This document shows, in pieces, positions 1-64,000 of a DNA stretch of 64,000 nt. Position numbers and translations under genes: made by a program. The stretch lies in assembly GCF_014280075.1 (NCBI RefSeq), contig NZ_CP047950.1, forward strand, positions 1,302,001-1,366,000. The letters are read 5' to 3'. The notes beneath the pieces were generated by a model. It saw nothing but the letters and a program-made list of their open reading frames with translations. It was not told the origin of the DNA and did no database searches. Origin of the DNA: Synechococcus sp. A15-62 (GTDB lineage: Bacteria; Cyanobacteriota; Cyanobacteriia; PCC-6307; Cyanobiaceae). The stretch's first letter is position 1. The number at the start of each line of letters is the position of its first letter.

Positions 1-286
1 AGGACCTTCATGACCCTGAGGCTCTCGGCTGAGAGACAGAGGCCACTTGAGGAAAACAAGGAACTTCGGTAGACCGCGCAAACCGTGAGCGCATGTTGAC
101 CCTGCAGGCCTAAGGGGGATCTGCACTGAGGAGTCGAGTGCCACAAGGGCTCTTCCCCGCACCATCCGTTTGGACAGTGTGGGCTAGCGGTTTATAGCTC
201 AGTCGTGACTGCCTCGAGTGTTCCCCGCTCTCCAGACTCCAGCGATGCCTGATAAGGGTCGCACCACCACCATTCAGATGAGGTGC

Positions 287-373
287 TTAGCCCTGGCTCT
301 GTGGTGTATCCCCGTAGATGATTTGAGCCACAACCAGAACAAGGCCAGTGATTGGCAGCACCAAATGATCCAT
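287..373 (-). CDS. possible 28-aa single-span membrane peptide
   Basis: A short reading frame starts at ATG 373 and encodes 28 residues, mostly a hydrophobic stretch (PITGLVLVVAQIIYG) with a polar tail. A G-rich segment (GGTGGG) lies about nine bases before the start and could serve as a ribosome binding site. It sits just beside the palindromic repeat at 402-470. No family is recognised. It may be a chance frame; the membrane-like composition is the only positive sign. Confidence 0.25.
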   Translation of the reverse strand: MDHLVLPITGLVLVVAQIIYGDTPQSQG

Positions 374-401
374 GACAAGTGGCCCACCAGAAGGTCGAGG
401 A

Positions 402-470
402 GTGAAACAACGCTGGTCTGACTCCCTGCATCGCCAGAAGGAAGTCAGTGCAGTGACCAGCGCCCAATGG
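402..470 (-). repeat. palindromic repeat, copy of the 28-29 kb family
   Basis: Read on the minus strand this segment begins CCATTGGGCGCTGG, continues with an inner inverted pair (TGACTTCC / GGGAGTCA) and closes with CAGCG. It matches the copy at 29085-29150 over nearly its full length with only a handful of differences, including the loop (CTTCTGxCGATGC). It is the only copy I found outside the 28.2-29.6 kb cluster. Confidence 0.7.
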
Positions 471-645
471 TCAACGGAACAACCACTGGAAAGAAGGAGC
501 CTTCGTATGCGCCTTCGTGTTCCACCATGGCTTCGCTGAAAGAGGCCAGCGGGCACCAATGACGCGATGAGGCGGCACAAATGATTGACCCCAATGTTGC
601 GGCACTGAATCAAACAGTCAGAGCACAGTCATCTCGGTCTCCCCG

Positions 646-747
646 TTACTCAGTGGCCTGCATCAACCGCACAGCGCCATAGACGAGAACCAACACACCA
701 ACAATGGCCAGGCAGGCTGCAGCAGTCAGGAACAGTGTGTTGAGCAT
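646..747 (-). CDS. 33-aa single-span membrane protein
   Basis: ATG at 747 opens a 33-codon frame ending in TAA at 646. A strong Shine-Dalgarno sequence (GGGAGGG) stands just upstream. Residues 4-24 form one hydrophobic helix (TLFLTAAACLAIVGVLVLVYG), followed by a short polar tail. The shape resembles the many single-helix proteins of picocyanobacterial membranes, but no family can be named. The ribosome binding site and clean composition make it more likely than not a real gene. Confidence 0.5.
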   Translation of the reverse strand: MLNTLFLTAAACLAIVGVLVLVYGAVRLMQATE

Positions 748-918
748 CAAACCCTCCCTGCATCTGACCTTGGTCTAAAGCTGAGGCGCATCAATATGGA
801 GAGGGTCAACCGACCTGTTTCGTTCGCTTTCCCGCCGGGATGAAGAGGACGAATGTTGCCTTCGGTCAAGCCCACATCGCCACAGGCAAGGCATCAACGG
901 AGTGATGCCACATCACAA

Positions 919-1422
919 TCAGGCTGACCGGCCGAGGGGCATGGCTTCAGATCCACCAAGGGCTCTGCCTTTAGTCGCCAAGTCGTACATCTCTTGGTGA
1001 ATATTGTCTGATTCGTTGCTGAACCAATTGACCAACTCTGGCTGCTCAATTTTTTTGACGCCAAGATCAACGAACGAATACTCCAGGGTGATGAAGTCAC
1101 CACCAACTGTGCGGCAACCAAGCTCAAGAAGCATCTGACCGCTTGCAGAGGGAAGTTCAACCTGTGCTTGCGTTGCCTTGAGGCTGAGCTCCACCAACTT
1201 GCTCGCGACAGTGCCGTCTCCGGAGGCATCCCTGATTCTGATCATCAACACTGATCCCTTGCTTTGCCTCAGCAAGAGCTGAGTTTGCTTGCTCAGAAGC
1301 CATTGACATGCAATGGCATTGGAGTGAACCGAGGTCTTAAAAAATGAGAGATCTTCCTTCAGATCCGGGGTGTTTTTGTGCTGCTTGAGTAAACCGAGTT
1401 TCGAGAGCAGCCACTTCATCAC
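919..1422 (-). CDS. DUF4912-like hypothetical protein
   Basis: A 167-aa protein with ATG at 1422 (a second ATG follows at once). Residues 55-66 (KGSVLMIRIRDA) and 93-121 carry the pattern of DUF4912 proteins: a beta strand ending in R-x-x-D, then a segment resembling SGQMLLELGCRTVGGDF, then a strand of the form 'TLEYSFVDLG'. In that family this core forms a small beta-rich fold of unknown role. The N-terminal 30 residues are basic and probably not a signal peptide. The gene stands alone. Assignment to DUF4912 is by pattern only and is tentative; that it codes is likely. Confidence 0.65.
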   Translation of the reverse strand: MMKWLLSKLGLLKQHKNTPDLKEDLSFFKTSVHSNAIACQWLLSKQTQLLLRQSKGSVLMIRIRDASGDGTVASKLVELSLKATQAQVELPSASGQMLLELGCRTVGGDFITLEYSFVDLGVKKIEQPELVNWFSNESDNIHQEMYDLATKGRALGGSEAMPLGRSA

Positions 1423-1609
1423 ATCTTTTTCAAACGAGACCGTAGATAGCCCATTTTTGGGCTGGCGCGAGAGATTCTTTTTAACGCTTAACCTGAGTAT
1501 CTGTTGTTACCAAGAAGCTTGAGCGAATGACATTGTCGAAGTGTGAGCGTTGTAACGACCAAACGAAATCTATGAAAGCCATGACAGGGGAGATTTGCCA
1601 GCACGCTCC

Positions 1610-1810
1610 ATGGCTCAAGCAGACTTGATTGCCCAGACCCCGCGCGGTTCATCCATCCAAAAAGTCGAGGCCGGCAAATTCCTGGTGTGTGACAGCGAAA
1701 ACGTGTGCTTCTTCACGCGGAGCCTCTACCTCGCCGAAGAACAGCTGGAGGAAATGGAGCTTGGCTACCGATTCCCCTACTCAACCAATTTCCGCAAAGC
1801 ACACGTCTGA
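1610..1810 (+). CDS. small conserved hypothetical protein (66 aa)
   Basis: The frame can start at TTG 1595 or ATG 1610; I prefer the ATG, giving 66 residues, because the purine-rich AGGGGAGA at about 1585 is too close to the TTG. The protein is soluble, with a central 'GKFLVCDSENVCFFTRSLYLAEEQLEEME' type segment (positions about 23-50) containing two cysteines spaced six apart. Composition and codon use look genuine. The function is unknown. Confidence 0.55.
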   Translation: MAQADLIAQTPRGSSIQKVEAGKFLVCDSENVCFFTRSLYLAEEQLEEMELGYRFPYSTNFRKAHV

Positions 1811-2536
1811 CAAGTGGGCTATTTGAGTAGCGGATTTCGCTGAAACGTCTGGTTCCAATGGCTTATCTGTTACTCGTCCTGGTCTCATGCACCTGGCCCG
1901 GGACGCGGACCCATGTCAGCGGCAACTGCTGGGTCCGTCTGTCTAGCGAATTCAGCCGTTCTTCCGAGGCCAATTGAGCATTTCGGTCGTCCGTATCAGT
2001 CGCGACCATTGCCTGCATCTACCGGAATTTTTGGCGGATCAGCACATCTTCAGAAATTCCCAGACAAGCCTGCTGAATGGGCTCATCATGAGACCCTCAG
2101 TTGCCCGCACACCAGATGTGGTGCTGAGCAGCACGGGGAGAGCGACCCTGGGGCTGGCAGACGAGTTTCCCCGTTGAGAGCGATCAACGGGGAAATTCTC
2201 TGTGTCTTAAAGCTGTAGAAATTCAGTGCATCAGGCACAAATCAGTGTGACGCGGCGAACGTGTTTATGCGGATACTGCATCGCTCGGGGAGGACTCGCT
2301 TCTCCTCGCGGTTCCGTGGCTCCACATCGTTAAGTCGCAGCTTGGTTGCAGGTCAGCCATCGCGGCAGAGGGAGCTGCTCAAAACTCGGATCAAATCGCT
2401 CACATCATTCGATTTCATGAGAACTTGATGAGCGGATCATGAAAGAAAAATAATTACCTATTTGCGATATTTAAAGCTTTGAAATTAAACAAACAAGCAA
2501 GTGCTTAAGTCGTTCCGTTATTTCAAGGAGGACAGT
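1811..2536 (+). other. intergenic stretch without recognisable genes
   Basis: About 725 bases. Frames present at 1913-2218 read as low-quality, arginine/serine-rich noise on both strands. The composition shifts from mixed to AT-rich near 2430, immediately before the next gene, where a promoter probably lies. I see no RNA gene, repeat or strong hairpin. Confidence 0.5.
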
Positions 2537-2770
2537 ATGCACAGTCAGAAGAACTCCCCGGCCTGCTTTTTGCGCTGGTCTGTGAGCAAAATTGCTGACA
2601 GGCTCTATGCGGTTGCGGCAACGGTTGACGGAAAGGACTACGACTTTGTCGGCAATTTCAAGAGCGTTCGAGAAGCGCAACAAGCAGGCCGCCGCTACGC
2701 CGAAGACCTGGTTCACAACTCGATGGCTGGTGGTCGCTTATCACTGAAGCAACAGCCTTTAACCGCTTGA
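2537..2770 (+). CDS. small hypothetical protein (77 aa)
   Basis: The start is fixed by a near-perfect Shine-Dalgarno (AAGGAGG, 2525-2531) six bases before ATG 2537; an in-frame codon upstream at 2501 is ignored. The protein is soluble with a mid-section of the type 'YAVAATVDGKDYDFVGNFKS' (about residues 24-43) followed by a basic helix. It resembles small one-domain proteins of unknown role in picocyanobacteria. No family is recognised. Confidence 0.65.
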   Translation: MHSQKNSPACFLRWSVSKIADRLYAVAATVDGKDYDFVGNFKSVREAQQAGRRYAEDLVHNSMAGGRLSLKQQPLTA

Positions 2771-2880
2771 TCGTCCCCATTAGAACGAGACTTAAGACAA
2801 GCATGGGTTCCCCTGGAGAGTGCACCTCCAGGGTTTTACAACCTGAATCCATGGAACACTTGGGCACCGCACGAGAGCCC

Positions 2881-3270
2881 ATGGCCAACTTCGACAACTC
2901 CACACCGTTCATGTTGCTGGCGCGAATCCACGTCAAGCCCGGTTGTGTCGACCAGTACCTGGAGCTCGCCCGTGTCACCGACGAAGCCGTTCAGGCTTCT
3001 GAGCCAGGCATGATTCATCACACCTTTGATCAGGACCCAAACGATCCCCAGGCGTTCGTTTGGTCAGAGGTCTACGCCAACGACGAGGCGTTCAGCGCCC
3101 ATGTGTCTAACCCTCCCGTTCAGGAGTATCTGCAAAAGCATGCGGAGCTTGGCGATGGTTTCAGCGTTGAGGTCTACGGCACGGTCGGCGATGACTGCCG
3201 GCAGCTGATGGAGTCGTTTGGGCTTCCACTCAAGATCTTCGAAACCAAGCTCGGATACAGCAGGGTCTGA
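2881..3270 (+). CDS. antibiotic biosynthesis monooxygenase (ABM)-fold protein
   Basis: 129 aa from ATG 2881; upstream in-frame starts at 2767 and 2851 would add a poorly composed leader. Residues 9-85 fit the ABM dimeric ferredoxin-like fold: a first strand 'MLLARIHVKPG', a helix with YLELARVTDEAV, a strand 'GMIHHTFDQDP', then 'AFVWSEVYANDEAFSAH' and a helix ending near the Pro-rich turn. ABM proteins include quinol monooxygenases and haem-degrading enzymes, but the substrate cannot be read here. The C-terminal 35 residues extend beyond the domain. It appears monocistronic. Confidence 0.75.
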   Translation: MANFDNSTPFMLLARIHVKPGCVDQYLELARVTDEAVQASEPGMIHHTFDQDPNDPQAFVWSEVYANDEAFSAHVSNPPVQEYLQKHAELGDGFSVEVYGTVGDDCRQLMESFGLPLKIFETKLGYSRV

Positions 3271-3312
3271 ACAACCTGGCGGGAAACATCCCTCGAGTTG
3301 TGGCAATCACGC

Positions 3313-3567
3313 CTACGGGGGGCTGTTCAGTTCCTCCTTGAGCTTGTCGAGACGGGTTTTGAGTTGCTCGGCGCGACGGGTCGTAGGTTTGTCGTCATGG
3401 CCCTTCAGCGCTGATTTGATCACTGCGATCTCCTTCTCAAGCTTCCGTCTCTTGGTGAAGGAAAGCGCTTCCTGAGCAAGACCGATCAGGAAATCACCCC
3501 GCGGGGCATAACAAGGAGCATCTTCAGCTGACTCGTTGTGTGCGGGCCCGTCCTCAGGATCAATCAT
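3313..3567 (-). CDS. small hypothetical protein with coiled coil (84 aa)
   Basis: An acidic N-terminus is followed by a Lys/Glu-rich helical region (about residues 35-82: KRRKLEKEIAVIKSALKG, then RRAEQLKTRLDKLKEEL) with heptad spacing that suggests a coiled coil. Its ATG lies inside the end of the gene at 3560-3847 (eight-base overlap), so the two are probably translated together. No family is recognised. No signal peptide. Confidence 0.7.
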   Translation of the reverse strand: MIDPEDGPAHNESAEDAPCYAPRGDFLIGLAQEALSFTKRRKLEKEIAVIKSALKGHDDKPTTRRAEQLKTRLDKLKEELNSPP

Positions 3568-3847
3568 GATCTAAGGCTTTCTCGGCAACATCGGCCGCCA
3601 CAAGAAACACATAGGAGAGTGCATTCATGTGACTGGCCATATCTTTGATCGATTCAATAATCTCCTTTCGCGATAAACCACTCTCCCGCTGAAGTCGAAT
3701 GATCTCGTGCGTTAGACGAGTCACATGGTCGCGACCGTAGTTGTAAGCCGTCCCAAAACAATCGTCACTCTCCTCATCAGTCCTGCAGGCTGCGGCAAAG
3801 TCTGAGGCAATTTTCTGGGAAAAATCTTCAACCTGACGGCAGGGCAT
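3560..3847 (-). CDS. small hypothetical helical protein (95 aa)
   Basis: ATG at 3847. An all-helical soluble protein with four cysteine/aspartate-rich turns near residues 21-30 (CRTDEESDDC) and a central helix containing RLTHEIIRLQRESGLSRKEI. It overlaps the next gene (3313-3567) by eight bases, indicating a two-gene operon. The helical repeats do not match a family I know; a regulatory or adaptor role is only a guess. Confidence 0.7.
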   Translation of the reverse strand: MPCRQVEDFSQKIASDFAAACRTDEESDDCFGTAYNYGRDHVTRLTHEIIRLQRESGLSRKEIIESIKDMASHMNALSYVFLVAADVAEKALDHD

Positions 3848-4271
3848 CGTTCTTTGGATTTGCCGAAATGTATGCGAGAAAAGAATGAAGCCCTAATAAC
3901 TTTTTGAACTAATAAGTTGAATTTCGCATTCTTGCTTATCGATCATCAAAGAAACTTCATGTTTTTTCTTGGAGAAACAAAAAATTGCTCAAAATCCTTT
4001 CCCAAGACCTCGATCGATGCATCGACTCATGCAAAAGTGTCTTGCCTTGGTTGGACTGTGGTCGCAAGCCAAGGCCACCAGAAGCTTCTCTCAAGCCTCT
4101 TTTTGACTGAGACGAGCTTCCTTTCCTCGAGGACAACAACTCATCCATCGATATTCCGTCGGACTCGTGAGCATCGTTTAGGCCTGACCAGCGTCCTGCT
4201 CGATGTGCCTCACCGTTCAATAAGCGAATTTGCCATCGTGAAGCCGGGGCATCGCCTCGGCAGCAGATACT
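3848..4271 (+). other. intergenic stretch, no supported gene
   Basis: About 420 bases. Long frames cross it on both strands (3917-4606 plus, 3957-4508 minus) but both have compositions typical of antisense or non-coding reading (many Ser, Arg, Trp and His), and the last third of the plus frame is out of register with the DUF1651 gene at 4272-4577. The first 100 bases are AT-rich and may carry the promoter of the minus-strand pair at 3313-3847. Confidence 0.45.
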
Positions 4272-4577
4272 TTGCAGAGCTGTTCTCTGTTGCCGTCGCC
4301 CCACCCTTTGCCCCGTCACCGCGCCACGCACGAACCGCCGGAACAGCCAAGCGGAGAGGGCTGGCTGGTGAGCGCCGAGCAGCAGAAGGTGGTGCAGTTC
4401 AAGCCAGATGCATCCACCGCCCATGCTCAGTGGGTGGTGGTACGCAGCTACAGCTGGATTCCACCCAATCCACCGGTGCCCCAAACCCGGCGACGGATGC
4501 TGCGTCACAACGCCATCGAAGCCTGGAACACGATGCTCAAAACGGGCTGGCGGCGCTGTTCACCACCGGTGCGCTGA
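4272..4577 (+). CDS. DUF1651 protein
   Basis: The C-terminal 70 residues fit DUF1651, a small family almost restricted to marine Synechococcus and Prochlorococcus: 'GEGWLVSAEQQKVVQFKPDA' near residue 29, then a Pro-rich turn, then 'TRRRMLRHNAIEAW' and a final 'LKTGWRR'. The function is unknown. No ATG exists in frame; TTG at 4272 or a later TTG (about 4290) may be used, so the first 25 residues are uncertain. This makes the gene a possible 5'-truncated copy. Confidence 0.6.
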   Translation: MQSCSLLPSPHPLPRHRATHEPPEQPSGEGWLVSAEQQKVVQFKPDASTAHAQWVVVRSYSWIPPNPPVPQTRRRMLRHNAIEAWNTMLKTGWRRCSPPVR

Positions 4578-4712
4578 TGGCATTCAAAAACTTGGCTTGG
4601 TCTTAGCCCTTTCCGTTGGACTCCTCAGTTGTGGCTCAGGTGTACAAGGGAAACCATGAGCGCCATGGCGCATTGACGAAAGGGCGATCAGGCGTGGAGA
4701 AAGAAGATTCAA

Positions 4713-4898
4713 TCAGTCTCCACCCATCCCGACGTCGGGATCGAGGCCGACATCATCGATACAGGCTTGTTTGTCCACTTGGCACAACAGCTGCATCAGG
4801 TTCTTTCGATCAAGAGCTGACAACTCACCGTTGATTTCCCACTTCAGACAGGTTCTGCGCTGGCAGCTGCCGGTATGACCCTTGAGGACCTCAAACAT
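4713..4898 (-). CDS. small conserved hypothetical protein (61 aa)
   Basis: ATG 4898 is preceded at the right distance by AAAGGAGG, an excellent ribosome binding site, which strongly supports the frame. The protein has three cysteines in the first half (CQRRTC spacing, then LLCQ) and an acidic, glycine-rich tail ending MGGD. No signal peptide or membrane segment. Function unknown. Confidence 0.65.
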   Translation of the reverse strand: MFEVLKGHTGSCQRRTCLKWEINGELSALDRKNLMQLLCQVDKQACIDDVGLDPDVGMGGD

Positions 4899-5083
4899 GA
4901 CAGCCTCCTTTGGGCTGATGATTTGATCCCTACGACGGATTGACCGGGTAATGCCAGAGCAGCAATACCTAACAAGCCTTGGCGCTCGACAAGGCCCTCC
5001 AACCTTGAGCTGATGAATGTCAGTGACGACTGCTGGACCCCTGACACCTCTTTCGCCAACGTGATCGAAGTTGCGATAAACCG

Positions 5084-5263
5084 ATGAACAACGGATCCGG
5101 CACCTGGGCCAACAATCAGCCCCCCGCAGCAGCCGAAAAACTCTGGAGAGGCCTGGCTCTGGTGGGAGCCTTCCACATCGGAGGAATGCTGATCAACGTC
5201 ATCTTCCAGATGATGGGCAACCACAGCCTTGATGGCATTCCCGCCAAATTCCTCGGCCTCTGA
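5084..5263 (+). CDS. small membrane protein (59 aa)
   Basis: ATG 5084 to TGA 5263. The N-terminal 20 residues are polar (Asn, Gln, Pro), followed by an amphipathic entry (EKLWRGLALVGAFHIGGMLI) and a hydrophobic helix running to about residue 45, then a short GIPAKF tail. A rho-independent terminator follows 30 bases later. The layout resembles high-light-inducible-type small membrane proteins, but the chlorophyll-binding ExxN/GR motif is absent, so I do not call it Hli. Likely a real gene. Confidence 0.6.
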   Translation: MNNGSGTWANNQPPAAAEKLWRGLALVGAFHIGGMLINVIFQMMGNHSLDGIPAKFLGL

Positions 5264-5292
5264 AGCGATCAGCCAAAACAATCAATTTCTTC

Positions 5293-5320
5293 AACCCCTC
5301 GCCCATGGCAGGGGTTTTTT
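5293..5320 (+). terminator. rho-independent terminator
   Basis: Stem AACCCCT / AGGGGTT around a ten-base loop, running directly into six T residues. It ends the transcript of the small membrane protein at 5084-5263. Confidence 0.8.
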
Positions 5321-5918
5321 ATTGGCTACATGAGACGCGCCAAGCGCCGCCCAGGAGCCAGAACAATCAAGGCGAGACGCAATCATCTCGAACTGAGCAC
5401 AATTACTCATTGTTAAGGGAGATTGCGCAGCATTAAGTTCTCTTCGCATGCACGAGTCGTTCCCGAGGAGTGGGCTCTTCGGGAACCTTTTTTTGAGTAA
5501 GTTCCCTACAGGTGAGTGATGTATCCAGTAGGTGGGCCTGCGGATACATCTCCTCCTATTCGATGTCCGCTTCTCGCTAACAGCCGAGAAGAGAGAAGCA
5601 GGCGAGGGAACCTGCTCCTTATTCCCTCCAGAAGCGTTTGGAGTGGTGCTCGCGCCGGCAGGGTCTTCGACCATGCGGGAAAGATTCTTATCCAGCAGTA
5701 ATGCCTATTCCACCTCCTGAGAATTCCCTGAGAAACGCTCCGATCGCACCTCGAACGGCCCTCTGCTGATCCACTCTTGAAGCGAAGGCTGTGGTGCCTT
5801 CAATGCGTCAAGCAAGAGCGGGCTGAGGGGCCGGCTCTTTTTTTTTGGATCAGAAGGCCAGCAAAGGCCAGCAGTCCGCCTCACCAGCCACAAGACTGAA
5901 ACCAGCTGATCCAACGCC
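5321..5918 (+). other. gene-free stretch upstream of ggt, possible small RNA
   Basis: About 600 bases with only shadow frames. It contains the orphan terminator at 5459-5494 and a second hairpin near 5597-5616 (AGCAGG / CCTGCT) without a T-run. One reading is that 5330-5494 is a small non-coding RNA and 5500-5918 the promoter and leader of ggt. Confidence 0.4.
5459..5494 (+). terminator. rho-independent terminator with no upstream gene
   Basis: Stem GTTCCCGA / TTCGGGAAC with an eleven-base loop, then C and seven T. No coding frame ends just before it on the plus strand, so the transcript it stops may be a small RNA starting somewhere in 5330-5450. Confidence 0.7.
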
Positions 5919-7682
5919 GTGCTCCACAAGCTCAAAGCGTTGCTGCTGGCGCTGAGCCTGTGGAGCCCCCTCTCCGCAGCGGCAGCCCCGATCAGCCGCG
6001 ACGATCCGGAATCCACCGACCCCGGCCGCAAGGGCATCTCAACCGCCCGCGGATCCGCCGTGGTGGTCACCGCAAATCCTCTTGCCAGCACGGCAGCACT
6101 GGCTGCGTTGAAGAACGGCGGCAGCGCCATCGATGCGCTGGTCACAGCCCAGGCGGTGCTGGCGGTGGTGGAACCCCAGAGCTCCGGCCTGGCAGGTGGC
6201 GGTTTTCTGCTGCACTGGCAGTCCAAACAACGTCAGCTTTCAGTGCTGGATGGCCGTGAAGTTGCCCCCGAACGCAGCCGCCCGGGCGACCTGCTCGACA
6301 GCGCGGGGGATCCCCTCCCCTGGCGACAGGCCACCAGCCAAGCCAACGCCATGGGCATTCCCGGCACCGTGGCCCTGCTCTGGGAGGCCCATCAAAACCA
6401 CGGCCGTTTGCCCTGGGCACAAGCCCTACAACCGGCGATCCGCCTGGCCAGCGATGGCTTTCTGCCGAGCCCGCGGCTGTTGCGCTCCATTCGCCTGGTC
6501 CAGCGTTTCGGCGTGGCCCACAGTCCTGAGTTTCAAGCGCTTTACCTGCCCGGCGGCCAGCCACCAGCAGCGGATCAACCCTTCCGCAACCCTTCCCTGG
6601 TACGCACCCTGAGGCTGCTGGCCAGGGAAGGGGGACCAGCCTTTTATCAAGGGCCTCTGGCGCAGCAGATCCTGGGAGAGGTCAATGCCCTGCGGGCCAG
6701 CGAGCCGAACTTCCGCGGCTGGAGCTCCGCCGATCTGAGCAGCTATGCCGTAATGCGGCGCAACCCCCTCTGCAGCCAGCAGCTGCAGCACCGGATCTGC
6801 ACAATGCCGCCCCCCAGCAGCGGTGGCTTGGCGCTGCTGCAAACCCTGGCGCTGCTGAACCAGACCAGCAACCTGACCAGCTCCAGCGCAGCTGAGCCGC
6901 AGGTGTGGCGGCAGCTGGCCCGAGCCCAGGCCTGGGCTGATGCCGACCGCCTCTACTGGGTGCACGACCCCATCGATGGAGCAGTGCCCAGCGCAGCCCT
7001 GCTGGATCCGGCCTACATCAACAGCCGGACCAGAGCCATGCAGCGCGCCAACGGCGAAAGGCCAACGCCAGGGCTACCACCAGGCATCGATCGTTATCCC
7101 TACGGCCGGCCGAATCGGGGCATCGAACAGGGCACCAGCCAGATCACCATCGTGGATGCCAGCGGCAACATCGCCTCCTACACCTCATCGGTGGAGACGA
7201 TTTTTGGGAGTCGGCACCTGGTGGGAGGCATGGTGATGAACAATCAGCTCACCGATTTCGCCTTCAAGCCCAGCCTTGGCGGCAAACCGGTCGCCAACCG
7301 CCGGCTGCCTGGACGGCGGCCGATGTCATCCATGGCGCCGACAGTGGTGTTCCGCAACGGTGAGCCAGTGCTGGCCCTCGGCAGCCCCGGCGGCCGCAGC
7401 ATTCCGCATCTACTCAGCCGGGTGCTGCTGGCGTCATTGGTCTGGAACGAACCGCCGGCACGGGCGGTGGGGCTGCCCCATCTCTCACGCCGGGGCACAA
7501 CACTGGTGCTGGAAAGCGATCCGCCGCTGTCCTGGCCGTTTCCGCTGCAACAGCTCACAAGCGAAGCAAGCCCGCGGCGTCAGAGCATCGGCAGCGGCAC
7601 TGCTCTGCTGCAAAAAATCGGTGCTGGCTGGCAGGGAGCCGCTGATCCGCGCCGCGAAGGAACGGCCCTGGCCTTGCCCTGA
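5919..7682 (+). CDS. ggt: gamma-glutamyltransferase
   Basis: A 587-aa Ntn-hydrolase precursor that hydrolyses or transfers the gamma-glutamyl group of glutathione, normally in the periplasm. A GTG start at 5919 is followed by a signal peptide (residues 1-22, ending AAAA-P). The nucleophile is probably Thr406 in EQGTSQITIVD, where autocleavage would make the small subunit. PPPSSGG (about 290) and GSPGGRSIP (about 490) match the family's substrate-binding and oxyanion motifs. Length agrees with bacterial GGT (about 580). It is followed convergently by DoxX and seems monocistronic. Confidence 0.92.
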   Translation: MLHKLKALLLALSLWSPLSAAAAPISRDDPESTDPGRKGISTARGSAVVVTANPLASTAALAALKNGGSAIDALVTAQAVLAVVEPQSSGLAGGGFLLHWQSKQRQLSVLDGREVAPERSRPGDLLDSAGDPLPWRQATSQANAMGIPGTVALLWEAHQNHGRLPWAQALQPAIRLASDGFLPSPRLLRSIRLVQRFGVAHSPEFQALYLPGGQPPAADQPFRNPSLVRTLRLLAREGGPAFYQGPLAQQILGEVNALRASEPNFRGWSSADLSSYAVMRRNPLCSQQLQHRICTMPPPSSGGLALLQTLALLNQTSNLTSSSAAEPQVWRQLARAQAWADADRLYWVHDPIDGAVPSAALLDPAYINSRTRAMQRANGERPTPGLPPGIDRYPYGRPNRGIEQGTSQITIVDASGNIASYTSSVETIFGSRHLVGGMVMNNQLTDFAFKPSLGGKPVANRRLPGRRPMSSMAPTVVFRNGEPVLALGSPGGRSIPHLLSRVLLASLVWNEPPARAVGLPHLSRRGTTLVLESDPPLSWPFPLQQLTSEASPRRQSIGSGTALLQKIGAGWQGAADPRREGTALALP

Positions 7683-7698
7683 TCCAGCCAACCAGCGA

Positions 7699-8091
7699 TC
7701 AACCCTTGGAGCGCAGGTTCGTGAAGCTAGGAACACTATTGCCCCAGGCACGGGTGATGGCCAGGATCAACGCCCCGATCAGGGCCAGGTTCATCGCAAA
7801 GCCGCTGTCCACCGGGAAGGTGTGGAAGATCAGCGTGGTGGGCACCAGGAAGAGCAACAGCAGCGAGGCCCCCAGCACCGTGTTGCTTCCGAACACCAGC
7901 AGGATCGATCCGGCGATCAGCACCACAATCGCCGCCACCAACAACACAGAAGCCAGGGGTTCGGGGATGCCCTTGGAGGCGATGAAGCCGGCGGTTTCAG
8001 CAAAGTTGGAGAACTTGGCCGGCAGGGCATTCACAAACACGGCCGCCATCAGCACCCGGCCAAGGAAATCGAACAGCTTCGACGCAGTCAT
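7699..8091 (-). CDS. DoxX family membrane protein
   Basis: 130 aa from ATG 8091 (longer in-frame starts up to 8163 add an unlikely Cys-rich leader). Four hydrophobic segments, with the typical DoxX start 'FLGRVLMAAVFVNALPAKF' (residues 7-25) and a final 'MNLALIGALILA' helix. DoxX proteins are integral membrane proteins linked to thiosulfate:quinone or other redox chemistry, but the role of this subgroup is unknown. It is convergent with ggt, 16 bases away. Confidence 0.8.
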   Translation of the reverse strand: MTASKLFDFLGRVLMAAVFVNALPAKFSNFAETAGFIASKGIPEPLASVLLVAAIVVLIAGSILLVFGSNTVLGASLLLLFLVPTTLIFHTFPVDSGFAMNLALIGALILAITRAWGNSVPSFTNLRSKG

Positions 8092-8259
8092 GGAGATCAG
8101 TAGCCCGCAGGGGCAGAGGAGTCGTGACCAGCACCCTAGAGAGCAACTGTTCACCAAGAACATTCACAGGCCACCAGAGGATGAGCTGATCCAGGGATGG
8201 AGATCAGCCGTCAAAGGCGGTAAGACGGAGTTCAGCAGGGTCGGGATGGGCCGAGCTCG

Positions 8260-9135
8260 ATGCTGGAAATCAGACCCTTCACCCCCGCCGACCTCGAGGT
8301 GGTCACTGCCCTGGCCCGTGAGCAGGATTTCGCCCCAGGAATCGGCGACATCGAGATCTACGCCAACACTGATCGCCAGGGGGTCTGGCTCGCTTGGCAC
8401 GACAACACACCGGTGGGCTGCATCGCGGCGGTCACCTACAACCCCGACTACGCCTTCATCGGTCTGTTCGTGGTGAAGCCGGAGCATCGGGGGCAGGGGA
8501 TCGGCCGTCGGCTCTGGCACCACGCCTTAAAAACCCTCCGCGGCGTGCAGTGCATCGGCCTAGAGGCCGCGGTGCAGATGGTGGGCTTCTACGAACGAGC
8601 TGGATTTCAGAAGGACTGCATCACCACACGCCGGCAGATGCTGTTCCGCAGCGAGGCATCACTCGACGCAAGCCCGAGCCAGCGCAGCGACGTTGCCGTC
8701 GTGCCTTTGCGCGAGGTGTCGCTGGAGGCAATTCAGCGCTACGACGAACGCCATGAGATCAGTCCAAGACCTCACTTCCTTGAACTATGGCTCCGCCACA
8801 GAGCCGGAGATGTATTCGCGGCGAGGGATGCCGAGGGTGAATGCCATGGCTATGTGCGCATTCGGCCTTGCCTGCTGCCGATCGGCGAGGGATGGCGGGT
8901 GGGTCCCTGGCTTGCCGAAGACCCCGGCATGGCGTCGCTTTTGCTGAACAACGCCCTGGACCACCACAACGGTGTCGTGCTGATCGACACCCCCGGCCAC
9001 AACCCGAGCGCCAAAACCATCCTCAGCGCCCGGGGCTTCAAACCGATGACGTCAACGGTGCGGATGTACAGGGGCGTGATCCCCAGGGGGCACGACCGCA
9101 ACGTTTACGGCCTGGCCTGCCTCGAGCTGGGTTGA
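8260..9135 (+). CDS. GNAT N-acetyltransferase with C-terminal extension
   Basis: 291 aa from ATG 8260. Residues 1-125 form a GNAT domain; the acetyl-CoA loop is at residues 71-84 (VVKPEHRGQGIGRR) and the following helix and 'MVGFYERAGFQ' strand are conserved. Residues 145-290 resemble the second, degenerate acetyltransferase-like domain found in YitH-type proteins and end in 'RMYRGVIP'. The acceptor is unknown. The start lies 170 bases after the divergent doxX gene. Confidence 0.85.
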   Translation: MLEIRPFTPADLEVVTALAREQDFAPGIGDIEIYANTDRQGVWLAWHDNTPVGCIAAVTYNPDYAFIGLFVVKPEHRGQGIGRRLWHHALKTLRGVQCIGLEAAVQMVGFYERAGFQKDCITTRRQMLFRSEASLDASPSQRSDVAVVPLREVSLEAIQRYDERHEISPRPHFLELWLRHRAGDVFAARDAEGECHGYVRIRPCLLPIGEGWRVGPWLAEDPGMASLLLNNALDHHNGVVLIDTPGHNPSAKTILSARGFKPMTSTVRMYRGVIPRGHDRNVYGLACLELG

Positions 9136-9146
9136 TCACTGAGCGA

Positions 9147-9311
9147 TCACTCCACCAGGAATTCGCTGCGCAAGGCCCGCGCATCCTGAATCCGCTGCCC
9201 CACCGCGAGCTGCCGCAGGCGGGTGTTCAACCAGGCGCGCAGTCGCGTGGACGACACCGACTTGTTCAGAAGACCGTCCGAAGGCTCAGGCGTGCCGAAG
9301 GGAATCGTCAT
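9147..9311 (-). CDS. small basic hypothetical protein (54 aa)
   Basis: ATG 9311 to TGA 9147, convergent with the GNAT gene. The protein begins MTIPFGTPEPSDGLLNKS and continues as an arginine-rich helix (RLRAWLNTRLRQLAVGQR). The clean high-GC codon use and balanced composition argue that it is coding. Function unknown; a nucleic-acid contact is conceivable from the charge but not shown. Confidence 0.55.
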   Translation of the reverse strand: MTIPFGTPEPSDGLLNKSVSSTRLRAWLNTRLRQLAVGQRIQDARALRSEFLVE

Positions 9312-9844
9312 CAGCCACGAACGGCGGTTCAGGCTAATCAGATCGCAGCCACGCCAGCCTCACTTTCAGCTGGTTCTGCCCTGAAAGGCAATGCGTGTTC
9401 GTGCTGATTGCCAGGGCCTTGTCCAGCCCCAAGACTGTGTGAATCGAGATCGGAGGCGTCCATGCGAGACGACGGTCCAACCGAGCAGACGTCAGAAGCC
9501 AGCTGACTTTCAGGCCCCTGCTCCAACAGTTTTCACACCTCTTGTTGGGTGCGCCCTTCGACAAGCCTTGTGCGAAAGGCCAGGCCGATCGGCACTCCAT
9601 CTGCACCGTGCCAGGTGCCCAAAGGAGCTCCCATCACCCGACCCCTTGGAACATGGCCCCAGGCGCCATAAGCCAGACGCTTCGACCTTCCTTCAGCCAC
9701 TTCTGATGGATTGCGTCATGCACAAACGAGCGAGTTAGGCCGCCTGTTCACCGGAACGGGACGGCCACATCAACCCTGAACACCATCGTTCAGACACAGA
9801 CCCCCGGCCCCCTCCGTCACAGGGACCGGGGGTCTGCTGCTGGA
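9312..9844 (+). other. gene-free stretch with GC-rich inverted repeat
   Basis: About 530 bases with no convincing frame (9334-9606 minus and 9391-9738 plus both look like noise, perhaps a decayed gene). At 9798-9835 a ten-base perfect inverted repeat (AGACCCCCGG / CCGGGGGTCT) sits just downstream of the lipoprotein gene at 9845-10264 and probably ends its transcript, although there is no T-run. Confidence 0.5.
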
Positions 9845-10264
9845 TCAGGCCTTGCGCTTCTGGTCGGCCTGCCGCAGCTGCTCGCGCAGGATGATCGGAT
9901 CATCACAGTGGGATCTGCGGTAGAGCGCTTTGATCTTGCGTGACTCCTCATCGAGCAGCTCCAGCTCAACCGCGTCAGCCATTCCCACCGTGAAATCTTC
10001 GATCTGGCGGTCTTCAAACTGATTCTCCAGAGCCATCAACTCTTTCAACGAATCACTCATATACAGACAACTCGACGCCATCAATTTGAGGTTTTCCCGA
10101 ATCTTGATGTCGGCCTGCTCACGCACATCCCGCGCCTTTTCCAGCGTGGCAATCAGATCACCACTGGCCGATTCTTCAAGCGTTGCCGCAGATACCGTCG
10201 AGGTTGTTGTACATCCCAGCACCAGCACCAGCAGCAACGCCAGAACGGATTGCAGAACCTTCAT
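9845..10264 (-). CDS. putative lipoprotein (139 aa)
   Basis: ATG 10264 begins MKVLQSVLALLLVLVLGC, a signal peptide with a plausible lipobox (VLGC, Cys18). The mature part is helical and charged, with CLYMSDSLKELMALENQFED in the middle and a C-terminal RxxHCDDPIILREQLRQ helix. Two cysteines could pair. No family is recognised. It is probably a monocistronic envelope protein; a GC-rich hairpin follows the stop. Confidence 0.65.
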   Translation of the reverse strand: MKVLQSVLALLLVLVLGCTTTSTVSAATLEESASGDLIATLEKARDVREQADIKIRENLKLMASSCLYMSDSLKELMALENQFEDRQIEDFTVGMADAVELELLDEESRKIKALYRRSHCDDPIILREQLRQADQKRKA

Positions 10265-10432
10265 CGGAGCCCCAGAAGACAAGTCACGTTAAGGGGAGAC
10301 ATCAGACACCGTCCCCTCAGATGAGGGAGACATTGCTTTGAATCACCACCCCACAACCCCTCGAGTGAGTGATGTGTGGCCCACAGGTTTTGCCGATGCT
10401 GATGAAACACGAGGCGAGGAGCAGCCAAAACC

Positions 10433-10609
10433 ATGACCAACACAACCGCGAAAGCTCAATTGCTCGATCTGCTGATCGAACCGCTGAAGGGATGCAAAGG
10501 GCTTTATGCCCACCGGCAGAACCTGATGCAACGGGTGATGCGCATGCCCGATCTGGAAGTGCGCGATCACCTCAATCGGCTCAGGGCCAGCCATTTCCCA
10601 GGCACCTGA
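10433..10609 (+). CDS. small helical hypothetical protein (58 aa)
   Basis: ATG 10433 to TGA 10609. Soluble helical protein starting MTNTTAKAQLLDLLIEPLKG, followed by a basic and methionine-rich helix (RQNLMQRVMRMP). Balanced composition supports coding. No family recognised and no operon partner nearby. Confidence 0.55.
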   Translation: MTNTTAKAQLLDLLIEPLKGCKGLYAHRQNLMQRVMRMPDLEVRDHLNRLRASHFPGT

Positions 10610-10740
10610 GGCCTACAGGCCACGGGAGCGCAATTCTTAAGGAATGCTGAGAGAAGCAAAGAAAGCCAAACCCGTATCGGTTGTCGCAGCCCAGTCCAAT
10701 CACGAATCCGTAGGACGGCTCGAGTTTCAAGCGTGATCCC

Positions 10741-10923
10741 ATGGCCGAGACCCTGCGTCTGCCCTACTCCGTTCAAGGCAATGGAACTGTGGAATCCATC
10801 GGCAATCACCTGTATCGGGTCTGCGGACCAGCCGGATGCACCGTTGTGATGGGGCTCAGCAACGCCCTCTACCTGAGCCGCAACGTGCCTGAAGTGGAAC
10901 ACAACCACCGCTCGTGTCGGTGA
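10741..10923 (+). CDS. small hypothetical protein (60 aa)
   Basis: ATG 10741. The sequence alternates short strands (YSVQGNGTVESIGNHLYRVC, then GCTVVMGLSNALYLS) and looks like a compact beta-hairpin protein; the ending HNHRSCR is basic. Two cysteines at about 28 and 33. No family recognised. Confidence 0.55.
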   Translation: MAETLRLPYSVQGNGTVESIGNHLYRVCGPAGCTVVMGLSNALYLSRNVPEVEHNHRSCR

Positions 10924-11138
10924 CAAAAAAAATTCGCCCCAACCAATGGAGCGAATCATCAAGCCGGAGCAATCCCCATCACCCGGCTCACAGCACCAGA
11001 TCTTGATGCGTTGGCTGGATGATACTCATCAGGCTCCAGATCTAGGGGGAGCACTATCACTTATGCAGAGCTCCTTGATCACACATCTACGCTGCATGTG
11101 GTGGCCATCAGAGTTATGTTGAGATACCCCATCACCCG

Positions 11139-11163
11139 GCCCGCCCTTTCGGCGGGCTTTTTT
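11139..11163 (+). terminator. rho-independent terminator with no assigned gene
   Basis: Perfect seven-base stem GCCCGCC / GGCGGGC, a five-base loop and six T. No clear gene ends just upstream; a 38-codon frame from 10993 (start MRWLDD) has weak support. The surrounding stretch 10924-11345 (about 420 bases) holds no other feature, so the terminator may close a small RNA or a long 3' end of the gene at 10741. Confidence 0.75.
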
Positions 11164-11345
11164 ATGGCAACACCCCAGATGTAGCGCCGGGGCAAGGAGT
11201 GCAATGGGAGTCCACAAAAAAGGAGGGTTCCCTAGTCCCCCCAGTTCGACGCAGTTTCCCCCTGTTCTGAGCTGGGGGTTACCTGTTCATTCTGTATCCC
11301 GAGGAACCAAACGGCATCGGTGATTGCACCTAGCGAACGGTCGCA

Positions 11346-11525
11346 TCAGCGATCCAGCAGGCCGGCATCGATCTTGGCGTCGGGATTGAGCTTGATCAGC
11401 ATCCAAAGCAACATGGCCGAGCAATCGCGATCACTCACGCCGTAGTCATATTTCCAGTCAGCCACCATTCCCTTGAGCTCATGCTGAGCCTGGGTGATGA
11501 ACTCATCGTTCCATTCCTGCACCAA
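11346..11525 (-). CDS. small hypothetical protein (59 aa), operon partner of 11531-11800
   Basis: Starts at TTG 11525 or GTG 11522, five to eight bases after the stop of the upstream gene at 11531, so translation is probably coupled. The protein is an acidic helical domain: EWNDEFITQAQHELKGMV, then DWKYDYGVSDRDCSAMLLW and a C-terminal GLLDR. No membrane segment. Unknown function. Confidence 0.6.
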   Translation of the reverse strand: MVQEWNDEFITQAQHELKGMVADWKYDYGVSDRDCSAMLLWMLIKLNPDAKIDAGLLDR

Positions 11526-11530
11526 TCGAT

Positions 11531-11800
11531 TCAGTCCTCTTCGAGATCCTCTTCCCTGACATAGAAGGGTTCATCAGAGCCTGGCTGATCGTTTTCCAGC
11601 ACGAGAACTTTGAGCGAATCATCACTCTCAAACACAAAGAGGCCATCTTCATCGGGATGCACCCCGTTCATTTCGGGATGCTGGTTGACGAGGCGCTTGA
11701 GGCGGCGCTTCTCCTTCCAGAACGTGGTTCCCTTTTCGACCAAATAAACCGTCAAAGCCAAGTTCACCAGCACAAGGGCGAGGAACTCCAAGGCCTGCAT
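11531..11800 (-). CDS. membrane-anchored hypothetical protein (89 aa)
   Basis: ATG 11800. Residues 3-21 form one membrane helix (ALEFLALVLVNLALTVYLV), followed by a basic stretch (KEKRRLKRLVNQ) and a soluble acidic tail containing 'GLFVFESDDSLKVLVLEND' and ending EEDLEED. The type is an N-in/C-out or reverse single-pass anchor with a small beta-like domain. It is the first gene of a two-gene unit with 11346-11525. Confidence 0.65.
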   Translation of the reverse strand: MQALEFLALVLVNLALTVYLVEKGTTFWKEKRRLKRLVNQHPEMNGVHPDEDGLFVFESDDSLKVLVLENDQPGSDEPFYVREEDLEED

Positions 11801-11917
11801 AGATCAAAACCGGGTTCAGACGACCCTAGCGAGAGAAGCGGGGAGCGCCATAACAAGCGATACCAAGCATTCAAAGGCAAGGAGAGGACAGGACAGAGCG
11901 TCGGCGACGGCTCATAA

Positions 11918-11932
11918 TGAGAATGATTCTCG
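11918..11932 (+). promoter_or_regulatory. Zur-type operator
   Basis: TGAGAATGATTCTCG: a 7-1-7 imperfect palindrome of the Fur/Zur class, 18 bases before the ATG of the CobW-like gene. It shares TGAGAAT plus a downstream TCTC/TATC half-site with the boxes at 16774-16788 (metallothionein) and 48650-48664 (znuA/znuC), which makes zinc-dependent repression by Zur the best reading. Confidence 0.75.
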
Positions 11933-11950
11933 GATTTCGAGGAGGATGCG

Positions 11951-12727
11951 ATGGGCCAGGTGTGCCTGATTTCAGGCCCCCCGGGGTGCGGGAAAACAAC
12001 CTGGGCGCTTCAAAGGCTCCAGCAGCATCAAGGCCCCTGCGCTTACCTGCGGCTGGAGGGAGAGAAGGCAGCGGGGCTTGAACAGGGGGAAGACAGCGGA
12101 ATCGACCTGACCTGGCTCAAGGACCAGGTGCCCAGGCTTGAGGAACCGGCAACAGCCAACGCGACGGACCTGAAACAGGACAACGATGTGCTGACCCTGA
12201 TCGAAGTGCAGCAGTTCCATCCCCCCAGCAAGGAGGGAATTGGAGGGCTCGGAGACGACGTTCGCTCCAAGCTTGAGGCCTTGCAGCTGCACCCCGACCA
12301 ACTCCTTCACTTCGGGCGAGACCCTGAATTGCCTGCGAAGGACACCTTGGAGTTCAGCAAGCTTGAGGCCTGGCACACCTCTCTTTCGGGTTGTGTTTGG
12401 GATCCCAACAGCCTGAGCAGCTTCTGGTTCGAGCTCGTGAACGGTGCCTACGGCGATGTGTACCGCGCCAAAGGCCTGATGAATCTTCCTGACGGTCGAG
12501 CATTTTTCTGCAACTGGATGGTGAGCCAGGAGTCATCCCAGTTCCTCCCCTTGGACACCACAGCACCACCGCAGGGGCGCCCCAGTCGAACCTCGGAGCT
12601 CGTTGTTCAGGGCAAGGCACTCAACCCTGAAGGCATGCAAACCACCATCAACGACTGTCTGCTCGCGGATGACGTGCTCGCCATGCAGCAACAACAGCTC
12701 CAACAACAACCCACATCGCAAGGCTGA
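11951..12727 (+). CDS. CobW-like P-loop protein, Zur-cluster member
   Basis: 258 aa from ATG 11951, with GAGGAGG just upstream. The Walker A motif is residues 9-17 (GPPGCGKTT). The C-terminal half matches the CobW C-terminal domain, with YGDVYRAKGLMNLPDGRAFF at about 173-192. The Cys motif CxCC of COG0523 metallochaperones is absent, and the GTPase core is short. The tail is glutamine-rich. A Zur-type box lies directly upstream and two phosphoesterase genes follow closely (5 bases, then overlap), so this is the first gene of a probable zinc-regulated operon. A metal-insertion role is inferred. Confidence 0.8.
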   Translation: MGQVCLISGPPGCGKTTWALQRLQQHQGPCAYLRLEGEKAAGLEQGEDSGIDLTWLKDQVPRLEEPATANATDLKQDNDVLTLIEVQQFHPPSKEGIGGLGDDVRSKLEALQLHPDQLLHFGRDPELPAKDTLEFSKLEAWHTSLSGCVWDPNSLSSFWFELVNGAYGDVYRAKGLMNLPDGRAFFCNWMVSQESSQFLPLDTTAPPQGRPSRTSELVVQGKALNPEGMQTTINDCLLADDVLAMQQQQLQQQPTSQG

Positions 12728-12732
12728 TTGAC

Positions 12733-13548
12733 ATGAACCACGCCGTCATCTCCTGTTTGCACGCCAACCTTGCCGCCGTAGAGGCGGTGCTCGATGACAT
12801 CGACTCCCAGGGCATCCAAACCATCACCTGTCTTGGAGACCTTGTGGGCTATGGACCACAGCCCAATGAAGTGGTGGAACTGATGCGTCAGCGCAAGATT
12901 CCCACCTGCCAGGGGTGCTGGGACGAAGACATCATTGACGGTCTGAATGCCTGTGAATGCAGCTATCCCTCCCAGCTGGCGGAACGACGAGGCCATCGCG
13001 CCCATCACTGGACGGCCGAGCTGCTGACGGAGGAGAACAAGGCCTTTCTGGCTGAACTACCAATGACCCTGCGACGCGACAAGCTGTTGTTTGTGCATGG
13101 CAGTCCGAACAGTCAGCACGAATATCTGTTGCCTGACATGAACGCTTTTGCGGCCCTTGAACGGGTGGAAACAGCAGGGGCGGAAACCTTGTTCTGCGGC
13201 CATACCCACCAGCCCTATGTGCGCGAATTACGCCAGGGGTCCATTCGGGTGAAGGTGCAACAACACGATCAAGGCGCACCAACAGAACAGGAGATGGAAC
13301 TGCCGATGCGGCGGATCGTTAACGCTGGATCCGTTGGGGAACCGCGTCATGGCAGCACCAAGGCCACCTACGTCATTCATGACGACAACACCGGAGAAGT
13401 GACGATACGAGAGGTCGACTACGACATCACCAAAACCTGTCGAGCGATCGTTGATGCGGGCTTACCGGAAGTGTTTGCCTGGAGACTCAGCCATGGCTTC
13501 GAATACGCCGAGCGAGCTGAAGACGCCAGCCACGTGTGTGAGCGCTGA
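12733..13548 (+). CDS. metallophosphoesterase-fold protein with Cys in metal sites
   Basis: 271 aa of the YfcE/MJ0936-like calcineurin fold. Motif I reads SCLH (Cys8-x-His10) where the family has D-x-H; motif II is GD (35-36); motif III reads GCWD (61-64) where the family has GN-H-D/E; His122 (VHGSPN) and GHTH (156-159) are intact. Two usual metal ligands are therefore cysteines, with more Cys at 59, 74 and 76. The gene lies second in the Zur-boxed cluster and its stop overlaps the next start by one base. Phosphoesterase activity, or a switch to zinc binding, is unproven. Confidence 0.82.
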   Translation: MNHAVISCLHANLAAVEAVLDDIDSQGIQTITCLGDLVGYGPQPNEVVELMRQRKIPTCQGCWDEDIIDGLNACECSYPSQLAERRGHRAHHWTAELLTEENKAFLAELPMTLRRDKLLFVHGSPNSQHEYLLPDMNAFAALERVETAGAETLFCGHTHQPYVRELRQGSIRVKVQQHDQGAPTEQEMELPMRRIVNAGSVGEPRHGSTKATYVIHDDNTGEVTIREVDYDITKTCRAIVDAGLPEVFAWRLSHGFEYAERAEDASHVCER

Positions 13549-14258
13549 TGGAACGCTGGGCCCTGGTGAGTGGTCTCCAAGGAGACCTGGATCTGTACGA
13601 ACAGATTCAGAAGGAGTTGAAGCAACAACGGGGTGTTGCCAATCTCTTCGTTCTCGGTGATCTGATCGGATCACAACGCAAGTGCAATGCACTGCTCGAG
13701 AGGCTGAGGCAGCCGAAGCGCGCTGATCTTCAGCCCGACTGCATCTACGGCTGGTGGGAAGAGCAGCTTCTGGCGGAGTGCGGTTACCGCGGCGAACGCA
13801 AGGCTGAAAGCCTCAGAGCAGAACAAGGCGAGGCGGCGGTTGGAGAACTTCTCGCTGCAGTAGACGCCGACCATCTCAACTGGCTTGCATCGCTGCAGTT
13901 CGGCTTCATCGAACTCGACTGCGCTTTGATTCATGGAAGCTCCGCTGACGTCGGCGACCGGCTAGCGGAAGACACCTCAGCCCTGGTGCTGCTGGATCGG
14001 CTGACGCGGCTGGATGTGAACCGACTGTTTACGGCTCGCTGTCAGCGTCAATTCCGACTGGAGCTTTCCGGTGGATCCATCCAATCCCACATTAAAGACC
14101 ATGCCGGTGAACAGCAGAGCGAACAGGCTGTGCCCAAGCGAAGCGTGATCGGCATTGGAGGGGGGAGGCACTACACCCTCTACGACCCCGCAACGGATCA
14201 CATCGAATTTCGAATTGCGGGAGAACCTTCCAACGCTTCGGGGCGGGGCTTTGGCTGA
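13548..14258 (+). CDS. degenerate metallophosphoesterase paralogue
   Basis: 236 aa starting at ATG 13548, overlapping the preceding stop by one base (TGATG). It aligns along its length with the gene before it: VSGLQGDL replaces ISCLHANL, LGDLIG keeps motif II, YGWWEE replaces QGCWDE, ALIHGSS keeps one His, and TARCQRQ stands where CGHTHQP should be. Most metal ligands are missing, so catalysis is unlikely. I infer a non-catalytic partner or regulatory subunit of the upstream protein. Confidence 0.75.
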   Translation: MERWALVSGLQGDLDLYEQIQKELKQQRGVANLFVLGDLIGSQRKCNALLERLRQPKRADLQPDCIYGWWEEQLLAECGYRGERKAESLRAEQGEAAVGELLAAVDADHLNWLASLQFGFIELDCALIHGSSADVGDRLAEDTSALVLLDRLTRLDVNRLFTARCQRQFRLELSGGSIQSHIKDHAGEQQSEQAVPKRSVIGIGGGRHYTLYDPATDHIEFRIAGEPSNASGRGFG

Positions 14259-14374
14259 CTGCCACGTCTCGAGATGTTGTGTCGCAGCAACTGCTGAGTG
14301 AGTTGCTCGCCTGATCACAAGACCGTCGTTTCACAACCTTTGATCCCAAAGATCACCTCTGTTTTTCAGACCCA

Positions 14375-15487
14375 ATGACCACCGCACCAGCCACCGCCAA
14401 CGTCCCCGTCACCATTCTCAGCGGCTTCCTCGGTGCGGGAAAAACCACGCTGCTGAATCACATCCTGAGCAATCAGCAGGGGGTGAAGACAGCGGTGCTG
14501 GTGAACGAGTTCGGTGAAATCGGCATCGACAACGATCTAATCGTCACCACCGATGAAGACATGGTGGAGCTGAGCAACGGTTGCATCTGCTGCTCGATTA
14601 ACGGCGAGCTGATGGAGGCGGTGGAACGGGTGATTGAACGCCCAGAGCCGCTGGATTACATCGTCGTCGAAACCACCGGTCTGGCCGATCCCCTGCCGGT
14701 GGCCATGACCTTCCTGGGCAGTGAGCTGCGGGACCAAACCCGCCTGGATTCGATCATCACGTTGATCGATGCAGAAAACTTCGACGACGTCGTGCTCGAC
14801 ACGGAAGTTGGCCGGGCCCAGGTGATTTACGGCGACATTCTGTTGCTGAACAAGTGCGACCTCGTCTCCGAGGAGCGGCTTGAGGCCGTCGAACAGCAAC
14901 TCAGAGAAGTCAAGAACGATGCGCGGATCCTGCGGTCGGTGAAAGGAGACGTGCCCCTTGCCCTATTGCTGAGCGTCGGACTGTTCGAATCCGACAAGGT
15001 GAGTTCAGCCGACGACGGTCGCAGCCATGGGCACGATCACAGCCATGACCACGATCACGGTCATGACCACGATCACAGCCATGGACACGATCACGGTCAT
15101 GACCACAGCCATGGGCACGATCACACCCATGACCACAGCCATGGGGAGGGTCATGACCACGGACACCATCACCACAGCCACAACCACGGTGACCATCAGG
15201 ACATCGAGGGATTTACCTCCATGTCCTTCCAAAGTGATGGCCCCTTCTCTCTGCGCAAGTTCCAGAACTTCCTCGACAACCAGATGCCCCAGGAGGTGTT
15301 CCGGGCCAAAGGAGTCTTGTGGTTCAACGAAAGCGAACGCCGCCATGTGTTCCATTTGGCAGGCAAACGCTTTTCCATTGACGACACCAACTGGACCGGT
15401 GATCGCAAGAATCAATTGGTGCTGATCGGCCGCGACATCGACCACACCACCCTGCGGAAGCAACTCAAGGCCTGTGTGGCTGATTGA
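14375..15487 (+). CDS. CobW/COG0523 GTPase with His-rich metal loop
   Basis: 370 aa. GTPase core: Walker A 17-25 (GFLGAGKTT), metal motif CICC at 70-73, NKCD at 159-162 for guanine recognition. Between the core and the C-terminal CobW domain lies a His/Asp/Gly-rich loop at about 217-275, almost pure HGHDHSHDH repeats, a likely zinc-buffering segment. The C-terminal domain contains 'RAKGVLWFNESE'. COG0523 proteins deliver or manage zinc, cobalt or nickel; the adjacent Zur cluster points to zinc. No Zur-type box is visible in its own 116-base upstream gap. Confidence 0.88.
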   Translation: MTTAPATANVPVTILSGFLGAGKTTLLNHILSNQQGVKTAVLVNEFGEIGIDNDLIVTTDEDMVELSNGCICCSINGELMEAVERVIERPEPLDYIVVETTGLADPLPVAMTFLGSELRDQTRLDSIITLIDAENFDDVVLDTEVGRAQVIYGDILLLNKCDLVSEERLEAVEQQLREVKNDARILRSVKGDVPLALLLSVGLFESDKVSSADDGRSHGHDHSHDHDHGHDHDHSHGHDHGHDHSHGHDHTHDHSHGEGHDHGHHHHSHNHGDHQDIEGFTSMSFQSDGPFSLRKFQNFLDNQMPQEVFRAKGVLWFNESERRHVFHLAGKRFSIDDTNWTGDRKNQLVLIGRDIDHTTLRKQLKACVAD

Positions 15488-15745
15488 GTCAAAGGAACCC
15501 GCAACCCCTCCCAAACTCGCGTTGTGGTGGTTCCGTCTTGGCGCTGGTTCTCGTAGGTCCCGTGACAACGGAATCGCCTTTGCTCAGCACCCAGAGCGGT
15601 CATTTTTCAGTAATGAGATCGAGCTCGCGATGCGCGCTGATCAAAACCTCCGCGTTCTTCTGCTGTAACGCCAGATCAGCAACGTTGCTCAAGGCCAATC
15701 AACGCGCAAGGCTGTCCATACGTTGAAAACACTCACAAGCGACGC

Positions 15746-16003
15746 ATGGACGACCACAACCAACAAAAGCTCACGGCTCGCGAGATGGTGCGAGCCCACG
15801 CCTACCCCGTACTGGCTGCCGTCAGCAGCCTCAGCCTGCTCAGCATCGCGATTCTGCTGATCCCGCAAGCGGTCAAAACCCATCGCTACAACCGCTGCAT
15901 TGATGCACAGATCACCATGCGGGCCAGCATCAATCCCAAGGGAGGCACAGATCCCGGCAAAATGAATTACCTCAAAGCCGTTGAACACTGCGAAGGCTTC
16001 TGA
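15746..16003 (+). CDS. single-pass membrane protein (85 aa)
   Basis: ATG 15746. Cytoplasmic N-terminus with TAREMVRAHAYP, one membrane helix at about 25-46 (AAVSSLSLLSIAILLIP), and an outer segment with two cysteines (RCIDAQ, EHCEGF). The 260 bases upstream (15488-15745) hold no gene. It is the first of three tightly packed genes (gap of four bases to the next). Unknown function. Confidence 0.6.
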   Translation: MDDHNQQKLTAREMVRAHAYPVLAAVSSLSLLSIAILLIPQAVKTHRYNRCIDAQITMRASINPKGGTDPGKMNYLKAVEHCEGF

Positions 16004-16007
16004 ACCG

Positions 16008-16229
16008 ATGCGCGCCATCCAACCGTTAACGGCACTCAACTTCTGCGTTTTGGCCCTGGTGCTGAACCAAGCACCAGGGATGGCCCACGGCAAGGGGATC
16101 TACGACACCGAAGCCGAAGCCCAGCAACGGGCCGCTGAGATCGGTTGCACCACCGTTCACGAGAACAACGGCCGCTGGATGCCTTGCGCTGATGAACGGC
16201 AGCTTCACCGACAGCTTCGCAAGCAATGA
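16008..16229 (+). CDS. DUF3721-like small secreted protein (73 aa)
   Basis: ATG 16008, five bases after the previous stop. A signal-like hydrophobic start (LNFCVLALVLNQAPGMA) is followed by 'YDTEAEAQQRAAEIGC' and 'NGRWMPC', the pattern of DUF3721 proteins found in marine picocyanobacteria. Two conserved cysteines could form a disulfide. Its stop overlaps the next gene (ATGA). Function unknown. Confidence 0.65.
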   Translation: MRAIQPLTALNFCVLALVLNQAPGMAHGKGIYDTEAEAQQRAAEIGCTTVHENNGRWMPCADERQLHRQLRKQ

Positions 16230-16510
16230 GGCCCTCCGGCACAACCAGCCGACAGGCGCGGCGCATTCATCGCTGGCTGGTGCCTATCGCCGCTGCGCCG
16301 CTGTTGATCACCGCTGGAACCGGCTCCCTTTACAGCTTGCTGCTGGAGCAGAACATTGATGCCTTTTGGCTGCTCAAACTGCACACAGGACAGTTCGGCT
16401 GGCTCAACCTTCAGCCCGTGTACCCAATCCTGCTGGGGGGTCTCACCATTGTTGTGACCGTGTCTGGGCTGACGATGCTGCTCAGGCCAGCCCGCACAAA
16501 AGGGAGTTGA
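16226..16510 (+). CDS. PepSY-associated-type membrane protein (94 aa)
   Basis: ATG 16226 overlaps the preceding stop. It has an Arg-rich start (RRIHRWLVP), a first helix with PIAAAPLLITAGTGSLYSLL, a short loop with 'LKLHTGQFGWLN' and a second helix (YPILLGGLTIVVTVSG), the layout of PepSY-associated transmembrane proteins. Last gene of the three-gene unit; it converges on the metallothionein gene, three bases away. Confidence 0.65.
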   Translation: MRPSGTTSRQARRIHRWLVPIAAAPLLITAGTGSLYSLLLEQNIDAFWLLKLHTGQFGWLNLQPVYPILLGGLTIVVTVSGLTMLLRPARTKGS

Positions 16511-16512
16511 GA

Positions 16513-16683
16513 TCAATCAGCGCAAGTGCAGCCGCAGGAGCCACTGCCATGGCAGGGCTCGTGGTTGGGATGGCCGGTGGCACAGGCCTCTGAACAGAAA
16601 CTCTGGCCATCGCGAACAACAACCTGGGACGCCTGAACCTCACAGGTGCAACGCGAACAGGCACAGGGAGTAGCAGGAGCCAT
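16513..16683 (-). CDS. bmtA: bacterial metallothionein (SmtA/BmtA family)
   Basis: A 56-aa cysteine-rich protein encoded from ATG 16683 to TGA 16513. It has ten Cys (7, 9, 12, 14, 30, 34, 44, 50, 52, 54) and two His near the C-terminal Cys group. The order CACSRCTC, then FCSEACATGH, then CGCTC matches the SmtA zinc-binding architecture. Members store zinc as a four-metal cluster in the cytoplasm. A Zur-type box lies 91 bases upstream at 16774-16788, and CobW and ZnuABC genes occur in the same window. It is convergent with the gene at 16226-16510. Confidence 0.93.
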   Translation of the reverse strand: MAPATPCACSRCTCEVQASQVVVRDGQSFCSEACATGHPNHEPCHGSGSCGCTCAD

Positions 16684-16773
16684 CACAACAAATCAACCAA
16701 CTGCTGTATAGGCCTAAAAAAGATGACCACAGAAGAAACACACCATTTCCACACACAATTCATGTGGAAAAAT

Positions 16774-16788
16774 TGATAGTGATTCTCA
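16774..16788 (-). promoter_or_regulatory. Zur-type operator of the metallothionein gene
   Basis: On the minus strand TGAGAATCACTATCA, matching the znu box TGAGAATGATTATCA at 13 of 15 positions. It lies 91 bases before the metallothionein start. In Synechococcus sp. WH 8102 Zur is known to act on a metallothionein gene as well as on zinc uptake; the direction of control here cannot be read from sequence. Confidence 0.7.
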
Positions 16789-16967
16789 CATTACTGAGCG
16801 ATCGACAAGCAAAGAGCCACTTCCAGCAACAACAACAAAAAAGAGGATTCACAAGAAAAGGCCAACAATCACAGCGCAACAGACCAAATAGCACAAGCAA
16901 AAGCAATTAAATCCGCCGCAATGCAATCAGGGGGCAGAAAAATAATGAGAACAGCAACTCAAAGCAA

Positions 16968-17147
16968 ATGAATAAAAATAGTCAACTGAGAAGCAAGACG
17001 CTTAGCGAAATCAATGCATGGTGCTATCAAAGAGCGTCCCACCTTTCACTCACAGGTCACGACAAGGAGGCACAGGCCTTAACAGAGGAGCACATGGAGT
17101 CGCTCCAGAATGCTAAGCCCGAAGAAACACTCTGGGTCGGGCATTAA
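16968..17147 (+). CDS. small hypothetical protein (59 aa)
   Basis: ATG 16968 to TAA 17147. A soluble helical protein: WCYQRASHLSLTGHDKEAQA from residue 17, then LTEEHMESLQ. Its codon use is more AT-rich than upstream genes, marking the start of the AT-rich region. No ribosome binding site is obvious. The alternation of His, Glu and Met in one helix is suggestive of metal contact but not evidence of it. Confidence 0.5.
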   Translation: MNKNSQLRSKTLSEINAWCYQRASHLSLTGHDKEAQALTEEHMESLQNAKPEETLWVGH

Positions 17148-17365
17148 CAGGCACAGCTTCTTTATCGCGGCGGCGCAATGTGTCATATCTCACTTCGAAG
17201 AAAGCAAATATCACGAGAAGAGACAAAACCAAGAAACCACATCGTGCTATAAGAGACATTAAACACGCACGAAATCTTGGAATACCCGTTCATAAATAGC
17301 TAATAGATTCCATCAGGAAAATTAGGCACGACCCGGCGTATCAAAAAGCACAAGCCAGCCCATCA

Positions 17366-17941
17366 ATGAACACTGAGCACCAGCATCGAAAAAAGGGAGG
17401 GAGGCCCATATCCTTAAATTCGTACGAAACAGTCCGCCTTGAAAGGCCTCAAGCTGGAGAAAATATAGAAATAACAGTTAAGAATGGTGTTATAAGGATT
17501 GCGGGGAACCAATCGAACAATGCAAAAGACATAACTTTAGCTTTTGCATGCAGAGCAGATGCTTTCAAATTCCATTATCCAGAAGACCTAGAAATCACAA
17601 TAGAAGCCATAACAGACACAACTTACATAGTTAAATCAATAGGCAAAAAAGGATCCGACACAAGCGATGCAATTATGGAATGGATCATTCAACTGCATAT
17701 AGTGAGGAACGAGACAAATCTAGAAAACAGGCTGATGACATTTTTTAGATTACTGATAACAAGACTAGGGAAAAGAACATCAGAAGGGCTACTGCTCGAG
17801 CACACACTGCCTCATGCACGTATTGCTGAAATAGTTGGATCTACGAGGTCAACCGTATCAAGAACGATTAGCACTCTTAGGAAGACCCAACAAATTTATA
17901 TTGATGAACTAAAGGGACAGATTATTTTACCTGTGGATTAG
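17366..17941 (+). CDS. Crp/FNR-family transcriptional regulator
   Basis: 191 aa, AT-rich coding. The C-terminal domain (about 120-185) has the Crp winged-helix pattern: 'NRLMTFFRLLITRLGKR', then 'LPHARIAEIVGSTRSTVSRT' as helix-turn-helix. The N-terminal half is a cupin-like beta domain without recognisable cAMP or haem ligands. Target genes are unknown, but it heads the iron-stress region and faces the porin gene at 18330-19853. It is distinct from the second Crp protein at 26997-27599. Confidence 0.85.
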   Translation: MNTEHQHRKKGGRPISLNSYETVRLERPQAGENIEITVKNGVIRIAGNQSNNAKDITLAFACRADAFKFHYPEDLEITIEAITDTTYIVKSIGKKGSDTSDAIMEWIIQLHIVRNETNLENRLMTFFRLLITRLGKRTSEGLLLEHTLPHARIAEIVGSTRSTVSRTISTLRKTQQIYIDELKGQIILPVD

Positions 17942-18082
17942 CTAACGCCCACAACGACATGTTCCACCCTTCCACTTGGAGCACTTAGATTTCTTGCAAC
18001 CCTTTTTCTTATTTACTGCAAGTCGGTTTTCGGAAGACTCGGCCAAGACCCTAGAAAATGTTTCCTTCAACAATACCGTCAC
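17942..18082 (-). CDS. possible Cys/Lys-rich peptide (46 aa)
   Basis: GTG 18082 to TAG 17942, convergent with the regulator gene with no gap. The C-terminal 22 residues are strikingly Lys/Cys-rich: KKKGCKKSKCSKWKGGTCRC. The frame stays open upstream for another 22 codons with three more Cys (FCAFCHSPC) but has no start codon there, so it may be a decayed or frameshifted gene. Metal binding is only suggested by composition. Confidence 0.35.
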   Translation of the reverse strand: MTVLLKETFSRVLAESSENRLAVNKKKGCKKSKCSKWKGGTCRCGR

Positions 18083-18329
18083 TAGCGGAAATGGATCTAG
18101 ACATGGGGAGTGACAAAAAGCACAAAATCGCGAGTCATCTGATCCGAGTCAAGGCATACCCAAGGCCTAAGAGCGCTTGCCTCTATTGAGGAAAAAGGCA
18201 ATACCAGTATCAAATAAACCCTAGCATGTATAGAAAGCTACTTTTAATTGAAGTAAACGAGTAACAGGCGACACAGCAGAGCAGCAAAATATGTTTGCCC
18301 AAATTGGGCTTTCCTGTGTGAGGAATTCA

Positions 18330-19853
18330 ATGAAGCTTTTCCAGCAACTGCTGGTGGCTCCCGCCGCCCTTGGCCTTCTGGCCACCGGCGCCAATGCCGC
18401 CGAGCTGAACATCAACGGCGTTTCTGATTACGCGGCTTCCGCTGATCAGGTCACTAGCGTCACCCAGTTCTCCGACGTTTATCCCACTGACTGGGCCTAT
18501 CAGGCTCTGGCCAACCTGGTGGAGACCTACGGCTGCGTCGCCGGCTACCCCAACGGCACCTTCCGTGGCAACCGGGCCATGACCCGCTATGAAGCGGCTG
18601 CCCTGCTGAACGCTTGCCTCGACCGCGTCACCGAAGTGACCGACGAGCTGCGTCGTCTGCTCAAGGAATTCGAAACCGAGCTGGCCATCCTCAAGGGTCG
18701 CGTTGACGGCCTCGAAGCCCGCGTTGGCGAACTGGAAGCCACCCAGTTCTCCAGCACAACCAAACTGAAAGGTCAAGCTGACTTTTTCATGGGTGGTGTG
18801 ACCTATGACGACCGAGATGAGTGCGTTGAGGAAGGTGGCGCATGCGATGACGACGCTTTCTCGTTCTCATATCGCTATACCCTCAACCTGAACACCTCCT
18901 TCACTGGTAAGGATCGGCTGTACACCCGTCTGCGCACGGGCAACATGAAGAACGTCTGGACGAACAAAAACTCTTATCTGAGTGATGCTAAGTCAGGAGA
19001 TAGCACTCTAAAGATTGACAAACTCTGGTACAGCTTCCCCGTTGGTGACTTCAAGTTCACCGTGGGTGCTTTGGTAGAGAACTACTACATGGTAGAAACA
19101 CCAACCCGTTACAAGCCCATTCTTAAGGCTTTTAAATTGGGTGGTTATGGCTCAGTTATGGGCGCAAGCACCGGACAGGGTTTTGGTGTTCAGTGGCGTC
19201 AAAACGTTGCACCAGGCGAAGCAGCATTAAACATTGCAGCCAACTACGTGGCTGACGGTGGCGAAGGTGCAAAGTCTGATGATGGATTAGGCATGTTCGG
19301 TGATGACACCGATGGCCTTTTCTTGAGCCAAGTCGGTTATGGCAACCGCAAATGGTATCTGTCTGCCTTGTACGCCTACAAGCACGGTAAAGATGGATCC
19401 ACGCCTGCAATGGGCTATTCCACTCCCGCAGCCTCTAGCTACGACGAAGGTCTCCACGCTTTCGGATTCCGCGGCTACTGGACTCCTGAGGAGTATGGCT
19501 TTATTCCAACCATCAGTGCAGGCATCGATTTCGGCTTCTCTGATGCAGATATTGCTGGCAGCACAGAGGAAGTGTTTGGTTGGATGGTTGGCCTGAACTG
19601 GAAAAATGCCTTCATTGATGGCAACAAACTGGGTATCGCCTTTGGCTCCTACTCCAGCTATGCCACTGAAGTGAAAGGTGACAGTGATCCCAATGATGGT
19701 AACTTTGCCGTCGAGGGCTATTATGACTTCCAGGTCACGGATAACATCACTGTGACTCCGGCAGTGTTCTATATCCAGAATGCTGATGGTGATTCATCGG
19801 TTGACGGTTCCGACACATTCGGTGGTCTTGTCAAGACAACCTTCAAATTCTGA
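18330..19853 (+). CDS. som: SLH-domain outer-membrane porin (Som/OprB type)
   Basis: 507 aa from ATG 18330 (GAGG nine bases before); an in-frame ATG at 18291 lacks a site. Signal peptide 1-23 (GANA-AE). An SLH domain covers about 46-98 (FSDVYPTDWAYQALANLVET, then GYPNGTFRGNRAMTRYEAA), anchoring to the peptidoglycan. A coiled coil at 103-137 (ELRRLLKEFETELAILKGRV) is followed by an OprB-type beta barrel ending in Phe (TTFKF). It is a cyanobacterial channel for small solutes and ions. A terminator follows. Its N-terminal third is nearly identical to the second porin at 33664-35229. Confidence 0.9.
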   Translation: MKLFQQLLVAPAALGLLATGANAAELNINGVSDYAASADQVTSVTQFSDVYPTDWAYQALANLVETYGCVAGYPNGTFRGNRAMTRYEAAALLNACLDRVTEVTDELRRLLKEFETELAILKGRVDGLEARVGELEATQFSSTTKLKGQADFFMGGVTYDDRDECVEEGGACDDDAFSFSYRYTLNLNTSFTGKDRLYTRLRTGNMKNVWTNKNSYLSDAKSGDSTLKIDKLWYSFPVGDFKFTVGALVENYYMVETPTRYKPILKAFKLGGYGSVMGASTGQGFGVQWRQNVAPGEAALNIAANYVADGGEGAKSDDGLGMFGDDTDGLFLSQVGYGNRKWYLSALYAYKHGKDGSTPAMGYSTPAASSYDEGLHAFGFRGYWTPEEYGFIPTISAGIDFGFSDADIAGSTEEVFGWMVGLNWKNAFIDGNKLGIAFGSYSSYATEVKGDSDPNDGNFAVEGYYDFQVTDNITVTPAVFYIQNADGDSSVDGSDTFGGLVKTTFKF

Positions 19854-19875
19854 TCTTCACAGAACAAATAAACAG

Positions 19876-19897
19876 GCGCCCCTCAGGGCGCTTTTTT
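19876..19897 (+). terminator. rho-independent terminator of the porin gene
   Basis: Stem GCGCCC / GGGCGC with a CTCA loop followed by six T, 23 bases after the porin stop codon. Confidence 0.85.
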
Positions 19898-19948
19898 ATT
19901 GGCATAAAAAAAGGGGGCATTTGCACCCTTGGAAAAATCAGAATGCTG

Positions 19949-20173
19949 TCACCAGCAGTTCTCGCCCTCTCCAATAGGAACACAAATATCTTCTTGCTCT
20001 GCCTTTTTCTTTAGAGCAGCAGCATCGGAATCCAACACACTTTCCTCATTCACATCTTGATCAGTATTCCATTCCTTAAGACCGCCAGCACTCTGTGCGT
20101 GAACAGAAGGGGCCGATGAAACAAGAAGAGACGTGGCAGCAACGAAAACTGAGATAGCAGAGGGCTTTGGCAT
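19949..20173 (-). CDS. small secreted acidic protein (74 aa)
   Basis: ATG 20173. A signal peptide (residues 1-26, ending VHA-Q) leads a 48-residue acidic mature part with DQDVNEESVLDSDAAALKKK and a C-terminal pair of cysteines (EDICVPIGEGENCW). It is convergent with the porin gene and may share the hairpin at 19876. Periplasmic or secreted; function unknown. Confidence 0.6.
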   Translation of the reverse strand: MPKPSAISVFVAATSLLVSSAPSVHAQSAGGLKEWNTDQDVNEESVLDSDAAALKKKAEQEDICVPIGEGENCW

Positions 20174-20250
20174 TGGGATAGCTCAACTAATCCAATTGTA
20201 AGCAAGAGCTACACTACAAAAATCACGCCGAAGCTATCAAAAGCTACAAA

Positions 20251-20919
20251 TCAGCTCGACAGGCGTCGGACAGCGTTCGTATAGCTTTGAAAAATCAGAT
20301 CAAGTTCATCCGATCGTCCATGGCGGGCCAACAAACCCCGGGCACCAGCATCGATATTGAATAACATTGAGCGATCGTCAGCTGCCTTGACATAACTCTC
20401 AATCCAGCCGACACATACATAACGCTCACCGCTCAAAACCGGTGTAACACAATGAAGCGTGGACGACGGATAGATAACAACTTGGCCAGGTGACAAGCGA
20501 AATTCCTTCGTGTCCTCACCACCAGTTTGAATCATTAAGGATCCGCCCTCATAGGAATCTTCATCACTGAGAAAGCAGGTGAAAGACAAATCCCGACGAC
20601 CATGGCGGGAGAAAGGATTATCAACATGCCATCCATAAGATTCTCCAGCACTAGATCTAGAAACCAACAAACTATGGACCTTACGAACAAGTGAAAAACT
20701 TTTGACCAGGGGGTCACTCGTTAATGCTGTAGAAATGCAATTGCTAATCGCAAGTGTGAGCTCAGCATTCGGATCAAGCTGGAAGTTTTTCTTCACCAAT
20801 GCAGCCTGGTCCCCTGCAGTCAATCGACCATCTCGCCAGGGAAGGTTGGGAGCACTGAGGCGCTGCTGAAGGTCACGAACTTCAAGAAGAGGCAAAAGAG
20901 AATGCGTCAGGAAGTCCAT
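20251..20919 (-). CDS. piuC: PiuC-type Fe(II)/2-oxoglutarate dioxygenase
   Basis: 222 aa, PKHD-type hydroxylase family. The Fe(II) triad is His98-x-Asp100 (GWHVDN) and His156 (TLHCVTPV), with Arg166 (GERYVCVGW) positioned for 2-oxoglutarate. PiuC-like genes are commonly iron-regulated and neighbour siderophore or ferric-iron uptake genes; here it is divergent from futA. Length matches the family (about 225). Substrate unknown. A weak Fur-like half-site (TGAGATTCTCTG) lies near 20925-20936 but I do not claim an operator. Confidence 0.85.
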   Translation of the reverse strand: MDFLTHSLLPLLEVRDLQQRLSAPNLPWRDGRLTAGDQAALVKKNFQLDPNAELTLAISNCISTALTSDPLVKSFSLVRKVHSLLVSRSSAGESYGWHVDNPFSRHGRRDLSFTCFLSDEDSYEGGSLMIQTGGEDTKEFRLSPGQVVIYPSSTLHCVTPVLSGERYVCVGWIESYVKAADDRSMLFNIDAGARGLLARHGRSDELDLIFQSYTNAVRRLSS

Positions 20920-21021
20920 CGTTCAGAGAATCTCAGGAATAAAAGCGATTGACAAATGCTACGAAACGGAGAGTCAAAAACAGCTGACAACTGGAATCAC
21001 TGACCTAGCATAGATGAAACT

Positions 21022-22038
21022 ATGTCTAAAAGCATGCGTAGGTTCTTTGCAGCTCTTGGCCTGGTGGCATCATTTGCTGCTCTACCTTCAGTGGAAGCCA
21101 AGGAAGTAAGGGTTTACTCAGGCCGGCATTACAACACTGATCGAGCTGCCTACAAACAATTCAGTGAAGAAACTGGGATCAAAGTCAGACTGATCGAGGC
21201 CACAGGGATATCACTAGTTGAGCGTCTTAAACGAGAGGGTAAAAATTCAAACGCTGATGTGATTCTATTGGTTGATGCTGCAAGGATTAACAACGCTGCA
21301 GAGGCAGGTCTTCTGCAGCCGGTCTCCTCGAAACAACTCCAATCGAATGTTCCTTCACGCTATCGTGATCCATCAAATCGATGGTTTGGTTTCACGAGGC
21401 GCGTCAGAGCCATCATTGTAAATCCCAATGTCGTTGATCCAAATACGATTAAGACTTATTCCGATCTTGCCAATCCAGTTCTAAAAGGAAAACTCTGTTT
21501 GCGCAAAAGGAAAAACGTATACAACCAATCACTTGTAGCCGATCAAATCATAGCGAAGGGTCAAAGCGCAGCCTCAACTTGGGTCAAGGGGATGATCAAA
21601 AATGTAACCCAGCCGTATTTCGGAGGTGATGTATCACTGATTCGTGCAGTCGGACAAGGTAAATGCGGAGTGAGCCTTGTTAATCATTACTATCTTGCAC
21701 GAATGCAGGCAGGAGCAAGTGGCAAAAGCGATCAGAAAGTGACATCCAATATTAAATTAGTCATGCCAAATCCAGCCCATGTGAACATCAGTGCCGCAGG
21801 AGTTGCTAAGTCCGCAGAAAACAAAGCTGAAGCAGTTCAATTTATTGAGTTCATTTCGTCACCAAAAGGTAGTCGACTCATTGCAGGCCCAACCTTCGAA
21901 TATCCACTAAAAAATCTTGGTACATCGAAAGAATTGAAAGCCTTTGGAAAATTTACCCCAGACAATGTTTCTATTAGTGCTTTAGGCGCAACTCAGAAAA
22001 CCGCAATCAAAGTAATGGCAGATGCTGGCTGGCGTTGA
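21022..22038 (+). CDS. futA: ferric-iron ABC transporter substrate-binding protein
   Basis: 338 aa of the FutA/IdiA/FbpA family. Signal peptide 1-26 (SVEA-KE). Iron-binding Tyr candidates are Tyr32 and Tyr37 (VYSGRHYNTD) and the adjacent Tyr pair in NHYYLARM (about 235), as in other ferric-binding proteins. It binds Fe(III) in the periplasm and hands it to the FutB permease, which is not in this window. Divergent from piuC; no other transporter genes adjoin. Also called idiA for its induction under iron deficiency. Confidence 0.9.
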   Translation: MSKSMRRFFAALGLVASFAALPSVEAKEVRVYSGRHYNTDRAAYKQFSEETGIKVRLIEATGISLVERLKREGKNSNADVILLVDAARINNAAEAGLLQPVSSKQLQSNVPSRYRDPSNRWFGFTRRVRAIIVNPNVVDPNTIKTYSDLANPVLKGKLCLRKRKNVYNQSLVADQIIAKGQSAASTWVKGMIKNVTQPYFGGDVSLIRAVGQGKCGVSLVNHYYLARMQAGASGKSDQKVTSNIKLVMPNPAHVNISAAGVAKSAENKAEAVQFIEFISSPKGSRLIAGPTFEYPLKNLGTSKELKAFGKFTPDNVSISALGATQKTAIKVMADAGWR

Positions 22039-22182
22039 ACCAAATAACTCAACAATCGACTGAAAAATTCAAGATTTCAGATGCTTTTGATAATGACTCT
22101 CATTTAACTTGGTGCAAATAACACACCTTGCGAGCAATTTGACTTGCATGTGCGTATCATTTGGACATCAACAAGTAAAAAA

Positions 22183-22767
22183 ATGCTGAGCACAACCAAT
22201 TCAATCTCCGCTTCATCTATCGCTTGCGGACCATCAGGTCGTGCAATCGCAGAAGCGATTGACTCTGATCTTCTAAGCGCGATCCAAGCCCACCTCAACA
22301 TGGAGAGGCAAGCCCATGCTTCCTATTTCGCTGCAGCAATCTGGTTTGCCGAACGGGAGTTGAGGGGATTTTCCCGATTCTTCCGAGACGAATCCAACAG
22401 CGAGCATGAGCATGCTGCAAAATTCGCGGAATACATCATTGCTCGAGGGCAAAGCGTTGCACTACAAGTGGTCGATGCTCCCTTGCAGAACTGGGCATCC
22501 CCTGCAGATGTGATGGCAACCGCATTTCAAATGGAGGTTGACGTCACAGCTTCGTTGCAACAGCTGTATTCAATGGCAGAGAGAGCGAGCGATACGCGTA
22601 CCACGGTGTTTCTCGACCCGATGGTGGAAATGCAAACCCAGTCAGAACATGAATTTGCGCACCTTCTTGGACGGGTGAAGTTTGCAGATAATCAAGCAGC
22701 GGCTTTATTGCTCATCGACAACGAGCTAGACCAAGGAAATAACAAACCTGCATCTCTTCAGGGTTAA
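22183..22767 (+). CDS. ftn: ferritin
   Basis: 194 aa from ATG 22183; an earlier in-frame start at 22144 lacks support. A four-helix ferritin: Glu41 and Tyr48 in helix A (NMERQAHASYF), Glu74-x-x-His77 in helix B (EHEHAAKF), Glu118 in helix C (QMEVDV) and a helix D with QTQSEHEF (151-158). The first 25 residues extend beyond typical bacterial ferritins. It stores iron as mineral in the cytoplasm and oxidises Fe(II). An inverted repeat follows the gene. Confidence 0.88.
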   Translation: MLSTTNSISASSIACGPSGRAIAEAIDSDLLSAIQAHLNMERQAHASYFAAAIWFAERELRGFSRFFRDESNSEHEHAAKFAEYIIARGQSVALQVVDAPLQNWASPADVMATAFQMEVDVTASLQQLYSMAERASDTRTTVFLDPMVEMQTQSEHEFAHLLGRVKFADNQAAALLLIDNELDQGNNKPASLQG

Positions 22768-22780
22768 TTCACTCACGACC

Positions 22781-22810
22781 AGAAAGTTGATTAACACACA
22801 TCAACTTTCT
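22781..22810. terminator. bidirectional terminator-like inverted repeat
   Basis: Perfect eleven-base arms AGAAAGTTGAT / ATCAACTTTCT around an eight-base loop, placed between the convergent ferritin and HTH genes. There is no clear T-run on either side, so it may stop RNA by structure or protect 3' ends. Confidence 0.6.
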
Positions 22811-22814
22811 GATG

Positions 22815-23018
22815 TCACATATTTAGGCCTTGTGGGTCGATTACGTAACATTTTATATCCCGCATTAATGATTTAGGCGATACTTCCAGATATTCAGAAA
22901 TAAGCCGATGCGACCAGCCTTGGCTTCTTAATGCCATTGCAATCTTCAGTCGTTTTTTACGCCAACCGTTAGGAGACCCTAAATAGTGTGAAACTCTTGA
23001 TGTTGAGATTGAATTCAT
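22815..23018 (-). CDS. small helix-turn-helix protein (67 aa)
   Basis: ATG 23018. After a basic start (SRVSHYLGSPNGWRKKRLK) residues 25-53 form a helix-turn-helix of the type IAMALRSQGWSHRLISEYLE-VSPKSLMRDI. It resembles the small DNA-binding domains of phage or transposon regulators rather than any named family. Convergent with ferritin. A local regulator of the iron genes is possible but only inferred. Confidence 0.55.
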   Translation of the reverse strand: MNSISTSRVSHYLGSPNGWRKKRLKIAMALRSQGWSHRLISEYLEVSPKSLMRDIKCYVIDPQGLNM

Positions 23019-23222
23019 GGCATAAGCCCTTTATTTGAGAGATGATACAAATAAAGCACGCGAATCAATCAAACAACAATTGAATGATGTCTGCCAACAT
23101 CATATAAGCAAGACTGGTGTATAGCTAACATCAATCTAGAACGTAGCCAATGATGCTCAAGCGAGATACATATACGAGCAGAGGAAACTAATTGAAGTTA
23201 TTGTATGATTTTAATTGGAGTG

Positions 23223-23516
23223 ATGACCTCATTCAAGGTCGAATTAAGGATGCCTGATGGAGTCAAACACTTCGAATGCCCTGATGATGAATACGTTCTA
23301 GAGGCAGCAGAGCAGGCTGGGATTGATATGAGTTATTCATGCAGAGCTGGAGCATGCAGCACTTGTGTAGGGAAGATCATCGAAGGAACAGTTGATCAAT
23401 CTGATCAAAGTTTTCTGGATGATGAACAAATGCAAGACGGCTATTCACTTCTATGCGTAGCTTATGCAACATCAGATTTGATCGTAAAGACTGATTGCGA
23501 AGAAGAGCTTTGGTGA
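23223..23516 (+). CDS. plant-type [2Fe-2S] ferredoxin
   Basis: 97 aa from ATG 23223 (GGAG just upstream). The cluster ligands are Cys40, Cys45, Cys48 and Cys78 in the order CRAGACSTC then LLC, exactly as in photosynthetic ferredoxins. It would carry electrons from photosystem I or to a dedicated reductase. It is not the major petF by context; its neighbours are a small helical protein, an alpha/beta hydrolase and a thioredoxin-reductase-like enzyme, all on the same strand. Acidic, as expected. Confidence 0.9.
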
Positions 23517-23546
23517 CAATGGATGGAGCGATAAGATCATCTCAGA

Positions 23547-23756
23547 ATGAAAGTACTTAGGGAGAACGAGATTAGTTTGGTTGATCAGTATCTCAATGCA
23601 TCCTGTTTCAACAAAATAAGCGACAGAACCTATCAGAACATGCTGCGTTACGAATCAAAGGCCGATGCAATCGAAAAAAAATTGATTAAAAGGATCAAAG
23701 AACAAGTAAGGCACGGAAAGGTTGTGCTTTCTTCTGAATCAAAGGTGAAAGCTTGA
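23547..23756 (+). CDS. small helical hypothetical protein (69 aa)
   Basis: ATG 23547, thirty bases after the ferredoxin gene and on the same strand. Highly charged and helical: ENEISLVDQYLNASCFNK, then a Lys-rich helix (DAIEKKLIKRIKEQVRHGK). Co-transcription with the ferredoxin gene is likely. No family recognised. Confidence 0.6.
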   Translation: MKVLRENEISLVDQYLNASCFNKISDRTYQNMLRYESKADAIEKKLIKRIKEQVRHGKVVLSSESKVKA

Positions 23757-23847
23757 TCAGCCTGGATGTGATAAAGAATACAGCCAGTCGTCTTCTCTGA
23801 GAGAAAACATAATCAAAAGCATCAGAAAATAAGAAAAATAAAATCAG

Positions 23848-24615
23848 ATGAGCACCAGTCAGATACTTTGGATTGATCTCCAGCCATCACTGTATTGCCT
23901 TTTCAAGCGGACAGCGCAAAGCTTGGGTCAGCATTTTGAAGTCAAAAGATGGTCATTCGAACATGATCTTGATGAATCATGTGATGTTGAAGTCGTTCAC
24001 AGCCTAATGAGGCACACGATAGAAAACTCTTCAATTCCAGTTCATCTTGTAGGCCACGGTATAAGCGGTACAATTGCATATTTATTTGCTCAAAAATATC
24101 CCAACAACATATCATCAGTTTCCGTGCTATCAGTAGATACTCACTCGACAAATCAATGGACTAGTCATTATCAGAGTATGCGGAGCCAATTACCCTGCTC
24201 AAGATTTCATATTTTAAGCTATCTAAGCCGACTATTGGTCGACAGACAAACTGAAAAAGTTGTCAATATTATGGCGCGACTGTTAGCAAAATGTTTGGAT
24301 AATGATTTAGTGTATGGATCGATTGTCAATAGCCAACCAATCACAAATCTAAACAAAGCTGAGGTTCCAATACTGGTGATTAATGGTGAAAAAGACTTTG
24401 TTGTTGATGAGCAGTGTGATATCAGATGGAGACACTGCCTAAAACCTGGAGACTGCTACCAAAAAATTTCTAACGGACGCCATTTCTTCCCATTTACAGA
24501 GTGGAGTAAAACTGCAAAAATGATCGAATCATTTGTAAAGATGGTGCCTGAGCAACATCAGAACCAAGTCCCTAATAGCTGCAAGAATCTGAGTATTAGT
24601 AAAACCAACTCATGA
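23848..24615 (+). CDS. alpha/beta-hydrolase-fold protein lacking the usual Ser
   Basis: 255 aa. The fold is recognisable: strand and nucleophile elbow VHLVGHGISGTIAYLFA at about 65-81, an acid after strand 7 (NGEKDFVVD, about 192-200) and a late His (SNGRHFFPF, about 216). The elbow reads GHGIS-G, so the position normally held by Ser in GxSxG is Gly71. Ser73 is two residues later. Catalysis by the standard triad is therefore doubtful. Its stop overlaps the next start (ATGA), coupling it to the reductase gene. Confidence 0.75.
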   Translation: MSTSQILWIDLQPSLYCLFKRTAQSLGQHFEVKRWSFEHDLDESCDVEVVHSLMRHTIENSSIPVHLVGHGISGTIAYLFAQKYPNNISSVSVLSVDTHSTNQWTSHYQSMRSQLPCSRFHILSYLSRLLVDRQTEKVVNIMARLLAKCLDNDLVYGSIVNSQPITNLNKAEVPILVINGEKDFVVDEQCDIRWRHCLKPGDCYQKISNGRHFFPFTEWSKTAKMIESFVKMVPEQHQNQVPNSCKNLSISKTNS

Positions 24616-25571
24616 ATCAAATGAATACCTTTGACGTCATCATCATTGGTGGAGGACCAGCTGGATGTTCTTGTGCATTGTATACAGCAAGGTCAAATCT
24701 ATCGACAATTATCCTTGACAAAAATCCAGCTGTTGGTGCACTTGCTATCACTCACAAAATTGCAAACTATCCGGGTGTGGAAGGAGACACATCAGGTGAG
24801 CAATTATTAAAAACAATGAGGGAACAAGCAATTAACTATGGAGCGGAATACAAGCAGGCTCAAGTTTATGGAATCAGCATGACTGATTCAGAGAAGACTG
24901 TATATACACCAGAGGGAACATTTGTAGGCAAAACATTGGTTCTTGCAACAGGTGCAATGGGTAGAGCATCAACACTTCCCGGTGAGAACGAATTTCTTGG
25001 TAAGGGGGTTAGTTATTGTGCGACTTGTGACGGAGCTTTTTATAAGAACCAAGAAGTAGCTGTCTATGGTTCAAATCATGAAGCCATTGATGAGGCACTT
25101 GTACTCGCAAAATTTGCATCAACAGTACATTGGATAACCAATAATAAACCAAACGCAAAATCACAAGCAGTAGAAATCCTTCTCAATTCAAAAAATGTGA
25201 AGCACTGGAAGCGCACTAGGCTCGCCTCCATCCATGGAGATGATCAGGGAGTTAATGCTGTCAAAGTGCAATCATCTGCTGATCGTGAAGAGCAGATGAT
25301 CCAAGTTCAGGGTGCTTTTGTTTACTCCACAGGCTCGCTTCCGATCACCGATTATCTACAAGAACAAGTACCAGTCAACTCTAATGGTGGAATTCGAGTG
25401 AACAGCGACATGATGACAGATCTCGAAGGAGTCTGGGCAATCGGCGATATCCGCAATACACCCTTTAAACAGGCTGTTGTTGCTTGCTCTGATGGATGCA
25501 TTGCAGCGATGGCAATTGACAAGTATTTGAATAAACGGAAGGACGTCCGGGTGGATTGGGTGCATCGATAA
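24612..25571 (+). CDS. thioredoxin-reductase-like flavoprotein
   Basis: 319 aa. FAD site GGGPAG at 13-18 and redox pair Cys136-x-x-Cys139 (SYCATCDGAF) as in bacterial thioredoxin reductase. The usual NADPH motif GGGxSAxEEA is replaced by VYGSNHEAIDEA near 151-162, so the electron donor may not be NADPH. Marine cyanobacteria contain divergent members of this family that use ferredoxin or other flavin donors; the ferredoxin gene four genes upstream in the same orientation fits that. C-terminal FAD site 'VWAIGDIRNTPFKQ'. Overlaps the hydrolase stop by four bases. Confidence 0.85.
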   Translation: MNQMNTFDVIIIGGGPAGCSCALYTARSNLSTIILDKNPAVGALAITHKIANYPGVEGDTSGEQLLKTMREQAINYGAEYKQAQVYGISMTDSEKTVYTPEGTFVGKTLVLATGAMGRASTLPGENEFLGKGVSYCATCDGAFYKNQEVAVYGSNHEAIDEALVLAKFASTVHWITNNKPNAKSQAVEILLNSKNVKHWKRTRLASIHGDDQGVNAVKVQSSADREEQMIQVQGAFVYSTGSLPITDYLQEQVPVNSNGGIRVNSDMMTDLEGVWAIGDIRNTPFKQAVVACSDGCIAAMAIDKYLNKRKDVRVDWVHR

Positions 25572-25592
25572 AAAAAGCGCCCTCTCGGGCGC
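25569..25592 (-). terminator. rho-independent terminator of flavodoxin gene
   Basis: On the minus strand GCGCCC / GGGCGC with a four-base loop followed by seven T. It lies 25 bases beyond the flavodoxin stop; the reductase gene on the other strand ends at the same place. Confidence 0.8.
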
Positions 25593-25616
25593 CTACAATT
25601 CAGTGATAAATTACAT

Positions 25617-26126
25617 TCAGGCCTCAGCGTTTATTTGCTGAACCCAGGCCTGCAAACGTTGATCTGTCAATTCCGACTCATTGTCTTCATCGATTGCAAG
25701 TCCGCAGAACTTACCATCAATAATGCTCTTTGAGTCGTCATAGGTATACCCTTCTGTGGAAACCTTACCAATCAACTTGGCACCAGATTGAAGAAAAGCC
25801 GTATACAGTTCCTCCATGGCATCACAGAAAAAATCCGAATAACCGGAGGAGTCACCAAGACCTACGATTGCGACTGATTTACCGGCAAAATCCTTGTCAG
25901 GAATTTCCTGAACCAGATCATCCCAGGCTGTTCCTGACCGTGCTTCATCAGCGCCTGTATTCCAGGTTGGAACACAACAAATTAACGACTCAGCCGCAAC
26001 CAACTCATCAATTGAGTCGATGTTGTCAACATCCTTCGCTTCTGTTCCAGGAAGAAGCTCTTTGAGTCGATCAGCCACATCCTCAGTTTTACCAGTAGAT
26101 GTGGCAAAGAAAATAGTGAAAGTCAT
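25617..26126 (-). CDS. isiB: flavodoxin
   Basis: 169 aa from ATG 26126. The FMN phosphate loop is at 9-14 (TSTGKT) after the strand MTFTIFFA. Two aromatic FMN-stacking segments follow: 'PTWNTGADEARSGTAWDD' (about 57-74) and 'GDSSGYSDFFCDAMEEL' (about 98-114), as in long-chain flavodoxins. It replaces ferredoxin in photosynthetic electron transfer when iron is short. Unlike in some cyanobacteria, isiB is not next to isiA; the genes are 6 kb apart on opposite strands. Confidence 0.93.
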   Translation of the reverse strand: MTFTIFFATSTGKTEDVADRLKELLPGTEAKDVDNIDSIDELVAAESLICCVPTWNTGADEARSGTAWDDLVQEIPDKDFAGKSVAIVGLGDSSGYSDFFCDAMEELYTAFLQSGAKLIGKVSTEGYTYDDSKSIIDGKFCGLAIDEDNESELTDQRLQAWVQQINAEA

Positions 26127-26253
26127 GCAAAAGAAATCACCAATCAAGAATCGCAAATCATCGCTCTCCCGAATTAACGCTTGTTTCAACTGCAGGTGAA
26201 ATCAGTTACATCCAGATACCTCATCCACCTCGTTCTGCCAGACAAATTCTTAT

Positions 26254-26409
26254 CTAAGACTGTCTAAGACGATTCAAAGACTCACGATACTCCGATAATG
26301 CTTGATCAAATCCTGTCTCACGGATACGTTTGAGCCAACGGAGACGAACCAAGTCATCCTGTTCAATGTGGTCAATGAATTCTTCGAGTATGGCTGATCC
26401 AACAAGCAT
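26254..26409 (-). CDS. small helical protein (51 aa)
   Basis: ATG 26409 to TAG 26254. All-helical and charged: ILEEFIDHIEQDDLVRLRWL, then 'ETGFDQALSEYRESLNRLR'. The composition is clearly protein-like. It lies between flavodoxin and the small gene at 26710-27000 on the same strand. No family recognised. Confidence 0.5.
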   Translation of the reverse strand: MLVGSAILEEFIDHIEQDDLVRLRWLKRIRETGFDQALSEYRESLNRLRQS

Positions 26410-26709
26410 GACAAACTCTAAAGATCAATGCCAAACTTTAATTAATTCTTTGAACGGCGGTCAGTCAAATGATTCTTTTGACTCGGTCTTAAGCAATACT
26501 CAATAAGAGCAAATAAGAGAAAAGAATGAGGTCTTGATAAAATCCATCAAGGGAATTTCATTCTATTTGCAGTAAAAGCCAAGCGCAATAAGTTAATTAA
26601 ATCAAGAAGGCAAGCAAATAGCCACAGGAGCAAAACTTTTAAAATAAATTAAAGTAATAAATAATTAAAGAGGCAAACGTCAAGCCAGACAAAAAATCGT
26701 AAAATCAGT
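26410..26709 (-). other. AT-rich gene-free stretch
   Basis: About 300 bases, strongly AT-rich, with no frame worth reporting and no strong hairpin. It may hold promoters for the genes on either side. Confidence 0.5.
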
Positions 26710-27000
26710 TCAAGAAAGGTGATATGACAGCTGTGCTGCTGACAGGCAACGAGACAGCAATTCTTCTAACAAACATTTCTGCATAGATTGAGAATCAAGA
26801 GATTGACTAATCACAGTCAGAGAGTCTTTTATAGCCAAACATCTGACACGGTAAAAAGATATTTCCGCAACAAGCCGATTTTTAAGCTTGGGATGCTGAC
26901 AATGCTGTATTGAACGACTCGCACATTTAAGTCGCCGCCGCATCCATTCAGCCTCTCTGCAGAGATCGCCAAGAACACCAAAGGAATTCACGATCTTCAA
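26710..27000 (-). CDS. hypothetical helical protein coupled to Crp gene (96 aa)
   Basis: ATG 27000 overlaps the stop of the Crp regulator by four bases, so the two are co-translated. The protein is helical with paired basic and cysteine residues (RRRLKCASRSIQHCQHPKLK) and a C-terminal leucine/serine-rich helix (KCLLEELLSRCLSAAQ). Five cysteines in 96 residues. No family. A partner or modulator of the regulator is a reasonable inference. Confidence 0.6.
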   Translation of the reverse strand: MKIVNSFGVLGDLCREAEWMRRRLKCASRSIQHCQHPKLKNRLVAEISFYRVRCLAIKDSLTVISQSLDSQSMQKCLLEELLSRCLSAAQLSYHLS

Positions 27001-27599
27001 AATTGGAGTGGTGAAGAATTGATGAGGTCAGGTGCAATGCGCATGGTGACATCACCAGTCGACATGGCGATCATGTCAGCTTGACGCCATTTCGATAGAA
27101 GGCGGGTTGTGGTCACCCGGGTAGCACCGATCAACTCACCAAAACGATCATGGGTTAGACGGAAGGGAAGCTGATAAGCATCGCTGCAACGAAGTCCAAG
27201 CCGGTTAACCAGGAGCGCTAGAAGAGCGTGAAGCCGCTGTTCCGCTTGACCCAGATGACGGACTCTTAGGAGCTGCAAGGTCCACTCATTGACTGCGTCG
27301 ATTCCGAATTCGTCCGCGGAGACGGAGTCACGACGAAACTTCAGGGCCGTAAGTGCCTCGACACAAGCGCCGTCACTGCACATGCGATCGGTGCGAAGCC
27401 TGTCGCCTGACTGCAAAAACGCCAAAGTCATTCCCTCGGTTTCCTCACAAGGGCAATACACCCGGCAAACACCTTCCAACACCTCAAGAACGGTGGCCTG
27501 ATCGCGACCGGCAGGATCCAGCAGAACGGTCTGAAGCCTTGGCATCGACAAAGGTGCCGCAGGATCATCCGGTAAGAACCGGTAGGAAGAGGTCGTCAC
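26997..27599 (-). CDS. Crp/FNR-family regulator with Cys-rich sensor domain
   Basis: 200 aa, GC-richer than its neighbours. C-terminal helix-turn-helix at about 147-176 (LTHDRFGELIGATRVTTTRL). The sensor half carries five cysteines: 45, 49 and 51 (CRVYCPC) and 74 and 79 (CSDGAC). No cAMP-binding residues are evident. Cys clusters in this superfamily hold Fe-S (FNR) or other metal or thiol sensors, so iron or redox sensing is a plausible inference. Three Fur-like boxes precede the gene (27612-27697). Confidence 0.85.
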   Translation of the reverse strand: MTTSSYRFLPDDPAAPLSMPRLQTVLLDPAGRDQATVLEVLEGVCRVYCPCEETEGMTLAFLQSGDRLRTDRMCSDGACVEALTALKFRRDSVSADEFGIDAVNEWTLQLLRVRHLGQAEQRLHALLALLVNRLGLRCSDAYQLPFRLTHDRFGELIGATRVTTTRLLSKWRQADMIAMSTGDVTMRIAPDLINSSPLQF

Positions 27600-27611
27600 G
27601 AACTATCGCGA

Positions 27612-27697
27612 TTGAGAATTACTCGCAAGAGTACAGACTCCTTGTCGATATTGCAAGTCATTCTCAATAAGGCACTCAAATTGAGATTCTTTCTCAA
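27612..27697 (-). promoter_or_regulatory. three tandem Fur-like operators
   Basis: Three 17-base sites on the plus strand: TTGAGAATTACTCGCAA (27612-27628), TTGCAAGTCATTCTCAA (27651-27667) and TTGAGATTCTTTCTCAA (27681-27697). The last is a perfect TTGAGA-N5-TCTCAA palindrome. They differ from the Zur-type boxes (TGAGAATGATTATCA) in half-site sequence, which favours Fur. All lie upstream of the Crp gene at 26997-27599. Confidence 0.65.
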
Positions 27698-27910
27698 TAC
27701 GCTGCAGGCCAACTCCATCCGTACTTAGAAGAAGTGAGCGGAGCAGCTGCGCATCGCCCTGGATTCGAAGCATCGGCTTGATGTAGTTATGGCCCAGTAC
27801 ACCTCGCTCACTGAGTGACCAATGGATCGCTTACGACGCTGAGGTGTTCTTATTGAGCGTTTGCGCTGTATTTCCTTGTCAAAACACAAGGAACGGAGCT
27901 TTTGTTGTGA

Positions 27911-28093
27911 TCAGCCCCCCGGTGCTGCAATAGGAGAAAGCTCACCATTTGAGCGGTAAAGATACAAGCCAGTAAAAGAACGGCTGATGCTGCTGGGGTC
28001 CACGAAGGAGAACCACCACTTGGCTATTCGAGAGTTATCAGGTGTATGAACAGCACATTGGTCAATCCCATCGACGAACCAACCCATAACCAT
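27911..28093 (-). CDS. small hypothetical protein (60 aa)
   Basis: ATG 28093 (an in-frame TTG at 28132 would add 13 residues). Sequence elements GWFVDGIDQCAVHTPDNSRI and KWWFSFVDPSSISRSF suggest a small beta-sheet protein; it ends PIAAPGG. The composition is protein-like for an AT-moderate gene. No family recognised. It lies next to the repeat cluster. Confidence 0.45.
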   Translation of the reverse strand: MVMGWFVDGIDQCAVHTPDNSRIAKWWFSFVDPSSISRSFTGLYLYRSNGELSPIAAPGG

Positions 28094-28257
28094 CTCTGGC
28101 TTGCCCTGAGGAAAGAAGGGTTTGTGGGGCAACTCTCCACGACCTTGCCACCTCTAGAGGGTCGCCAAGCTCTCCACATGAGCACAGAGATCAGCCAATC
28201 ATCACTGAGATTATTCTCACGGAGCATCGAGTCCCCCATTAAGTGGTTCCTCCATTG

Positions 28258-28322
28258 ACCATTGGGCGCTTGTTCAAGGTCTGAATGCTCTTCACAAGCG
28301 GGGGACTCGGTCAGCGATTTGG
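28258..28322 (+). repeat. palindromic repeat, copy 1 of the cluster
   Basis: Starts ACCATTGGGCGCTT and ends GGGGACTCGGTCAGCGATTTGG. The right half is well conserved against the other copies; the left inner arm is degenerate (ATGCTC for CTGACTCC). Confidence 0.6.
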
Positions 28323-28449
28323 CTTGCGACAACATTCGGGTGACTCATTTAGCCATTGCCACCAACTCATCTGTATCGCGTCTTATTCCCAACAGGGGTG
28401 ATTGTGTCTAAGGAGTCCACAAGACCTCCATCCCATGGTTTTTGTAGGG

Positions 28450-28517
28450 ACCAATGGGCGCTGTCCAGAAAAGCTGACTCCTTTTCTTGGCGGACGGGGA
28501 GTCAGTTCAGCGTTTGA
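28450..28517 (+). repeat. palindromic repeat, copy 2
   Basis: ACCAATGGGCGCTG, then CTGACTCC - 14 bases - GGGGAGTCAG, closing TTCAGCGTTTG. The outer CAA/TTG and CGCTG/CAGCG arms also pair, giving a long interrupted hairpin. Confidence 0.7.
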
Positions 28518-28552
28518 CGGGTGACTTGACCTCGCAAAACAAAACCACTGAG

Positions 28553-28702
28553 ATGCTTGAAGTAGTTGCTGCGATTATTGTCACAGCAGGTCTGGTTGCC
28601 GGAAACCTTCTACTGTTTTCGCCTTTGCGGATAGACAACAGGATTAAAGCTCCAGCCCTGGAAGACCAACCTGTGAACACAACTCGTCCAGTGTTTTGGT
28701 GA
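28553..28702 (+). CDS. small single-span membrane protein (49 aa)
   Basis: ATG 28553 to TGA 28702. Residues 3-22 form one hydrophobic helix (EVVAAIIVTAGLVAGNLLLF), followed by a basic-polar tail with 'RIDNRIKAPALEDQP' and ending VFW. It lies 35 bases after repeat copy 2, so the repeat could form its 5' leader. No family recognised. Confidence 0.5.
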   Translation: MLEVVAAIIVTAGLVAGNLLLFSPLRIDNRIKAPALEDQPVNTTRPVFW

Positions 28703-28821
28703 ACAACTGTGCACGTTTGCGCGGCTCATAGGATCCCTGCTGTCTGTTCTTAAGAACAAGCAGTAGCCATGGTCGGTGAGATTGTCACTTTGGAGGACCT
28801 CAACCATCCAATGGAGTGATG

Positions 28822-28873
28822 ACCGTTGGGCGCTGAGTATCAGCTGGCTCCTCTAGTCAACCGGGGGAGTCAG
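28822..28873 (+). repeat. palindromic repeat, copy 3
   Basis: ACCGTTGGGCGCTG, then CTGGCTCCTCTAGTCAACCG leading to GGGGAGTCAG. This core is almost identical to the copy at 29474-29534. The distal arm is missing. Confidence 0.7.
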
Positions 28874-28906
28874 AAAAACGTGAGCCGTGACTAGTCAGCG
28901 AGCAAA

Positions 28907-28951
28907 CGGCTGACTTTTCTTTTGAAGGAAAGGAGACAGTTCAGCATTTGG
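28907..28951 (+). repeat. palindromic repeat, degenerate half copy
   Basis: GGCTGACTTTTC, a short spacer, GGAGACAG and TTCAGCATTTGG: the inner arms and right end resemble copy 2, without the CATTGGGCGC start. Confidence 0.5.
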
Positions 28952-29084
28952 CTCCCAACTACCTTTCAAAGGTTAATTTGATTCACCAGTCAGCATCATC
29001 TGGAGCAGCAACATCCATATACCCATTCATAATGATCATGGATGTTCCGTCGCAGGAAACCTCCAACCAATGGTGGGGGCAATC

Positions 29085-29150
29085 ACCATTGGGCGCTGAT
29101 AACACCACTGACTCCCTTCTGACGATGCGGGGAGTCAGATCAGCGTAATT
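29085..29150 (+). repeat. palindromic repeat, copy 4
   Basis: ACCATTGGGCGCTGAT, inner arms CTGACTCC / GGGGAGTCAG, and the right end ATCAGCGTAAT, which pairs with the start. Near-identical to the inverted copy at 402-470. Confidence 0.75.
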
Positions 29151-29290
29151 TCATTCTAAAAATGCCAAAGCTAATTTGACGAGCTTACTGAGATCACCTG
29201 GCGTGCAAATGGAATGGATTGAAGCTAGTCAAAGAAATCCACGCGTAACATCTGCTTGAAGGGTTGAATTCAGGCCCAATTCAAGCTGGT

Positions 29291-29334
29291 CACACCACTG
29301 ACTCCTCCCCAATGAGTAGACAGGGGGTGAGACC
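29291..29334 (+). repeat. palindromic repeat, degenerate copy
   Basis: CACACCACTGACTCCTCCCC followed by a 12-base spacer and GGGGGTGAG; only the inner left arm is well kept. Confidence 0.4.
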
Positions 29335-29473
29335 AAAGGCACAGAGGAGAAGAAAACCAGTTATCGGTTCATTTGACAGATGAGATTAGACAGTTTGTAC
29401 TCGCACTCTGAGAAAAACCAGCCAATATGCATTTGAAGGTTCTCGCGAGGCACCTTCATCCGATGGCTGATCC

Positions 29474-29534
29474 GGGTCATCGCGCTGGGGTTACAACTGG
29501 CTCCTCTACTCAACCAGGGGAGTCAGTCCAGTTG
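29474..29534 (+). repeat. palindromic repeat, copy 5
   Basis: GGGTCATCGCGCTG, then CAACTGGCTCC - CTCTACTCAACC - AGGGGAGTCAG and CCAGTTG; CAACTGG pairs with CCAGTTG. It ends about 30 bases before the L33 gene. Confidence 0.65.
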
Positions 29535-29562
29535 CTTACTCCCAGAAATACACTGAATTATT

Positions 29563-29763
29563 ATGGCCAAAAGCAAAGGCGTTCGCATCATTGTCACACT
29601 CGAATGCACTGAATGCAGAACAGCAACTGCTGCTGAAAAACGAAGTCCTGGGGTCTCTCGCTATACAACAACTAAAAACCGAAGAAATAATCCTGAAAGG
29701 CTCGAACTGATGAAATTCAGCCCACAACTCAACAGGATGACTCTTCATCGTGAAATAAAATAG
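29563..29763 (+). CDS. rpmG: ribosomal protein L33 with half zinc ribbon
   Basis: 66 aa, unmistakable L33 (bL33): [18 protein letters not shown], then [18 protein letters not shown] and a closing REIK. The first zinc pair is kept (Cys15, Cys18) but the second CxxC is replaced by SPQL (Ser53, Leu56), so zinc binding is probably lost. L33 is a small 50S subunit protein. It stands alone among repeats and small ORFs, without rpsR beside it, so it may be a second, zinc-sparing copy or the relocated only copy. No Zur-type box is visible upstream. Confidence 0.88.
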
Positions 29764-30033
29764 AAGAAAAATATAATACTTGCAAAACGGCACACACCAA
29801 ATAATCTTGTCTCAAATAAAAATTGGTTATCAAAGCATAGACGAGTGCATGCCTTCAGCAATTCATTTTGGGCAAAAAACCAACAGCGAGAACCGCGTAT
29901 AGACCAACGCATGAAACACACCACTGAGTCATCACTGATCAACACTAATCAATCAATACAAACATCGATCAGTAGAATTTAGGACACAGCCTGATTCAGC
30001 AGCAGCTAGTTTACGCAAAGCAGCGATCTATTC

Positions 30034-30240
30034 TTGACTAACATTGAAGCCTTCGCACACATCATTGACCTCGCTAACAGAACGACTGACACGGCCACTT
30101 ATGAGTATTTAATGAGAGAAGCGCAGGAAATTATGCGCGACAAAAATACGGAAGACATAGATTATTGTGATTTTAGACAATTGGTGAAAGAGCGGCTCGA
30201 GAATCAAGCACTTAAAGCAAAAGAGCAAGGCTACAAATAA
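30034..30240 (+). CDS. small hypothetical protein (68 aa)
   Basis: TTG 30034 starts a helical, acidic protein: AFAHIIDLANRTTDTATYEY, then 'REAQEIMRDKNTEDIDYCDF' and a basic tail. No ATG is available. A second short frame follows immediately at 30241. No family recognised. Confidence 0.5.
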   Translation: MTNIEAFAHIIDLANRTTDTATYEYLMREAQEIMRDKNTEDIDYCDFRQLVKERLENQALKAKEQGYK

Positions 30241-30387
30241 GTGAAGAATAGCAAGCATCAATTAGCATCATCCCCGCAGCCAACAAATACTGTTGACATA
30301 TTCAGAATCGCAGCGATCGATAGGCTGAAAAACAATATCCAGAAAATACACTTATATCAGGCAATTAATGTGGCGCAATTCTTATAG
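30241..30387 (+). CDS. possible 48-aa protein
   Basis: GTG 30241 directly follows the TAA of the previous gene. The product begins VKNSKHQLASSPQPTNTVD and contains RIAAIDRLKNNIQK. Coupled translation is possible, but the frame is short and has no independent ribosome binding site. Confidence 0.3.
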   Translation: MKNSKHQLASSPQPTNTVDIFRIAAIDRLKNNIQKIHLYQAINVAQFL

Positions 30388-30715
30388 ATCGACCTCCTAC
30401 CTATAATTAAAAACTTCGGGCTCTTTAAACTAGCATCACTTACACGAGAGTGCATCAATTAAAACGTGGTACTGCGGCATGTGAAAGACATGGACCTATT
30501 CACAACGCGAAAATCAGATTGGGCAGTTCACTCCAACCTGAGCTGTTCAAACAATGAATCTGATGATATCAGTTTCATTGGGTGTCATCTGGCTCTTCTT
30601 CCCTCCAGGTTCAAGAGCCAGTGTGTCGCTTCAACCAAACCAGAACAATTGATTGGTCTTATCTTTGCCCATCAATAACTGGCGTTGATGTTTTCTACTT
30701 CTCACCATCAACACA
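30388..30715 (+). other. gene-free stretch with one hairpin
   Basis: About 330 bases. At 30589-30621 a nine-base perfect inverted repeat (CTGGCTCTT / AAGAGCCAG) recalls the inner stem of the 28-29 kb repeats but lacks the other parts. Frames across it look like noise. It may be a stand-alone hairpin or part of an RNA. Confidence 0.4.
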
Positions 30716-30916
30716 ATGTCTCAAAAATCATCCCGGTTTTCAAAACTTGATGCATCGGTATTAGAAGCACAAATGCGCTGCGGAACGGAATGGCCGATAG
30801 GCCTTGTTGATGCAATTGCAGAAGCCCATGGGACCACAGTTCAAAATGTCATTGAGCGTCAACGTGTTTTAAGGTCAACGGGTCCACAGGATCATAAATA
30901 TAACGTTTATTTTTGA
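30716..30916 (+). CDS. small hypothetical protein (66 aa)
   Basis: ATG 30716. After a short serine-rich start, residues 10-45 form a helical block, 'DASVLEAQMRCGTEWPIGLV' followed by 'AIAEAHGTTVQNVIERQRVL', resembling a minimal helix-turn-helix. It ends YNVYF. Convincing composition, no family. It is followed by two more same-strand genes. Confidence 0.55.
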   Translation: MSQKSSRFSKLDASVLEAQMRCGTEWPIGLVDAIAEAHGTTVQNVIERQRVLRSTGPQDHKYNVYF

Positions 30917-30934
30917 GATTATTTTAGTTTTCCC

Positions 30935-31147
30935 ATGTCCTTATCAGGATTTGAAATTTCTGTAGGTGGAATCACATCAATTCCACTAACAAGCAGCTTG
31001 GTTCTTCTTCTCTACAAAGCATTTGGCGAAAAACGACTGGATGCGAGCAAACTCAAACCAAAAAAAGTAGCAACCAAAGCAATGACTTCAGCTCCCAAAG
31101 AAGAAAAGGTTATCGACAAAAATCTAGATTCACTGAAAGTAAAATAA
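30935..31147 (+). CDS. small protein with basic tail (70 aa)
   Basis: ATG 30935. The first 30 residues are semi-hydrophobic (ISVGGITSIPLTSSLVLLLY), possibly one membrane helix or an unprocessed signal, followed by a lysine-rich, disordered tail with KLKPKKVATKAMTSAPKEEK. Same strand as the next lipoprotein gene, 20 bases away. Function unknown. Confidence 0.5.
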   Translation: MSLSGFEISVGGITSIPLTSSLVLLLYKAFGEKRLDASKLKPKKVATKAMTSAPKEEKVIDKNLDSLKVK

Positions 31148-31167
31148 GCATTGCAAACACCAATCTC

Positions 31168-31866
31168 ATGTCACATATTCTTATTCCATTGTTAACTGCA
31201 TTGCTTTTGAGTGCATGCGGTCTGAATGGAGAAAGTGGTGCCTCCTCCAATGGTGGTCAGGCTGAAAACCCAGCGGACCAAAAAACTAAAACAGAAACCA
31301 TTGGTCTAACTTCAGAACCGAGTAGTGAGAGATCAACGTTGCTGGATTCCATCAAGAATGGAGGCTATGTCATTTATTTTCGTCATGCAACGACGGAGAG
31401 GGATTACGCAGACCAAGCTGATCCTCTGATGAGCCTCGATGATTGCAGTTCTCAGAGGAAGCTGAGCACTCAGGGAATCAAAGAATCCCACGAAATTGGC
31501 GTGGCCTTTGCTTCAAAAGGAATCCCAATCGGTGAAATTATTGTTAGTGAGTATTGCAGGTCTTGGAAAACAGCAAACCTCGCGTTTGGGGAATGGACCA
31601 AAAAAGACTCCCGATTAAATTTTTTACCTTATAAAGATTACACCGAGGATCACATTGCACTGATGAAAAAGAATGCCATGCCTTTATTAACACGCCCACC
31701 TCTGCCAGGAACCAACACAATCATTATCGGACATGATGATCCTTTTGAAGCCGCAACAGGAATTTATCCTGAACCGCAAGGAATCGCATTTATCCTCCAG
31801 CCCGATGGGGGAAAAAGCTTCAAGATCATCGGTAGTGTGTTGCCTTCTGAGTGGGCAACACTCTGA
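31168..31866 (+). CDS. histidine-phosphatase-family lipoprotein
   Basis: 232 aa. A lipoprotein signal with LLSAC (Cys17) is followed by a Ser/Gly/Asn-rich linker (20-60) and a histidine phosphatase domain: RHG-like motif R72-H73-A (YFRHATTE), 'SEYCRSWKTANLAFGE' (the usual SxxxRxxxTA) and 'IIIGHDDPFEAATG' with the second catalytic His. It would act on the outer face of the inner membrane or in the periplasm. Substrate unknown. Placed just upstream of isiA in the iron region. Confidence 0.8.
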   Translation: MSHILIPLLTALLLSACGLNGESGASSNGGQAENPADQKTKTETIGLTSEPSSERSTLLDSIKNGGYVIYFRHATTERDYADQADPLMSLDDCSSQRKLSTQGIKESHEIGVAFASKGIPIGEIIVSEYCRSWKTANLAFGEWTKKDSRLNFLPYKDYTEDHIALMKKNAMPLLTRPPLPGTNTIIIGHDDPFEAATGIYPEPQGIAFILQPDGGKSFKIIGSVLPSEWATL

Positions 31867-32438
31867 GCAAGACAGCCACTCTGATCCTTGATTATTTGAC
31901 TTGAAAGATGTTCAGGATCTAACATTCGCTTGATAAGTTTCGAACACTCAAGGGAATACATAGCAGGATAATTGAATTGTCGACCTTGGACGGGTTTCGA
32001 CAAAAATCAAAGTGATCTATCTCTCGTTAGGAATTTCGGGAGGTAGATTTTTTTTGACAGTAGATCTTTAAAGAACAAGAGATGTGTGGCTAAAGCAGGT
32101 ACTGCCAAACCTGCAAATCATGCAAACTCGGACATAATCTAGAGAGCACTGCATTCTTTAAGCGGGTATATTTGATACGAGTTCTGCGCTCAATTGGCTA
32201 CAATCAGACATCAAATTGGCCCCTTGCCAGAGCCAAAATTTTTTATTTAGCAGCTCATAGCATTCAATCCAAAGCATCAAATAATCCAAATAAGTTACCC
32301 AAGCAATTAAACAAAAAATTCTTAGATCAAATGACTCATTGAGCGGTTAAATATGACTTACCCCTGCAAAGCTATGTAAAAGCAGATTTATTCGACAGAC
32401 AGCACTCATTATGTTTTTTATGCCGCATCTTTTTGAAA
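31867..32438 (+). other. long AT-rich region upstream of isiA
   Basis: About 570 bases without a supported gene. The frame at 31764-32003 (minus) overlaps the lipoprotein gene and looks like noise. The A/T-rich tract and spacing suggest a large regulatory region or leader for isiA. I could not find a clear Fur palindrome in it. Confidence 0.45.
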
Positions 32439-33476
32439 ATGCAGTCTTACGGAAGTTCATCAGTCAGTTATGACTGGTGGGCTGGAAATGCAGGAGTCGC
32501 GAAGCGCAGCGGTTCTTTCATTGCAGCCCACGCTGCCCATGCAGGTTTAATCATGTTTTGGGCAGGTGCATTCACCTTGTTTGAGTTGGCCCGTTATGAC
32601 GGAACACTGCCAATGGGAGAACAAGGGCTGATTTTGATTCCACATCTCGCCGGCCTTGGCTTCGGCGTAGGGGAAAGCTCTGTAATCGTTGACCAACAAC
32701 CCCTCATCGCGATCGCAGCATTCCATCTGGTTTCATCTGCTGTTCTTGGAGCAGCTGGAATCTGGCATACACTTCGAGCGCCCAAGGACCTTTCAGAGGC
32801 TAAAGGCCGCGCCCAAAAGTTTCACTTTGAATGGAGTGATAGCAAAAAGCTCACGTTCATCCTGGGGCATCACCTGATTTTTCTCGGCCTCGGAGCCATT
32901 GCCTTCGTTGAATGGGCAAAGCGCCATGGAATTTACGACAGCGCTATCGGAGCTGTTCGACAGGTTGAACCAAATATTGACCTCGGCATGGTGTGGGGTT
33001 ATCAGGCTAATTTTCTCTCCATCAGTAGTCTTGAAGACGTGATGGGTGGTCATGCTGTTTTGGCCTTCATTCTCACGATTGGTGGTGTTTGGCATATCAT
33101 ATCCAGCCCTTTCGGACCCTTCAAAAAGGTCTTGATCTACAACGGCGAATCGATCCTTTCTTACTCGCTTGCTGGTGTAGCTCTGATGGGATTTGTGACC
33201 GCAATTTGGTGTGCTCAAAACACGACAATTTACCCCGTTGAGTTGTATGGAGATCCATTGAAATTGAACTTCGCCTTCTCTCCCTACTTCAGCGACACAA
33301 CTGCTCTTGATGGTGGTGCCCACTCAGCCCGAGCATGGCTGGCCAATACGCACTTCTACCTTGCATTCTTTTTCCTGCAAGGACATTTTTGGCATGCCTT
33401 GCGCGGTATGGGCTTTAACTTCAAGCGCGTTTCTGAGGCGCTTGACAACATGGGAAATTCCAAGGTCAGTGCCTGA
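32439..33476 (+). CDS. isiA: iron-stress chlorophyll-binding protein IsiA (CP43')
   Basis: 345 aa from ATG 32439 (a TTG two codons earlier is less likely). Six membrane helices with the CP43-like histidine pattern: 'SYDWWAGNAGVAKRSGSF', 'AAHAAHAGLIMFWAGAFTL', 'FILGHHLIFLGLGAIAF', 'SLEDVMGGHAVLAFI' and 'HFWHALRGMGFNF' near the end. It lacks the large lumenal loop of true CP43, as IsiA/Pcb proteins do. IsiA binds chlorophyll a and forms rings around photosystem I when iron is short. A terminator follows directly. Confidence 0.9.
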   Translation: MQSYGSSSVSYDWWAGNAGVAKRSGSFIAAHAAHAGLIMFWAGAFTLFELARYDGTLPMGEQGLILIPHLAGLGFGVGESSVIVDQQPLIAIAAFHLVSSAVLGAAGIWHTLRAPKDLSEAKGRAQKFHFEWSDSKKLTFILGHHLIFLGLGAIAFVEWAKRHGIYDSAIGAVRQVEPNIDLGMVWGYQANFLSISSLEDVMGGHAVLAFILTIGGVWHIISSPFGPFKKVLIYNGESILSYSLAGVALMGFVTAIWCAQNTTIYPVELYGDPLKLNFAFSPYFSDTTALDGGAHSARAWLANTHFYLAFFFLQGHFWHALRGMGFNFKRVSEALDNMGNSKVSA

Positions 33477-33498
33477 TTGATCTGCCTTTTCTGATTTA

Positions 33499-33528
33499 CC
33501 CCTCATCTCATTGAGATGGGGGGTTTTT
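33499..33528 (+). terminator. rho-independent terminator of isiA
   Basis: Stem CCCCTCATCTC / GAGATGGGGG with a three-base loop and a T-run, 22 bases after the isiA stop. Confidence 0.85.
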
Positions 33529-33663
33529 TATTGGTTTCGTCATTCAGGTCAATAAACCCTTACATCAGCGCTGATTCAAAAATGACGGCAAGAACGCAGA
33601 TAAAGATGCCGTTAGCAATGGTCAGCCTCGGTTGACCTCGAATCAAATGGAGGGACCCTCGGC

Positions 33664-35229
33664 TCAGAACACAAATGTCGTTTTGATCAGGCCACCCAGT
33701 TGCTGAAAGGTTGAGCCGTCCGGTGTGAGCTCACCCATGGGTCGCGACAGGTAGAACAGCGCCGGGGTGACGCTGATGTTGTCGGTCACTTGGAACTGAT
33801 ACCACCACTCCCAGATGAACTGGCCATCAGCAGGGGTGTCACCACCACGCAGATCAGTCGCAAAAACAGGCTGGCCCACAGCCATTCCGGCGTTGCCCCC
33901 CCCCATCAACACATCATTCCACTGCAGCCCAGCCCTCCAGGACTGACTGGTGCTGACCTGGCCTTTGCGCTGGGTGTCGGATTGATTGATGCCCCAACCG
34001 AGCGACAGCGATGGAAGCCAACCGCTCTCCAACGGCTGCCAGAAACCACCGAGGGCATAGGCGTGGGTCACGCCCCGATCACTGAACCGATGCTTGACGA
34101 AGGGCGTGGCGTACACGATCAGGTCTTGACCGTTCTGAACCTTGGAATACAGGGCAGCAACGCCCCAGTTCTCACCCTCCCAACCCAACTGGAGGGTGCC
34201 GGTGCCGCCCGCCTCGTCGGTGACGAAACCACCGGAACGGGTGTCGCTTGATGCACCATTGGCCGCCACATAGTTGGCCGATGCGCGGGCTCCGCTTTCC
34301 GCAGCCCAGCTGATGCCCACGCCCGCACCTTTGTTTTTGTTGTAGGCCCCCGGCGCTCCATTCACCGTGAGCACATCGAGGATCGGATCACTGGGATAGA
34401 CGCTCGGCCAGATCGCGAGCATGTCTTCCTGGCCAACAATCGGGCCAGTGGTGATGGTGATCTCATCCCCCAACGGGAAGGAATAAAAGAGTTTGTCGAT
34501 CGCCACCAGATTGGGGCGATCACCCTCCTGAAACGCAGTTTCCAGTGTGGCCAGACCTGACGGCCCTCCACTGCCGAAAACGTTGCCGTCTCCGTCGAAG
34601 TTGCCGCCACGCAACACCGTGGTCAATTGATCCTTGCCGGTGAAGGAGGTCTCCAACCCCAGCTGAAGGTCGTAGTTGAACGTCGTGCCGCCCAACGCTT
34701 CATTGCTCTCCGAACGCTGCCGGGATGCGGACCCTTTGAAGCGGCTGGCTCCGAACACCCAGGTGGCTTGCCCCTTGAGTTTGGTGGTGGTGGAGAACTG
34801 GGTGGCTTCCAGTTCGCCGACGCGGGCCTCGAGGCCGTCAACGCGACCCTTAAGGATGGCCAGCTCGGTTTCGAATTCCTTGAGCAGACGACGCAGCTCG
34901 TCGGTCACTTCAGTGATCCGGTCGAGGCAGGCGTTCAGCAGGGCAGCCGCTTCATAGCGGGTCATGCCCCGGTTGCCACGGAAGGTGCCGTTGGGGTAAC
35001 CGGCGACGCAGCCGTAGGTTTCCACCAGGTTGGCCAGAGCCTGATAGGCCCAGTCGGTGGGATAAACGTCGGAGAATTGTGTGACGCTGGTGACCTGATC
35101 AAGGCTGTTGCCACTGGCAGTAGCCGCGTAATCAGAAACGCCGTTGATGTTCAGCTCGGCGGCATTGGCACCACTCGCCAGAAGGCCAAGGGCGGCGGGA
35201 GCCACCAGCAGTTGACGGACAAGCGTCAT
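33664..35229 (-). CDS. som: SLH-domain outer-membrane porin, second copy
   Basis: 521 aa from ATG 35229. Signal peptide 1-23 (GANA-AE), an SLH domain at about 51-103 and a coiled coil at 108-142, all nearly identical to the first porin, then a divergent OprB-type barrel ending in Phe (TTFVF). A six-residue insertion (TASGNS) precedes the SLH domain. The barrel differs more than the anchor, which fits duplicated channels with different selectivity. It is codirectional with, and downstream of, hupE. Confidence 0.9.
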   Translation of the reverse strand: MTLVRQLLVAPAALGLLASGANAAELNINGVSDYAATASGNSLDQVTSVTQFSDVYPTDWAYQALANLVETYGCVAGYPNGTFRGNRGMTRYEAAALLNACLDRITEVTDELRRLLKEFETELAILKGRVDGLEARVGELEATQFSTTTKLKGQATWVFGASRFKGSASRQRSESNEALGGTTFNYDLQLGLETSFTGKDQLTTVLRGGNFDGDGNVFGSGGPSGLATLETAFQEGDRPNLVAIDKLFYSFPLGDEITITTGPIVGQEDMLAIWPSVYPSDPILDVLTVNGAPGAYNKNKGAGVGISWAAESGARASANYVAANGASSDTRSGGFVTDEAGGTGTLQLGWEGENWGVAALYSKVQNGQDLIVYATPFVKHRFSDRGVTHAYALGGFWQPLESGWLPSLSLGWGINQSDTQRKGQVSTSQSWRAGLQWNDVLMGGGNAGMAVGQPVFATDLRGGDTPADGQFIWEWWYQFQVTDNISVTPALFYLSRPMGELTPDGSTFQQLGGLIKTTFVF

Positions 35230-35307
35230 GGGTCAAGAGCGATGTGCCCATGACGCAACATCCGTTTCTAGGCGTCAAGCCATCTGGGCAAGACGCAACA
35301 AGAGGTT

Positions 35308-35940
35308 TCAGTCGATCAGGGCAACCCAGGCAAAGGCCATTCCGATGCCCATCCAGATGCCGGCACCAAGCCGTTGCCCCTGGGAGCCGAGGCGCTCAAC
35401 CAGAGACTTAGACCAGTTGCTCACCACCAGCAGCAGCGCGCCTTGGCCAATCAGCAGGCCCAGGAAATAGGTGAACAGCGGGGTGGGTTCCGCACCAACG
35501 ATGGTGCTGCCCAGCAGAAAACCATGCAGGGCCACCAGCGGCAGCAACCAACGGGTGGAGGCCACGGTGAGGGCCATCAAACCCTCCACCACCAGGCTGA
35601 GGGAGACCATGGCCTCCGCCCAGGGAGCAACGGCATCCGGCAGGGGGATGAACTGGGACAGAACACTGCCGCCCAGGCCTGCAGCCAGCAGAGGAATCAC
35701 CCAGGCGCGGGGACGTTGCAGGCCGATGAAGGCGATGGCCAGCAGAAACAGGAGATGGTCAGGACCCAGCAGCGGATGACCAACGCCACTGAGCAATCCC
35801 TGCAGGGGGGTGAGGGCAGCGCTGTCGCCCATGCCAAAGGGGTGGTGGGCGAACGCCGGACTGGCCAGGAGAAGAACCGCCAGAAGCGAAGGGCCGGCGA
35901 TCTGCAGCGGCCTGCGCAGGGCCAGTGGCAAAGAATTCAA
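35308..35940 (-). CDS. hupE: HupE/UreJ-family metal permease
   Basis: 210 aa, TTG start at 35940. A signal-like segment ends AFAHHPFGMG, leaving His at the mature N-terminus; then 'GVGHPLLGPDHLLFLLAIAF' (HxxxGxDHxxF motif) and about six membrane helices. HupE proteins transport nickel or cobalt. The cobalamin riboswitch in its leader (35955-36115) argues for cobalt or for a corrinoid-linked role here. The two His of HHP and the HPxxGPDH motif are the likely metal path. Downstream is the second porin on the same strand. Confidence 0.85.
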   Translation of the reverse strand: MNSLPLALRRPLQIAGPSLLAVLLLASPAFAHHPFGMGDSAALTPLQGLLSGVGHPLLGPDHLLFLLAIAFIGLQRPRAWVIPLLAAGLGGSVLSQFIPLPDAVAPWAEAMVSLSLVVEGLMALTVASTRWLLPLVALHGFLLGSTIVGAEPTPLFTYFLGLLIGQGALLLVVSNWSKSLVERLGSQGQRLGAGIWMGIGMAFAWVALID

Positions 35941-35954
35941 AAGTCGATCCTCGT

Positions 35955-36115
35955 CGGTTTGATCTGGCGGGCGTTCTGACTGACGTGGGCGGAGAGCCGA
36001 CGCTTCACAGCTGCGGGACAGCGGCAGATTTTCACTGCTCTTTCCCCGTTTCCTTCAGCGGCTGTTCCCCGCTGAAACCAGCACCCCACCCTACCGGCGC
36101 CACCACAGAGCGTCA
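35955..36115 (-). ncRNA. cobalamin (B12) riboswitch
   Basis: Read on the minus strand, the segment contains GTGAAAATCTGCCGCTGTCC followed by CGCAGCTGTGAAGCG, then GTCAGTCAGAACGCCCGCC (B12 box). These match the conserved core of cobalamin riboswitches in order and spacing. It covers the leader of hupE and ends about 15 bases before its start, so B12 probably represses HupE synthesis. Exact ends are approximate. Confidence 0.88.
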
Positions 36116-36125
36116 GTTCCACATC

Positions 36126-36157
36126 AAAAAGCCCCTGACCGGTGCACCAGCCAGGGG
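36126..36157 (-). terminator. rho-independent terminator of petJ
   Basis: CCCCTG / CAGGGG stem with a 14-base loop; on the minus strand a T-run follows. It lies 52 bases after the cytochrome c6 stop and before the hupE riboswitch. Confidence 0.75.
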
Positions 36158-36208
36158 ACGGTTGGAGAGCGTTGGGCTCAGATTTGCGATGTGGTCAAGA
36201 CAGTTGAA

Positions 36209-36550
36209 TCAAGACCAGCCTTTGACCGATTGGGATTCGACGTAAGCAGCAACATCAGCAATATCTGCATCGCTCAGTTTTGGGCCGAAAGCAGGCATAC
36301 CGTTCTTGCCATTGGTCACCTGATACGCAATGGCTTCTTCATGGCCGTCGTTGTAGTTGGCGAGATACGCCTTGAGATCGTCCTGTTGGAGCGTGCGCTG
36401 ACCGTTCACAACGTTGCCGCCTCCGACGTGGCAGGCCGCGCAATTGGACGAGAACACCTGCTCACCATGAGCCACATCTGCAGCGGAAACCATGGAAGGC
36501 GCGAACAACGCGATCAAAGCGGCCAGCGCGAGAGAAAGAAGGTGACGCAT
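36209..36550 (-). CDS. petJ: cytochrome c6
   Basis: 113 aa. Signal peptide 1-23 (MVSA-AD). Haem site Cys37-x-x-Cys40-His41 ([10 protein letters not shown]) and axial Met in [12 protein letters not shown] near residue 85. Ends in ESQSVKGWS. Cytochrome c6 carries electrons between cytochrome b6f and photosystem I in the lumen and can replace plastocyanin. The mature size (about 90) is standard. Confidence 0.9.
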
Positions 36551-36691
36551 GAATAGGTGTTTTGACTCACGAAGCTTGGTCTTGAAGCCCCAGCAATCGA
36601 TTCAAAGCACATGATTCTTCAGTTGTCTTTAGGAAAAGAAGAAGACAGGCTCTGCAGAATGGGCACAACGCATCACAGGGCATAACCAACA

Positions 36692-37165
36692 GTGAGATCA
36701 CTCCTGATTGCCCTGATGGCAGTGGTTGTGTTGTTCCTTCATGGGACCCCAGCCTCAGCCTGCGTGGAAGGTTTGGCTTGGGGAATGCCTCTGGAACAAG
36801 TCCATAGTCATCTTGGTCCGGTCCAACCGATCGGAGATCAAACCCACCAAAGATTTGAAGCGCACGACGTGTTTCTGGATCAATTGCCGGTCTCCCGGGT
36901 CACCTTTGAATTAAGCCAGACCAAGGGCTTGCAATGGCTGGCCTACGAGTTCGCCATCGACGACATGACGGAGGTGCTAGCCGGTTTGCGGGCCCGCCAT
37001 GGTTCACCGCTCAGCACAAGCATTGAAGAAGCAGACAGCAGCGATCAGATCTGGGTCTGGAACACCGGGGAAGACCTGATCACGGCCGTTAAACGCAAGG
37101 CCAATGAAGAGCAGAAATTCCTGCTCTCCTATCGCCCCAGTCGCTTGCGTCCGCAAACGCTCTAG
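36692..37165 (+). CDS. secreted hypothetical protein (157 aa)
   Basis: GTG start at 36692 and a signal peptide (1-23, ASA-C). The mature part starts CVEGLAWGMPLEQVHSHLG and has alternating strands such as 'RVTFELSQTKGLQWLAYEF' and 'SSDQIWVWNTGEDLITAV'. It resembles a small periplasmic beta-rich domain, but no family is identified. Stands alone between petJ and the convergent small genes at 37175. Confidence 0.65.
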   Translation: MRSLLIALMAVVVLFLHGTPASACVEGLAWGMPLEQVHSHLGPVQPIGDQTHQRFEAHDVFLDQLPVSRVTFELSQTKGLQWLAYEFAIDDMTEVLAGLRARHGSPLSTSIEEADSSDQIWVWNTGEDLITAVKRKANEEQKFLLSYRPSRLRPQTL

Positions 37166-37174
37166 CGGGTCGGC

Positions 37175-37408
37175 TCACTCGGCCAGATCTGCTGCATGGA
37201 AGTTCCAGGAGTCGCCGTCTTCAAGCCATAGCTCCCAGGCCAGGCGTCGGCCGCTGCGTTTCAAGCGCAGCTGGCCGCCAAAACCAGCCGGAGACGGCTG
37301 ATAGAGCTCAGTGATGTCATCAACAGGGGCTCCATCCCGGCTGAACACCTGCTCCACCTGCTCACCAAGCCGGGCCGTCAGGTCGTTCCGCAAATCATCA
37401 ACTGTCAC
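37175..37408 (-). CDS. small conserved hypothetical protein (77 aa)
   Basis: ATG 37408, overlapping the end of the upstream gene by four bases. An amphipathic N-terminal helix (DLRNDLTARLGEQVEQVFSR) precedes a beta segment (GQLRLKRSGRRLAWELWLED) ending in ADLAE. Probably co-translated with the gene at 37405-37713. No family recognised. Confidence 0.65.
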   Translation of the reverse strand: MTVDDLRNDLTARLGEQVEQVFSRDGAPVDDITELYQPSPAGFGGQLRLKRSGRRLAWELWLEDGDSWNFHAADLAE

Positions 37409-37713
37409 GCCTGCTGGCTCGTGAAATCGAGCACCAGATCGCCGACGTCATCACGACTGATCCGAAATCCGAAGCCATCAACGGTTCCGGTCCACAGGCC
37501 TGCATCGAAATCCGCCTCGAGCCCCTCCAACTGCTTCACCTTGTGATCGAAGAGCAGGCCAAAGCAATGGGCGGCGACCTGCGCGGCCTGAGACGCATCC
37601 ATTTCATCAAGTTCGTGGGCCTCCACCGGACACCCATCGAGCAGTTCGGCATCGATGACGTTGCCGGACCCGACGTCCTCCACAAGAGCTTGCAATCCAG
37701 CCAGATCGTTCAT
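37405..37713 (-). CDS. hypothetical acidic protein (102 aa)
   Basis: ATG 37713. Acidic: DVGSGNVIDAELLDGCPVEA, then a helix with DASQAAQVAAHCFGLLFDHK and a C-terminal beta part 'GFGFRISRDDVGDLVLDFTS'. It overlaps the next gene by four bases. A small RsmE-linked or independent role cannot be decided; rsmE begins 739 bases upstream of its start on the same strand, so the three may form one operon. Confidence 0.65.
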   Translation of the reverse strand: MNDLAGLQALVEDVGSGNVIDAELLDGCPVEAHELDEMDASQAAQVAAHCFGLLFDHKVKQLEGLEADFDAGLWTGTVDGFGFRISRDDVGDLVLDFTSQQA

Positions 37714-37747
37714 TGCCGTCGCCGTTGAAGCAACACACGCAACACCA

Positions 37748-38452
37748 TCATCCCAGGGCCAGAGCGGTGGTGAGGGCCGTGTCCACGCTCAAGGTGCGCG
37801 ATCCCAGATGCACGGGCTGCGCGATCACCGCATGGGCCAACTCCAGTTCAAACGGAACAAAACCGCCCTCCGGCCCCACCATCACAACGGCAGCCCCTGC
37901 TGGGGTGTCGCGCAAGGGAAGGGAGGCCCCAATCTGGGCCATCCAGCAGGGCCGTCCGGCACAAAGCTCCTTGAGCTGGTCTTCGACAAAGGGGCGAAAG
38001 CGCCGGTGCTGATGCACCCGAGGCGCCACCGTGTCGCTGGCGCGCTCCATCCCCGCAAGCAGCGCCTCATGCACCTTCTCGGGTGCAAGCAAAGGCGATT
38101 GCCAATAGCTCTTTTCAACCCGGGCGCAGTTGATCAGGTGAAGGTTTGCCACCCCGTATTCGGCCACGGTGCGGAACAGGCGGCGCAGCACCTTGGGCCT
38201 CGGCAAGGCCAGAACAATGTCGAACCGATGGCGGGGCGGCGGTGGCTGGTTGAGGTCCACCTCCAGCACCACGGCATCAGCATCCAGGGCACAGATGCGG
38301 CCCTGGCCCAGATCGCCATTCAGCTCACCAACCCGGATGCTGTCGCCCACTGCGGCCCGCAGCACCGAACGGATGTGATCGGCCCGCCGATCCACAAGAC
38401 GAACCTTCCGTTCATCCAGCCAATCCGAACGGTTGAGAACAACGATGTTCAT
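37748..38452 (-). CDS. rsmE: 16S rRNA (uracil-1498-N3)-methyltransferase RsmE
   Basis: 234 aa of the SPOUT methyltransferase family. N-terminal PUA-like part with 'DRRADHIRSVLRAAVGD' (22-38), then SAM-binding knot motifs: VVMVGPEGGFVPFE (189-202) and the C-terminal 'GSRTLSVDTALTTAL'. It methylates U1498 of 16S rRNA using S-adenosylmethionine. Length is typical. It lies between small hypotheticals on the same strand. Confidence 0.9.
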   Translation of the reverse strand: MNIVVLNRSDWLDERKVRLVDRRADHIRSVLRAAVGDSIRVGELNGDLGQGRICALDADAVVLEVDLNQPPPPRHRFDIVLALPRPKVLRRLFRTVAEYGVANLHLINCARVEKSYWQSPLLAPEKVHEALLAGMERASDTVAPRVHQHRRFRPFVEDQLKELCAGRPCWMAQIGASLPLRDTPAGAAVVMVGPEGGFVPFELELAHAVIAQPVHLGSRTLSVDTALTTALALG

Positions 38453-38533
38453 GGCTGGATCTCTGGGATCAACAGCACGCCGTCACCAACAGATCCGTCA
38501 GTTCAGCACAACCATCCCCGCGGCCCACGATCC

Positions 38534-38839
38534 TCAGCAGTGTTCGAACACCCCTGGGATCAACTCACGCTCGCGGCGCGCCTGAAACTCAGCGTCGGCA
38601 GCACGCAGCGCCCCAGGATGATCCTGGAACCAGCAGCCATAGAGAAGATTCAGGATCCGATCAACATCGAGATCACGATCAGCCACGTCCTGCCAAAGGC
38701 GTTGGCTCAATTCGGCATCAGCCAGCTGAAATTGAGCCTGGGCCAGACGTCGGGCTGCGTCGAAATGGGCCTGTTGCAACTGCCGCGACGGTGAGTCGTA
38801 CTGAAGCAACCGTCCCTGGATCGTTTGAAGCAAACCCAT
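38534..38839 (-). CDS. hypothetical protein (101 aa)
   Basis: ATG 38839. Helical: SPSRQLQQAHFDAARRLAQA, then 'DAELSQRLWQDVADRDLDVD' and a cysteine-containing turn (LLYGCWFQDHPG). Ends FEHC. Followed 81 bases on by rsmE. No family recognised; composition convincing. Confidence 0.6.
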   Translation of the reverse strand: MGLLQTIQGRLLQYDSPSRQLQQAHFDAARRLAQAQFQLADAELSQRLWQDVADRDLDVDRILNLLYGCWFQDHPGALRAADAEFQARRERELIPGVFEHC

Positions 38840-38949
38840 GCCATCAGCTTTGCTGCATTCAGATTGAATCCGCAGATGCCGATCGACAATGGGTCGTCAT
38901 GCTGATTCTCAAAAACCGGGCCTAAGTTCGCTTCAGAAGCCTTGCCGTT

Positions 38950-39453
38950 ATGTCCCCGGAGCGTCAGAGGCAAGTTGCAGCAGCCCTGCTGATATTGGGT
39001 GCCGTAGCTGCGATCCTTCTGCCGTTCATTTCGGCGACGCTGCTAACCCTTGCGCTTGGTGAGATTGCCTTCTCCGCAGGGGTGAGTCAACTGCTGTGAC
39101 ACGGCCAAGACCAGGCCAGCGGCAAGTTGTTCCGTCTGCTTTCCGCCCTGCTTTACATCGGCGGTGCGCTGTTCATCCTGATTGACCCCATCGAAGGAGA
39201 AATCAGCCTGACCCTCTTCGCCGGGGTTGTGGTGTTGGTGGAGGGAATCATGGAACTGGCGGCGGGGGCCAGTTCAAAAGCGCCGATGGCCGGACTTGTG
39301 CTGCTCGATGGCTTGCTCTCCGCAGGCATCGGCCTGCTGTTGGTGCTCGAGTGGCCCAGTGACAGCGTCTGGGCTCTGGGAACACTCTTCGGCATCACCC
39401 TGTTCTCATCAGCCCTGAAACTTCTGCAGAAGGCCAGTGGAGCAATTGTCTGA
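38950..39453 (+). pseudogene. HdeD/DUF308-family membrane protein with in-frame TGA
   Basis: One continuous frame from ATG 38950 to TGA 39453 (167 codons) interrupted by TGA at 39097-39099. The two halves read ATLLTLALGEIAFSAGVSQ-LL-stop-HGQDQASGKLFRLL and then LYIGGALFILIDPIEGEISL, i.e. one HdeD-like protein with six short membrane helices. The position is that of a Trp in related proteins, so the lesion is most simply TGG to TGA. The second half could restart at TTG 39127. Either a pseudogene or sequencing error; no second lesion is seen. Confidence 0.7.
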
Positions 39454-39533
39454 ATCAGACTGATGATCTGCGCAACAGGGAAACTTGAACCGTGGGGTGG
39501 GGTTGATCCATACCAACAACGCTCAAAGAGCAT

Positions 39534-39812
39534 TCAACAAGCATCAAATCCCAACAGGATCCTGTCCTGCAAGGCAGCGTGATTGAGGCCAGGACGCTGC
39601 GATTGCAGGGCCGGAAGCAGATCGAGCACAAGATTGTTGGCCCGGCGGGATTCAACGCAAACGCCAACGAGATCCCCCATGGACCGCGCCAGACGGATCT
39701 GATCCATCACCAGCTGCAACTGGAACACCTGCTGGTCGAGGCTTCTGGCATGGGCAGCCCCGCTGAGGCTGCAGCCCAGTAGTAAGGCCAACCACCAGCC
39801 CTTTGATCGCAT
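39534..39812 (-). CDS. small secreted protein (92 aa)
   Basis: ATG 39812 (an in-frame ATG two codons earlier is possible). Signal peptide 1-23 (GAAHA-RS). Mature part helical: DQQVFQLQLVMDQIRLARSM, then CVESRRANNLVLDLLPALQS and a C-terminal GFDAC, giving one Cys pair. It ends two bases... near the start of nothing else on this strand; downstream is the oxoprolinase gene's stop region on the other side at 39843. Function unknown. Confidence 0.6.
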   Translation of the reverse strand: MRSKGWWLALLLGCSLSGAAHARSLDQQVFQLQLVMDQIRLARSMGDLVGVCVESRRANNLVLDLLPALQSQRPGLNHAALQDRILLGFDAC

Positions 39813-39842
39813 CGGCATCGCACCACCAGAAGGCATCCCCCC

Positions 39843-42800
39843 TCAACGTCCCATGCCGCCGCCCCCTGGAGTGAGCATGCGAATGGCTTCGCCCGCCTGG
39901 AGCTCCAGCTGCACGGCACCGGGCAGGGGATGGGCCACCCCCTCAAGGTCCAGCCGCAGGTTCTCGCCACAGGCACCACTGGCACCACCGTTGAGACCGA
40001 ACGGGGGCACCTGCCGCGAGCCACTGATCAGCGACACACTCATCGGCTCGAGGAAACGGATCGTGCGCTCCAAGCCATCGCCCCCGGGCCATCGGCCCTG
40101 ACCGCCACTGCCGGAGCGCACCGCGAAGGATTCCAAACGCACCGGATAACGACTCTCGAGTACCTCGGGATCCGTCAGCCTCGAGTTGGTCATGTGCGAC
40201 TGCAGCCCCACCGATCCAGCAAAGCCCTCACCCGCGCCGCCACCTCCGGCCACCGTTTCGTAGTACTGGCAGCGGCCATTGCCGAAGCTGACGTTGTTCA
40301 TCGTTCCCTGGCCGGCCGCCTGGGCCCCAAAAGCCGCGAACAGCAGATTGCAGAGGGCCTGAGACACCTCCACGTTGCCAGCCACCACAGCGGCGGGGGG
40401 CCGCGGATTCAACAGACAGTCCTCCGGCACCACCAGATCGAGCGGAGCAAAACAGCCCTCGTTCAAGGGGATGTCGCTGTGGAGGAGACAACGGATCACG
40501 TACAGCACAGCCGCCCGCGTCACCGCCAGAGGGGCATTGAAATTGCCCGGCCGTTGGGGCGATGTTTCGCTGAAATCCAAACGCAACCGTTGGCGTTGCG
40601 GGTCGAGGTTCACCTGCACCACCAGGCAGGAACCGTCATCCAGGGCCAGCTGATGCCGGGCGTCCGTCAGGCGCAACAGCAGCCGCTGAACACTGCGGGC
40701 TGCGTCCTGCTGCAGCAGGGTCATCTGCCGTTGCACCAGGGTCTGCCCCTCCCGCTCCACGAGGGATTGCAGCGCCACAATCCCCGCCCGATTGGCCGCC
40801 ACCTGAGCCTGCAGATCGGCCAGCAGTTCCGGAGGGTTGCGGGGCGGGGTCGCCATTTCGCTCCACACCGCTTTCAGATCAGCGGCGAGAACCCGGCCCT
40901 GGCGCACGAACAGCTGGTTGCGCAGCAGCAGGCCCTCATCGGCAATGGTGCGACTGAAGGACGGCATCGACCCGGGAGAGATACCACCCACATCAGCGTG
41001 ATGGCCGCGGCTGGCCACAAAGAAGCTGGGCTGATCCCCGTTGCAGAACACCGGCGAGATGGCGGTGATATCGGGCAGGTGGGTGCCGCCGTGGAAAGGG
41101 TCGTTGCTGAGCAGCGTGTCGCCGGGCTGCAGCGGCGCCACATCGCCGGTCGCCACCTGGGCCAGCAGGTCGCGAACGCTGTCGCCCATTGATCCGAGGT
41201 GCACCGGAATGTGGGGGGCATTGGCCACAAGGGCCCCCGTGGCATCAAACAACGCACAGGAGAAATCCAGGCGCTCGCGGATGTTCACGGAGCGACTGCT
41301 CTGCCGCAGCTGTTCCCCCATCTGTTCAGCGATCGCCATGAAGCGGTGGCGAAACAGTTCTGCTTGCAACGGTTCGTGGTCACCGGCCTGAGCCAGCAGC
41401 GGTGATCCGTCTGCGGGATGTGAGCGCTCCACCAACAGAGTGCCCCCCTCCGCCACCCGGGCCTGCCAGCCCGGCTCCAGCACCGTGCAGCCCGTGGCTT
41501 CAGCGATCAGGGCCGGGCCGGCAATCCGCTGATTCAGGCGCAGGGCACTGCGGTTCAGCAACGGCACCTGCGTCCAACCGCTCGACTCCAGGTGCATCGA
41601 CACCTGCGGCGATGGCTCCGCCTCTGGCGTTGGTTCGGCCATTTCAGCTGTTGCTGTTGCTGTGGCTGAGGCATCGAACTGTTGGGGTGCTGTGACCTCA
41701 ACATTGAGCTGTTCGACGATCAGGGCCTGATCGGCATCAATGCAGTAGCCGTAGCGTTGCTGATGGCTCGCCTGGAAAGCCGAGATCACGGCATCAACGC
41801 CTTGCTCGGCGGACCATGTGAGCACCAGGGTCTGCTCAGCAGAGGGATAACGCAGGGCCAGGCTGACCCAGACCTCCGGCGCCCCCGCATCGGCATCAGC
41901 GCGATCCCCCTGGCGACGCAAGGTCTCCTGCGCTTCACCCATCAGCCGCTCCACCTGATCCGGCAGGGCCGCCAACAGATCAGGCGAGAGGGCAGTGCCG
42001 AGATGCACCTGCCGCCGACAGCGCTGACGGGCCTGACCCATGCCGAAAGCGGAGAGAACGCCGGCCATGGGATGCAACAGCACTGTGTTCAGCCCCAGTT
42101 CATCCGCGAGGCGACAGGCGTGCTGACCACCAGCCCCTCCGTAGGCCACCAACACCCCGCCGCGAATGTCCTCACCGCGATGCAGCGACACCCGGCGAAT
42201 CGCAGCGGCCATGGTTTCCACCGCCAGTTGCAACGCACCGGATGCCACCCGCTCCGGGGTCTGCCCCAGCGCTGCCGCTAGCTCGGCGAAGCGATGCCGC
42301 ACCACCTCCACATCCGGGGGTAGATCCCCAGACGGGCCGAACACCGCCGGGAAGCGGTCCACCTGCAGCCGCCCGAGCAGCAGGTTGGCGTCGGTGATGG
42401 TGAGCGGTCCGCCGGCGCGATAACAGGCCGGGCCCGGTTGCGCTCCAGCGGAGCGGGGCCCCACCCGCAGCCGCTCCCCCTGGAGCTCCAGCACCGATCC
42501 GCCACCAGCCGCCACGGTTTCAATCGGCAGGCGTGGGGCCAGCAACTGCAGGCCGGCGATCTCGGTCTGCTCCTTCACTTGCCGCAAAGCCTGCGCATCG
42601 GCGCAAGCCACACAGAACACATCCGTCGACGTGCCCCCCATGTCGAAGCCAAGCACCGGCACCCCGTCAAAGCCGGCTATCCGCGCTGCAGCGATCGCCC
42701 CGACCATTCCCGCCGCCGGCCCCGAAAGGATGGTGTCTTTGGCCTGCAGCCTGTCTGGAGCCTGCAACGCTCCACTGGAAGTCATCACCCGCAGTGGCGT

Positions 42801-43490
42801 GGCGGCGCCCAACGCCCCCTGCACCTGCTGCAGGTAGCCATCCAGCACCGGATGCACGGCCCCCTCCACCAAGGCCGTCTGCCCCCGCGGCACCAGGCGG
42901 GGCATCACGCTCACCTGGTGGGAGCAGACCACAGTGCGAAAGCCAAATTCCCGCAGCAATGCGGCGCAGCGCTGCTCATGGGCTGGGTTGCGTTGGGCGT
43001 GCAACAACGCCACCACGGCGACATCCAGGCCGGAACAGCGCAGCTCCTCGAGACGCCGCCGCAGCGGCTGATCCAGCACCAGGGGCTCCACCTCCTCACC
43101 CCGGGCATCGAGCCGGCCGGCCAGCTCCAGCACTGTTTGCGCCAGGAAAGGGCGCTGGGGCTGCTCAAGCGCGAACAGATCGTCGCGATGTTGATCGCCG
43201 ATCCAAAGCTGATCCCTCAGCCCGGCATTGGTGAGCAACAGCAGCGGCGCACCAGCCCCCTCCAGCAGCGCATTGGTGGCCACGGTGGTGCCGAGACGCA
43301 CGTCGTCGACGTCCCCCAGCTCCACGGGTGGAGACGCCGACGCCAACATCGCTTGCATGGCCAACACAGCAGGGTCTCCATGACCGGCCTGCTCCGAGAG
43401 CACCTTGCGCACGTGCAGCTGGCCTTCTGGATCGCGACCGATCAGATCGGTGAAAGTGCCACCGCGATCAATCCAGAAGCACCACCCCAT
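39843..43490 (-). CDS. fused hydantoinase A/B, 5-oxoprolinase type
   Basis: 1215 aa from ATG 43490; in-frame upstream starts to 43721 add an Arg-rich leader typical of noise. Residues 1-680 are HyuA-like: N-terminal 'DRGGTFTDLIGRDPEG' (9-24), 'LGTTVATNALLEG' (about 67) and 'GFDMGGTSTDVFCV' (about 278), the ASKHA ATP site. Residues from about 700 are HyuB-like, with 'NDPFHGGTHLPDITAISPVF' and 'GGGAGEGFAG'. Such fusions hydrolyse 5-oxoproline to glutamate with ATP. ggt lies in this same window, and both act on glutathione breakdown products. High-GC, no frame damage seen. Confidence 0.9.
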   Translation of the reverse strand: MGWCFWIDRGGTFTDLIGRDPEGQLHVRKVLSEQAGHGDPAVLAMQAMLASASPPVELGDVDDVRLGTTVATNALLEGAGAPLLLLTNAGLRDQLWIGDQHRDDLFALEQPQRPFLAQTVLELAGRLDARGEEVEPLVLDQPLRRRLEELRCSGLDVAVVALLHAQRNPAHEQRCAALLREFGFRTVVCSHQVSVMPRLVPRGQTALVEGAVHPVLDGYLQQVQGALGAATPLRVMTSSGALQAPDRLQAKDTILSGPAAGMVGAIAAARIAGFDGVPVLGFDMGGTSTDVFCVACADAQALRQVKEQTEIAGLQLLAPRLPIETVAAGGGSVLELQGERLRVGPRSAGAQPGPACYRAGGPLTITDANLLLGRLQVDRFPAVFGPSGDLPPDVEVVRHRFAELAAALGQTPERVASGALQLAVETMAAAIRRVSLHRGEDIRGGVLVAYGGAGGQHACRLADELGLNTVLLHPMAGVLSAFGMGQARQRCRRQVHLGTALSPDLLAALPDQVERLMGEAQETLRRQGDRADADAGAPEVWVSLALRYPSAEQTLVLTWSAEQGVDAVISAFQASHQQRYGYCIDADQALIVEQLNVEVTAPQQFDASATATATAEMAEPTPEAEPSPQVSMHLESSGWTQVPLLNRSALRLNQRIAGPALIAEATGCTVLEPGWQARVAEGGTLLVERSHPADGSPLLAQAGDHEPLQAELFRHRFMAIAEQMGEQLRQSSRSVNIRERLDFSCALFDATGALVANAPHIPVHLGSMGDSVRDLLAQVATGDVAPLQPGDTLLSNDPFHGGTHLPDITAISPVFCNGDQPSFFVASRGHHADVGGISPGSMPSFSRTIADEGLLLRNQLFVRQGRVLAADLKAVWSEMATPPRNPPELLADLQAQVAANRAGIVALQSLVEREGQTLVQRQMTLLQQDAARSVQRLLLRLTDARHQLALDDGSCLVVQVNLDPQRQRLRLDFSETSPQRPGNFNAPLAVTRAAVLYVIRCLLHSDIPLNEGCFAPLDLVVPEDCLLNPRPPAAVVAGNVEVSQALCNLLFAAFGAQAAGQGTMNNVSFGNGRCQYYETVAGGGGAGEGFAGSVGLQSHMTNSRLTDPEVLESRYPVRLESFAVRSGSGGQGRWPGGDGLERTIRFLEPMSVSLISGSRQVPPFGLNGGASGACGENLRLDLEGVAHPLPGAVQLELQAGEAIRMLTPGGGGMGR

Positions 43491-43609
43491 CTCATGCCCT
43501 GGCCAACGTCGCCCCAGCCTGCCGCGCAGGCCGATCAACAAACCATGTCGACGCCTCCCGATGGGCGAGCTGAACTGAGAACGTTGAGAGGCAACTGCCG
43601 CCCAAACGC

Positions 43610-44566
43610 TTGGACAAGCTCGCCACGGCCTGGGCGATCTTTCAGGGGTTACTGCTGGAAGCCGTTCCGTTTCTGCTGCTCGGCGTTGCCATCGCAGGGC
43701 TGGCCCGATGGGCCGTGCCACCGGGTGCCTGGATCGAGCGGCTGCCCAAGAACCCTCTGCTGGCTCCGATCATCGGGGCCCTGATGGGTTTTGCCCTACC
43801 AGCCTGCGAATGCGGCAACGTCCCCGTCGCCCGCCGTCTGCTGGCCAGCGGTGCACCGATGGGCACGGCCTTCGGCTTTCTGTTTGCAGCCCCGGTGCTG
43901 AATCCCATCGTGCTGGCCAGCACCTGGGCCGCGTTTCCTGATCAGCCCTGGCTGCTGGTGGCCCGGCCATTGGGGGCTTTTCTGCTAGCGATCCTGCTGA
44001 GTTTGTTGCTGGTGCAACTGCCTGAGACGCAGCTCCTTGCAACGGCTCTGCTGGAGGAACGCCGCATGAGCCAGCCCCTCAGCAACCTGGGGCTGCTGCA
44101 GCGCAGCAGTGGTGTGATCGGCGGATCACCCAGCCCCCCCCGATCCATGGGCGGCAGGCGCCTCAAGGGCTGGCAGGTGCTGGACCAGAGCTGCCGAGAA
44201 TTTCTCGATCTGCTGGCTCTGCTGGTGCTGGGGTGCGTGATTGCGGCCCTGGTGCAGACCTGGCTGCCGCGCAGTTGGCTGTTGGCCGTGGGGGGCGCGC
44301 CGACAGCATCGATCCTGGCCTTGATGCTGCTGGCCGTGGTGGTGTCGGTCTGCTCCAGCGTGGATGCCTTTCTTGCCCTGGGGTTTGCCGCTCAGATCAC
44401 CCCAGGAGCCCTGCTGGCCTTCCTTTTGCTGGGGCCCGTTGTAGATCTCAAACTCGCGGGCCTGTTCACCGTGCTGATGCGGCCAAGGGCGATCCTGATC
44501 ACGGCGATCGGTGCCAGTCTTGGCGTGCTGCTGATCGGTCAGTGGATCAACCTGTGGCTGCTGTGA
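43610..44566 (+). CDS. ArsP/DUF318-family permease
   Basis: 318 aa with a TTG start at 43610. About eight membrane segments; the motif PACECGNVPVARRLLASG (about 64-81) and the matching 'SVCSSVDAFLALGFA' late in the protein are the hallmark of DUF318 permeases. A long loop in the middle carries SPSPPRSMGGRRL. These permeases are proposed to export metals, metalloids or small organics. The following TIGR03943 gene is its usual partner. Divergent from the oxoprolinase gene. Confidence 0.85.
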   Translation: MDKLATAWAIFQGLLLEAVPFLLLGVAIAGLARWAVPPGAWIERLPKNPLLAPIIGALMGFALPACECGNVPVARRLLASGAPMGTAFGFLFAAPVLNPIVLASTWAAFPDQPWLLVARPLGAFLLAILLSLLLVQLPETQLLATALLEERRMSQPLSNLGLLQRSSGVIGGSPSPPRSMGGRRLKGWQVLDQSCREFLDLLALLVLGCVIAALVQTWLPRSWLLAVGGAPTASILALMLLAVVVSVCSSVDAFLALGFAAQITPGALLAFLLLGPVVDLKLAGLFTVLMRPRAILITAIGASLGVLLIGQWINLWLL

Positions 44567-44579
44567 GGGGCCGTTCGAG

Positions 44580-45233
44580 TTGAAGCGCGCAACCCTGCTG
44601 CTGCTCTGGGGCCTGACGCTGTTGTGGAGCTTCCACAGCGGACGCCTCGATCTGCTGCTTCGCGGGGTCTTCCATGGCCTGGTGGGGGTCACCGGCCTTG
44701 TCTTGCTGATGCTGGGCGTGGCCGTTCTTCTGAAACGAGAGAAGCAAAACGATCGCTGGCGCTGGCCCTGGCTGCTCAGTGGCGTGATGGCTCCGCTGGT
44801 GCTGATCCTTCCGCCCAGCCCCTCCTTCAGCGATCTGGCCAGCAACCGCCCCCAGGGCCTGCCCGATCCACCGGAGTTGGCCTTTGTTCTGCCCCCCGAG
44901 CAACGCAGCCTCACGGAATGGGTGCGCTGGCTGCGCAGCCAGCCCGACCCTGATCTTGTGGCTGGCAATCCCGTACGCATCAGCGGTTTTGTCTGGAGGC
45001 AACCCCAGGGCCCGCCGCTGATCGCCAGGCTCACGGTGCGCTGTTGCCTGGCCGACGCCACGCCCGCTGGTCTGGCGGTGGAGTGGCCGGAGTCGTTCAG
45101 CCCCCAAACCAACCAGTGGTTGGCCATCGAGGGAACGATGAGCGTGCAAACCCGCAACGAACGACGCATCCCCGTCGTGATTCCTGAAAACATCACGCCA
45201 ATTGCCAGGCCCGAACGGCCCCTGGAACCATGA
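44580..45233 (+). CDS. TIGR03943-family membrane/periplasmic protein
   Basis: 217 aa, TTG start at 44580, 14 bases after the permease. Two N-terminal membrane helices, 'TLLLLWGLTLLWSFHSG' and 'GVTGLVLLMLGVAVLL', then a third near 65-80, then a periplasmic domain with 'GNPVRISGFVWRQP' and 'RLTVRCCLADATPAGLAVEW'. The CCxAD motif is typical of this family, which is nearly always paired with a DUF318 permease. Its stop overlaps the next gene's start. Confidence 0.82.
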   Translation: MKRATLLLLWGLTLLWSFHSGRLDLLLRGVFHGLVGVTGLVLLMLGVAVLLKREKQNDRWRWPWLLSGVMAPLVLILPPSPSFSDLASNRPQGLPDPPELAFVLPPEQRSLTEWVRWLRSQPDPDLVAGNPVRISGFVWRQPQGPPLIARLTVRCCLADATPAGLAVEWPESFSPQTNQWLAIEGTMSVQTRNERRIPVVIPENITPIARPERPLEP

Positions 45234-46552
45234 CGCGGCGGCCCTTGCTGCTGATGCTGATGGCCTGCGCCGCTGTTCTGGCGCAGCAACAACTGCTGTT
45301 GCGACAGCCTCCGCGGCTGCTGCGCCTGGTGCCCCAACAGGTACAAAGCGGCAGCGCGGCCCTGGATCTGCAGTTCAGTCGCCCGATGGATCGGCCCCGG
45401 GTCAGCGAGGCCACTCGAATCACTCCATCCGTGCCCCATCAGTGGCTGGGGGAGACGACAGCACTGCGGATGGTGATCGATGCGGATGTCGTGCTCACGG
45501 CTCCGCTCGAGCTATCGATCGCAGGGAAGGACCAACGCGGGCTAGATCTGGGGCAGCAGCAATGGTGGTGGGACCCGAGACCCTGGCTGATCGCAACACG
45601 TCCCGTGCAGGGGGGTGAGCAGGTTCAACTGCAGACGCGATCAGGAGCATGGATACCGATCAGTCGGGTCTGGCCCGCCATCCCAAGCGTCGTCCCCCTC
45701 GGAAATGGCCGGGGTATCGCCCTGGTGGGACGCGATCAGAGCGGCATCGAACAAGTTTGGTGGGATCAACTGACGCCCCGCAGCACCGCCAACCGTCTGG
45801 CGGCCTTGGGGCCACCAACGCTGAGCCGTACGGAACCCCTGCTGAAAGGGGAGGTGCTCTTCGCTCATCTCAGCAGCAATCTCAATGGTGATCTGCTGGT
45901 GCAGAGCGGTGGATTCCAACCCGGCAGCGACCAAGCCCTGTTGCTGCAGGCCGATGGCAAACGCAAGGCTCTGGCCCTGAAACCCTCCGGGCCGATGCAG
46001 TTGCTTCCGGCTGGAGGGGGGGTGGTGATGCCCACCTATGACGGTCTGAGCCTTCGGCCCCTCCAAGCAACCGAGCAAAAGCCGCAGATGCTGCCGGGCA
46101 GCCGGGAGCTGGGGGCCTTCTGCGGTGCCTCAGGACGAGCCGTGCTGATCCGGCACTGGCCGGATTACAGGCGCTCGATCGAGCTGGTGGTTCCTGGGCA
46201 AGCACCGAAGCAACTGCACCTCGGTGATCAGGCGGTGCTGGGGGTGGCCTGCGACAACCGCGGCAAACGGATCTGGGCTGTGCTGGGGCGATGGGAACAG
46301 CAACGGGGCAATCACGAACTGGTGCTGATCAGCGAAGCGGGAGAGGTGAGACAACGCAGGGCCCTGGAGCCATGGACGCTCAAAGCGGGCAGCCCCATCC
46401 AGTGGAACCCGGTGACCAACCAGCTGTTGATGACGCTGACGCGAGCGAACCAAACCCATGCCCGTGCCGGCCTGATCGATGGCGACAGCTTGAAGCTCAT
46501 CAAGGTGATCAACACACCCATCAGCGAAGCCCAGTGGCTCAATGCAGGCTGA
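45230..46552 (+). CDS. secreted beta-rich protein of the permease operon (440 aa)
   Basis: ATG 45230 overlaps the previous stop (ATGA). A signal-anchor (LLLMLMACAAVLA) is followed by an Ig-like domain of the Big_5 type ('LDLQFSRPMDRPRVSEATRI', about 46-65), then a run of beta-propeller-like repeats ('GIALVGRDQSGIEQVWW', 'GDLLVQSGGFQPGSDQALLL', 'HARAGLIDGDSLKLIKVI'). It probably works outside the inner membrane with the permease pair. No catalytic motif visible. Confidence 0.72.
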   Translation: MTRRPLLLMLMACAAVLAQQQLLLRQPPRLLRLVPQQVQSGSAALDLQFSRPMDRPRVSEATRITPSVPHQWLGETTALRMVIDADVVLTAPLELSIAGKDQRGLDLGQQQWWWDPRPWLIATRPVQGGEQVQLQTRSGAWIPISRVWPAIPSVVPLGNGRGIALVGRDQSGIEQVWWDQLTPRSTANRLAALGPPTLSRTEPLLKGEVLFAHLSSNLNGDLLVQSGGFQPGSDQALLLQADGKRKALALKPSGPMQLLPAGGGVVMPTYDGLSLRPLQATEQKPQMLPGSRELGAFCGASGRAVLIRHWPDYRRSIELVVPGQAPKQLHLGDQAVLGVACDNRGKRIWAVLGRWEQQRGNHELVLISEAGEVRQRRALEPWTLKAGSPIQWNPVTNQLLMTLTRANQTHARAGLIDGDSLKLIKVINTPISEAQWLNAG

Positions 46553-46555
46553 GCA

Positions 46556-46583
46556 ACAAAAAAGGAGGGCAAAGCTGCCCTCC
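46556..46583 (-). terminator. rho-independent terminator of the His-rich barrel gene
   Basis: GGAGGGCA / TGCCCTCC with a four-base loop; on the minus strand a run of six T follows. It lies 33 bases past the stop at 46616. Confidence 0.8.
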
Positions 46584-46615
46584 TGATCAAACAAAGCTCA
46601 AACGATTGTTGAAAC

Positions 46616-47671
46616 CTAGAAGGTGAACGTCACGCCAGTGCCGACATGGTGCTGCCAACCTTCACCCCAGCCAGGCGCATCTTCCCAGCTGTAGGTCTGC
46701 TGCCAGTGCAGGAACAACGTGGCATCACCGATGGGAACCGAAAGTTCGATTTCACCGGCCAAATCTGTGCGCGGATCCAATCCTGCGTAGCTGCCGGGAA
46801 CATAGAAACGAGGGCCCGCTTCAATCATCAAGGAGATCTCATCACCACCAAATGTGAAGCCCAGGCCCACACGAGGATCGGTGTAGTTGCCCACATACAT
46901 CCCGTCGGATTCCCAACCCTGACGGTGATCAACTGACAGATAAACACCATTCACAAGATCCTCGATACCATCGCCAAGGGCGAAATTCACATCTCCATCA
47001 CCCAAAGCCCAGATCGCCTTGGCGCCAAGCTCATTCTTCAAGCCCTGAATGTCCTCACCCTGGTCTTTGGTGACGTAATAGGGGTTCCAGGACAGCTCAA
47101 AACTTAAGCGATCATTGGGTGCATAACGGGCCTGAAGAAAGCCCTTGATATCGGTGCGCTTGAAGTCGGTGTCGTGGCTGTGGTCATGACCGTGATCATG
47201 TCCTTCATGATCATCATGATCGTCTTCATGTTCATCATGATCTTCGTCGTGATCATCATGATCGTCTTCGTGATCATGATCGCCATGATCTTCTTCATGA
47301 TCATGATCGTCATGTTCTTCTTCATGATCATCGTCGTGATCATCAACGTGAACCTTGCCGTAAAAGTGTTCTGCTTCTCCCCAAACCAAAGCAGGCCCAA
47401 TGGCAGCTTCGATCGCAAAAGAACCGCCATTTGCGAGGCCCCACTCAAAGACGCCACCAAACATGCCATCGATGGCGTAGTGCTTGGGATCACCCTCAAG
47501 GTTGGTGTCAAATCCACCATGGCCTTCGATGGTGATGATGGGCGTGAAATCGAATTCACCGGCCTCGAGAGACTCTCCACCACCACCATGGGAGCCATGG
47601 GCCTCGGCAGGCGAAATGGAGGCGAACGGGCTCAACAGAAGAGCCAGCAGGGCAAGGCGTGAACGGAACAT
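46616..47671 (-). CDS. outer-membrane barrel with His/Asp-rich metal segment
   Basis: 351 aa. Signal peptide 1-24 (AEA-HG), so the mature protein starts HGSHGGGG. Residues 108-168 are nearly pure His, Asp and Glu (DDHDHEEDHGDHDHEDD and similar), a strong zinc/cation binder. The rest has outer-membrane barrel features with alternating aromatic strands and a C-terminal Phe (TFTF). It lies 50 bases downstream of znuA on the same strand, so it is probably co-transcribed and Zur-controlled, and may capture zinc at the cell surface. The DNA of the segment is low complexity, mainly GAT/CAT codons. Confidence 0.85.
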   Translation of the reverse strand: MFRSRLALLALLLSPFASISPAEAHGSHGGGGESLEAGEFDFTPIITIEGHGGFDTNLEGDPKHYAIDGMFGGVFEWGLANGGSFAIEAAIGPALVWGEAEHFYGKVHVDDHDDDHEEEHDDHDHEEDHGDHDHEDDHDDHDEDHDEHEDDHDDHEGHDHGHDHSHDTDFKRTDIKGFLQARYAPNDRLSFELSWNPYYVTKDQGEDIQGLKNELGAKAIWALGDGDVNFALGDGIEDLVNGVYLSVDHRQGWESDGMYVGNYTDPRVGLGFTFGGDEISLMIEAGPRFYVPGSYAGLDPRTDLAGEIELSVPIGDATLFLHWQQTYSWEDAPGWGEGWQHHVGTGVTFTF

Positions 47672-47720
47672 GAGACGAGACGGAAGAAAAAAGAAGACTG
47701 AAGAGGAAAAGGGCGTTACG

Positions 47721-48638
47721 TCACCGGATCGATGACCACTGCGTGTTCAAGGCATTAGCGCCAGCGGTGTCACAGGACCCGCCCTGGCCCTTGACGATCG
47801 TGCAGACGTTGAGGGTCGCCGTCGAAACAGCATTTCGACCAGCAGCAACGCCCTCCCCATACAGCGGTGTGGACGCGATCGGCAATCCCGTGGCCTTGCT
47901 GATGCGCCTCAGGGTTTTGTTGGGAGTAGCCGCAGGGGAAAAGATGGTTTTGGCACCGGATGCTTTCACCTCCTGAGTGATTGATTTGAGGCTGGAAGGC
48001 CGCAAAACTCCTCCGGTGGTGTGGCTGTCCAACATCGCAATCTCAACAAGTCCAAAGCGATTGGCGAGATGGCTGTAGGTCCTGTGATCGGTCACCAGAA
48101 CCCGCTGGGCCGGGGGCAAAGAACTGAACTGCTTGGCTTCCCAGCTCTGCAAAGCCTGTAAAACAGCAACGGCACGAGCCGTGCGTTGCTGCAAGGCAGC
48201 ACGATCACTGGCTGGCAGAACGGGGGCCAGAGAACTTGAGATCACCCGCACCATTGCTGCGGAATTGGCCGGGTCGTGCCAGACATGGGGGTCGCTGCCG
48301 CCATAGGACGGAAGAGCGACTTCACCGACGGCCACCAGCGTTCCTGGTGACTTGAGCTTTTTGGCCGACGGGGTCAGCCCAAAACCGATGTGCAAAACCA
48401 GATCACTCTTGGCGATCTGGCTGCGATCACTGGGCTTCAAGCGATAGGAATGGGGATCACCACCAGGAGGGATCAGGCACGTGACCGAGGCAGCACCGGC
48501 AGCCAGGGTCTTGGTGAGATCACAGAGCGTGCCGTCGACGGCCACCACCACAGGTTGAGCCGCATGGGCCGGAACTAGGGCAGCTCCAATGGCCAAAGCC
48601 AGGCTGACCCCAGCCGATCGAGCCAAAACAGGACGCAT
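47721..48638 (-). CDS. znuA: zinc ABC transporter substrate-binding protein ZnuA
   Basis: 305 aa from ATG 48638; longer frames would start inside the Zur-type box. Signal peptide 1-26 (AHA-AQ). Zinc ligands fit the cluster A-I pattern: His63 (GGDPHSYRL), His118 and His121 (DPHVWHDPAN) and His in 'VTDHRTYSHLANR' near 200. The His-rich loop common in other ZnuA proteins is absent; the neighbouring barrel carries it instead. It binds zinc in the periplasm for ZnuBC. A Zur-type box (48650-48664) lies just upstream, shared with znuC. Confidence 0.9.
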   Translation of the reverse strand: MRPVLARSAGVSLALAIGAALVPAHAAQPVVVAVDGTLCDLTKTLAAGAASVTCLIPPGGDPHSYRLKPSDRSQIAKSDLVLHIGFGLTPSAKKLKSPGTLVAVGEVALPSYGGSDPHVWHDPANSAAMVRVISSSLAPVLPASDRAALQQRTARAVAVLQALQSWEAKQFSSLPPAQRVLVTDHRTYSHLANRFGLVEIAMLDSHTTGGVLRPSSLKSITQEVKASGAKTIFSPAATPNKTLRRISKATGLPIASTPLYGEGVAAGRNAVSTATLNVCTIVKGQGGSCDTAGANALNTQWSSIR

Positions 48639-48649
48639 GGACGCCTTGG

Positions 48650-48664
48650 TGAGAATGATTATCA
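48650..48664 (+). promoter_or_regulatory. Zur-type operator between znuA and znuCB
   Basis: TGAGAATGATTATCA, the best of the three Zur-type boxes in the window (others at 11918-11932 and 16774-16788). It sits 12 bases before the znuA start and 80 before znuC, so one site can repress both transcripts when zinc is sufficient. Confidence 0.8.
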
Positions 48665-48743
48665 TTTTGCTGAGCACTTGATCCCTCGCCAACATGGGGT
48701 GTGCAAAACATCAAGAGGCCCAAGTCCGGCCACCGAAGAGTTG

Positions 48744-49433
48744 ATGAGCCAATCGTCGTGCGTGCTGAGCACAACAGAGCTGTGCTTCAGCTACGGAGGT
48801 CGCAACACCGTCGACCGCGTCAACCTGCAACTGCAAGCGGGAACACTGACGGCGCTGGTGGGGCCCAACGGAGCCGGCAAGTCAACGCTGTTGCACCTGC
48901 TGGAAGGCCGACTGAAACCCAGCCAAGGAACGGTCAACACCAGCAAGCCCATCGGCCTGATGCCCCAGCGGGCCGCCATTGATTGGTCGTTTCCGATCAC
49001 TGCCCGTGACATGGTCCAGCTGGGGCAGCCCAAAAAGGGCAAAGCCACAACAGCGGACCACTGCGAACAGCTGCTGGAACGCGTCGGCATGGGAACCATG
49101 GGGAACCGGCGCCTCAACCAGCTCTCCGGCGGCCAGCAACAACGCGTCCTGCTGGCCAGAGGGTTGATGCAGCAGACCGAGATCCTGCTGCTGGACGAAC
49201 CCTGCAGCGCCATCGATCCACCAACGCGCGAGCACCTGCTCAAGGTGATGCGGGATCAGGCGGAAGCCGGTCAGACACTGCTGGTGAGCAGCCACGACTG
49301 GGGTAGCGCCCTCGACAGCTACGACCAGGTGGTCGTGATGGACGGCCAGATCCTGGCCAACGGGTCACCCGACACGGTCCGAGAAAAACTGAGCGACCTG
49401 ACTTGCATGATGGGGAGCCACTGCTGTGGTTGA
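48744..49433 (+). CDS. znuC: zinc ABC transporter ATP-binding protein ZnuC
   Basis: 229 aa from ATG 48744. Walker A GPNGAGKST (40-48), signature LSGGQ (127-131), Walker B 'ILLLDEP' (147-153) and the His of the H-loop in 'VSSHDWG' near 187. It energises zinc import with ZnuB. The znuB start overlaps its end. Expression is probably set by the Zur-type box upstream. Confidence 0.9.
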   Translation: MSQSSCVLSTTELCFSYGGRNTVDRVNLQLQAGTLTALVGPNGAGKSTLLHLLEGRLKPSQGTVNTSKPIGLMPQRAAIDWSFPITARDMVQLGQPKKGKATTADHCEQLLERVGMGTMGNRRLNQLSGGQQQRVLLARGLMQQTEILLLDEPCSAIDPPTREHLLKVMRDQAEAGQTLLVSSHDWGSALDSYDQVVVMDGQILANGSPDTVREKLSDLTCMMGSHCCG

Positions 49434-50220
49434 ACCCGACATCTGGTGGCTTCTGCCTCTGACGATCTCGCTGTTGATCGGAGCCATCTGTCCGGCCACT
49501 GGAGCGTTGCTGATCACCCAACGCCGGGTGTTGCTGGCCAACCTGATGGCCCATTCCGTTCTGCCCGGCTTGGTGATCGCCCTGGCCATCGGCATCGACC
49601 CAAGCATCGGGGGGCTGATCAGTGGACTGCTTGGAGCCTTGGTGGCTGAACGCTTGAACCGGCGCTTCAAAGGCCGGGTAGAGGGCGCCATGAACACTGT
49701 GCTGGCAGGCTTCACAGCCCTGGGCGTGCTGTTGGTGCCTCTGCTAGAGGCACGGGTGGACCTGGAAACAATTCTGTTCGGCGATCTGCTGGCTGCCACC
49801 ACAACAGATCTGCTGCGAACAACCATCTCAGCCAGTGCCCTGTTGGCGATGTTGGTGTGGGGCTACCGCGACCTGGTGTTTGTTGGCATTGACCCCGAGG
49901 GAGCAGCCATCGCCAAGCGACCGGTGCTCTTAATTCGGCTGATCTGCAGCCTGATCACGGCCCTGGTTGTGATCAGTGCCATCACAGCCGTGGGGGTGAT
50001 TCTGGTGATCGGCCTGCTGTGCGCTCCGGTACTGATGCACGTGGAGCGCAGCCGAAGCCTGAAGGAACTCATGCTACGCAGCGCGAGCACGGGGCTGCTT
50101 CTATGTGGTGGCGGAATGATGCTGGCGATTGCTGTTGACCTGCCACCGGGCCCACTGATCGGAACACTGTGCTTGGCACTTCTGTTCACCTACAGGGCTA
50201 ACACCGCAGAGCAACAGTGA
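49426..50220 (+). CDS. znuB: zinc ABC transporter permease ZnuB
   Basis: 264 aa, GTG start at 49426, overlapping znuC by eight bases. Seven to eight membrane helices of the ABC-3 type, including 'LMAHSVLPGLVIALAIGIDP', 'NTVLAGFTALGVLLVPLLEA' and 'VVISAITAVGVILVIGLLCA'. It forms the channel for zinc taken from ZnuA. A small hairpin follows the stop. Confidence 0.88.
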   Translation: MVEPDIWWLLPLTISLLIGAICPATGALLITQRRVLLANLMAHSVLPGLVIALAIGIDPSIGGLISGLLGALVAERLNRRFKGRVEGAMNTVLAGFTALGVLLVPLLEARVDLETILFGDLLAATTTDLLRTTISASALLAMLVWGYRDLVFVGIDPEGAAIAKRPVLLIRLICSLITALVVISAITAVGVILVIGLLCAPVLMHVERSRSLKELMLRSASTGLLLCGGGMMLAIAVDLPPGPLIGTLCLALLFTYRANTAEQQ

Positions 50221-50224
50221 TAGG

Positions 50225-50250
50225 AAAGCCTTCTTTATGGCTTTTGCTTC
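50225..50250 (+). terminator. terminator-like hairpin after znuB
   Basis: AAAGCC / GGCTTT with an eight-base loop and short T-run just after the znuB stop. It may serve both this operon and the convergent small gene at 50235. Confidence 0.5.
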
Positions 50251-50399
50251 AGGAACATCCGATCAAGGCGGCGCCGCATTCTCCGCATCAATATGCGTTC
50301 CTGCTCCAGGCGGAAGGTGCGCCGAAAGGCCAGGAACAACACAGTCAGCGTTGAGGCCATCCCCACGCTGAACAGGGCGATCAAGCTTGCATCGTTCAT
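50235..50399 (-). CDS. small single-span membrane protein (54 aa)
   Basis: ATG 50399 (MNDASLIALFSVGMASTLTV as the hydrophobic start), followed by a strongly basic tail (RRTFRLEQERILMRRMRRRL). The longer frame to 50456 would overlap noise. Classic N-out, C-in single-pass topology. Unknown function; convergent with znuB. Confidence 0.6.
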   Translation of the reverse strand: MNDASLIALFSVGMASTLTVLFLAFRRTFRLEQERILMRRMRRRLDRMFLKQKP

Positions 50400-50415
50400 G
50401 GCTCCATTCACCCCG

Positions 50416-50649
50416 CTACTGAACAACGGCGAACCAACCGCCAGCCAGGGCTGCAATCAAACCACAGGCGAGGGCTTGAAGCACAAATTGGCCTGAGTCT
50501 TTTTTTTCCCAACGATCAATGGTCTTCGATGCCGTAACAAACGGTTCTTTGTTCCTGATCAGCTTTTCGAGATACCGCTCGATGAACTGATCGTCGAGAT
50601 CGAGCCGTCGAAGCTTGGAACGGATCTGATTGAGTTCAAACTGATTCAT
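50416..50649 (-). CDS. membrane-anchored small protein (77 aa)
   Basis: ATG 50649. Charged helical part (SKLRRLDLDDQFIERYLEKL) and a C-terminal membrane helix (LQALACGLIAALAGGWFAV). Opposite layout to its neighbour at 50235-50399, 17 bases away on the same strand; they may form a pair. The 220 bases upstream (50653-50876) hold no gene. Confidence 0.6.
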   Translation of the reverse strand: MNQFELNQIRSKLRRLDLDDQFIERYLEKLIRNKEPFVTASKTIDRWEKKDSGQFVLQALACGLIAALAGGWFAVVQ

Positions 50650-50876
50650 CACTCAAAAATCTCACAACTTCTCAGCCACGAACATTGAATTACCGTTCCG
50701 AATGAATCAATGTTGAAAACACCAATCATACGTCAGCAGAGTTGATACAGAAACTGCAGATTCATTATATTAGCGAGAGTGAACTCTTGACGTGGGCCTT
50801 TCAGACAAGGAAGCTCACTGCTGTTAGCTCAGGCGATCCAAAACTCGATTGATCACGATCAAGTTCATCAAAATCC

Positions 50877-51068
50877 CTAAAAACCTTTGGCACTGCCGCG
50901 TCGCTTCGATTGCATCACTTCAATCGTCTTTGGCCTTGTCTTGCTGGAATACCAAACGCGTTGCGCTTCGTCGTAGCTCTCGACATCCTTGAACGACCCA
51001 TCACGCAACCAGACGCGGTAGTGGTGACGGTCATAGGGGTCGGAACTGGTTTCGGTGAACTGTTTCAT
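50877..51068 (-). CDS. small conserved hypothetical protein (63 aa)
   Basis: ATG 51068. Clear domain-like sequence: YDRHHYRVWLRDGSFKDVES, then DEAQRVWYSSKTRPKTIEVM and a basic tail (SKRRGSAKGF). The shape suggests a compact alpha/beta fold, typical of small cyanobacterial proteins. No family recognised. Confidence 0.65.
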   Translation of the reverse strand: MKQFTETSSDPYDRHHYRVWLRDGSFKDVESYDEAQRVWYSSKTRPKTIEVMQSKRRGSAKGF

Positions 51069-51243
51069 GCAACTCAATAACGATCGTGTCGAGCCAGGTC
51101 TGCTGATCAATCAGATCCAAGCCTGGTAAATGCTGCGCGACGAGGATCTCGATACCGCTCCGCCACATGCTTGCCCCAAGGACTTCAGAGGATATCAATA
51201 TTAAGAAATTGGCGCAAGACAAAAAACAGCCGCTATTAATAAA

Positions 51244-52011
51244 TCAGTATCGGCCGGTCACATAATAGTACATCAAAGCAAGAAACTCTCTTTTAGCAAG
51301 GAAGTTTTTTGCACGCTCTGGCAGATCAGGCACCGCAAAAACAGGGCTTGTATTAACACCAAATCGCAAGAAAGCCTGATTGGCTCGTTTCAACTGCCAT
51401 ATATCTGTCACAAGAATCACATCAGCCTGAGGGTAATTGTCTTGAATCCAAGTGTTAGCATACAAAGCATTTTCCCAAGTGTTTTTAGCGCAGGAATCGC
51501 CAAAAACTAATTCACTAGAAATTCCACCATCTATTAAACGTAGAGCGGTCCTGGGATCATCACCTGAAATATAAACAGAGTCAATATTTTGAGAATTAAA
51601 TATTTCAATCGCAACTTTCGTGGTTGCCTTGGCAATTTGCTGCCCTCGGCCAACCAATACAATAACTTTTGACGAATTAACACCATCATGAATCGCAGAA
51701 GATGGAATATCAGCAGACAGGAGATTAGTAAGATACCTCGTCGTCAGTGGCTGATACTGAAGGCTGACAAGAAGAACAATCAAGAAGGATAAAAGCACTC
51801 TTGTCAAAAATTTATAACTTTTAAGAACCAGGCTTAGCAAACAAATTGATACTATAAAGACCAGCAAAGAGGAACCAAGTGGTTGAAACAATAGAAAGAA
51901 AATAATTTTTCGGACAAAGAGATATGCATGCTGTTCATCAACGCAAGTGGTCCAGTGAGTATTGATCAAAGGAAACAACCGAAAGAGCAACGACTTGAAA
52001 TATAAGCCCAA
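51244..52011 (-). CDS. YdcF/ElyC-family membrane protein
   Basis: 255 aa, AT-rich. About three N-terminal membrane segments (for example 'GSSLLVFIVSICLLSLVLKS'), then a DUF218 domain: 'SSKVIVLVGRGQQI' near 112, 'SVYISGDDPRTALR' near 145, 'DSCAKNTWENALYA' and 'VILVTDIWQLKRANQAFLRF'. DUF218 proteins are linked to cell-envelope carbohydrate or peptidoglycan metabolism. It begins the carbohydrate island and is AT-richer than the flanking core genes. Downstream lies the small gene at 50877. Confidence 0.8.
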   Translation of the reverse strand: MGLYFKSLLFRLFPLINTHWTTCVDEQHAYLFVRKIIFFLLFQPLGSSLLVFIVSICLLSLVLKSYKFLTRVLLSFLIVLLVSLQYQPLTTRYLTNLLSADIPSSAIHDGVNSSKVIVLVGRGQQIAKATTKVAIEIFNSQNIDSVYISGDDPRTALRLIDGGISSELVFGDSCAKNTWENALYANTWIQDNYPQADVILVTDIWQLKRANQAFLRFGVNTSPVFAVPDLPERAKNFLAKREFLALMYYYVTGRY

Positions 52012-52875
52012 CGGGAACTATATTCAATATGACAATGAAAATCCGTTCATACACGATTTTCATGAGTAACACGAGAGAGTCTTCAGCATGAAATTCTCTC
52101 TCTTGTCCTAGGCCTATATGACTCGGGATAAAACAGTAGAATTATATAAGATCCAAAAAATCTTTGAATCGATTTTAGATGTGTTGGGGGCTAGCACGAA
52201 TAGTGACAAAGCTAGTGGAATCTTATTATTTTATTAACTTACATTGCATTCTCAGGACAAGGAAATCCATCAAGACAGCACCTTGCCTAAAAATTGCCAA
52301 CAGGGATAACAATCCAAATCCTTGATTTTGTCAACAGATACGACTGATAATTGAGGTACAAATACTTATATCAACTAAAGCAATTCTCAAGACTTCTGGA
52401 CAAATCAATGCCCCAGCAAACTATCTGCATTCATGCTGGCACACAACCTAATAAGACATAGATCAATCAAAATTAATGAGCTTAAATCATAGATCAAGCA
52501 AATTGAGCAACAACAGATACAATTGGCGCAACATTCTTGCGGTGGGACTTGCAAAATCTTGAGCGCAGGATACTGATGTCAACCACAAAACATCAACTCA
52601 AGACCTGGAGCGACCAGGAGCCAACATTAGATTTATTCACTCAAATTCACCCTTTAGAGGCGAATATATATTGATGCGATAGACATTTGACCAAACAATA
52701 AAAAAGAAAGGCCCTTCAAACTAGGAATTCATCCTATTTGAATTGAAACACACCTAGGATACTTCCACTTCGATGTTTCCCAGATGTAGGCTTATACGAC
52801 ATCGGGTAGGACGATCTTGGTCTTTCAAGCGGCACTGGTCAATTATTGCTGTCCATCAATACATGTAATACAGCC
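52012..52875 (+). other. long AT-rich gene-free region
   Basis: About 860 bases, strongly AT-rich, with only short noise frames. No insertion-sequence ends, no long repeat and no RNA-like hairpins are visible. It separates the ydcF-like gene from the broken gmd and may be a relic of lost genes. Confidence 0.5.
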
Positions 52876-53963
52876 GTGAAAAGAGCCTTAATTACAGGGA
52901 TCACAGGGCAGGATGGCAGCTATTTGGCCGAACTTCTGCTGGAAAAGGGGTATGAAGTGCATGGCATCAAGCGCCGGTCCAGCAGCTTCAACACCGGGCG
53001 AATTGATCACCTTTATCAAGATCCTCATGCCGCAGATCCACGGCTGATCCTCCACTACGGCGATCTCACCGACAGCACCAACCTGATCCGCATCATTCAG
53101 CAGGTGCAGCCCAAAGAAATCTACAACCTTGGTGCTCAAAGCCATGTGGCCGTCAGTTTTGAGGCCCCGGAGTACACCGCCAACAGCGATGCCTTGGGAA
53201 CCCTGCGCATCCTTGAGGCGGTAAGGATGCTTGGACTGACCAAGAAAACTCGCATCTATCAGGCCAGCAAAGTGAGCTTTACGGCCTGGTGCAGGAAATT
53301 CCCCAGAAGGAATCGACACCCTTCTATCCCCGCAGTCCCTACGGCGTCGCCAAGTTGTTCGGATACTGGATCACGGTGAACTACCGCGAGTCCTACGGGA
53401 TGTATGCCTGCAACGGCGTGCTGTTCAATCACGAGAGTCCCCGCCGCGGTGAAACCTTTGTCACCCGCAAAATCACCCGGGGCCTCTGCCGCATTGATGC
53501 GGGTCTGGAGGACTGCTTGTACATGGGCAACCTCGATGCCAAGCGCGACTGGGGCCACGCTCGTGATTACGTCGAGATGCAGTGGCGGATGCTCCAACAG
53601 GAGCATCCCGAAGATTTCGTCATCGCGACTGGGCGCCAGGAAAGTGTGCGCCGCTTCATTGAACTGGCATCACAGAAGATTGACTGGAAAGGCATCATCT
53701 GGGAAGGCGATGGGCTCGAGGAGGTTGGCCGTCGTGCCGATAGCGGTGCCGTGGTGGTGCGGATCGACCCACGCTATTTCCGTCCCGCTGAGGTGGAGAC
53801 CCTGCTAGGGGATCCAACGAGGGCGAGAGAGAAACTGGGTTGGACACCCACCACCACGCCCGAGCAGTTGGTAGCTGAAATGGTGGAGGCCGACCACGAG
53901 GAAGCGCGCAAGGAAGCGCTGCTGAAGCGAGAAGGTTTCAACGTTGTCGGGACGCACGAATGA
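52876..53963 (+). pseudogene. gmd: GDP-mannose 4,6-dehydratase, frameshifted
   Basis: Start GTG 52876. The N-terminal half is intact: [20 protein letters not shown], '[14 protein letters not shown]' and '[14 protein letters not shown]'. At 53268-53270 one base is missing: the expected AGC-ACC-AGT-GAG reads AGC-AA-AGT-GAG, which destroys the catalytic TSE-LYG stretch and shifts the frame; the rest ([20 protein letters not shown], then [16 protein letters not shown]) continues in the next frame to TGA 53963. Gmd makes GDP-4-keto-6-deoxymannose for GDP-fucose. With this lesion it should be inactive unless the base is a sequencing error. Confidence 0.85.
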
Positions 53964-54954
53964 CCTTGGTTTCTGTGACCGACCGAATGCCATTTTTGGG
54001 GCTCGGGGGATGGCGGGCAGTGCCGTCACCCGGGCCTTGCAGCAGAGCGGTTATGGGTCGCTCTTAACGCCAAGCCGGGATGCCTTGGATTGTCTAGATC
54101 GAACTGCCGTGGAGCAGTGGATGAAGCAGATGCGGCCGAATGTGGTGGTTCTGGCTGCTGCCCGAGTTGGTGGTATTCATGCCAACAAAAGCTTTCCGGC
54201 TGATTTCCTGCTGGACAACCTCAAGATCCAAACCAATGTGATCGAGGCGGCCTGGGCCAATGGTGCCCGGCGGCTGCTGTTCCTAGGCAGCAGCTGCATT
54301 TATCCGAAGTTCGCAAACCAGCCGATTCGCGAAGAAGCGCTGCTTACCGGGGCTCTCGAGCCCACTAATGAGTGGTATGCAATCGCCAAAATCAGCGGTA
54401 TCAAGCTGTGTGAGGCCCTGCTGCGCCAGCACGGCTTCGACGCGATCAGCCTGATGCCGACCAATCTCTACGGCACAGGGGACAATTACCACCCAACAAA
54501 AAGTCATGTGTTGCCGGCCCTGCTGCGCCGCTTCCATGAAGCCAAAATCCGTGGCGATTCGGCAGTGACCTGTTGGGGCAGCGGCACTCCACTACGAGAG
54601 TTCCTGCACGCCGATGATCTGGGTGAAGCATCTGTGTTCGCCCTAGAGCATTGGAGCGCCCTAGCGGAAGATGCCCCCAAAAGCGACGCTAACCAGCCCC
54701 TGGCCTTTTTGAACGTGGGAACCGGCGTAGACCTCACGATCCGTGCCTTGGCGTAGCAGATCGCTGACGTGGTGGGTTTCAACGGAAACTTACTGTGGGA
54801 CCCGAGTAAGCCAGATGGAACGCCGAAAAAGCAGCTGGATGTCAGTCGACTGCGAGCTATGGGCTGGTCGGCATCGATTTCTTTGACCGAAGGCCTGCAG
54901 CGTGCTTACGCGGATTTCAAAGAAGCTCTGGCGACTGAACAATTAAGGGGATGA
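53960..54954 (+). pseudogene. fcl: GDP-L-fucose synthase, two lesions
   Basis: ATG 53960 overlaps the gmd stop (ATGA). Homology runs to 54954 but is broken twice: near 53987-54000 a one-base deletion changes the frame at the GxxGxxG region, and a TAG at 54754-54756 interrupts 'TIRALA-stop-QIADVVGFNG'. The catalytic site in between is intact ('GSSCIYPKFANQPIREEALL', 'NEWYAIAKISG'). Fcl converts the Gmd product to GDP-L-fucose. Both steps of GDP-fucose synthesis are thus damaged here. Confidence 0.85.
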
Positions 54955-55107
54955 GCTGTACTGCTTCCATCCTGCTCCACCTGAACGCTCTAATGCAGTG
55001 AGCAGCTTCAAGTTCAAGAATGCATCAGCACACCATCGCAAAATGGCCTTCTGTCCTCATATGAAATTTTAATTCTCCACGATTAAGTTGCAATCAAGAC
55101 AAAAGGC

Positions 55108-56286
55108 CTATTTTAAAGAACCCATTCGGGCGAAAGATTCTCGACGATTCTTTCTTGCATACTCAGGGACATGTGATCCCCATAGCCCTTCCCAATAGAA
55201 AAAGATCACACCATGACCGCGTTGGCGAGCCAGACGGACTTTTTGCTCCAGAACGGCCATCGAGGTGGTGCGCTTGCCGAATCCCGCCAACACACCAATC
55301 TGCGAAGGAATGCCCCAGTCGCGGGCTTTGCGCAGAGCCGGCTGATCCAGGTCTTTGGCAAATCCACGAACTGAATAGGCATAGTTCTGCACCACCAACT
55401 CTTCAATCAGCCCGCCTAAAGCCCAGAGCTCCCAGTCCTGCAGCCAGAGGTTGTAGGCCGAACGGAAGGGGCCTGGAGACAAGCTGATCCGGGTGGAGAG
55501 GCCTTCCTGCTTGAGACATTGCCGCAATTCACGCAGCAGCGAAGTGAGTTGATTGCGGCGCCATTTCATCCAATGTCGATTGCTGTGATCCCGAGGAGGC
55601 GCCAGTCCCGTCTCCTGCCGGTAGAGCGCCACGGTGGTGGGGTCATAACCGAACTGAACGGGCCAGGCGAAGTGGTCGTCCAATTGCAGGCCGTCCATCG
55701 GACAGCGCTTGAGGGTTTCCATCACCAAACCGATGAAACGGGCACGAACCTCCGGATGGGCTGGATTGAGCCAAGCCATCCGATAGTTGCCATGCATAGC
55801 CATCCAACGCCGGCCATTGGCTTTGGCCAAAACCCAGCTGGGGTTCTTATGAACAACCGCTGAATCAGCCGGTTCCATCAGGCCGTACTCAAACCAGGGC
55901 ATCACCTTGATGCCGCGGCGCCTACCTTCCTCGGCCAGGGTACAGATGGGATCAAAACCGAGCCCAGCCTTCTTCAGCGGTGGCTCCACCGGAGCGAAAC
56001 GGCTGTGATGAAAGGTGGTGCCTCGGCTCCAAACGTTGGGCACCACGCGATTGAAGCCGGCATCCTGCAGCTGCTGCATCGCAACGCTGATGCGCTTCCG
56101 GTCGTAATAGAGCTTGCTGGGGCTGTTGGTCAGCCACACCCCCATGGTGCTCCGGCTTCGTAGCAGCCGATCCAATCGAGGTTCGGCCATTAGAGGAGCC
56201 GGAGCCCCCGCCATCAGGCTGGCCAGAGCAACACCAATCAGTGGCTTCCACCGCAGAACCAACGCCGTTGAAGCACCAGGCCTCAA
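55108..56286 (-). CDS. glycoside-hydrolase-like family 10 (GHL10) protein
   Basis: 392 aa from ATG 56286. Signal peptide 1-34 (PLMA-EP). The domain starts at about 45 ('MGVWLTNSPSKLYYDRKRI'), continues 'AGFNRVVPNVWSRGTTFHH', 'GIKVMPWFEYGL' (about 127) and 'CPMDGLQLDDHFAWP' (about 194), the pattern of the GHL10 family of secreted glycan hydrolases. It lies between the broken fcl and the prs fragment, on the other strand, and appears intact. Substrate unknown; a cell-surface polysaccharide is likely. Confidence 0.82.
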   Translation of the reverse strand: MRPGASTALVLRWKPLIGVALASLMAGAPAPLMAEPRLDRLLRSRSTMGVWLTNSPSKLYYDRKRISVAMQQLQDAGFNRVVPNVWSRGTTFHHSRFAPVEPPLKKAGLGFDPICTLAEEGRRRGIKVMPWFEYGLMEPADSAVVHKNPSWVLAKANGRRWMAMHGNYRMAWLNPAHPEVRARFIGLVMETLKRCPMDGLQLDDHFAWPVQFGYDPTTVALYRQETGLAPPRDHSNRHWMKWRRNQLTSLLRELRQCLKQEGLSTRISLSPGPFRSAYNLWLQDWELWALGGLIEELVVQNYAYSVRGFAKDLDQPALRKARDWGIPSQIGVLAGFGKRTTSMAVLEQKVRLARQRGHGVIFFYWEGLWGSHVPEYARKNRRESFARMGSLK

Positions 56287-56359
56287 GGATGGCCCGAATC
56301 AATGCTGATCAAGCCGATCCAAGCCCGCCCGTTCAACAGTCCATGGCCCGAGACCAACA

Positions 56360-56516
56360 ATCAGCGGAACATCGAGCTCACGGAGCTCTCTTCATGGATG
56401 CGCCAGATGGCTGCCCAAATCATGTTGGCCACGGAGAGCACCTTCAGTTGAGGAAAGACCCGGTCCTGTGGGATCGAAATACTGTTGGTCACCACCAACT
56501 GCTCAAACAGGCCCTC
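56360..56516 (-). pseudogene. prs: duplicated 3' fragment of prs
   Basis: 157 bases that align with the real prs 3' end at 59255-59411 with about twelve differences by hand count. It would encode the last 51 residues of Prs and its stop codon. Immediately beyond, the sequence continues into the gmd fragment, so no full gene can be made. Confidence 0.85.
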
Positions 56517-56527
56517 GGATTTACACC

Positions 56528-56745
56528 TGCAACGACATGGTTAACACCACGAGAGGCACCGCGGCGGTGGAACCTTCATCTACTCGGATGTCACTTTTGC
56601 ATTGATGCGGTTCTGAGGGGATGATTGTATGTGGGTAACTTCGATTCCAAGCGCGACTGGGGCCACGCCCGCGATTGCTTCGAGATGCAGTTGCGGATGC
56701 TCTAACAACAGATCCCGCTGCAGGTGGAACCTGTATCTGCTCATC
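56528..56745 (+). pseudogene. gmd: fragment of a second gmd gene
   Basis: Aligned to gmd residues around the [16 protein letters not shown] and '[20 protein letters not shown]' segments, here reading [22 protein letters not shown] then TAA. Many differences and no start or end. It joins the prs fragment directly at about 56517, a junction of two unrelated gene pieces. Confidence 0.75.
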
Positions 56746-56835
56746 ATGGTGGTGGCGTCCCCCAGGTCGTCCGTCCCCCTTTACATACACAAATCAGATG
56801 GTGTTCTTGTGCAATAAGCAGTGTGAGCTTCGGAA

Positions 56836-57141
56836 TCAGTGGGGGGCCGAGGAATTGGATTCTGAGGGATTGGCTGGAAGGGAATCGTAATTAAAAAAAT
56901 GATTCGACTCTCTAATTCTCAGTAAAAAGCTGCCAGTTTTGAAAATTAATAACCAAAGCAAAGCAGAAAGAGATAGGCATATTAAAAAGGGGATACCCCA
57001 TCCCTTTATTTGTCCATTCGCCGGCGAGCGACTGTGGCGTGCAATCTCTATGCAGTTTTGTGTATTTCCTGCTAAAATATTGTCCTGCTTGAATTTATTG
57101 GGCTTGTAAAGCAATTGGACTAGTTGCTTTACCTGTTTCAC
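56836..57141 (-). CDS. small membrane protein, GWGIPFL family (101 aa)
   Basis: The strongest part is residues 46-72 (IKGWGIPFLICLSLSALLWL then LIFKTG), a membrane helix preceded by GWGIPFL. The rest is polar and basic. It is clearly related to the protein at 58130-58351, which shares the GWGIPF-L-C-SLS-LW core. The start is uncertain: ATG 57141 gives a long polar leader, and GTG/TTG codons nearer the helix are absent. Function unknown. Confidence 0.5.
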   Translation of the reverse strand: MKQVKQLVQLLYKPNKFKQDNILAGNTQNCIEIARHSRSPANGQIKGWGIPFLICLSLSALLWLLIFKTGSFLLRIRESNHFFNYDSLPANPSESNSSAPH

Positions 57142-58129
57142 ATTATTCTAGTAATTCACTGTATTTATAGCCAGCTCGCAAAAAACCTCCCAGCTTTGCA
57201 ATTAATATTTACATTTATTTTGAGCGGCTCCGATACTTTCTGGCGTATTTAGGGGGTGCCCAGAATCTGACCATGCATTAACAGAGATGGACTACCTTGA
57301 GGTTCCCAAACTTATTTACACTTTCCTTACTGATCAAGCCTGGTCCGTGTGAATCCGGACGACATAGCTAGCTCGCCATCTCACTGATTTAAGATGCGGA
57401 TCTATTGGATAGTTGATCTTTCGGCTCGACTTTTTAAGTCTGCCTAGTTTCAGTTCTAGGACTTCTCAGGGGCTTTCTCTTTACCCATCAAAGCATGAAA
57501 TTTCTTGTATCTTTTCCATCTCTTATGGAAGTAGTGGCGGACCCTGGCATAGGCATCTGCTGGCGATGCTTCAGTTTGGCAAGAATGCTAGCCGGGTTAA
57601 ACCCGATAACAAAAGGGAAACTGCATCAGACCACTTCCTGAAAAACTGAGCTAGAAAAGCAGCTTGATCAATAGACATTGCTTAATGTCGTCTCTTGAAA
57701 ATACCAAGCTTGGATCACGTCTGGGATGACAAGGTTGCTGCGGAAGTGGGTGAAGACTCAATCGCAGTGATCTCAGATGGGGATGTCGACGACTGTGTCG
57801 ACTGCGGGCGATAAGACTGCCATGTCGAGCTAATGGAGCACCTAGTTGGAGACTTTAGCCAAGAGCTTCTAATCATCAATCCTTGTACGACTGAATTCAT
57901 CATCAAGGAGTGCAGTAATTTTGTTTGTAAGCATCGACACCCTTCCCGAGAGTTAATACGGTGAGACAAAAACATCCCAAAGGGAATCTTCGGATGTAGT
58001 ACCTCCGGGGCATATGGCTGTTGACGACTGATGAAGCTACCAAGTCATTAATCACCTCGGGCGGGAGTGGTGGGTGTGCAGACATTCGGCCTGCTGCTGC
58101 TGGTTCGAACCGTCACAGTGTGCTTTGCT
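57142..58129 (+). other. gene-free stretch with a possible decayed gene
   Basis: Nearly 1 kb of mixed composition. A plus-strand segment at about 57710-57960 reads as protein-like in one frame with two stops (LDHVWDDKVAAEVGEDSIAV, then CHVELMEHLVGDFSQELL, then FIIKECSNFVC), the mark of an old pseudogene; the minus-strand frame 57715-57975 is then an antisense shadow. No other feature is visible. Confidence 0.4.
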
Positions 58130-58351
58130 CTAAAATTTATCTTTAAGCAGCCCCCGGATTATTTTTAATTCTGGTGGAATAGGTGACGGCTGAAGCCGTG
58201 ACTGATCCATGTTCCTAACTATCTTGCTTTCTTGTGGGGATTTGAGAGCTTGAATTGCTTCTACACCACCCAGGATGATCACTACCCATAAACCACTTGA
58301 AAGGGAAATACATCCCAAAAAAGGTATACCCCATCCGCCTATACTCGACAT
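58130..58351 (-). CDS. small membrane protein, GWGIPFL family (73 aa)
   Basis: ATG 58351 opens MSSIGGWGIPFLGCISLSSG, then a helix to about 30 (LWVVIILGGVE) and a basic, polar C-terminal half (ALKSPQESKIVRNMDQSRLQ). Here the start is natural and short, unlike in the paralogue at 56836-57141. A conserved single-pass membrane protein of an island-specific family. Confidence 0.55.
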   Translation of the reverse strand: MSSIGGWGIPFLGCISLSSGLWVVIILGGVEAIQALKSPQESKIVRNMDQSRLQPSPIPPELKIIRGLLKDKF

Positions 58352-59254
58352 CTGCAGTTAACTTTTGATCAAATCCTATGGAAATCAATCGCTTCTTGCA
58401 TGAATTCTCCGAAAGATTTGCCTGAGAGTTGGCTTAGAGCAAGCCTAAGCTTCTACACTTAGGTCAAAAAAACATGCACTGAATAATGCAAGAGGCTTGC
58501 CAATGCTCATTGCACTGGAAACTCCGGCAATATTACTGACAAAGCAGATTTAACAAAGGCCGCATGAAAGCAGAATTCTCAAAGAAGAGAAGTAATTTCA
58601 CCCCTTAAATCCATAAAGCATACCTGATCTGATGCAGGTGTTAGTGAGTGATCTGAAGTGGCTTCGGTTGATCTCGATCTCATGTCAACCCGACTCGACC
58701 ATCTGCATAGCCACTATCCATACAGTCAAGACCTGTGTTGTGGCTTGTTAATACTCCAAAGAGGTCATATCTAATCAATACAAATATCTTCTTACCGGAT
58801 GTTGCTTTAGTCCAGCCCATTTTTCTTGCTCTTTCTTACATCGTCAGTCTATATCACAAAATCTCTCGGCCTAATGCCTCGTAGCTGCTCTCGCTCGGCT
58901 ATCTGGCTGACTTGCAACTCCAGTGTTCTGACGTTTTTTCAATCCTTGGAGCCATCAGCTTTAGATGAGATAAACCTCTCAATTCCCACTTCATCAGACA
59001 TCAAGAGTGATCACTCCGTTCCGGAATCTTTTATCTCATTTTATTCGACTTATGGGGGTACTCTACGTATCCAAAACCCATACTTTTTGTCTGGCGGCGA
59101 GTCAGTGCATTGCCTTAGATGATGAGCCGCATAAAGTCATGTTGGATCACGGTTGTAATACTTTTAGCGGTCTAGCCATGGTGCGACTTTGATGTCAGGC
59201 TTCTTCCAAGTGTCGTCCCATCAAAAGGGATTTCAGTAGTCAGCCTGCAATTCG
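58352..59254 (+). other. gene-free stretch before prs
   Basis: About 900 bases. The frame at 58826-59122 (MLFLTSSVYITKSLGLMPRS start) reads as noise. The last 200 bases before 59255 may include old flanking sequence of the island; no integrase or IS end is seen. Confidence 0.45.
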
Positions 59255-59255
59255 A

Positions 59256-60251
59256 TCAGCGGAACATCGAGCTCACGGAGCTCTCTTCATGGATGCGCCA
59301 GATCGCTTCCCCCAGCATGTTGGCCACGGAGAGCACCTTCAGCTGAGGGAAGACCCGGTCCTGCGGGATCGGGATGCTGTTGGTCACCACCACCTGCTCA
59401 AACAGGCCCTCAACGGACAGACGTTCGCTGGCGGGGGGAGAGAAGACGGCGTGGGTGGCGCAGGCCAGCACCCGCTTGGCTCCTTGCTCCCTCAGCAAGC
59501 GTGCACCTGCGCAGATCGTGCCGCCGGTGTCGATCATGTCGTCGATCAGGATCGCTGTCCGCCCCGCCACATCACCAATCACCGTGAGGCTTTCGGCCAT
59601 GTTGTGGCCGGTGCGGCGCTTGTCGATAATCGCCAGCGGGGCATCGTTCATCTGCTTCGCGAAAGCCCGGGCCCGGGCTACGCCCCCCACATCCGGAGAC
59701 ACCACCACCACATCTCCCAGATCCTGGGTGGAGAGGTAGTCCACCAGCACGGGAGAGCCGTAGATGTGATCGCAGGGAATATCGAAATAGCCCTGAATCT
59801 GGGCGGAGTGCAGGTCCATTGCCAGCACGCGGTCAACGCCCGACGTCACCAACAGGTTGGCCGTGAGCTTGGCGGTGATCGATTCACGACCAGCGGTCTT
59901 GCGATCGGCACGGGCGTAGCCGTAGTAAGGCACCACAGCGGTGATCTGCCGTGCAGAAGCCCGTCTGCAGGCATCCACCATGATCAGCAGCTCCATCAGG
60001 TGATCGTTCACCGGTGCGCAGGTGGGCTGGATCAGGAACACATCGCAGCCCCGGATCGACTCCTGGATCTGCACGTAGAGCTCACCGTCAGCAAAACGCT
60101 TGCAGACGCGAGGACCATCGGGCACCCCGAGATAGGCGGAAATCTCCTTGGCCAGAGCAGGGTTCGAGGTGCCGCTGAACAGGCGCAAACGGCGACTGTC
60201 CGGGGTCATCTGCTCCTGTTCGGCACGGGCTGCTGTCAGGAAACTTGTCAC
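59256..60251 (-). CDS. prs: ribose-phosphate pyrophosphokinase
   Basis: 331 aa, GTG start at 60251. PRPP synthetase signatures: 'DGELYVQIQESIRGCDVFLI' (55-74), 'VPYYGYARADRK' (107-118), 'DLHSAQIQGYFD' (146-157), 'VVSPDVGG' (183-190) and the PRPP loop 'DDMIDTGGTI' (237-246). It makes PRPP from ribose-5-phosphate and ATP for nucleotides, His and Trp. Its 3' end is duplicated at 56360-56516. Core gene. Confidence 0.95.
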   Translation of the reverse strand: MTSFLTAARAEQEQMTPDSRRLRLFSGTSNPALAKEISAYLGVPDGPRVCKRFADGELYVQIQESIRGCDVFLIQPTCAPVNDHLMELLIMVDACRRASARQITAVVPYYGYARADRKTAGRESITAKLTANLLVTSGVDRVLAMDLHSAQIQGYFDIPCDHIYGSPVLVDYLSTQDLGDVVVVSPDVGGVARARAFAKQMNDAPLAIIDKRRTGHNMAESLTVIGDVAGRTAILIDDMIDTGGTICAGARLLREQGAKRVLACATHAVFSPPASERLSVEGLFEQVVVTNSIPIPQDRVFPQLKVLSVANMLGEAIWRIHEESSVSSMFR

Positions 60252-60307
60252 GGCGCCCGCGGAACGAATTCTGCTGTAATCCGATGGTAGAGGTGAGCAG
60301 TGCCCCC

Positions 60308-60808
60308 ATGTCCACAGGTTTCCCGCTGTTGGTGGGTGCGGGCCCCCTGCCTGAACTCAAAATGCGCCAGGCCTGTGAAGCCCTGGCACGGGCTTGCCGA
60401 TGCCCTCTCACCACGGTGGCCAGTGGTGCATCACCGGCTGAGGTTCTCCAGACCAATCCGGCGGCAACAGGGCTTGTGAGGCTCAGCGGCGACGCAGCCC
60501 GGCCGACCCTGAAGGGTGATGCCAGCTGGCTGCAGGCCCTCGCCGACTGGCGTCAGCCGGTGCTGCTGCTGACCACTGCTGAACAGGACGGTTCAATCTC
60601 TGGCGCAGCCGCCGCCTATGCCGCCCTGTGCCGGGAACTGCAGGTGCCGCTGCTCGGACTGGTGCAGCTCCAGGGCCCCTGGAACGGCCCAGCGCGACGC
60701 CGGGACGGCCTCAGCTGGCTGGGCTGGATTCCCGATGAACAGCATCCGGAACAGAGCGAGTGCGTCGACGCCCTCGCCCGGAGGCTGCAACTCCGCAGCC
60801 CCGCTTAA
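60308..60808 (+). CDS. conserved hypothetical protein (166 aa)
   Basis: ATG 60308, 56 bases from the divergent prs start. A helical, Ala/Leu-rich protein with 'KMRQACEALARACRCPLTTV' early and 'AAAAYAALCRELQVPLLGLV' in the middle, and several aromatic turns (DGLSWLGWIPDEQHPEQSE). No family recognised. Its end overlaps the convergent LCP gene by four bases. Confidence 0.7.
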   Translation: MSTGFPLLVGAGPLPELKMRQACEALARACRCPLTTVASGASPAEVLQTNPAATGLVRLSGDAARPTLKGDASWLQALADWRQPVLLLTTAEQDGSISGAAAAYAALCRELQVPLLGLVQLQGPWNGPARRRDGLSWLGWIPDEQHPEQSECVDALARRLQLRSPA

Positions 60809-61737
60809 CGCTGGGGCCAGAGGGGAAGGCTGGCGCCGCCGTCGATCTGGCGCAAGGTCTGCTCACCAGCCCGCTCGGCCAGGGGCAGCCGGCTGATCCG
60901 TGCGGGTTCGGGGCTGGCGATGATCGCCGCGGCCAGGCTCAGCTGCTCCGAACGACTGAGGTTGGTCTCCAGCTCAGTGTTCAGTTGGTTCACCAAACCA
61001 GGGATCACTTCGATTCCACTGGGGGCCTTGACCTGTTCGATCAGACCCTCAACAAGGAGGTTTTGGCGTTGGCGACGCTGGGGGACAGCCTTGGGATCGG
61101 GCAGATGGCGCACCAGCTGTTCCGCCTGGGCACCGTTAAGACGCTGTCGTCCGGCCTGGAGCATGACGGTGTAATCCTGCGTCTTGTCCTGGCGTTCGTA
61201 GGAGTCGCTCAACACCACCTCCACCTCGCCCAGACCATCCACCAGGCGGCGTAGGGCCGCACGGGGCATCACCACATACCGCTTGGGATCACCCTGCTGA
61301 AGACCAACAATGTCGCGGATGGCATCGCCAAGAAGACTGACGCCACCCCGTTGCCACAACTGAGCCAAGCGTCCCGGATTCTCTTCGCCAGGGAGCTGAA
61401 CAGCGAGCTCCGTGGGGATCTGGAGAACCTGAAGCGGCTCCTGGGCGGCAATGCGAAGCAACAGCAGTGCATCGGCATTGGGGGGGCCCTTGGGCGCGGC
61501 CTGATTGGAGGCGGCACCCAGCCGATCCGCATCAACACCGATCACCAACACCGTCACCGGGACCTCCGGGAAGGGGGCCAGAGTTTCAGGTTGATCCGCA
61601 CTCAGCGGAGCGCCCGCGGCAACGCGATCGGGTTTTGGCCAGAGGGTCGCCATCAACCACCCGGTCACACCAATCCCCAGCACAGCAGCACCGACACACA
61701 GCGCACCGCGAACTCGGGATGGCGACAACCAGTTCAT
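60805..61737 (-). CDS. LytR-CpsA-Psr (LCP) family protein
   Basis: 310 aa. One N-terminal membrane helix ([20 protein letters not shown], about 12-31), then an LCP domain: '[14 protein letters not shown]' (61-74) with the first Arg/Asp of the family, 'ADALLLLRI' and '[15 protein letters not shown]' with the invariant Arg. LCP enzymes transfer undecaprenyl-linked polymers to cell-wall or surface glycans. The motif spacing is shorter than in Gram-positive members, as usual in cyanobacteria. Its end overlaps the gene at 60308-60808. Confidence 0.78.
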
Positions 61738-61816
61738 TTCGCTGGACGAACCGCAATGGCGCTTAGTTTCGCCCAGATCTCCAGTTCCTAGCCTGGGCCC
61801 CGTGAAGCCGTCATCG

Positions 61817-62845
61817 ATGTCCCTCCGCCACGACTACCGCAGCCGACCACCCGAACAGGTGCGCGTGGTGGTGTTCGGAGCCACGGGCTACATCGGCCGC
61901 TTTGTGGTGAAGGAACTGGTGGACCGGGGCTACCAGGTGATCGCCTTCGCCCGCGAGCGCAGCGGCATCGGTGGTCGTCAGAGCAGGGACGAGGTGATCG
62001 CCGATTTCCCGGGAGCTGAGGTGCGCTTTGGGGATGTCACCGATCCAGCCTCAATCGCCGCCGAGGCCTTCGATCAACCCACGAATGTGGTGGTGAGTTG
62101 CCTGGCATCCCGCACCGGCGGCCGCAAGGATTCCTGGGCGATTGACCACGCAGCCACCCTCAACACGTATGCGCAGGGACGGGCGGCCGGGGTGGCCCAC
62201 TACGTGCTGCTCTCGGCCATCTGTGTGCAGAAGCCGCTGCTGGAATTTCAGAAGGCGAAGCTGGCCTTCGAAGCCGTGTTGCAGGCGGATGAAGAGATGA
62301 GCCACTCCATCGTTCGCCCCACCGCCTTTTTCAAAAGCCTGGGCGGACAGGTGGAAAGCTGCCGCAAGGGCGGCCCCTACGTGATGTTCGGAGGCGGAAC
62401 CCTGGCCAGCTGCAAGCCGATCAGCGAAGCAGATCTAGCCCGCTTCATGGCGGATTGCATCCATGACGCGTCCAAACGCAACCAGGTACTGCCCATTGGG
62501 GGGCCGGGTCCGGCGCTGAGCGCCCGGGAGCAGGGAGAGATGCTCTTCCGCGCTCTGAACAAACCCGAACGGATGCTGTCGGTGCCGATTGCCCTGATGG
62601 ATGCACCGATCGCCGTGCTGGACGCCCTGGCTCGAGTGTTCCCAGGCATCAACGACACAGCGGAATTTGGTCGGATCGGCCGCTACTACGCCAGCGAATC
62701 CATGCTCGTCTGGGACGAGCAGAGGCAGTGCTACGACGCGGATGCCACGCCCTCCTATGGAACCGACACGCTGGAGCAGTTTTTTGAGCGCGTGGCCCGG
62801 GAGGGCATGGCCGGGCAAGACCTGGGGGATGCCGCACTGTTCTGA
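61817..62845 (+). CDS. bciA: divinyl (proto)chlorophyllide 8-vinyl reductase, BciA type
   Basis: 342 aa from ATG 61817 (GTG 61802 is possible). NmrA-like SDR fold: dinucleotide motif GATGYIG at 21-27, followed by '[19 protein letters not shown]' and '[20 protein letters not shown]', highly conserved in cyanobacterial and plant DVR proteins. It reduces the 8-vinyl group of divinyl protochlorophyllide or chlorophyllide with NADPH; marine Synechococcus use this BciA enzyme. Prochlorococcus lacks it, which supports a Synechococcus origin. Followed by malQ 32 bases on. Confidence 0.9.
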
Positions 62846-62877
62846 AGCAGCCATCCTTGGGAGACGAAGAGGCCCCC

Positions 62878-64000
62878 ATGGATCAGTCCACTGTTGACCT
62901 GACCAAGGCTGAACCTGGGCGCAGCACTGGGGTGCTGCTGCATCCCACCGCCCTGCCGGGCAGTCCCGTCTGCGGCAGCTTTGGAGAGCCTTGTCGCCGT
63001 TGGCTTCAGCTGCTGGCCGACCATGACATCGGCGTCTGGCAGATTCTGCCGCTGGCTCCGCCGGATCCCACCGGCTCGCCCTACAGCTCTCCCTCCTGCA
63101 ATGCGCTGAACCCCTGGTTCCTGGACGGCCAGGACCTGGCCAATGAGGGATTCATCAGCGATGACGCCCTCAGGGCTGCTCCCGGAGCTGATGCACCGCT
63201 GGAGGGAGCGGAGCGTGTGGACTTCAGCCTCGCCAGGCAACGGTCCGCTGCCCTCGGCGATGCCCTGCTTGATGCCTGGCCTGAGCAGGATCCAGTGCGA
63301 CATGCCGACTTCAAGCGCTGGACGCACCAGCAGCACTCCTGGCTGGATGACCACGCCCGTTTTCGCGTCCTGCACGATCAAAACCACAAACCCTGGTGGG
63401 AGTGGCCGCTCCCCCTGGCCCGGCATGACAACAAGGCCCTGCGGGCCTGGGCTGAGCAACACCACGGCGCGCTGCTGCGGGAACAACTGACCCAGTGGCA
63501 TCTCGATCGCCAGTGGCAGGCGATCCGCCGCCAAGCGGCAGAGCTGGGCATCCAGCTGTTTGGAGACCTGCCCTTCTATGTGAGCAGTGACAGCGCAGAT
63601 GTCTGGAGCAACCTTTCGCTCTTCACCGTCAAGGAGAACGGCCAGCTCACCACCCAGAGCGGCGTGCCGCCCGATTACTTCTCGGAAACCGGACAGCTGT
63701 GGGGCTCACCGGTGTACCGCTGGGGACAGCATCGGATCACGCGGTTCCGATGGTGGCGGCGAAGAATTGCGCGGCAGAGAGAGTTTGTGGATCTGCTGCG
63801 CCTGGATCACTTCCGTGCCCTTGCGGCCTTCTGGGCCGTCCCCGGTTCCGACAGCACCGCGGAGAACGGTCAATGGCAGCCCTCTCCAGGCCATGCCCTG
63901 CTGCGCAAGCTGCGCAGAGATGCCGGTGGTGCTCTTCCCTTGATTGCCGAGGATCTCGGCGTGATCACACCTGATGTGGAGGAGCTCCGGGATGCCTTCC
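62878..64000 (+). CDS. malQ: 4-alpha-glucanotransferase, truncated by window end
   Basis: ATG 62878, open to the last base, so 374 codons are seen of about 500 expected. GH77 motifs: 'STGVLLHPTALPGSPVCGSF' (15-34), 'WQILPLAPPDPTGSPYSSPS' (54-73) and 'DLLRLDHFRALAAFWAVPG' (about 305-323) holding the catalytic Asp region. It transfers maltooligosaccharide segments in glycogen metabolism. The gene stands immediately downstream of bciA. Confidence 0.9.
   Translation, partial: MDQSTVDLTKAEPGRSTGVLLHPTALPGSPVCGSFGEPCRRWLQLLADHDIGVWQILPLAPPDPTGSPYSSPSCNALNPWFLDGQDLANEGFISDDALRAAPGADAPLEGAERVDFSLARQRSAALGDALLDAWPEQDPVRHADFKRWTHQQHSWLDDHARFRVLHDQNHKPWWEWPLPLARHDNKALRAWAEQHHGALLREQLTQWHLDRQWQAIRRQAAELGIQLFGDLPFYVSSDSADVWSNLSLFTVKENGQLTTQSGVPPDYFSETGQLWGSPVYRWGQHRITRFRWWRRRIARQREFVDLLRLDHFRALAAFWAVPGSDSTAENGQWQPSPGHALLRKLRRDAGGALPLIAEDLGVITPDVEELRDAF

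Follow-up and report, generated by a model that had tools for sequence, protein, structure and literature searches.

The locus described here raises the question of why, in Synechococcus sp. A15-62, two genes for metallophosphoesterase (MPE) fold proteins, the first with cysteines in its metal-binding motifs, follow a Zur-type box and a CobW-like gene. The window analysed is the whole stretch of 64,000 nucleotides from contig NZ_CP047950.1. The original prediction had read the three genes, here called P1, MPE1 and MPE2, as a zinc-controlled cluster whose MPE-fold proteins had left phosphoesterase chemistry for the handling of zinc. Its account of the layout holds (Table 1): read directly, the box lies 18 bases before the ATG of P1, and the MPE1 and MPE2 reading frames overlap by a single base of the + strand (position 13548). 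It had left out two further genes, a canonical COG0523 gene and a boxed metallothionein gene. The former follows MPE2 after a gap of 116 bases, which has no box of its own and in which no terminator-like site was found on the + strand; in freshwater relatives it stands directly upstream of P1. A cyanobacterial znu cluster like that in the window is described in excerpts of PMC9337993.

Table 1. Features of the P1-MPE1-MPE2 locus and of its zinc-related surroundings, in window coordinates
Feature	Position	Strand	Basis
Promoter-like site AGGACA-17-CATAAT, abutting the Zur-type box	11890..11918	+	promoter scan of 11500-16300
Zur-type box TGAGAATGATTCTCG, core a perfect 6-1-6 palindrome	11918..11932	.	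read directly; genome and box comparisons
P1, divergent COG0523-like P-loop protein with CobW_C domain, lacking CxCC	11951..12727	+	ORF; domain, motif and fold searches
MPE1, metallophosphoesterase fold with C8-x-H10, GC62WD, C74-x-C76 and C-terminal H267-x-C269	12733..13548	+	ORF, profile, alignment
MPE2, degenerate MPE1 paralog, most metal ligands gone	13548..14258	+	ORF, motif reading
Canonical COG0523 GTPase with CxCC, NKxD and His-rich loop	14375..15487	+	domain search, motif reading
bmtA-like metallothionein gene, 57 aa, 10 Cys (context)	16513..16686	-	sequence
Zur-type box upstream of the metallothionein gene, at a distance of 87 bases	16774..16788	.	box scan
znuA-like ORF for a substrate-binding protein, with the real start probably further in	47721..48695	-	named by reading the sequence
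Zur-type box TGAGAATGATTATCA, lying between znuA and znuC	48650..48664	.	box scan
znuC-like ORF for an ATPase, with the real start probably downstream	48678..49433	+	sequence
znuB-like permease	49426..50220	+	named by reading the sequence

The 14-mer TGAGAATGATTCTC occurs exactly once in the 2,294,140-base genome. The promoter-like site that the box adjoins is the only one in the region scanned, a call that is weak taken alone because shuffled sequence averages 1.2 such sites. With a matrix built from the boxes of znuC promoters, a site was found upstream of the operon in 103/105 picocyanobacterial regions (p≤0.05). Among 40 distant loci, taken from the 66 non-picocyanobacterial genomes with MPE1, 36 carry a box match of at least 13/14, where 0.064 per locus is expected. 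Furthermore, the boxes of P1 and znuC drift together, as judged by eye, and the metallothionein gene and znuABC of the same window carry similar boxes.

Fur-family sites have a common 7-1-7 motif, and since a ferritin-like gene at 22144 likewise has a 13/14 match in front of it, the box motif alone cannot tell Zur from Fur sites. The box could hence belong to Fur or PerR and the operon to an iron or peroxide response, the zinc link being coincidental. We regard this as very improbable because of the comparison with the znuC boxes and because of the neighbourhood: the metallothionein gene is boxed too, and the genes recurring around the 40 distant loci are folE (18), COG0523 (17), hemB (12), thrS (9), znu genes (5-6) and hisI (4), counting gene clusters shared by four or more of these neighbourhoods and named by reading representatives. 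These families resemble the Zur regulon genes znuABC, hemB2, folE2, thrS2 and COG0523 given in excerpts of PMC6103462 and PMC4628125, the former listing alr1197, all1751 and all4722 as COG0523 targets of Zur in Anabaena.

Published data from strain PCC 7002, remapped here, also speak against Fur or PerR. According to excerpts of PMC4628125, expression of the gene that we now map to a P1 remnant rises when zur is deleted and when TPEN is added, and the cluster genes G0129 and G0130 are not induced. The first result indicates de-repression of the P1 promoter upon loss of zur and implies its control by Zur in that strain. The second might be held against zinc control of the MPE genes; however, it is no argument, because the operon is broken there, MPE1 being missing and only the end of MPE2 being left. 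Altogether, the predicted zinc control is supported: the link of the operon to the zinc response is strong, and it is apparently switched on in zinc shortage.

P1 and MPE1 also co-occur almost perfectly, in keeping with the original prediction. In a survey of 386 genomes we found MPE1 in 92, P1 in 99 and both in 91. The one genome with MPE1 but without P1 (G497) has an MPE1 frame with stops. Of the eight with P1 but without MPE1, five have E about 1e-4, and the other three are a sequence with a stop, a 195-aa frame and a partial case. At the distant loci, P1 stands directly upstream of MPE1 in 39/40 and MPE2 downstream of it in 39/40, 35 of these within 300 bases. P1-MPE1-MPE2 is thus an operon conserved across Cyanobacteriia, found in ocean Synechococcus and Prochlorococcus. 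It is nevertheless dispensable, given that full-length MPE1 occurs in 54/151 genomes of the family and that at least three genomes of the same genus lack it. A pattern scan of viral contigs returned four stretches, none of which was confirmed as a viral copy.

The description of P1 as CobW-like stands in part. Its CobW_C domain scores 28.5 bits against a Pfam cut-off of 22 and is detected with E≤0.001 in 27/33 members, Walker A (GxxGxGK[TS]) is present in 88/88 picocyanobacterial and 33/39 distant sequences, Gly14-Lys15-Thr16 in 39/39 of the latter, and the best Foldseek match of the P1 model is YjiA. What is missing is the CxCC metal motif, found in 0/127 sequences (0/88 picocyanobacterial, 0/39 distant) as against 20/21 homologs of the gene at 14375, and the NKxD guanine-specificity motif, of which [NT]KxD is seen in 1/88 and 2/39 sequences only, the latter two near the C-terminus. 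A PDB sequence search returned P-loop proteins only, with weak E-values, and in a profile comparison with canonical COG0523 proteins the C-terminal domain alone aligned, weakly (probability 17%). We therefore rejected the idea that P1 is an ordinary COG0523 protein, as it is without CxCC.

MPE1 belongs clearly to PF12850 (E 3.9e-24, 85.8 bits against a cut-off of 27); its best match both by sequence and by fold is 3rqz, and the nearest solved folds include the Ap4A hydrolase 3qfm. In the window sequence, motif I reads S-C8-L-H10 and motif III G61-C62-W63-D64, as originally described, and in an alignment of 120 MPE1 rows, many of them near relatives, C-x-H in place of D-x-H and C62-W63-D64 in place of G-N-H-D/E are found in 120/120. 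Motifs II, IV and V are kept, with Asp36, His122, His157 and His159 equally fixed. The invariant cysteines and histidines include Cys8, His10, Cys62, Cys74, Cys76, His91, His122, His129, Cys155, His157, His159, His206, Cys236, His267 and Cys269. Eight of them (Cys8, Cys62, Cys236, Cys269, His91, His129, His206, His267) are seen in 0/21 outgroup rows, which carry Asp at position 8 in 20/20 aligned rows (Cys 0/20) and Asn at position 62 in 21/21 (Cys 0/21); within this limited set, the CLH/GCWD pair is accordingly not widespread among ordinary MPEs. The excess of extra Cys and His is only modest, these residues making up 9/41 of the invariant positions absent from arsenic-operon relatives and 16/107 of all invariant positions. 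MPE1 likely binds metal. The AlphaFold model is least confident in the Cys/His loops (64-82, 125-137 and 257-271), which makes any geometry of the site tentative.

MPE1 may still be a hydrolase, acting on nucleotides or phosphoproteins through a Cys-tuned two-metal site that keeps its metal, or uses another, in zinc starvation, with P1 and MPE2 as regulatory partners. The invariance of the bridging Asp36, of His10 and of the motif IV and V histidines, the closeness of 3qfm and the existence, in another fold, of zinc hydrolases with a Cys ligand (the B1 metallo-beta-lactamases) would all fit. Nonetheless we consider a hydrolase unlikely, given the eight extra fixed Cys/His, the COG0523-type partner and zinc-linked neighbours, and the presence of Trp63 in 120/120 rows where metallophosphoesterases normally have the motif-III His for catalysis. 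The loss of this His is no sign of zinc handling by itself, nor of a non-enzyme, because the outgroups vary at this position (Tyr 8, Thr 10, His 3). In MPE2, most ligands are gone as described: motif I reads GLQG, Asn and His of motif III are lost (GWWE), the GHTH pair has become ARCQ, and Asp38 and His129 are retained.

Of the relatives examined, those nearest to MPE1 are encoded in arsenic operons and carry a Cys74-x-Cys76 loop, which is found in 120/120 MPE1 rows and 8/8 arsenic-operon CxC rows, in four of the latter at residues 74-76 in their own numbering as well. In the excerpted text of a 2025 paper (PMC12124457), the CxC cysteines of the arsenate reductase Car1 are called essential; their numbers, 74 and 76, are as quoted there, Car1 itself being outside our alignment. 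In a first tree that included MPE2, MPE1 formed one group in only 8% of 200 bootstrap trees. Without MPE2, the 17 MPE1 rows form one group (100/100) and fall, together with the arsenic-operon rows, on the same side of a 100/100 branch. A topology that unites MPE1 with the eight CxC rows and leaves the other nine outside is rejected at p-AU 0.008. Two arsenic-operon copies that stand in tandem and lack CxC fall among the CxC rows, and long branches are flagged in the tree. The loop in MPE1 points to a Car1-type ancestor, so that MPE1 probably descends, as far as such comparisons tell, from a Car1-like MPE rather than from an ordinary phosphoesterase. Of the postulated shift away from phosphoesterase chemistry, the fixed cysteine ligands are supported, while its starting point was probably a different one.

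A further alternative is a thiol-redox enzyme of the Car1 kind, whose metal site would bind arsenate or another oxyanion and whose Cys74/Cys76 dithiol would reduce it with thioredoxin, zinc control then reflecting oxyanion or thiol stress in zinc-starved cells. The fixed CxC pair would suit such an enzyme, and the arsenic-operon CxC rows, too, lack the motif-III His (GNYD). They keep Asp8 and Asn62 in 8/8, however, both of which are replaced in 120/120 MPE1 rows, and boxes and neighbours indicate zinc; reading the gene clusters shared by four or more of the 40 cyanobacterial neighbourhoods brought up no recognisable ars family. We hold a redox role to be quite unlikely. An ArsP_1-family permease lies at 43610 of the window, far from the operon.

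We thus propose that P1-MPE1-MPE2 is a Zur-repressed zinc-handling module made in zinc shortage, a reading to which we give an even chance. It builds on the observed anatomy, the conservation of operon, box and ligands, and the co-occurrence of the genes. Zn-Zur on the box would cover the promoter; upon a drop in zinc, P1, MPE1 and MPE2 would be co-transcribed, probably along with the COG0523 gene behind them. MPE1 keeps the two-metal frame of His10, Asp36, His122, His157 and His159, with what would be one thiolate per metal (Cys8, Cys62), and the Cys74-x-Cys76 loop may, by Car1 precedent, lie near this site; further invariant Cys/His, the C-terminal His267-x-Cys269 among them, come on top. 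The protein would bind zinc tightly and deliver it onward instead of hydrolysing phosphoesters. MPE2 would serve as a structural partner without activity, P1, devoid of its family's CxCC metal motif, as an NTP switch, and the canonical COG0523 protein as a soluble zinc carrier. We infer zinc transfer by MPE1, as opposed to hydrolysis or redox chemistry, and likewise zinc binding, complex formation and the direction of transfer. Against this module it can be said that thiolate ligands do not exclude catalysis, that the CxC loop common to arsenic-operon MPEs is readable as redox machinery, and that a Cys-rich zinc binder made in zinc starvation competes for zinc unless it hands it on.

A bolder version, possible if rather doubtful, would be a new cyanobacteria-wide zinc-transfer machine in which an NTPase without metal motif works with an MPE-fold heterodimer whose thiolate zinc site adjoins a redox-capable CxC loop, zinc release being gated by nucleotide and thiol redox. 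MPE1 would also make a clear example of a phosphoesterase whose active site has been remodelled with cysteines, sharing its MPE branch with an arsenate reductase. The operon offers a fixed set of partners for a COG0523-type protein, small enough for purification; the contribution of Zur-controlled COG0523 proteins to zinc homeostasis is called unclear in excerpts of the review PMC6103462, and according to the abstract of PMC9337993, strains from open-ocean gyres face ultra-low zinc.

Among the matches listed in a search of open-access literature, no description of the MPE1-MPE2 pair in a zinc context was found. The main text of the WH8102 paper (PMC9337993) does not contain the word "phosphoesterase", nor do those of PMC10957091, PMC2770081 and PMC12058595; it appears once in the PCC 7002 paper PMC4628125, for the gene mapping to the MPE2 remnant of PCC 7002.

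As for known systems, Vps29 and other non-catalytic MPE-fold scaffolds have the fold of MPE1 in common, according to the Foldseek matches. Vps29 uses this fold for protein contacts, without catalysis, and is not known to have a metal site rebuilt with cysteines. Car1 of Rufibacter tibetensis, as described in excerpts of PMC12124457, and the arsenic-operon MPEs share family and fold with MPE1; the arsenic-operon CxC rows, however, lack eight of its invariant Cys/His and adjoin arsB, arsM, arsC or arsR, with no P1-like gene annotated there. The gene at 14375 belongs to the canonical members of the Zur-regulated COG0523 zinc GTPases (YciC/ZagA/ZigA group), whereas P1 resembles them in CobW_C, Walker A and its YjiA match and differs in the absent CxCC, its length of ~260 aa and the weak alignment of its C-terminal domain alone. 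With the Zur regulons of Anabaena PCC 7120, PCC 7002 and WH8102, as far as their excerpted descriptions go, the operon shares similar boxes and the neighbours znuABC, hemB2, folE2, thrS2, COG0523 and metallothionein.

The window spans positions 1302001–1366000 of a single-contig 2.29-Mb genome whose relatives are for the most part Synechococcus and Prochlorococcus. As originally predicted, a Zur-type box precedes the gene of a CobW-like protein (P1, a divergent COG0523-like P-loop protein), followed by two genes of metallophosphoesterase (MPE) fold: MPE1, with C8-x-H10 and GC62WD, and its paralog MPE2 (hhalign 98.3%), which has lost most metal ligands. The two MPE reading frames overlap by one base, and the sole promoter-like site of 11500–16300 stops at 11918, abutting the box. 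Ahead of the COG0523 gene that follows, we found neither a terminator-like site on the plus strand nor a good box (best 10/14 matches to the Zur-type consensus); a metallothionein gene lies about 1 kb past it. Elsewhere in the window, an ArsP_1-family permease and a DUF1980_C protein are encoded at 43610–45233, and a His/Asp-rich protein (46616–47671) adjoins znuA.

Features of the window (box scores are matches to the Zur-type consensus)
Feature	Position	Strand	Remarks
Zur-type box TGAGAATGATTCTCG	11918–11932		18 bases 5' of P1 ATG
P1	11951–12727	+	258 aa
MPE1	12733–13548	+	271 aa
MPE2	13548–14258	+	236 aa
COG0523 GTPase gene	14375–15487	+	CxCC, NKxD, long His-rich loop
bmtA-like metallothionein gene	16513–16686	-	57 residues, 10 Cys; E 5.8e-8 to solved metallothioneins
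Zur-type box of metallothionein gene	16774–16788		13/14, 87 bases upstream
CRP-type regulator gene	26997–27599	-	three 12/14 Fur-family matches upstream
znuA/znuC intergenic box	48650		14/14

In WH8102, Zur represses znuABC and activates bmtA, and the Zur box overlaps the -10 elements of znu (PMC9337993). Judging by position, the His/Asp-rich protein may be the counterpart of an uncharacterised gene next to WH8102 znuA that Zur represses. Using a matrix built from 24 znuC boxes (12 different), with 100 dinucleotide-preserving shuffles per region, a site was detected 5' of the leading gene, whether P1 or the COG0523 gene, in 103/105 distinct upstream regions of picocyanobacteria (p<=0.05; all except L041 and L059) and in 76/105 at p<=0.01; identical copies and regions with <150 bases of upstream sequence were left out, many of the remaining regions are close relatives, and the training is not fully independent, because only znuC boxes scoring at least 13/14 were picked, with a consensus made after the P1 boxes had been viewed. 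By eye, P1 and znuC boxes of one genome resemble each other, being TGAGAATGATT-type in Synechococcus and TGAAAAC/TGATAA-type in Prochlorococcus, and in genome G071 both read TGAGAATGATTCCCA; this comparison left out the znuC box of G024, and the znuC regions of G034, G075, G101, G115 and G141 showed no match better than 12/14. Among 40 distant loci, drawn from 66 non-picocyanobacterial genomes with MPE1, 36 have a match of at least 13/14 between 4.5 kb 5' of P1 and the MPE1 end, where mononucleotide shuffles predict 0.064 per locus, and 17 have one from 300 bases 5' to 60 bases inside the P1 frame. The motif alone does not tell Zur from Fur; a ferritin-like gene also has a match. This 13/14 Fur-family box (22088–22102) stands 41 bases 5' of the gene at 22144, which is downstream of a futA-like gene. 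Three separate 12/14 Fur-family matches (27613, 27652 and 27682, within 27613–27696) lie 5' of the CRP-type regulator gene.

Expression data come from Synechococcus PCC 7002, for which Ludwig et al. 2015 (PMC4628125) give hemB-II, folE-II, G0131 and G0132 as up in a zur deletion and under TPEN, and G0129 ('phosphoesterase') and G0130 as not up in the deletion. We mapped these genes by pAQ7 gene order and by BLAST, with the intact operon of PCC 7117 as reference: G0131 represents P1 residues 1–147 (99% identical) and G0129 the MPE2 end (96% identical), while G0130 has no BLAST match to P1, MPE1 or MPE2. The operon is broken there (L186, pAQ7 2217–3988), with P1 cut after residue 147, an unrelated reading frame between the P1 and MPE2 remnants, and MPE1 missing. 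The silence of G0129 and G0130, puzzling as published, is thus explained by the break. The stretch separating G0131 from G0132 contains a 14/14 box. Since the P1 remnant is G0131, the P1 promoter in PCC 7002 appears to be under Zur and zinc control, on published data combined with our own gene mapping.

Within the family, 56/151 genomes match MPE1, 54 of them at full length. Among 386 phylum genomes, MPE1 (E<1e-60; next matches about 1e-30) occurs in 92, with broken frames in three (G340, G444, G497), and P1 (E<=1e-3) in 99; 91 have both. MPE1 stands without P1 only in G497, where it contains stops, and P1 without MPE1 in G123 (stop in P1), G407 (195-aa frame), G155 (partial) and, as weak matches, G343, G207, G217, G306 and G396. 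The association with both Zur-type boxes and a CobW-like gene thus extends well beyond the window. P1 adjoins MPE1 in 39/40 distant loci (exception L144), and MPE2 lies 3' of MPE1 in 39/40 (35 within 300 bases, the rest 0.7–2.8 kb off); MPE2 is in pieces in L145, and the L149 sequence stops about 1 kb past MPE1. All 111 picocyanobacterial loci have P1 and 109 have MPE2. The pair can be separated with both genes kept, as in L014, L015, L017 and G061, where 5.2–7.4 kb of other DNA intervenes.

Neighbours recurring in the 40 distant loci, named from one sequence per cluster and annotated plasmid copies and not by family search, are folE (18), COG0523 (17), hemB (12), an FAD oxidoreductase (12), thrS (9), znuB (6), znuC (6), znuA (5) and hisI (4). 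On T. variabilis plasmid A the row reads znuA, hemB, thrS, DUF1636, COG0523, methyltransferase, hisI, a hypothetical gene, P1, MPE1, MPE2. The COG0523 coding region stops <=10 bases from the P1 start in several loci of Synechococcus and in Cyanobium, with a single box ahead of both genes (p<=0.01 with the znuC-box matrix in 11/11 such regions). The metallothionein gene lies about 2 kb or less from MPE2/MPE1 also in G464, G004, G061 and L010, is distant from the operon in G435 and G442, has no match in G089, and was not found near the operon in the other loci searched; the flanks of many of these are short. Altogether, we consider the operon very probably linked to zinc; the open-access literature, among the matches listed, holds no description of the MPE1–MPE2 pair in a zinc context.

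The CobW-like assignment of P1 is borne out by CobW_C above the Pfam cut-off (27/33 members at E<=0.001), a Walker A motif and an AlphaFold model (mean pLDDT 83.6) that matches YjiA, Zn-bound forms included (probability 1.00, TM-scores about 0.3); it does not extend to CxCC, present in 0/88 picocyanobacterial and 0/39 distant P1 sequences.

Under the standard scheme of MPE ligands, metal 1 of MPE1 would see Cys8, His10, Asp36 and His159, and metal 2 Asp36, Cys62, His122 and His157. The substitutions are fixed: these residues and Trp63 are invariant in 120/120 MPE1 rows (80 distinct ones from picocyanobacteria and 40 from distant loci), which are related and so do not count as independent events. 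Cys8, Cys62, Cys236, Cys269, His91, His129, His206 and His267 are invariant in MPE1 and occur in 0/21 outgroup rows, which include eight arsenic-operon CxC sequences and mostly end before the two C-terminal positions (His267, Cys269). Cys155 is likewise invariant, yet common among other outgroups; Cys33 (118/120) also occurs in outgroups, and Cys59 is found in 22/40 distant rows. The Cys/His excess is modest, at 9/41 invariant positions absent from arsenic-operon rows versus 16/107 invariant positions overall; Glu (6), Arg (5) and Ala (5) are also high among the 41, and the reverse comparison yields eight positions, including Asp8 and Asn62. The MPE1 model (mean pLDDT 70.1; fold match 3rqz, E 3e-16) is poor at 64–82, 125–137 and 257–271, home of several proposed extra ligands. 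That MPE1 binds metal is likely. A re-tuned hydrolase is a real rival to zinc holding and transfer, though we hold it to be unlikely; as a conventional catalytic MPE, MPE1 was rejected on motifs I and III.

A plasmid protein search gave 98 records, of which three cyanobacterial and nine other ones were examined. Eight of the nine are arsenic-operon genes (Bacteroidota, Rubrobacter, Paraclostridium) adjoining arsB, arsM, arsC or arsR, with SDxH, GNYD and C-G-C at MPE1 C74-x-C76; the first loop Cys is residue 74 in their own numbering in 4/8, including Paraclostridium. Cys74 and Cys76 are called essential in Car1, an arsenate reductase of Rufibacter tibetensis (PMC12124457). The ninth (Azospirillum) is unannotated and has GNHD without CxC. 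The CxC genes (GNYD ... CGC; L183, L184, L220, L221, L222, L223, L225, L226) thus lie in arsenic-resistance operons of three phyla, annotated merely as 'metallophosphoesterase family' or 'YfcE family', and the Pedobacter and Mucilaginibacter operons each have a second, tandem copy that reads GNHD and lacks CxC. In Car1, a member of this family, arsenate reportedly sits at the two-metal site and is attacked by Cys74, which forms a disulfide with Cys76 resolved through thioredoxin.

In a tree without MPE2, in which long branches were flagged, MPE1 forms one group (100/100), arsenic-operon rows and MPE1 share one side of a 100/100 branch, and the two tandem copies nest within the CxC rows; a single group of MPE1 and the eight CxC rows was rejected (p-AU 0.008). 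Given this placement and the common CxC loop, MPE1 probably descends from a Car1-like branch. A Car1-like redox enzyme is the other real rival, slightly less probable still than the hydrolase; as Car1 itself, MPE1 was rejected on Asp8/Asn62 and on ars context, no ars family having been recognised in gene clusters shared by four or more of the 40 distant loci. The best mechanism, to which we give an even chance, is that MPE1 holds zinc and transfers it with P1, MPE2 and the COG0523 protein. We place MPE1 on the MPE/Car1 branch as a variant of its own: it has the CxC loop in common with the arsenic-operon CxC MPEs, but these, unlike MPE1, keep Asp8 and Asn62 and adjoin ars genes.
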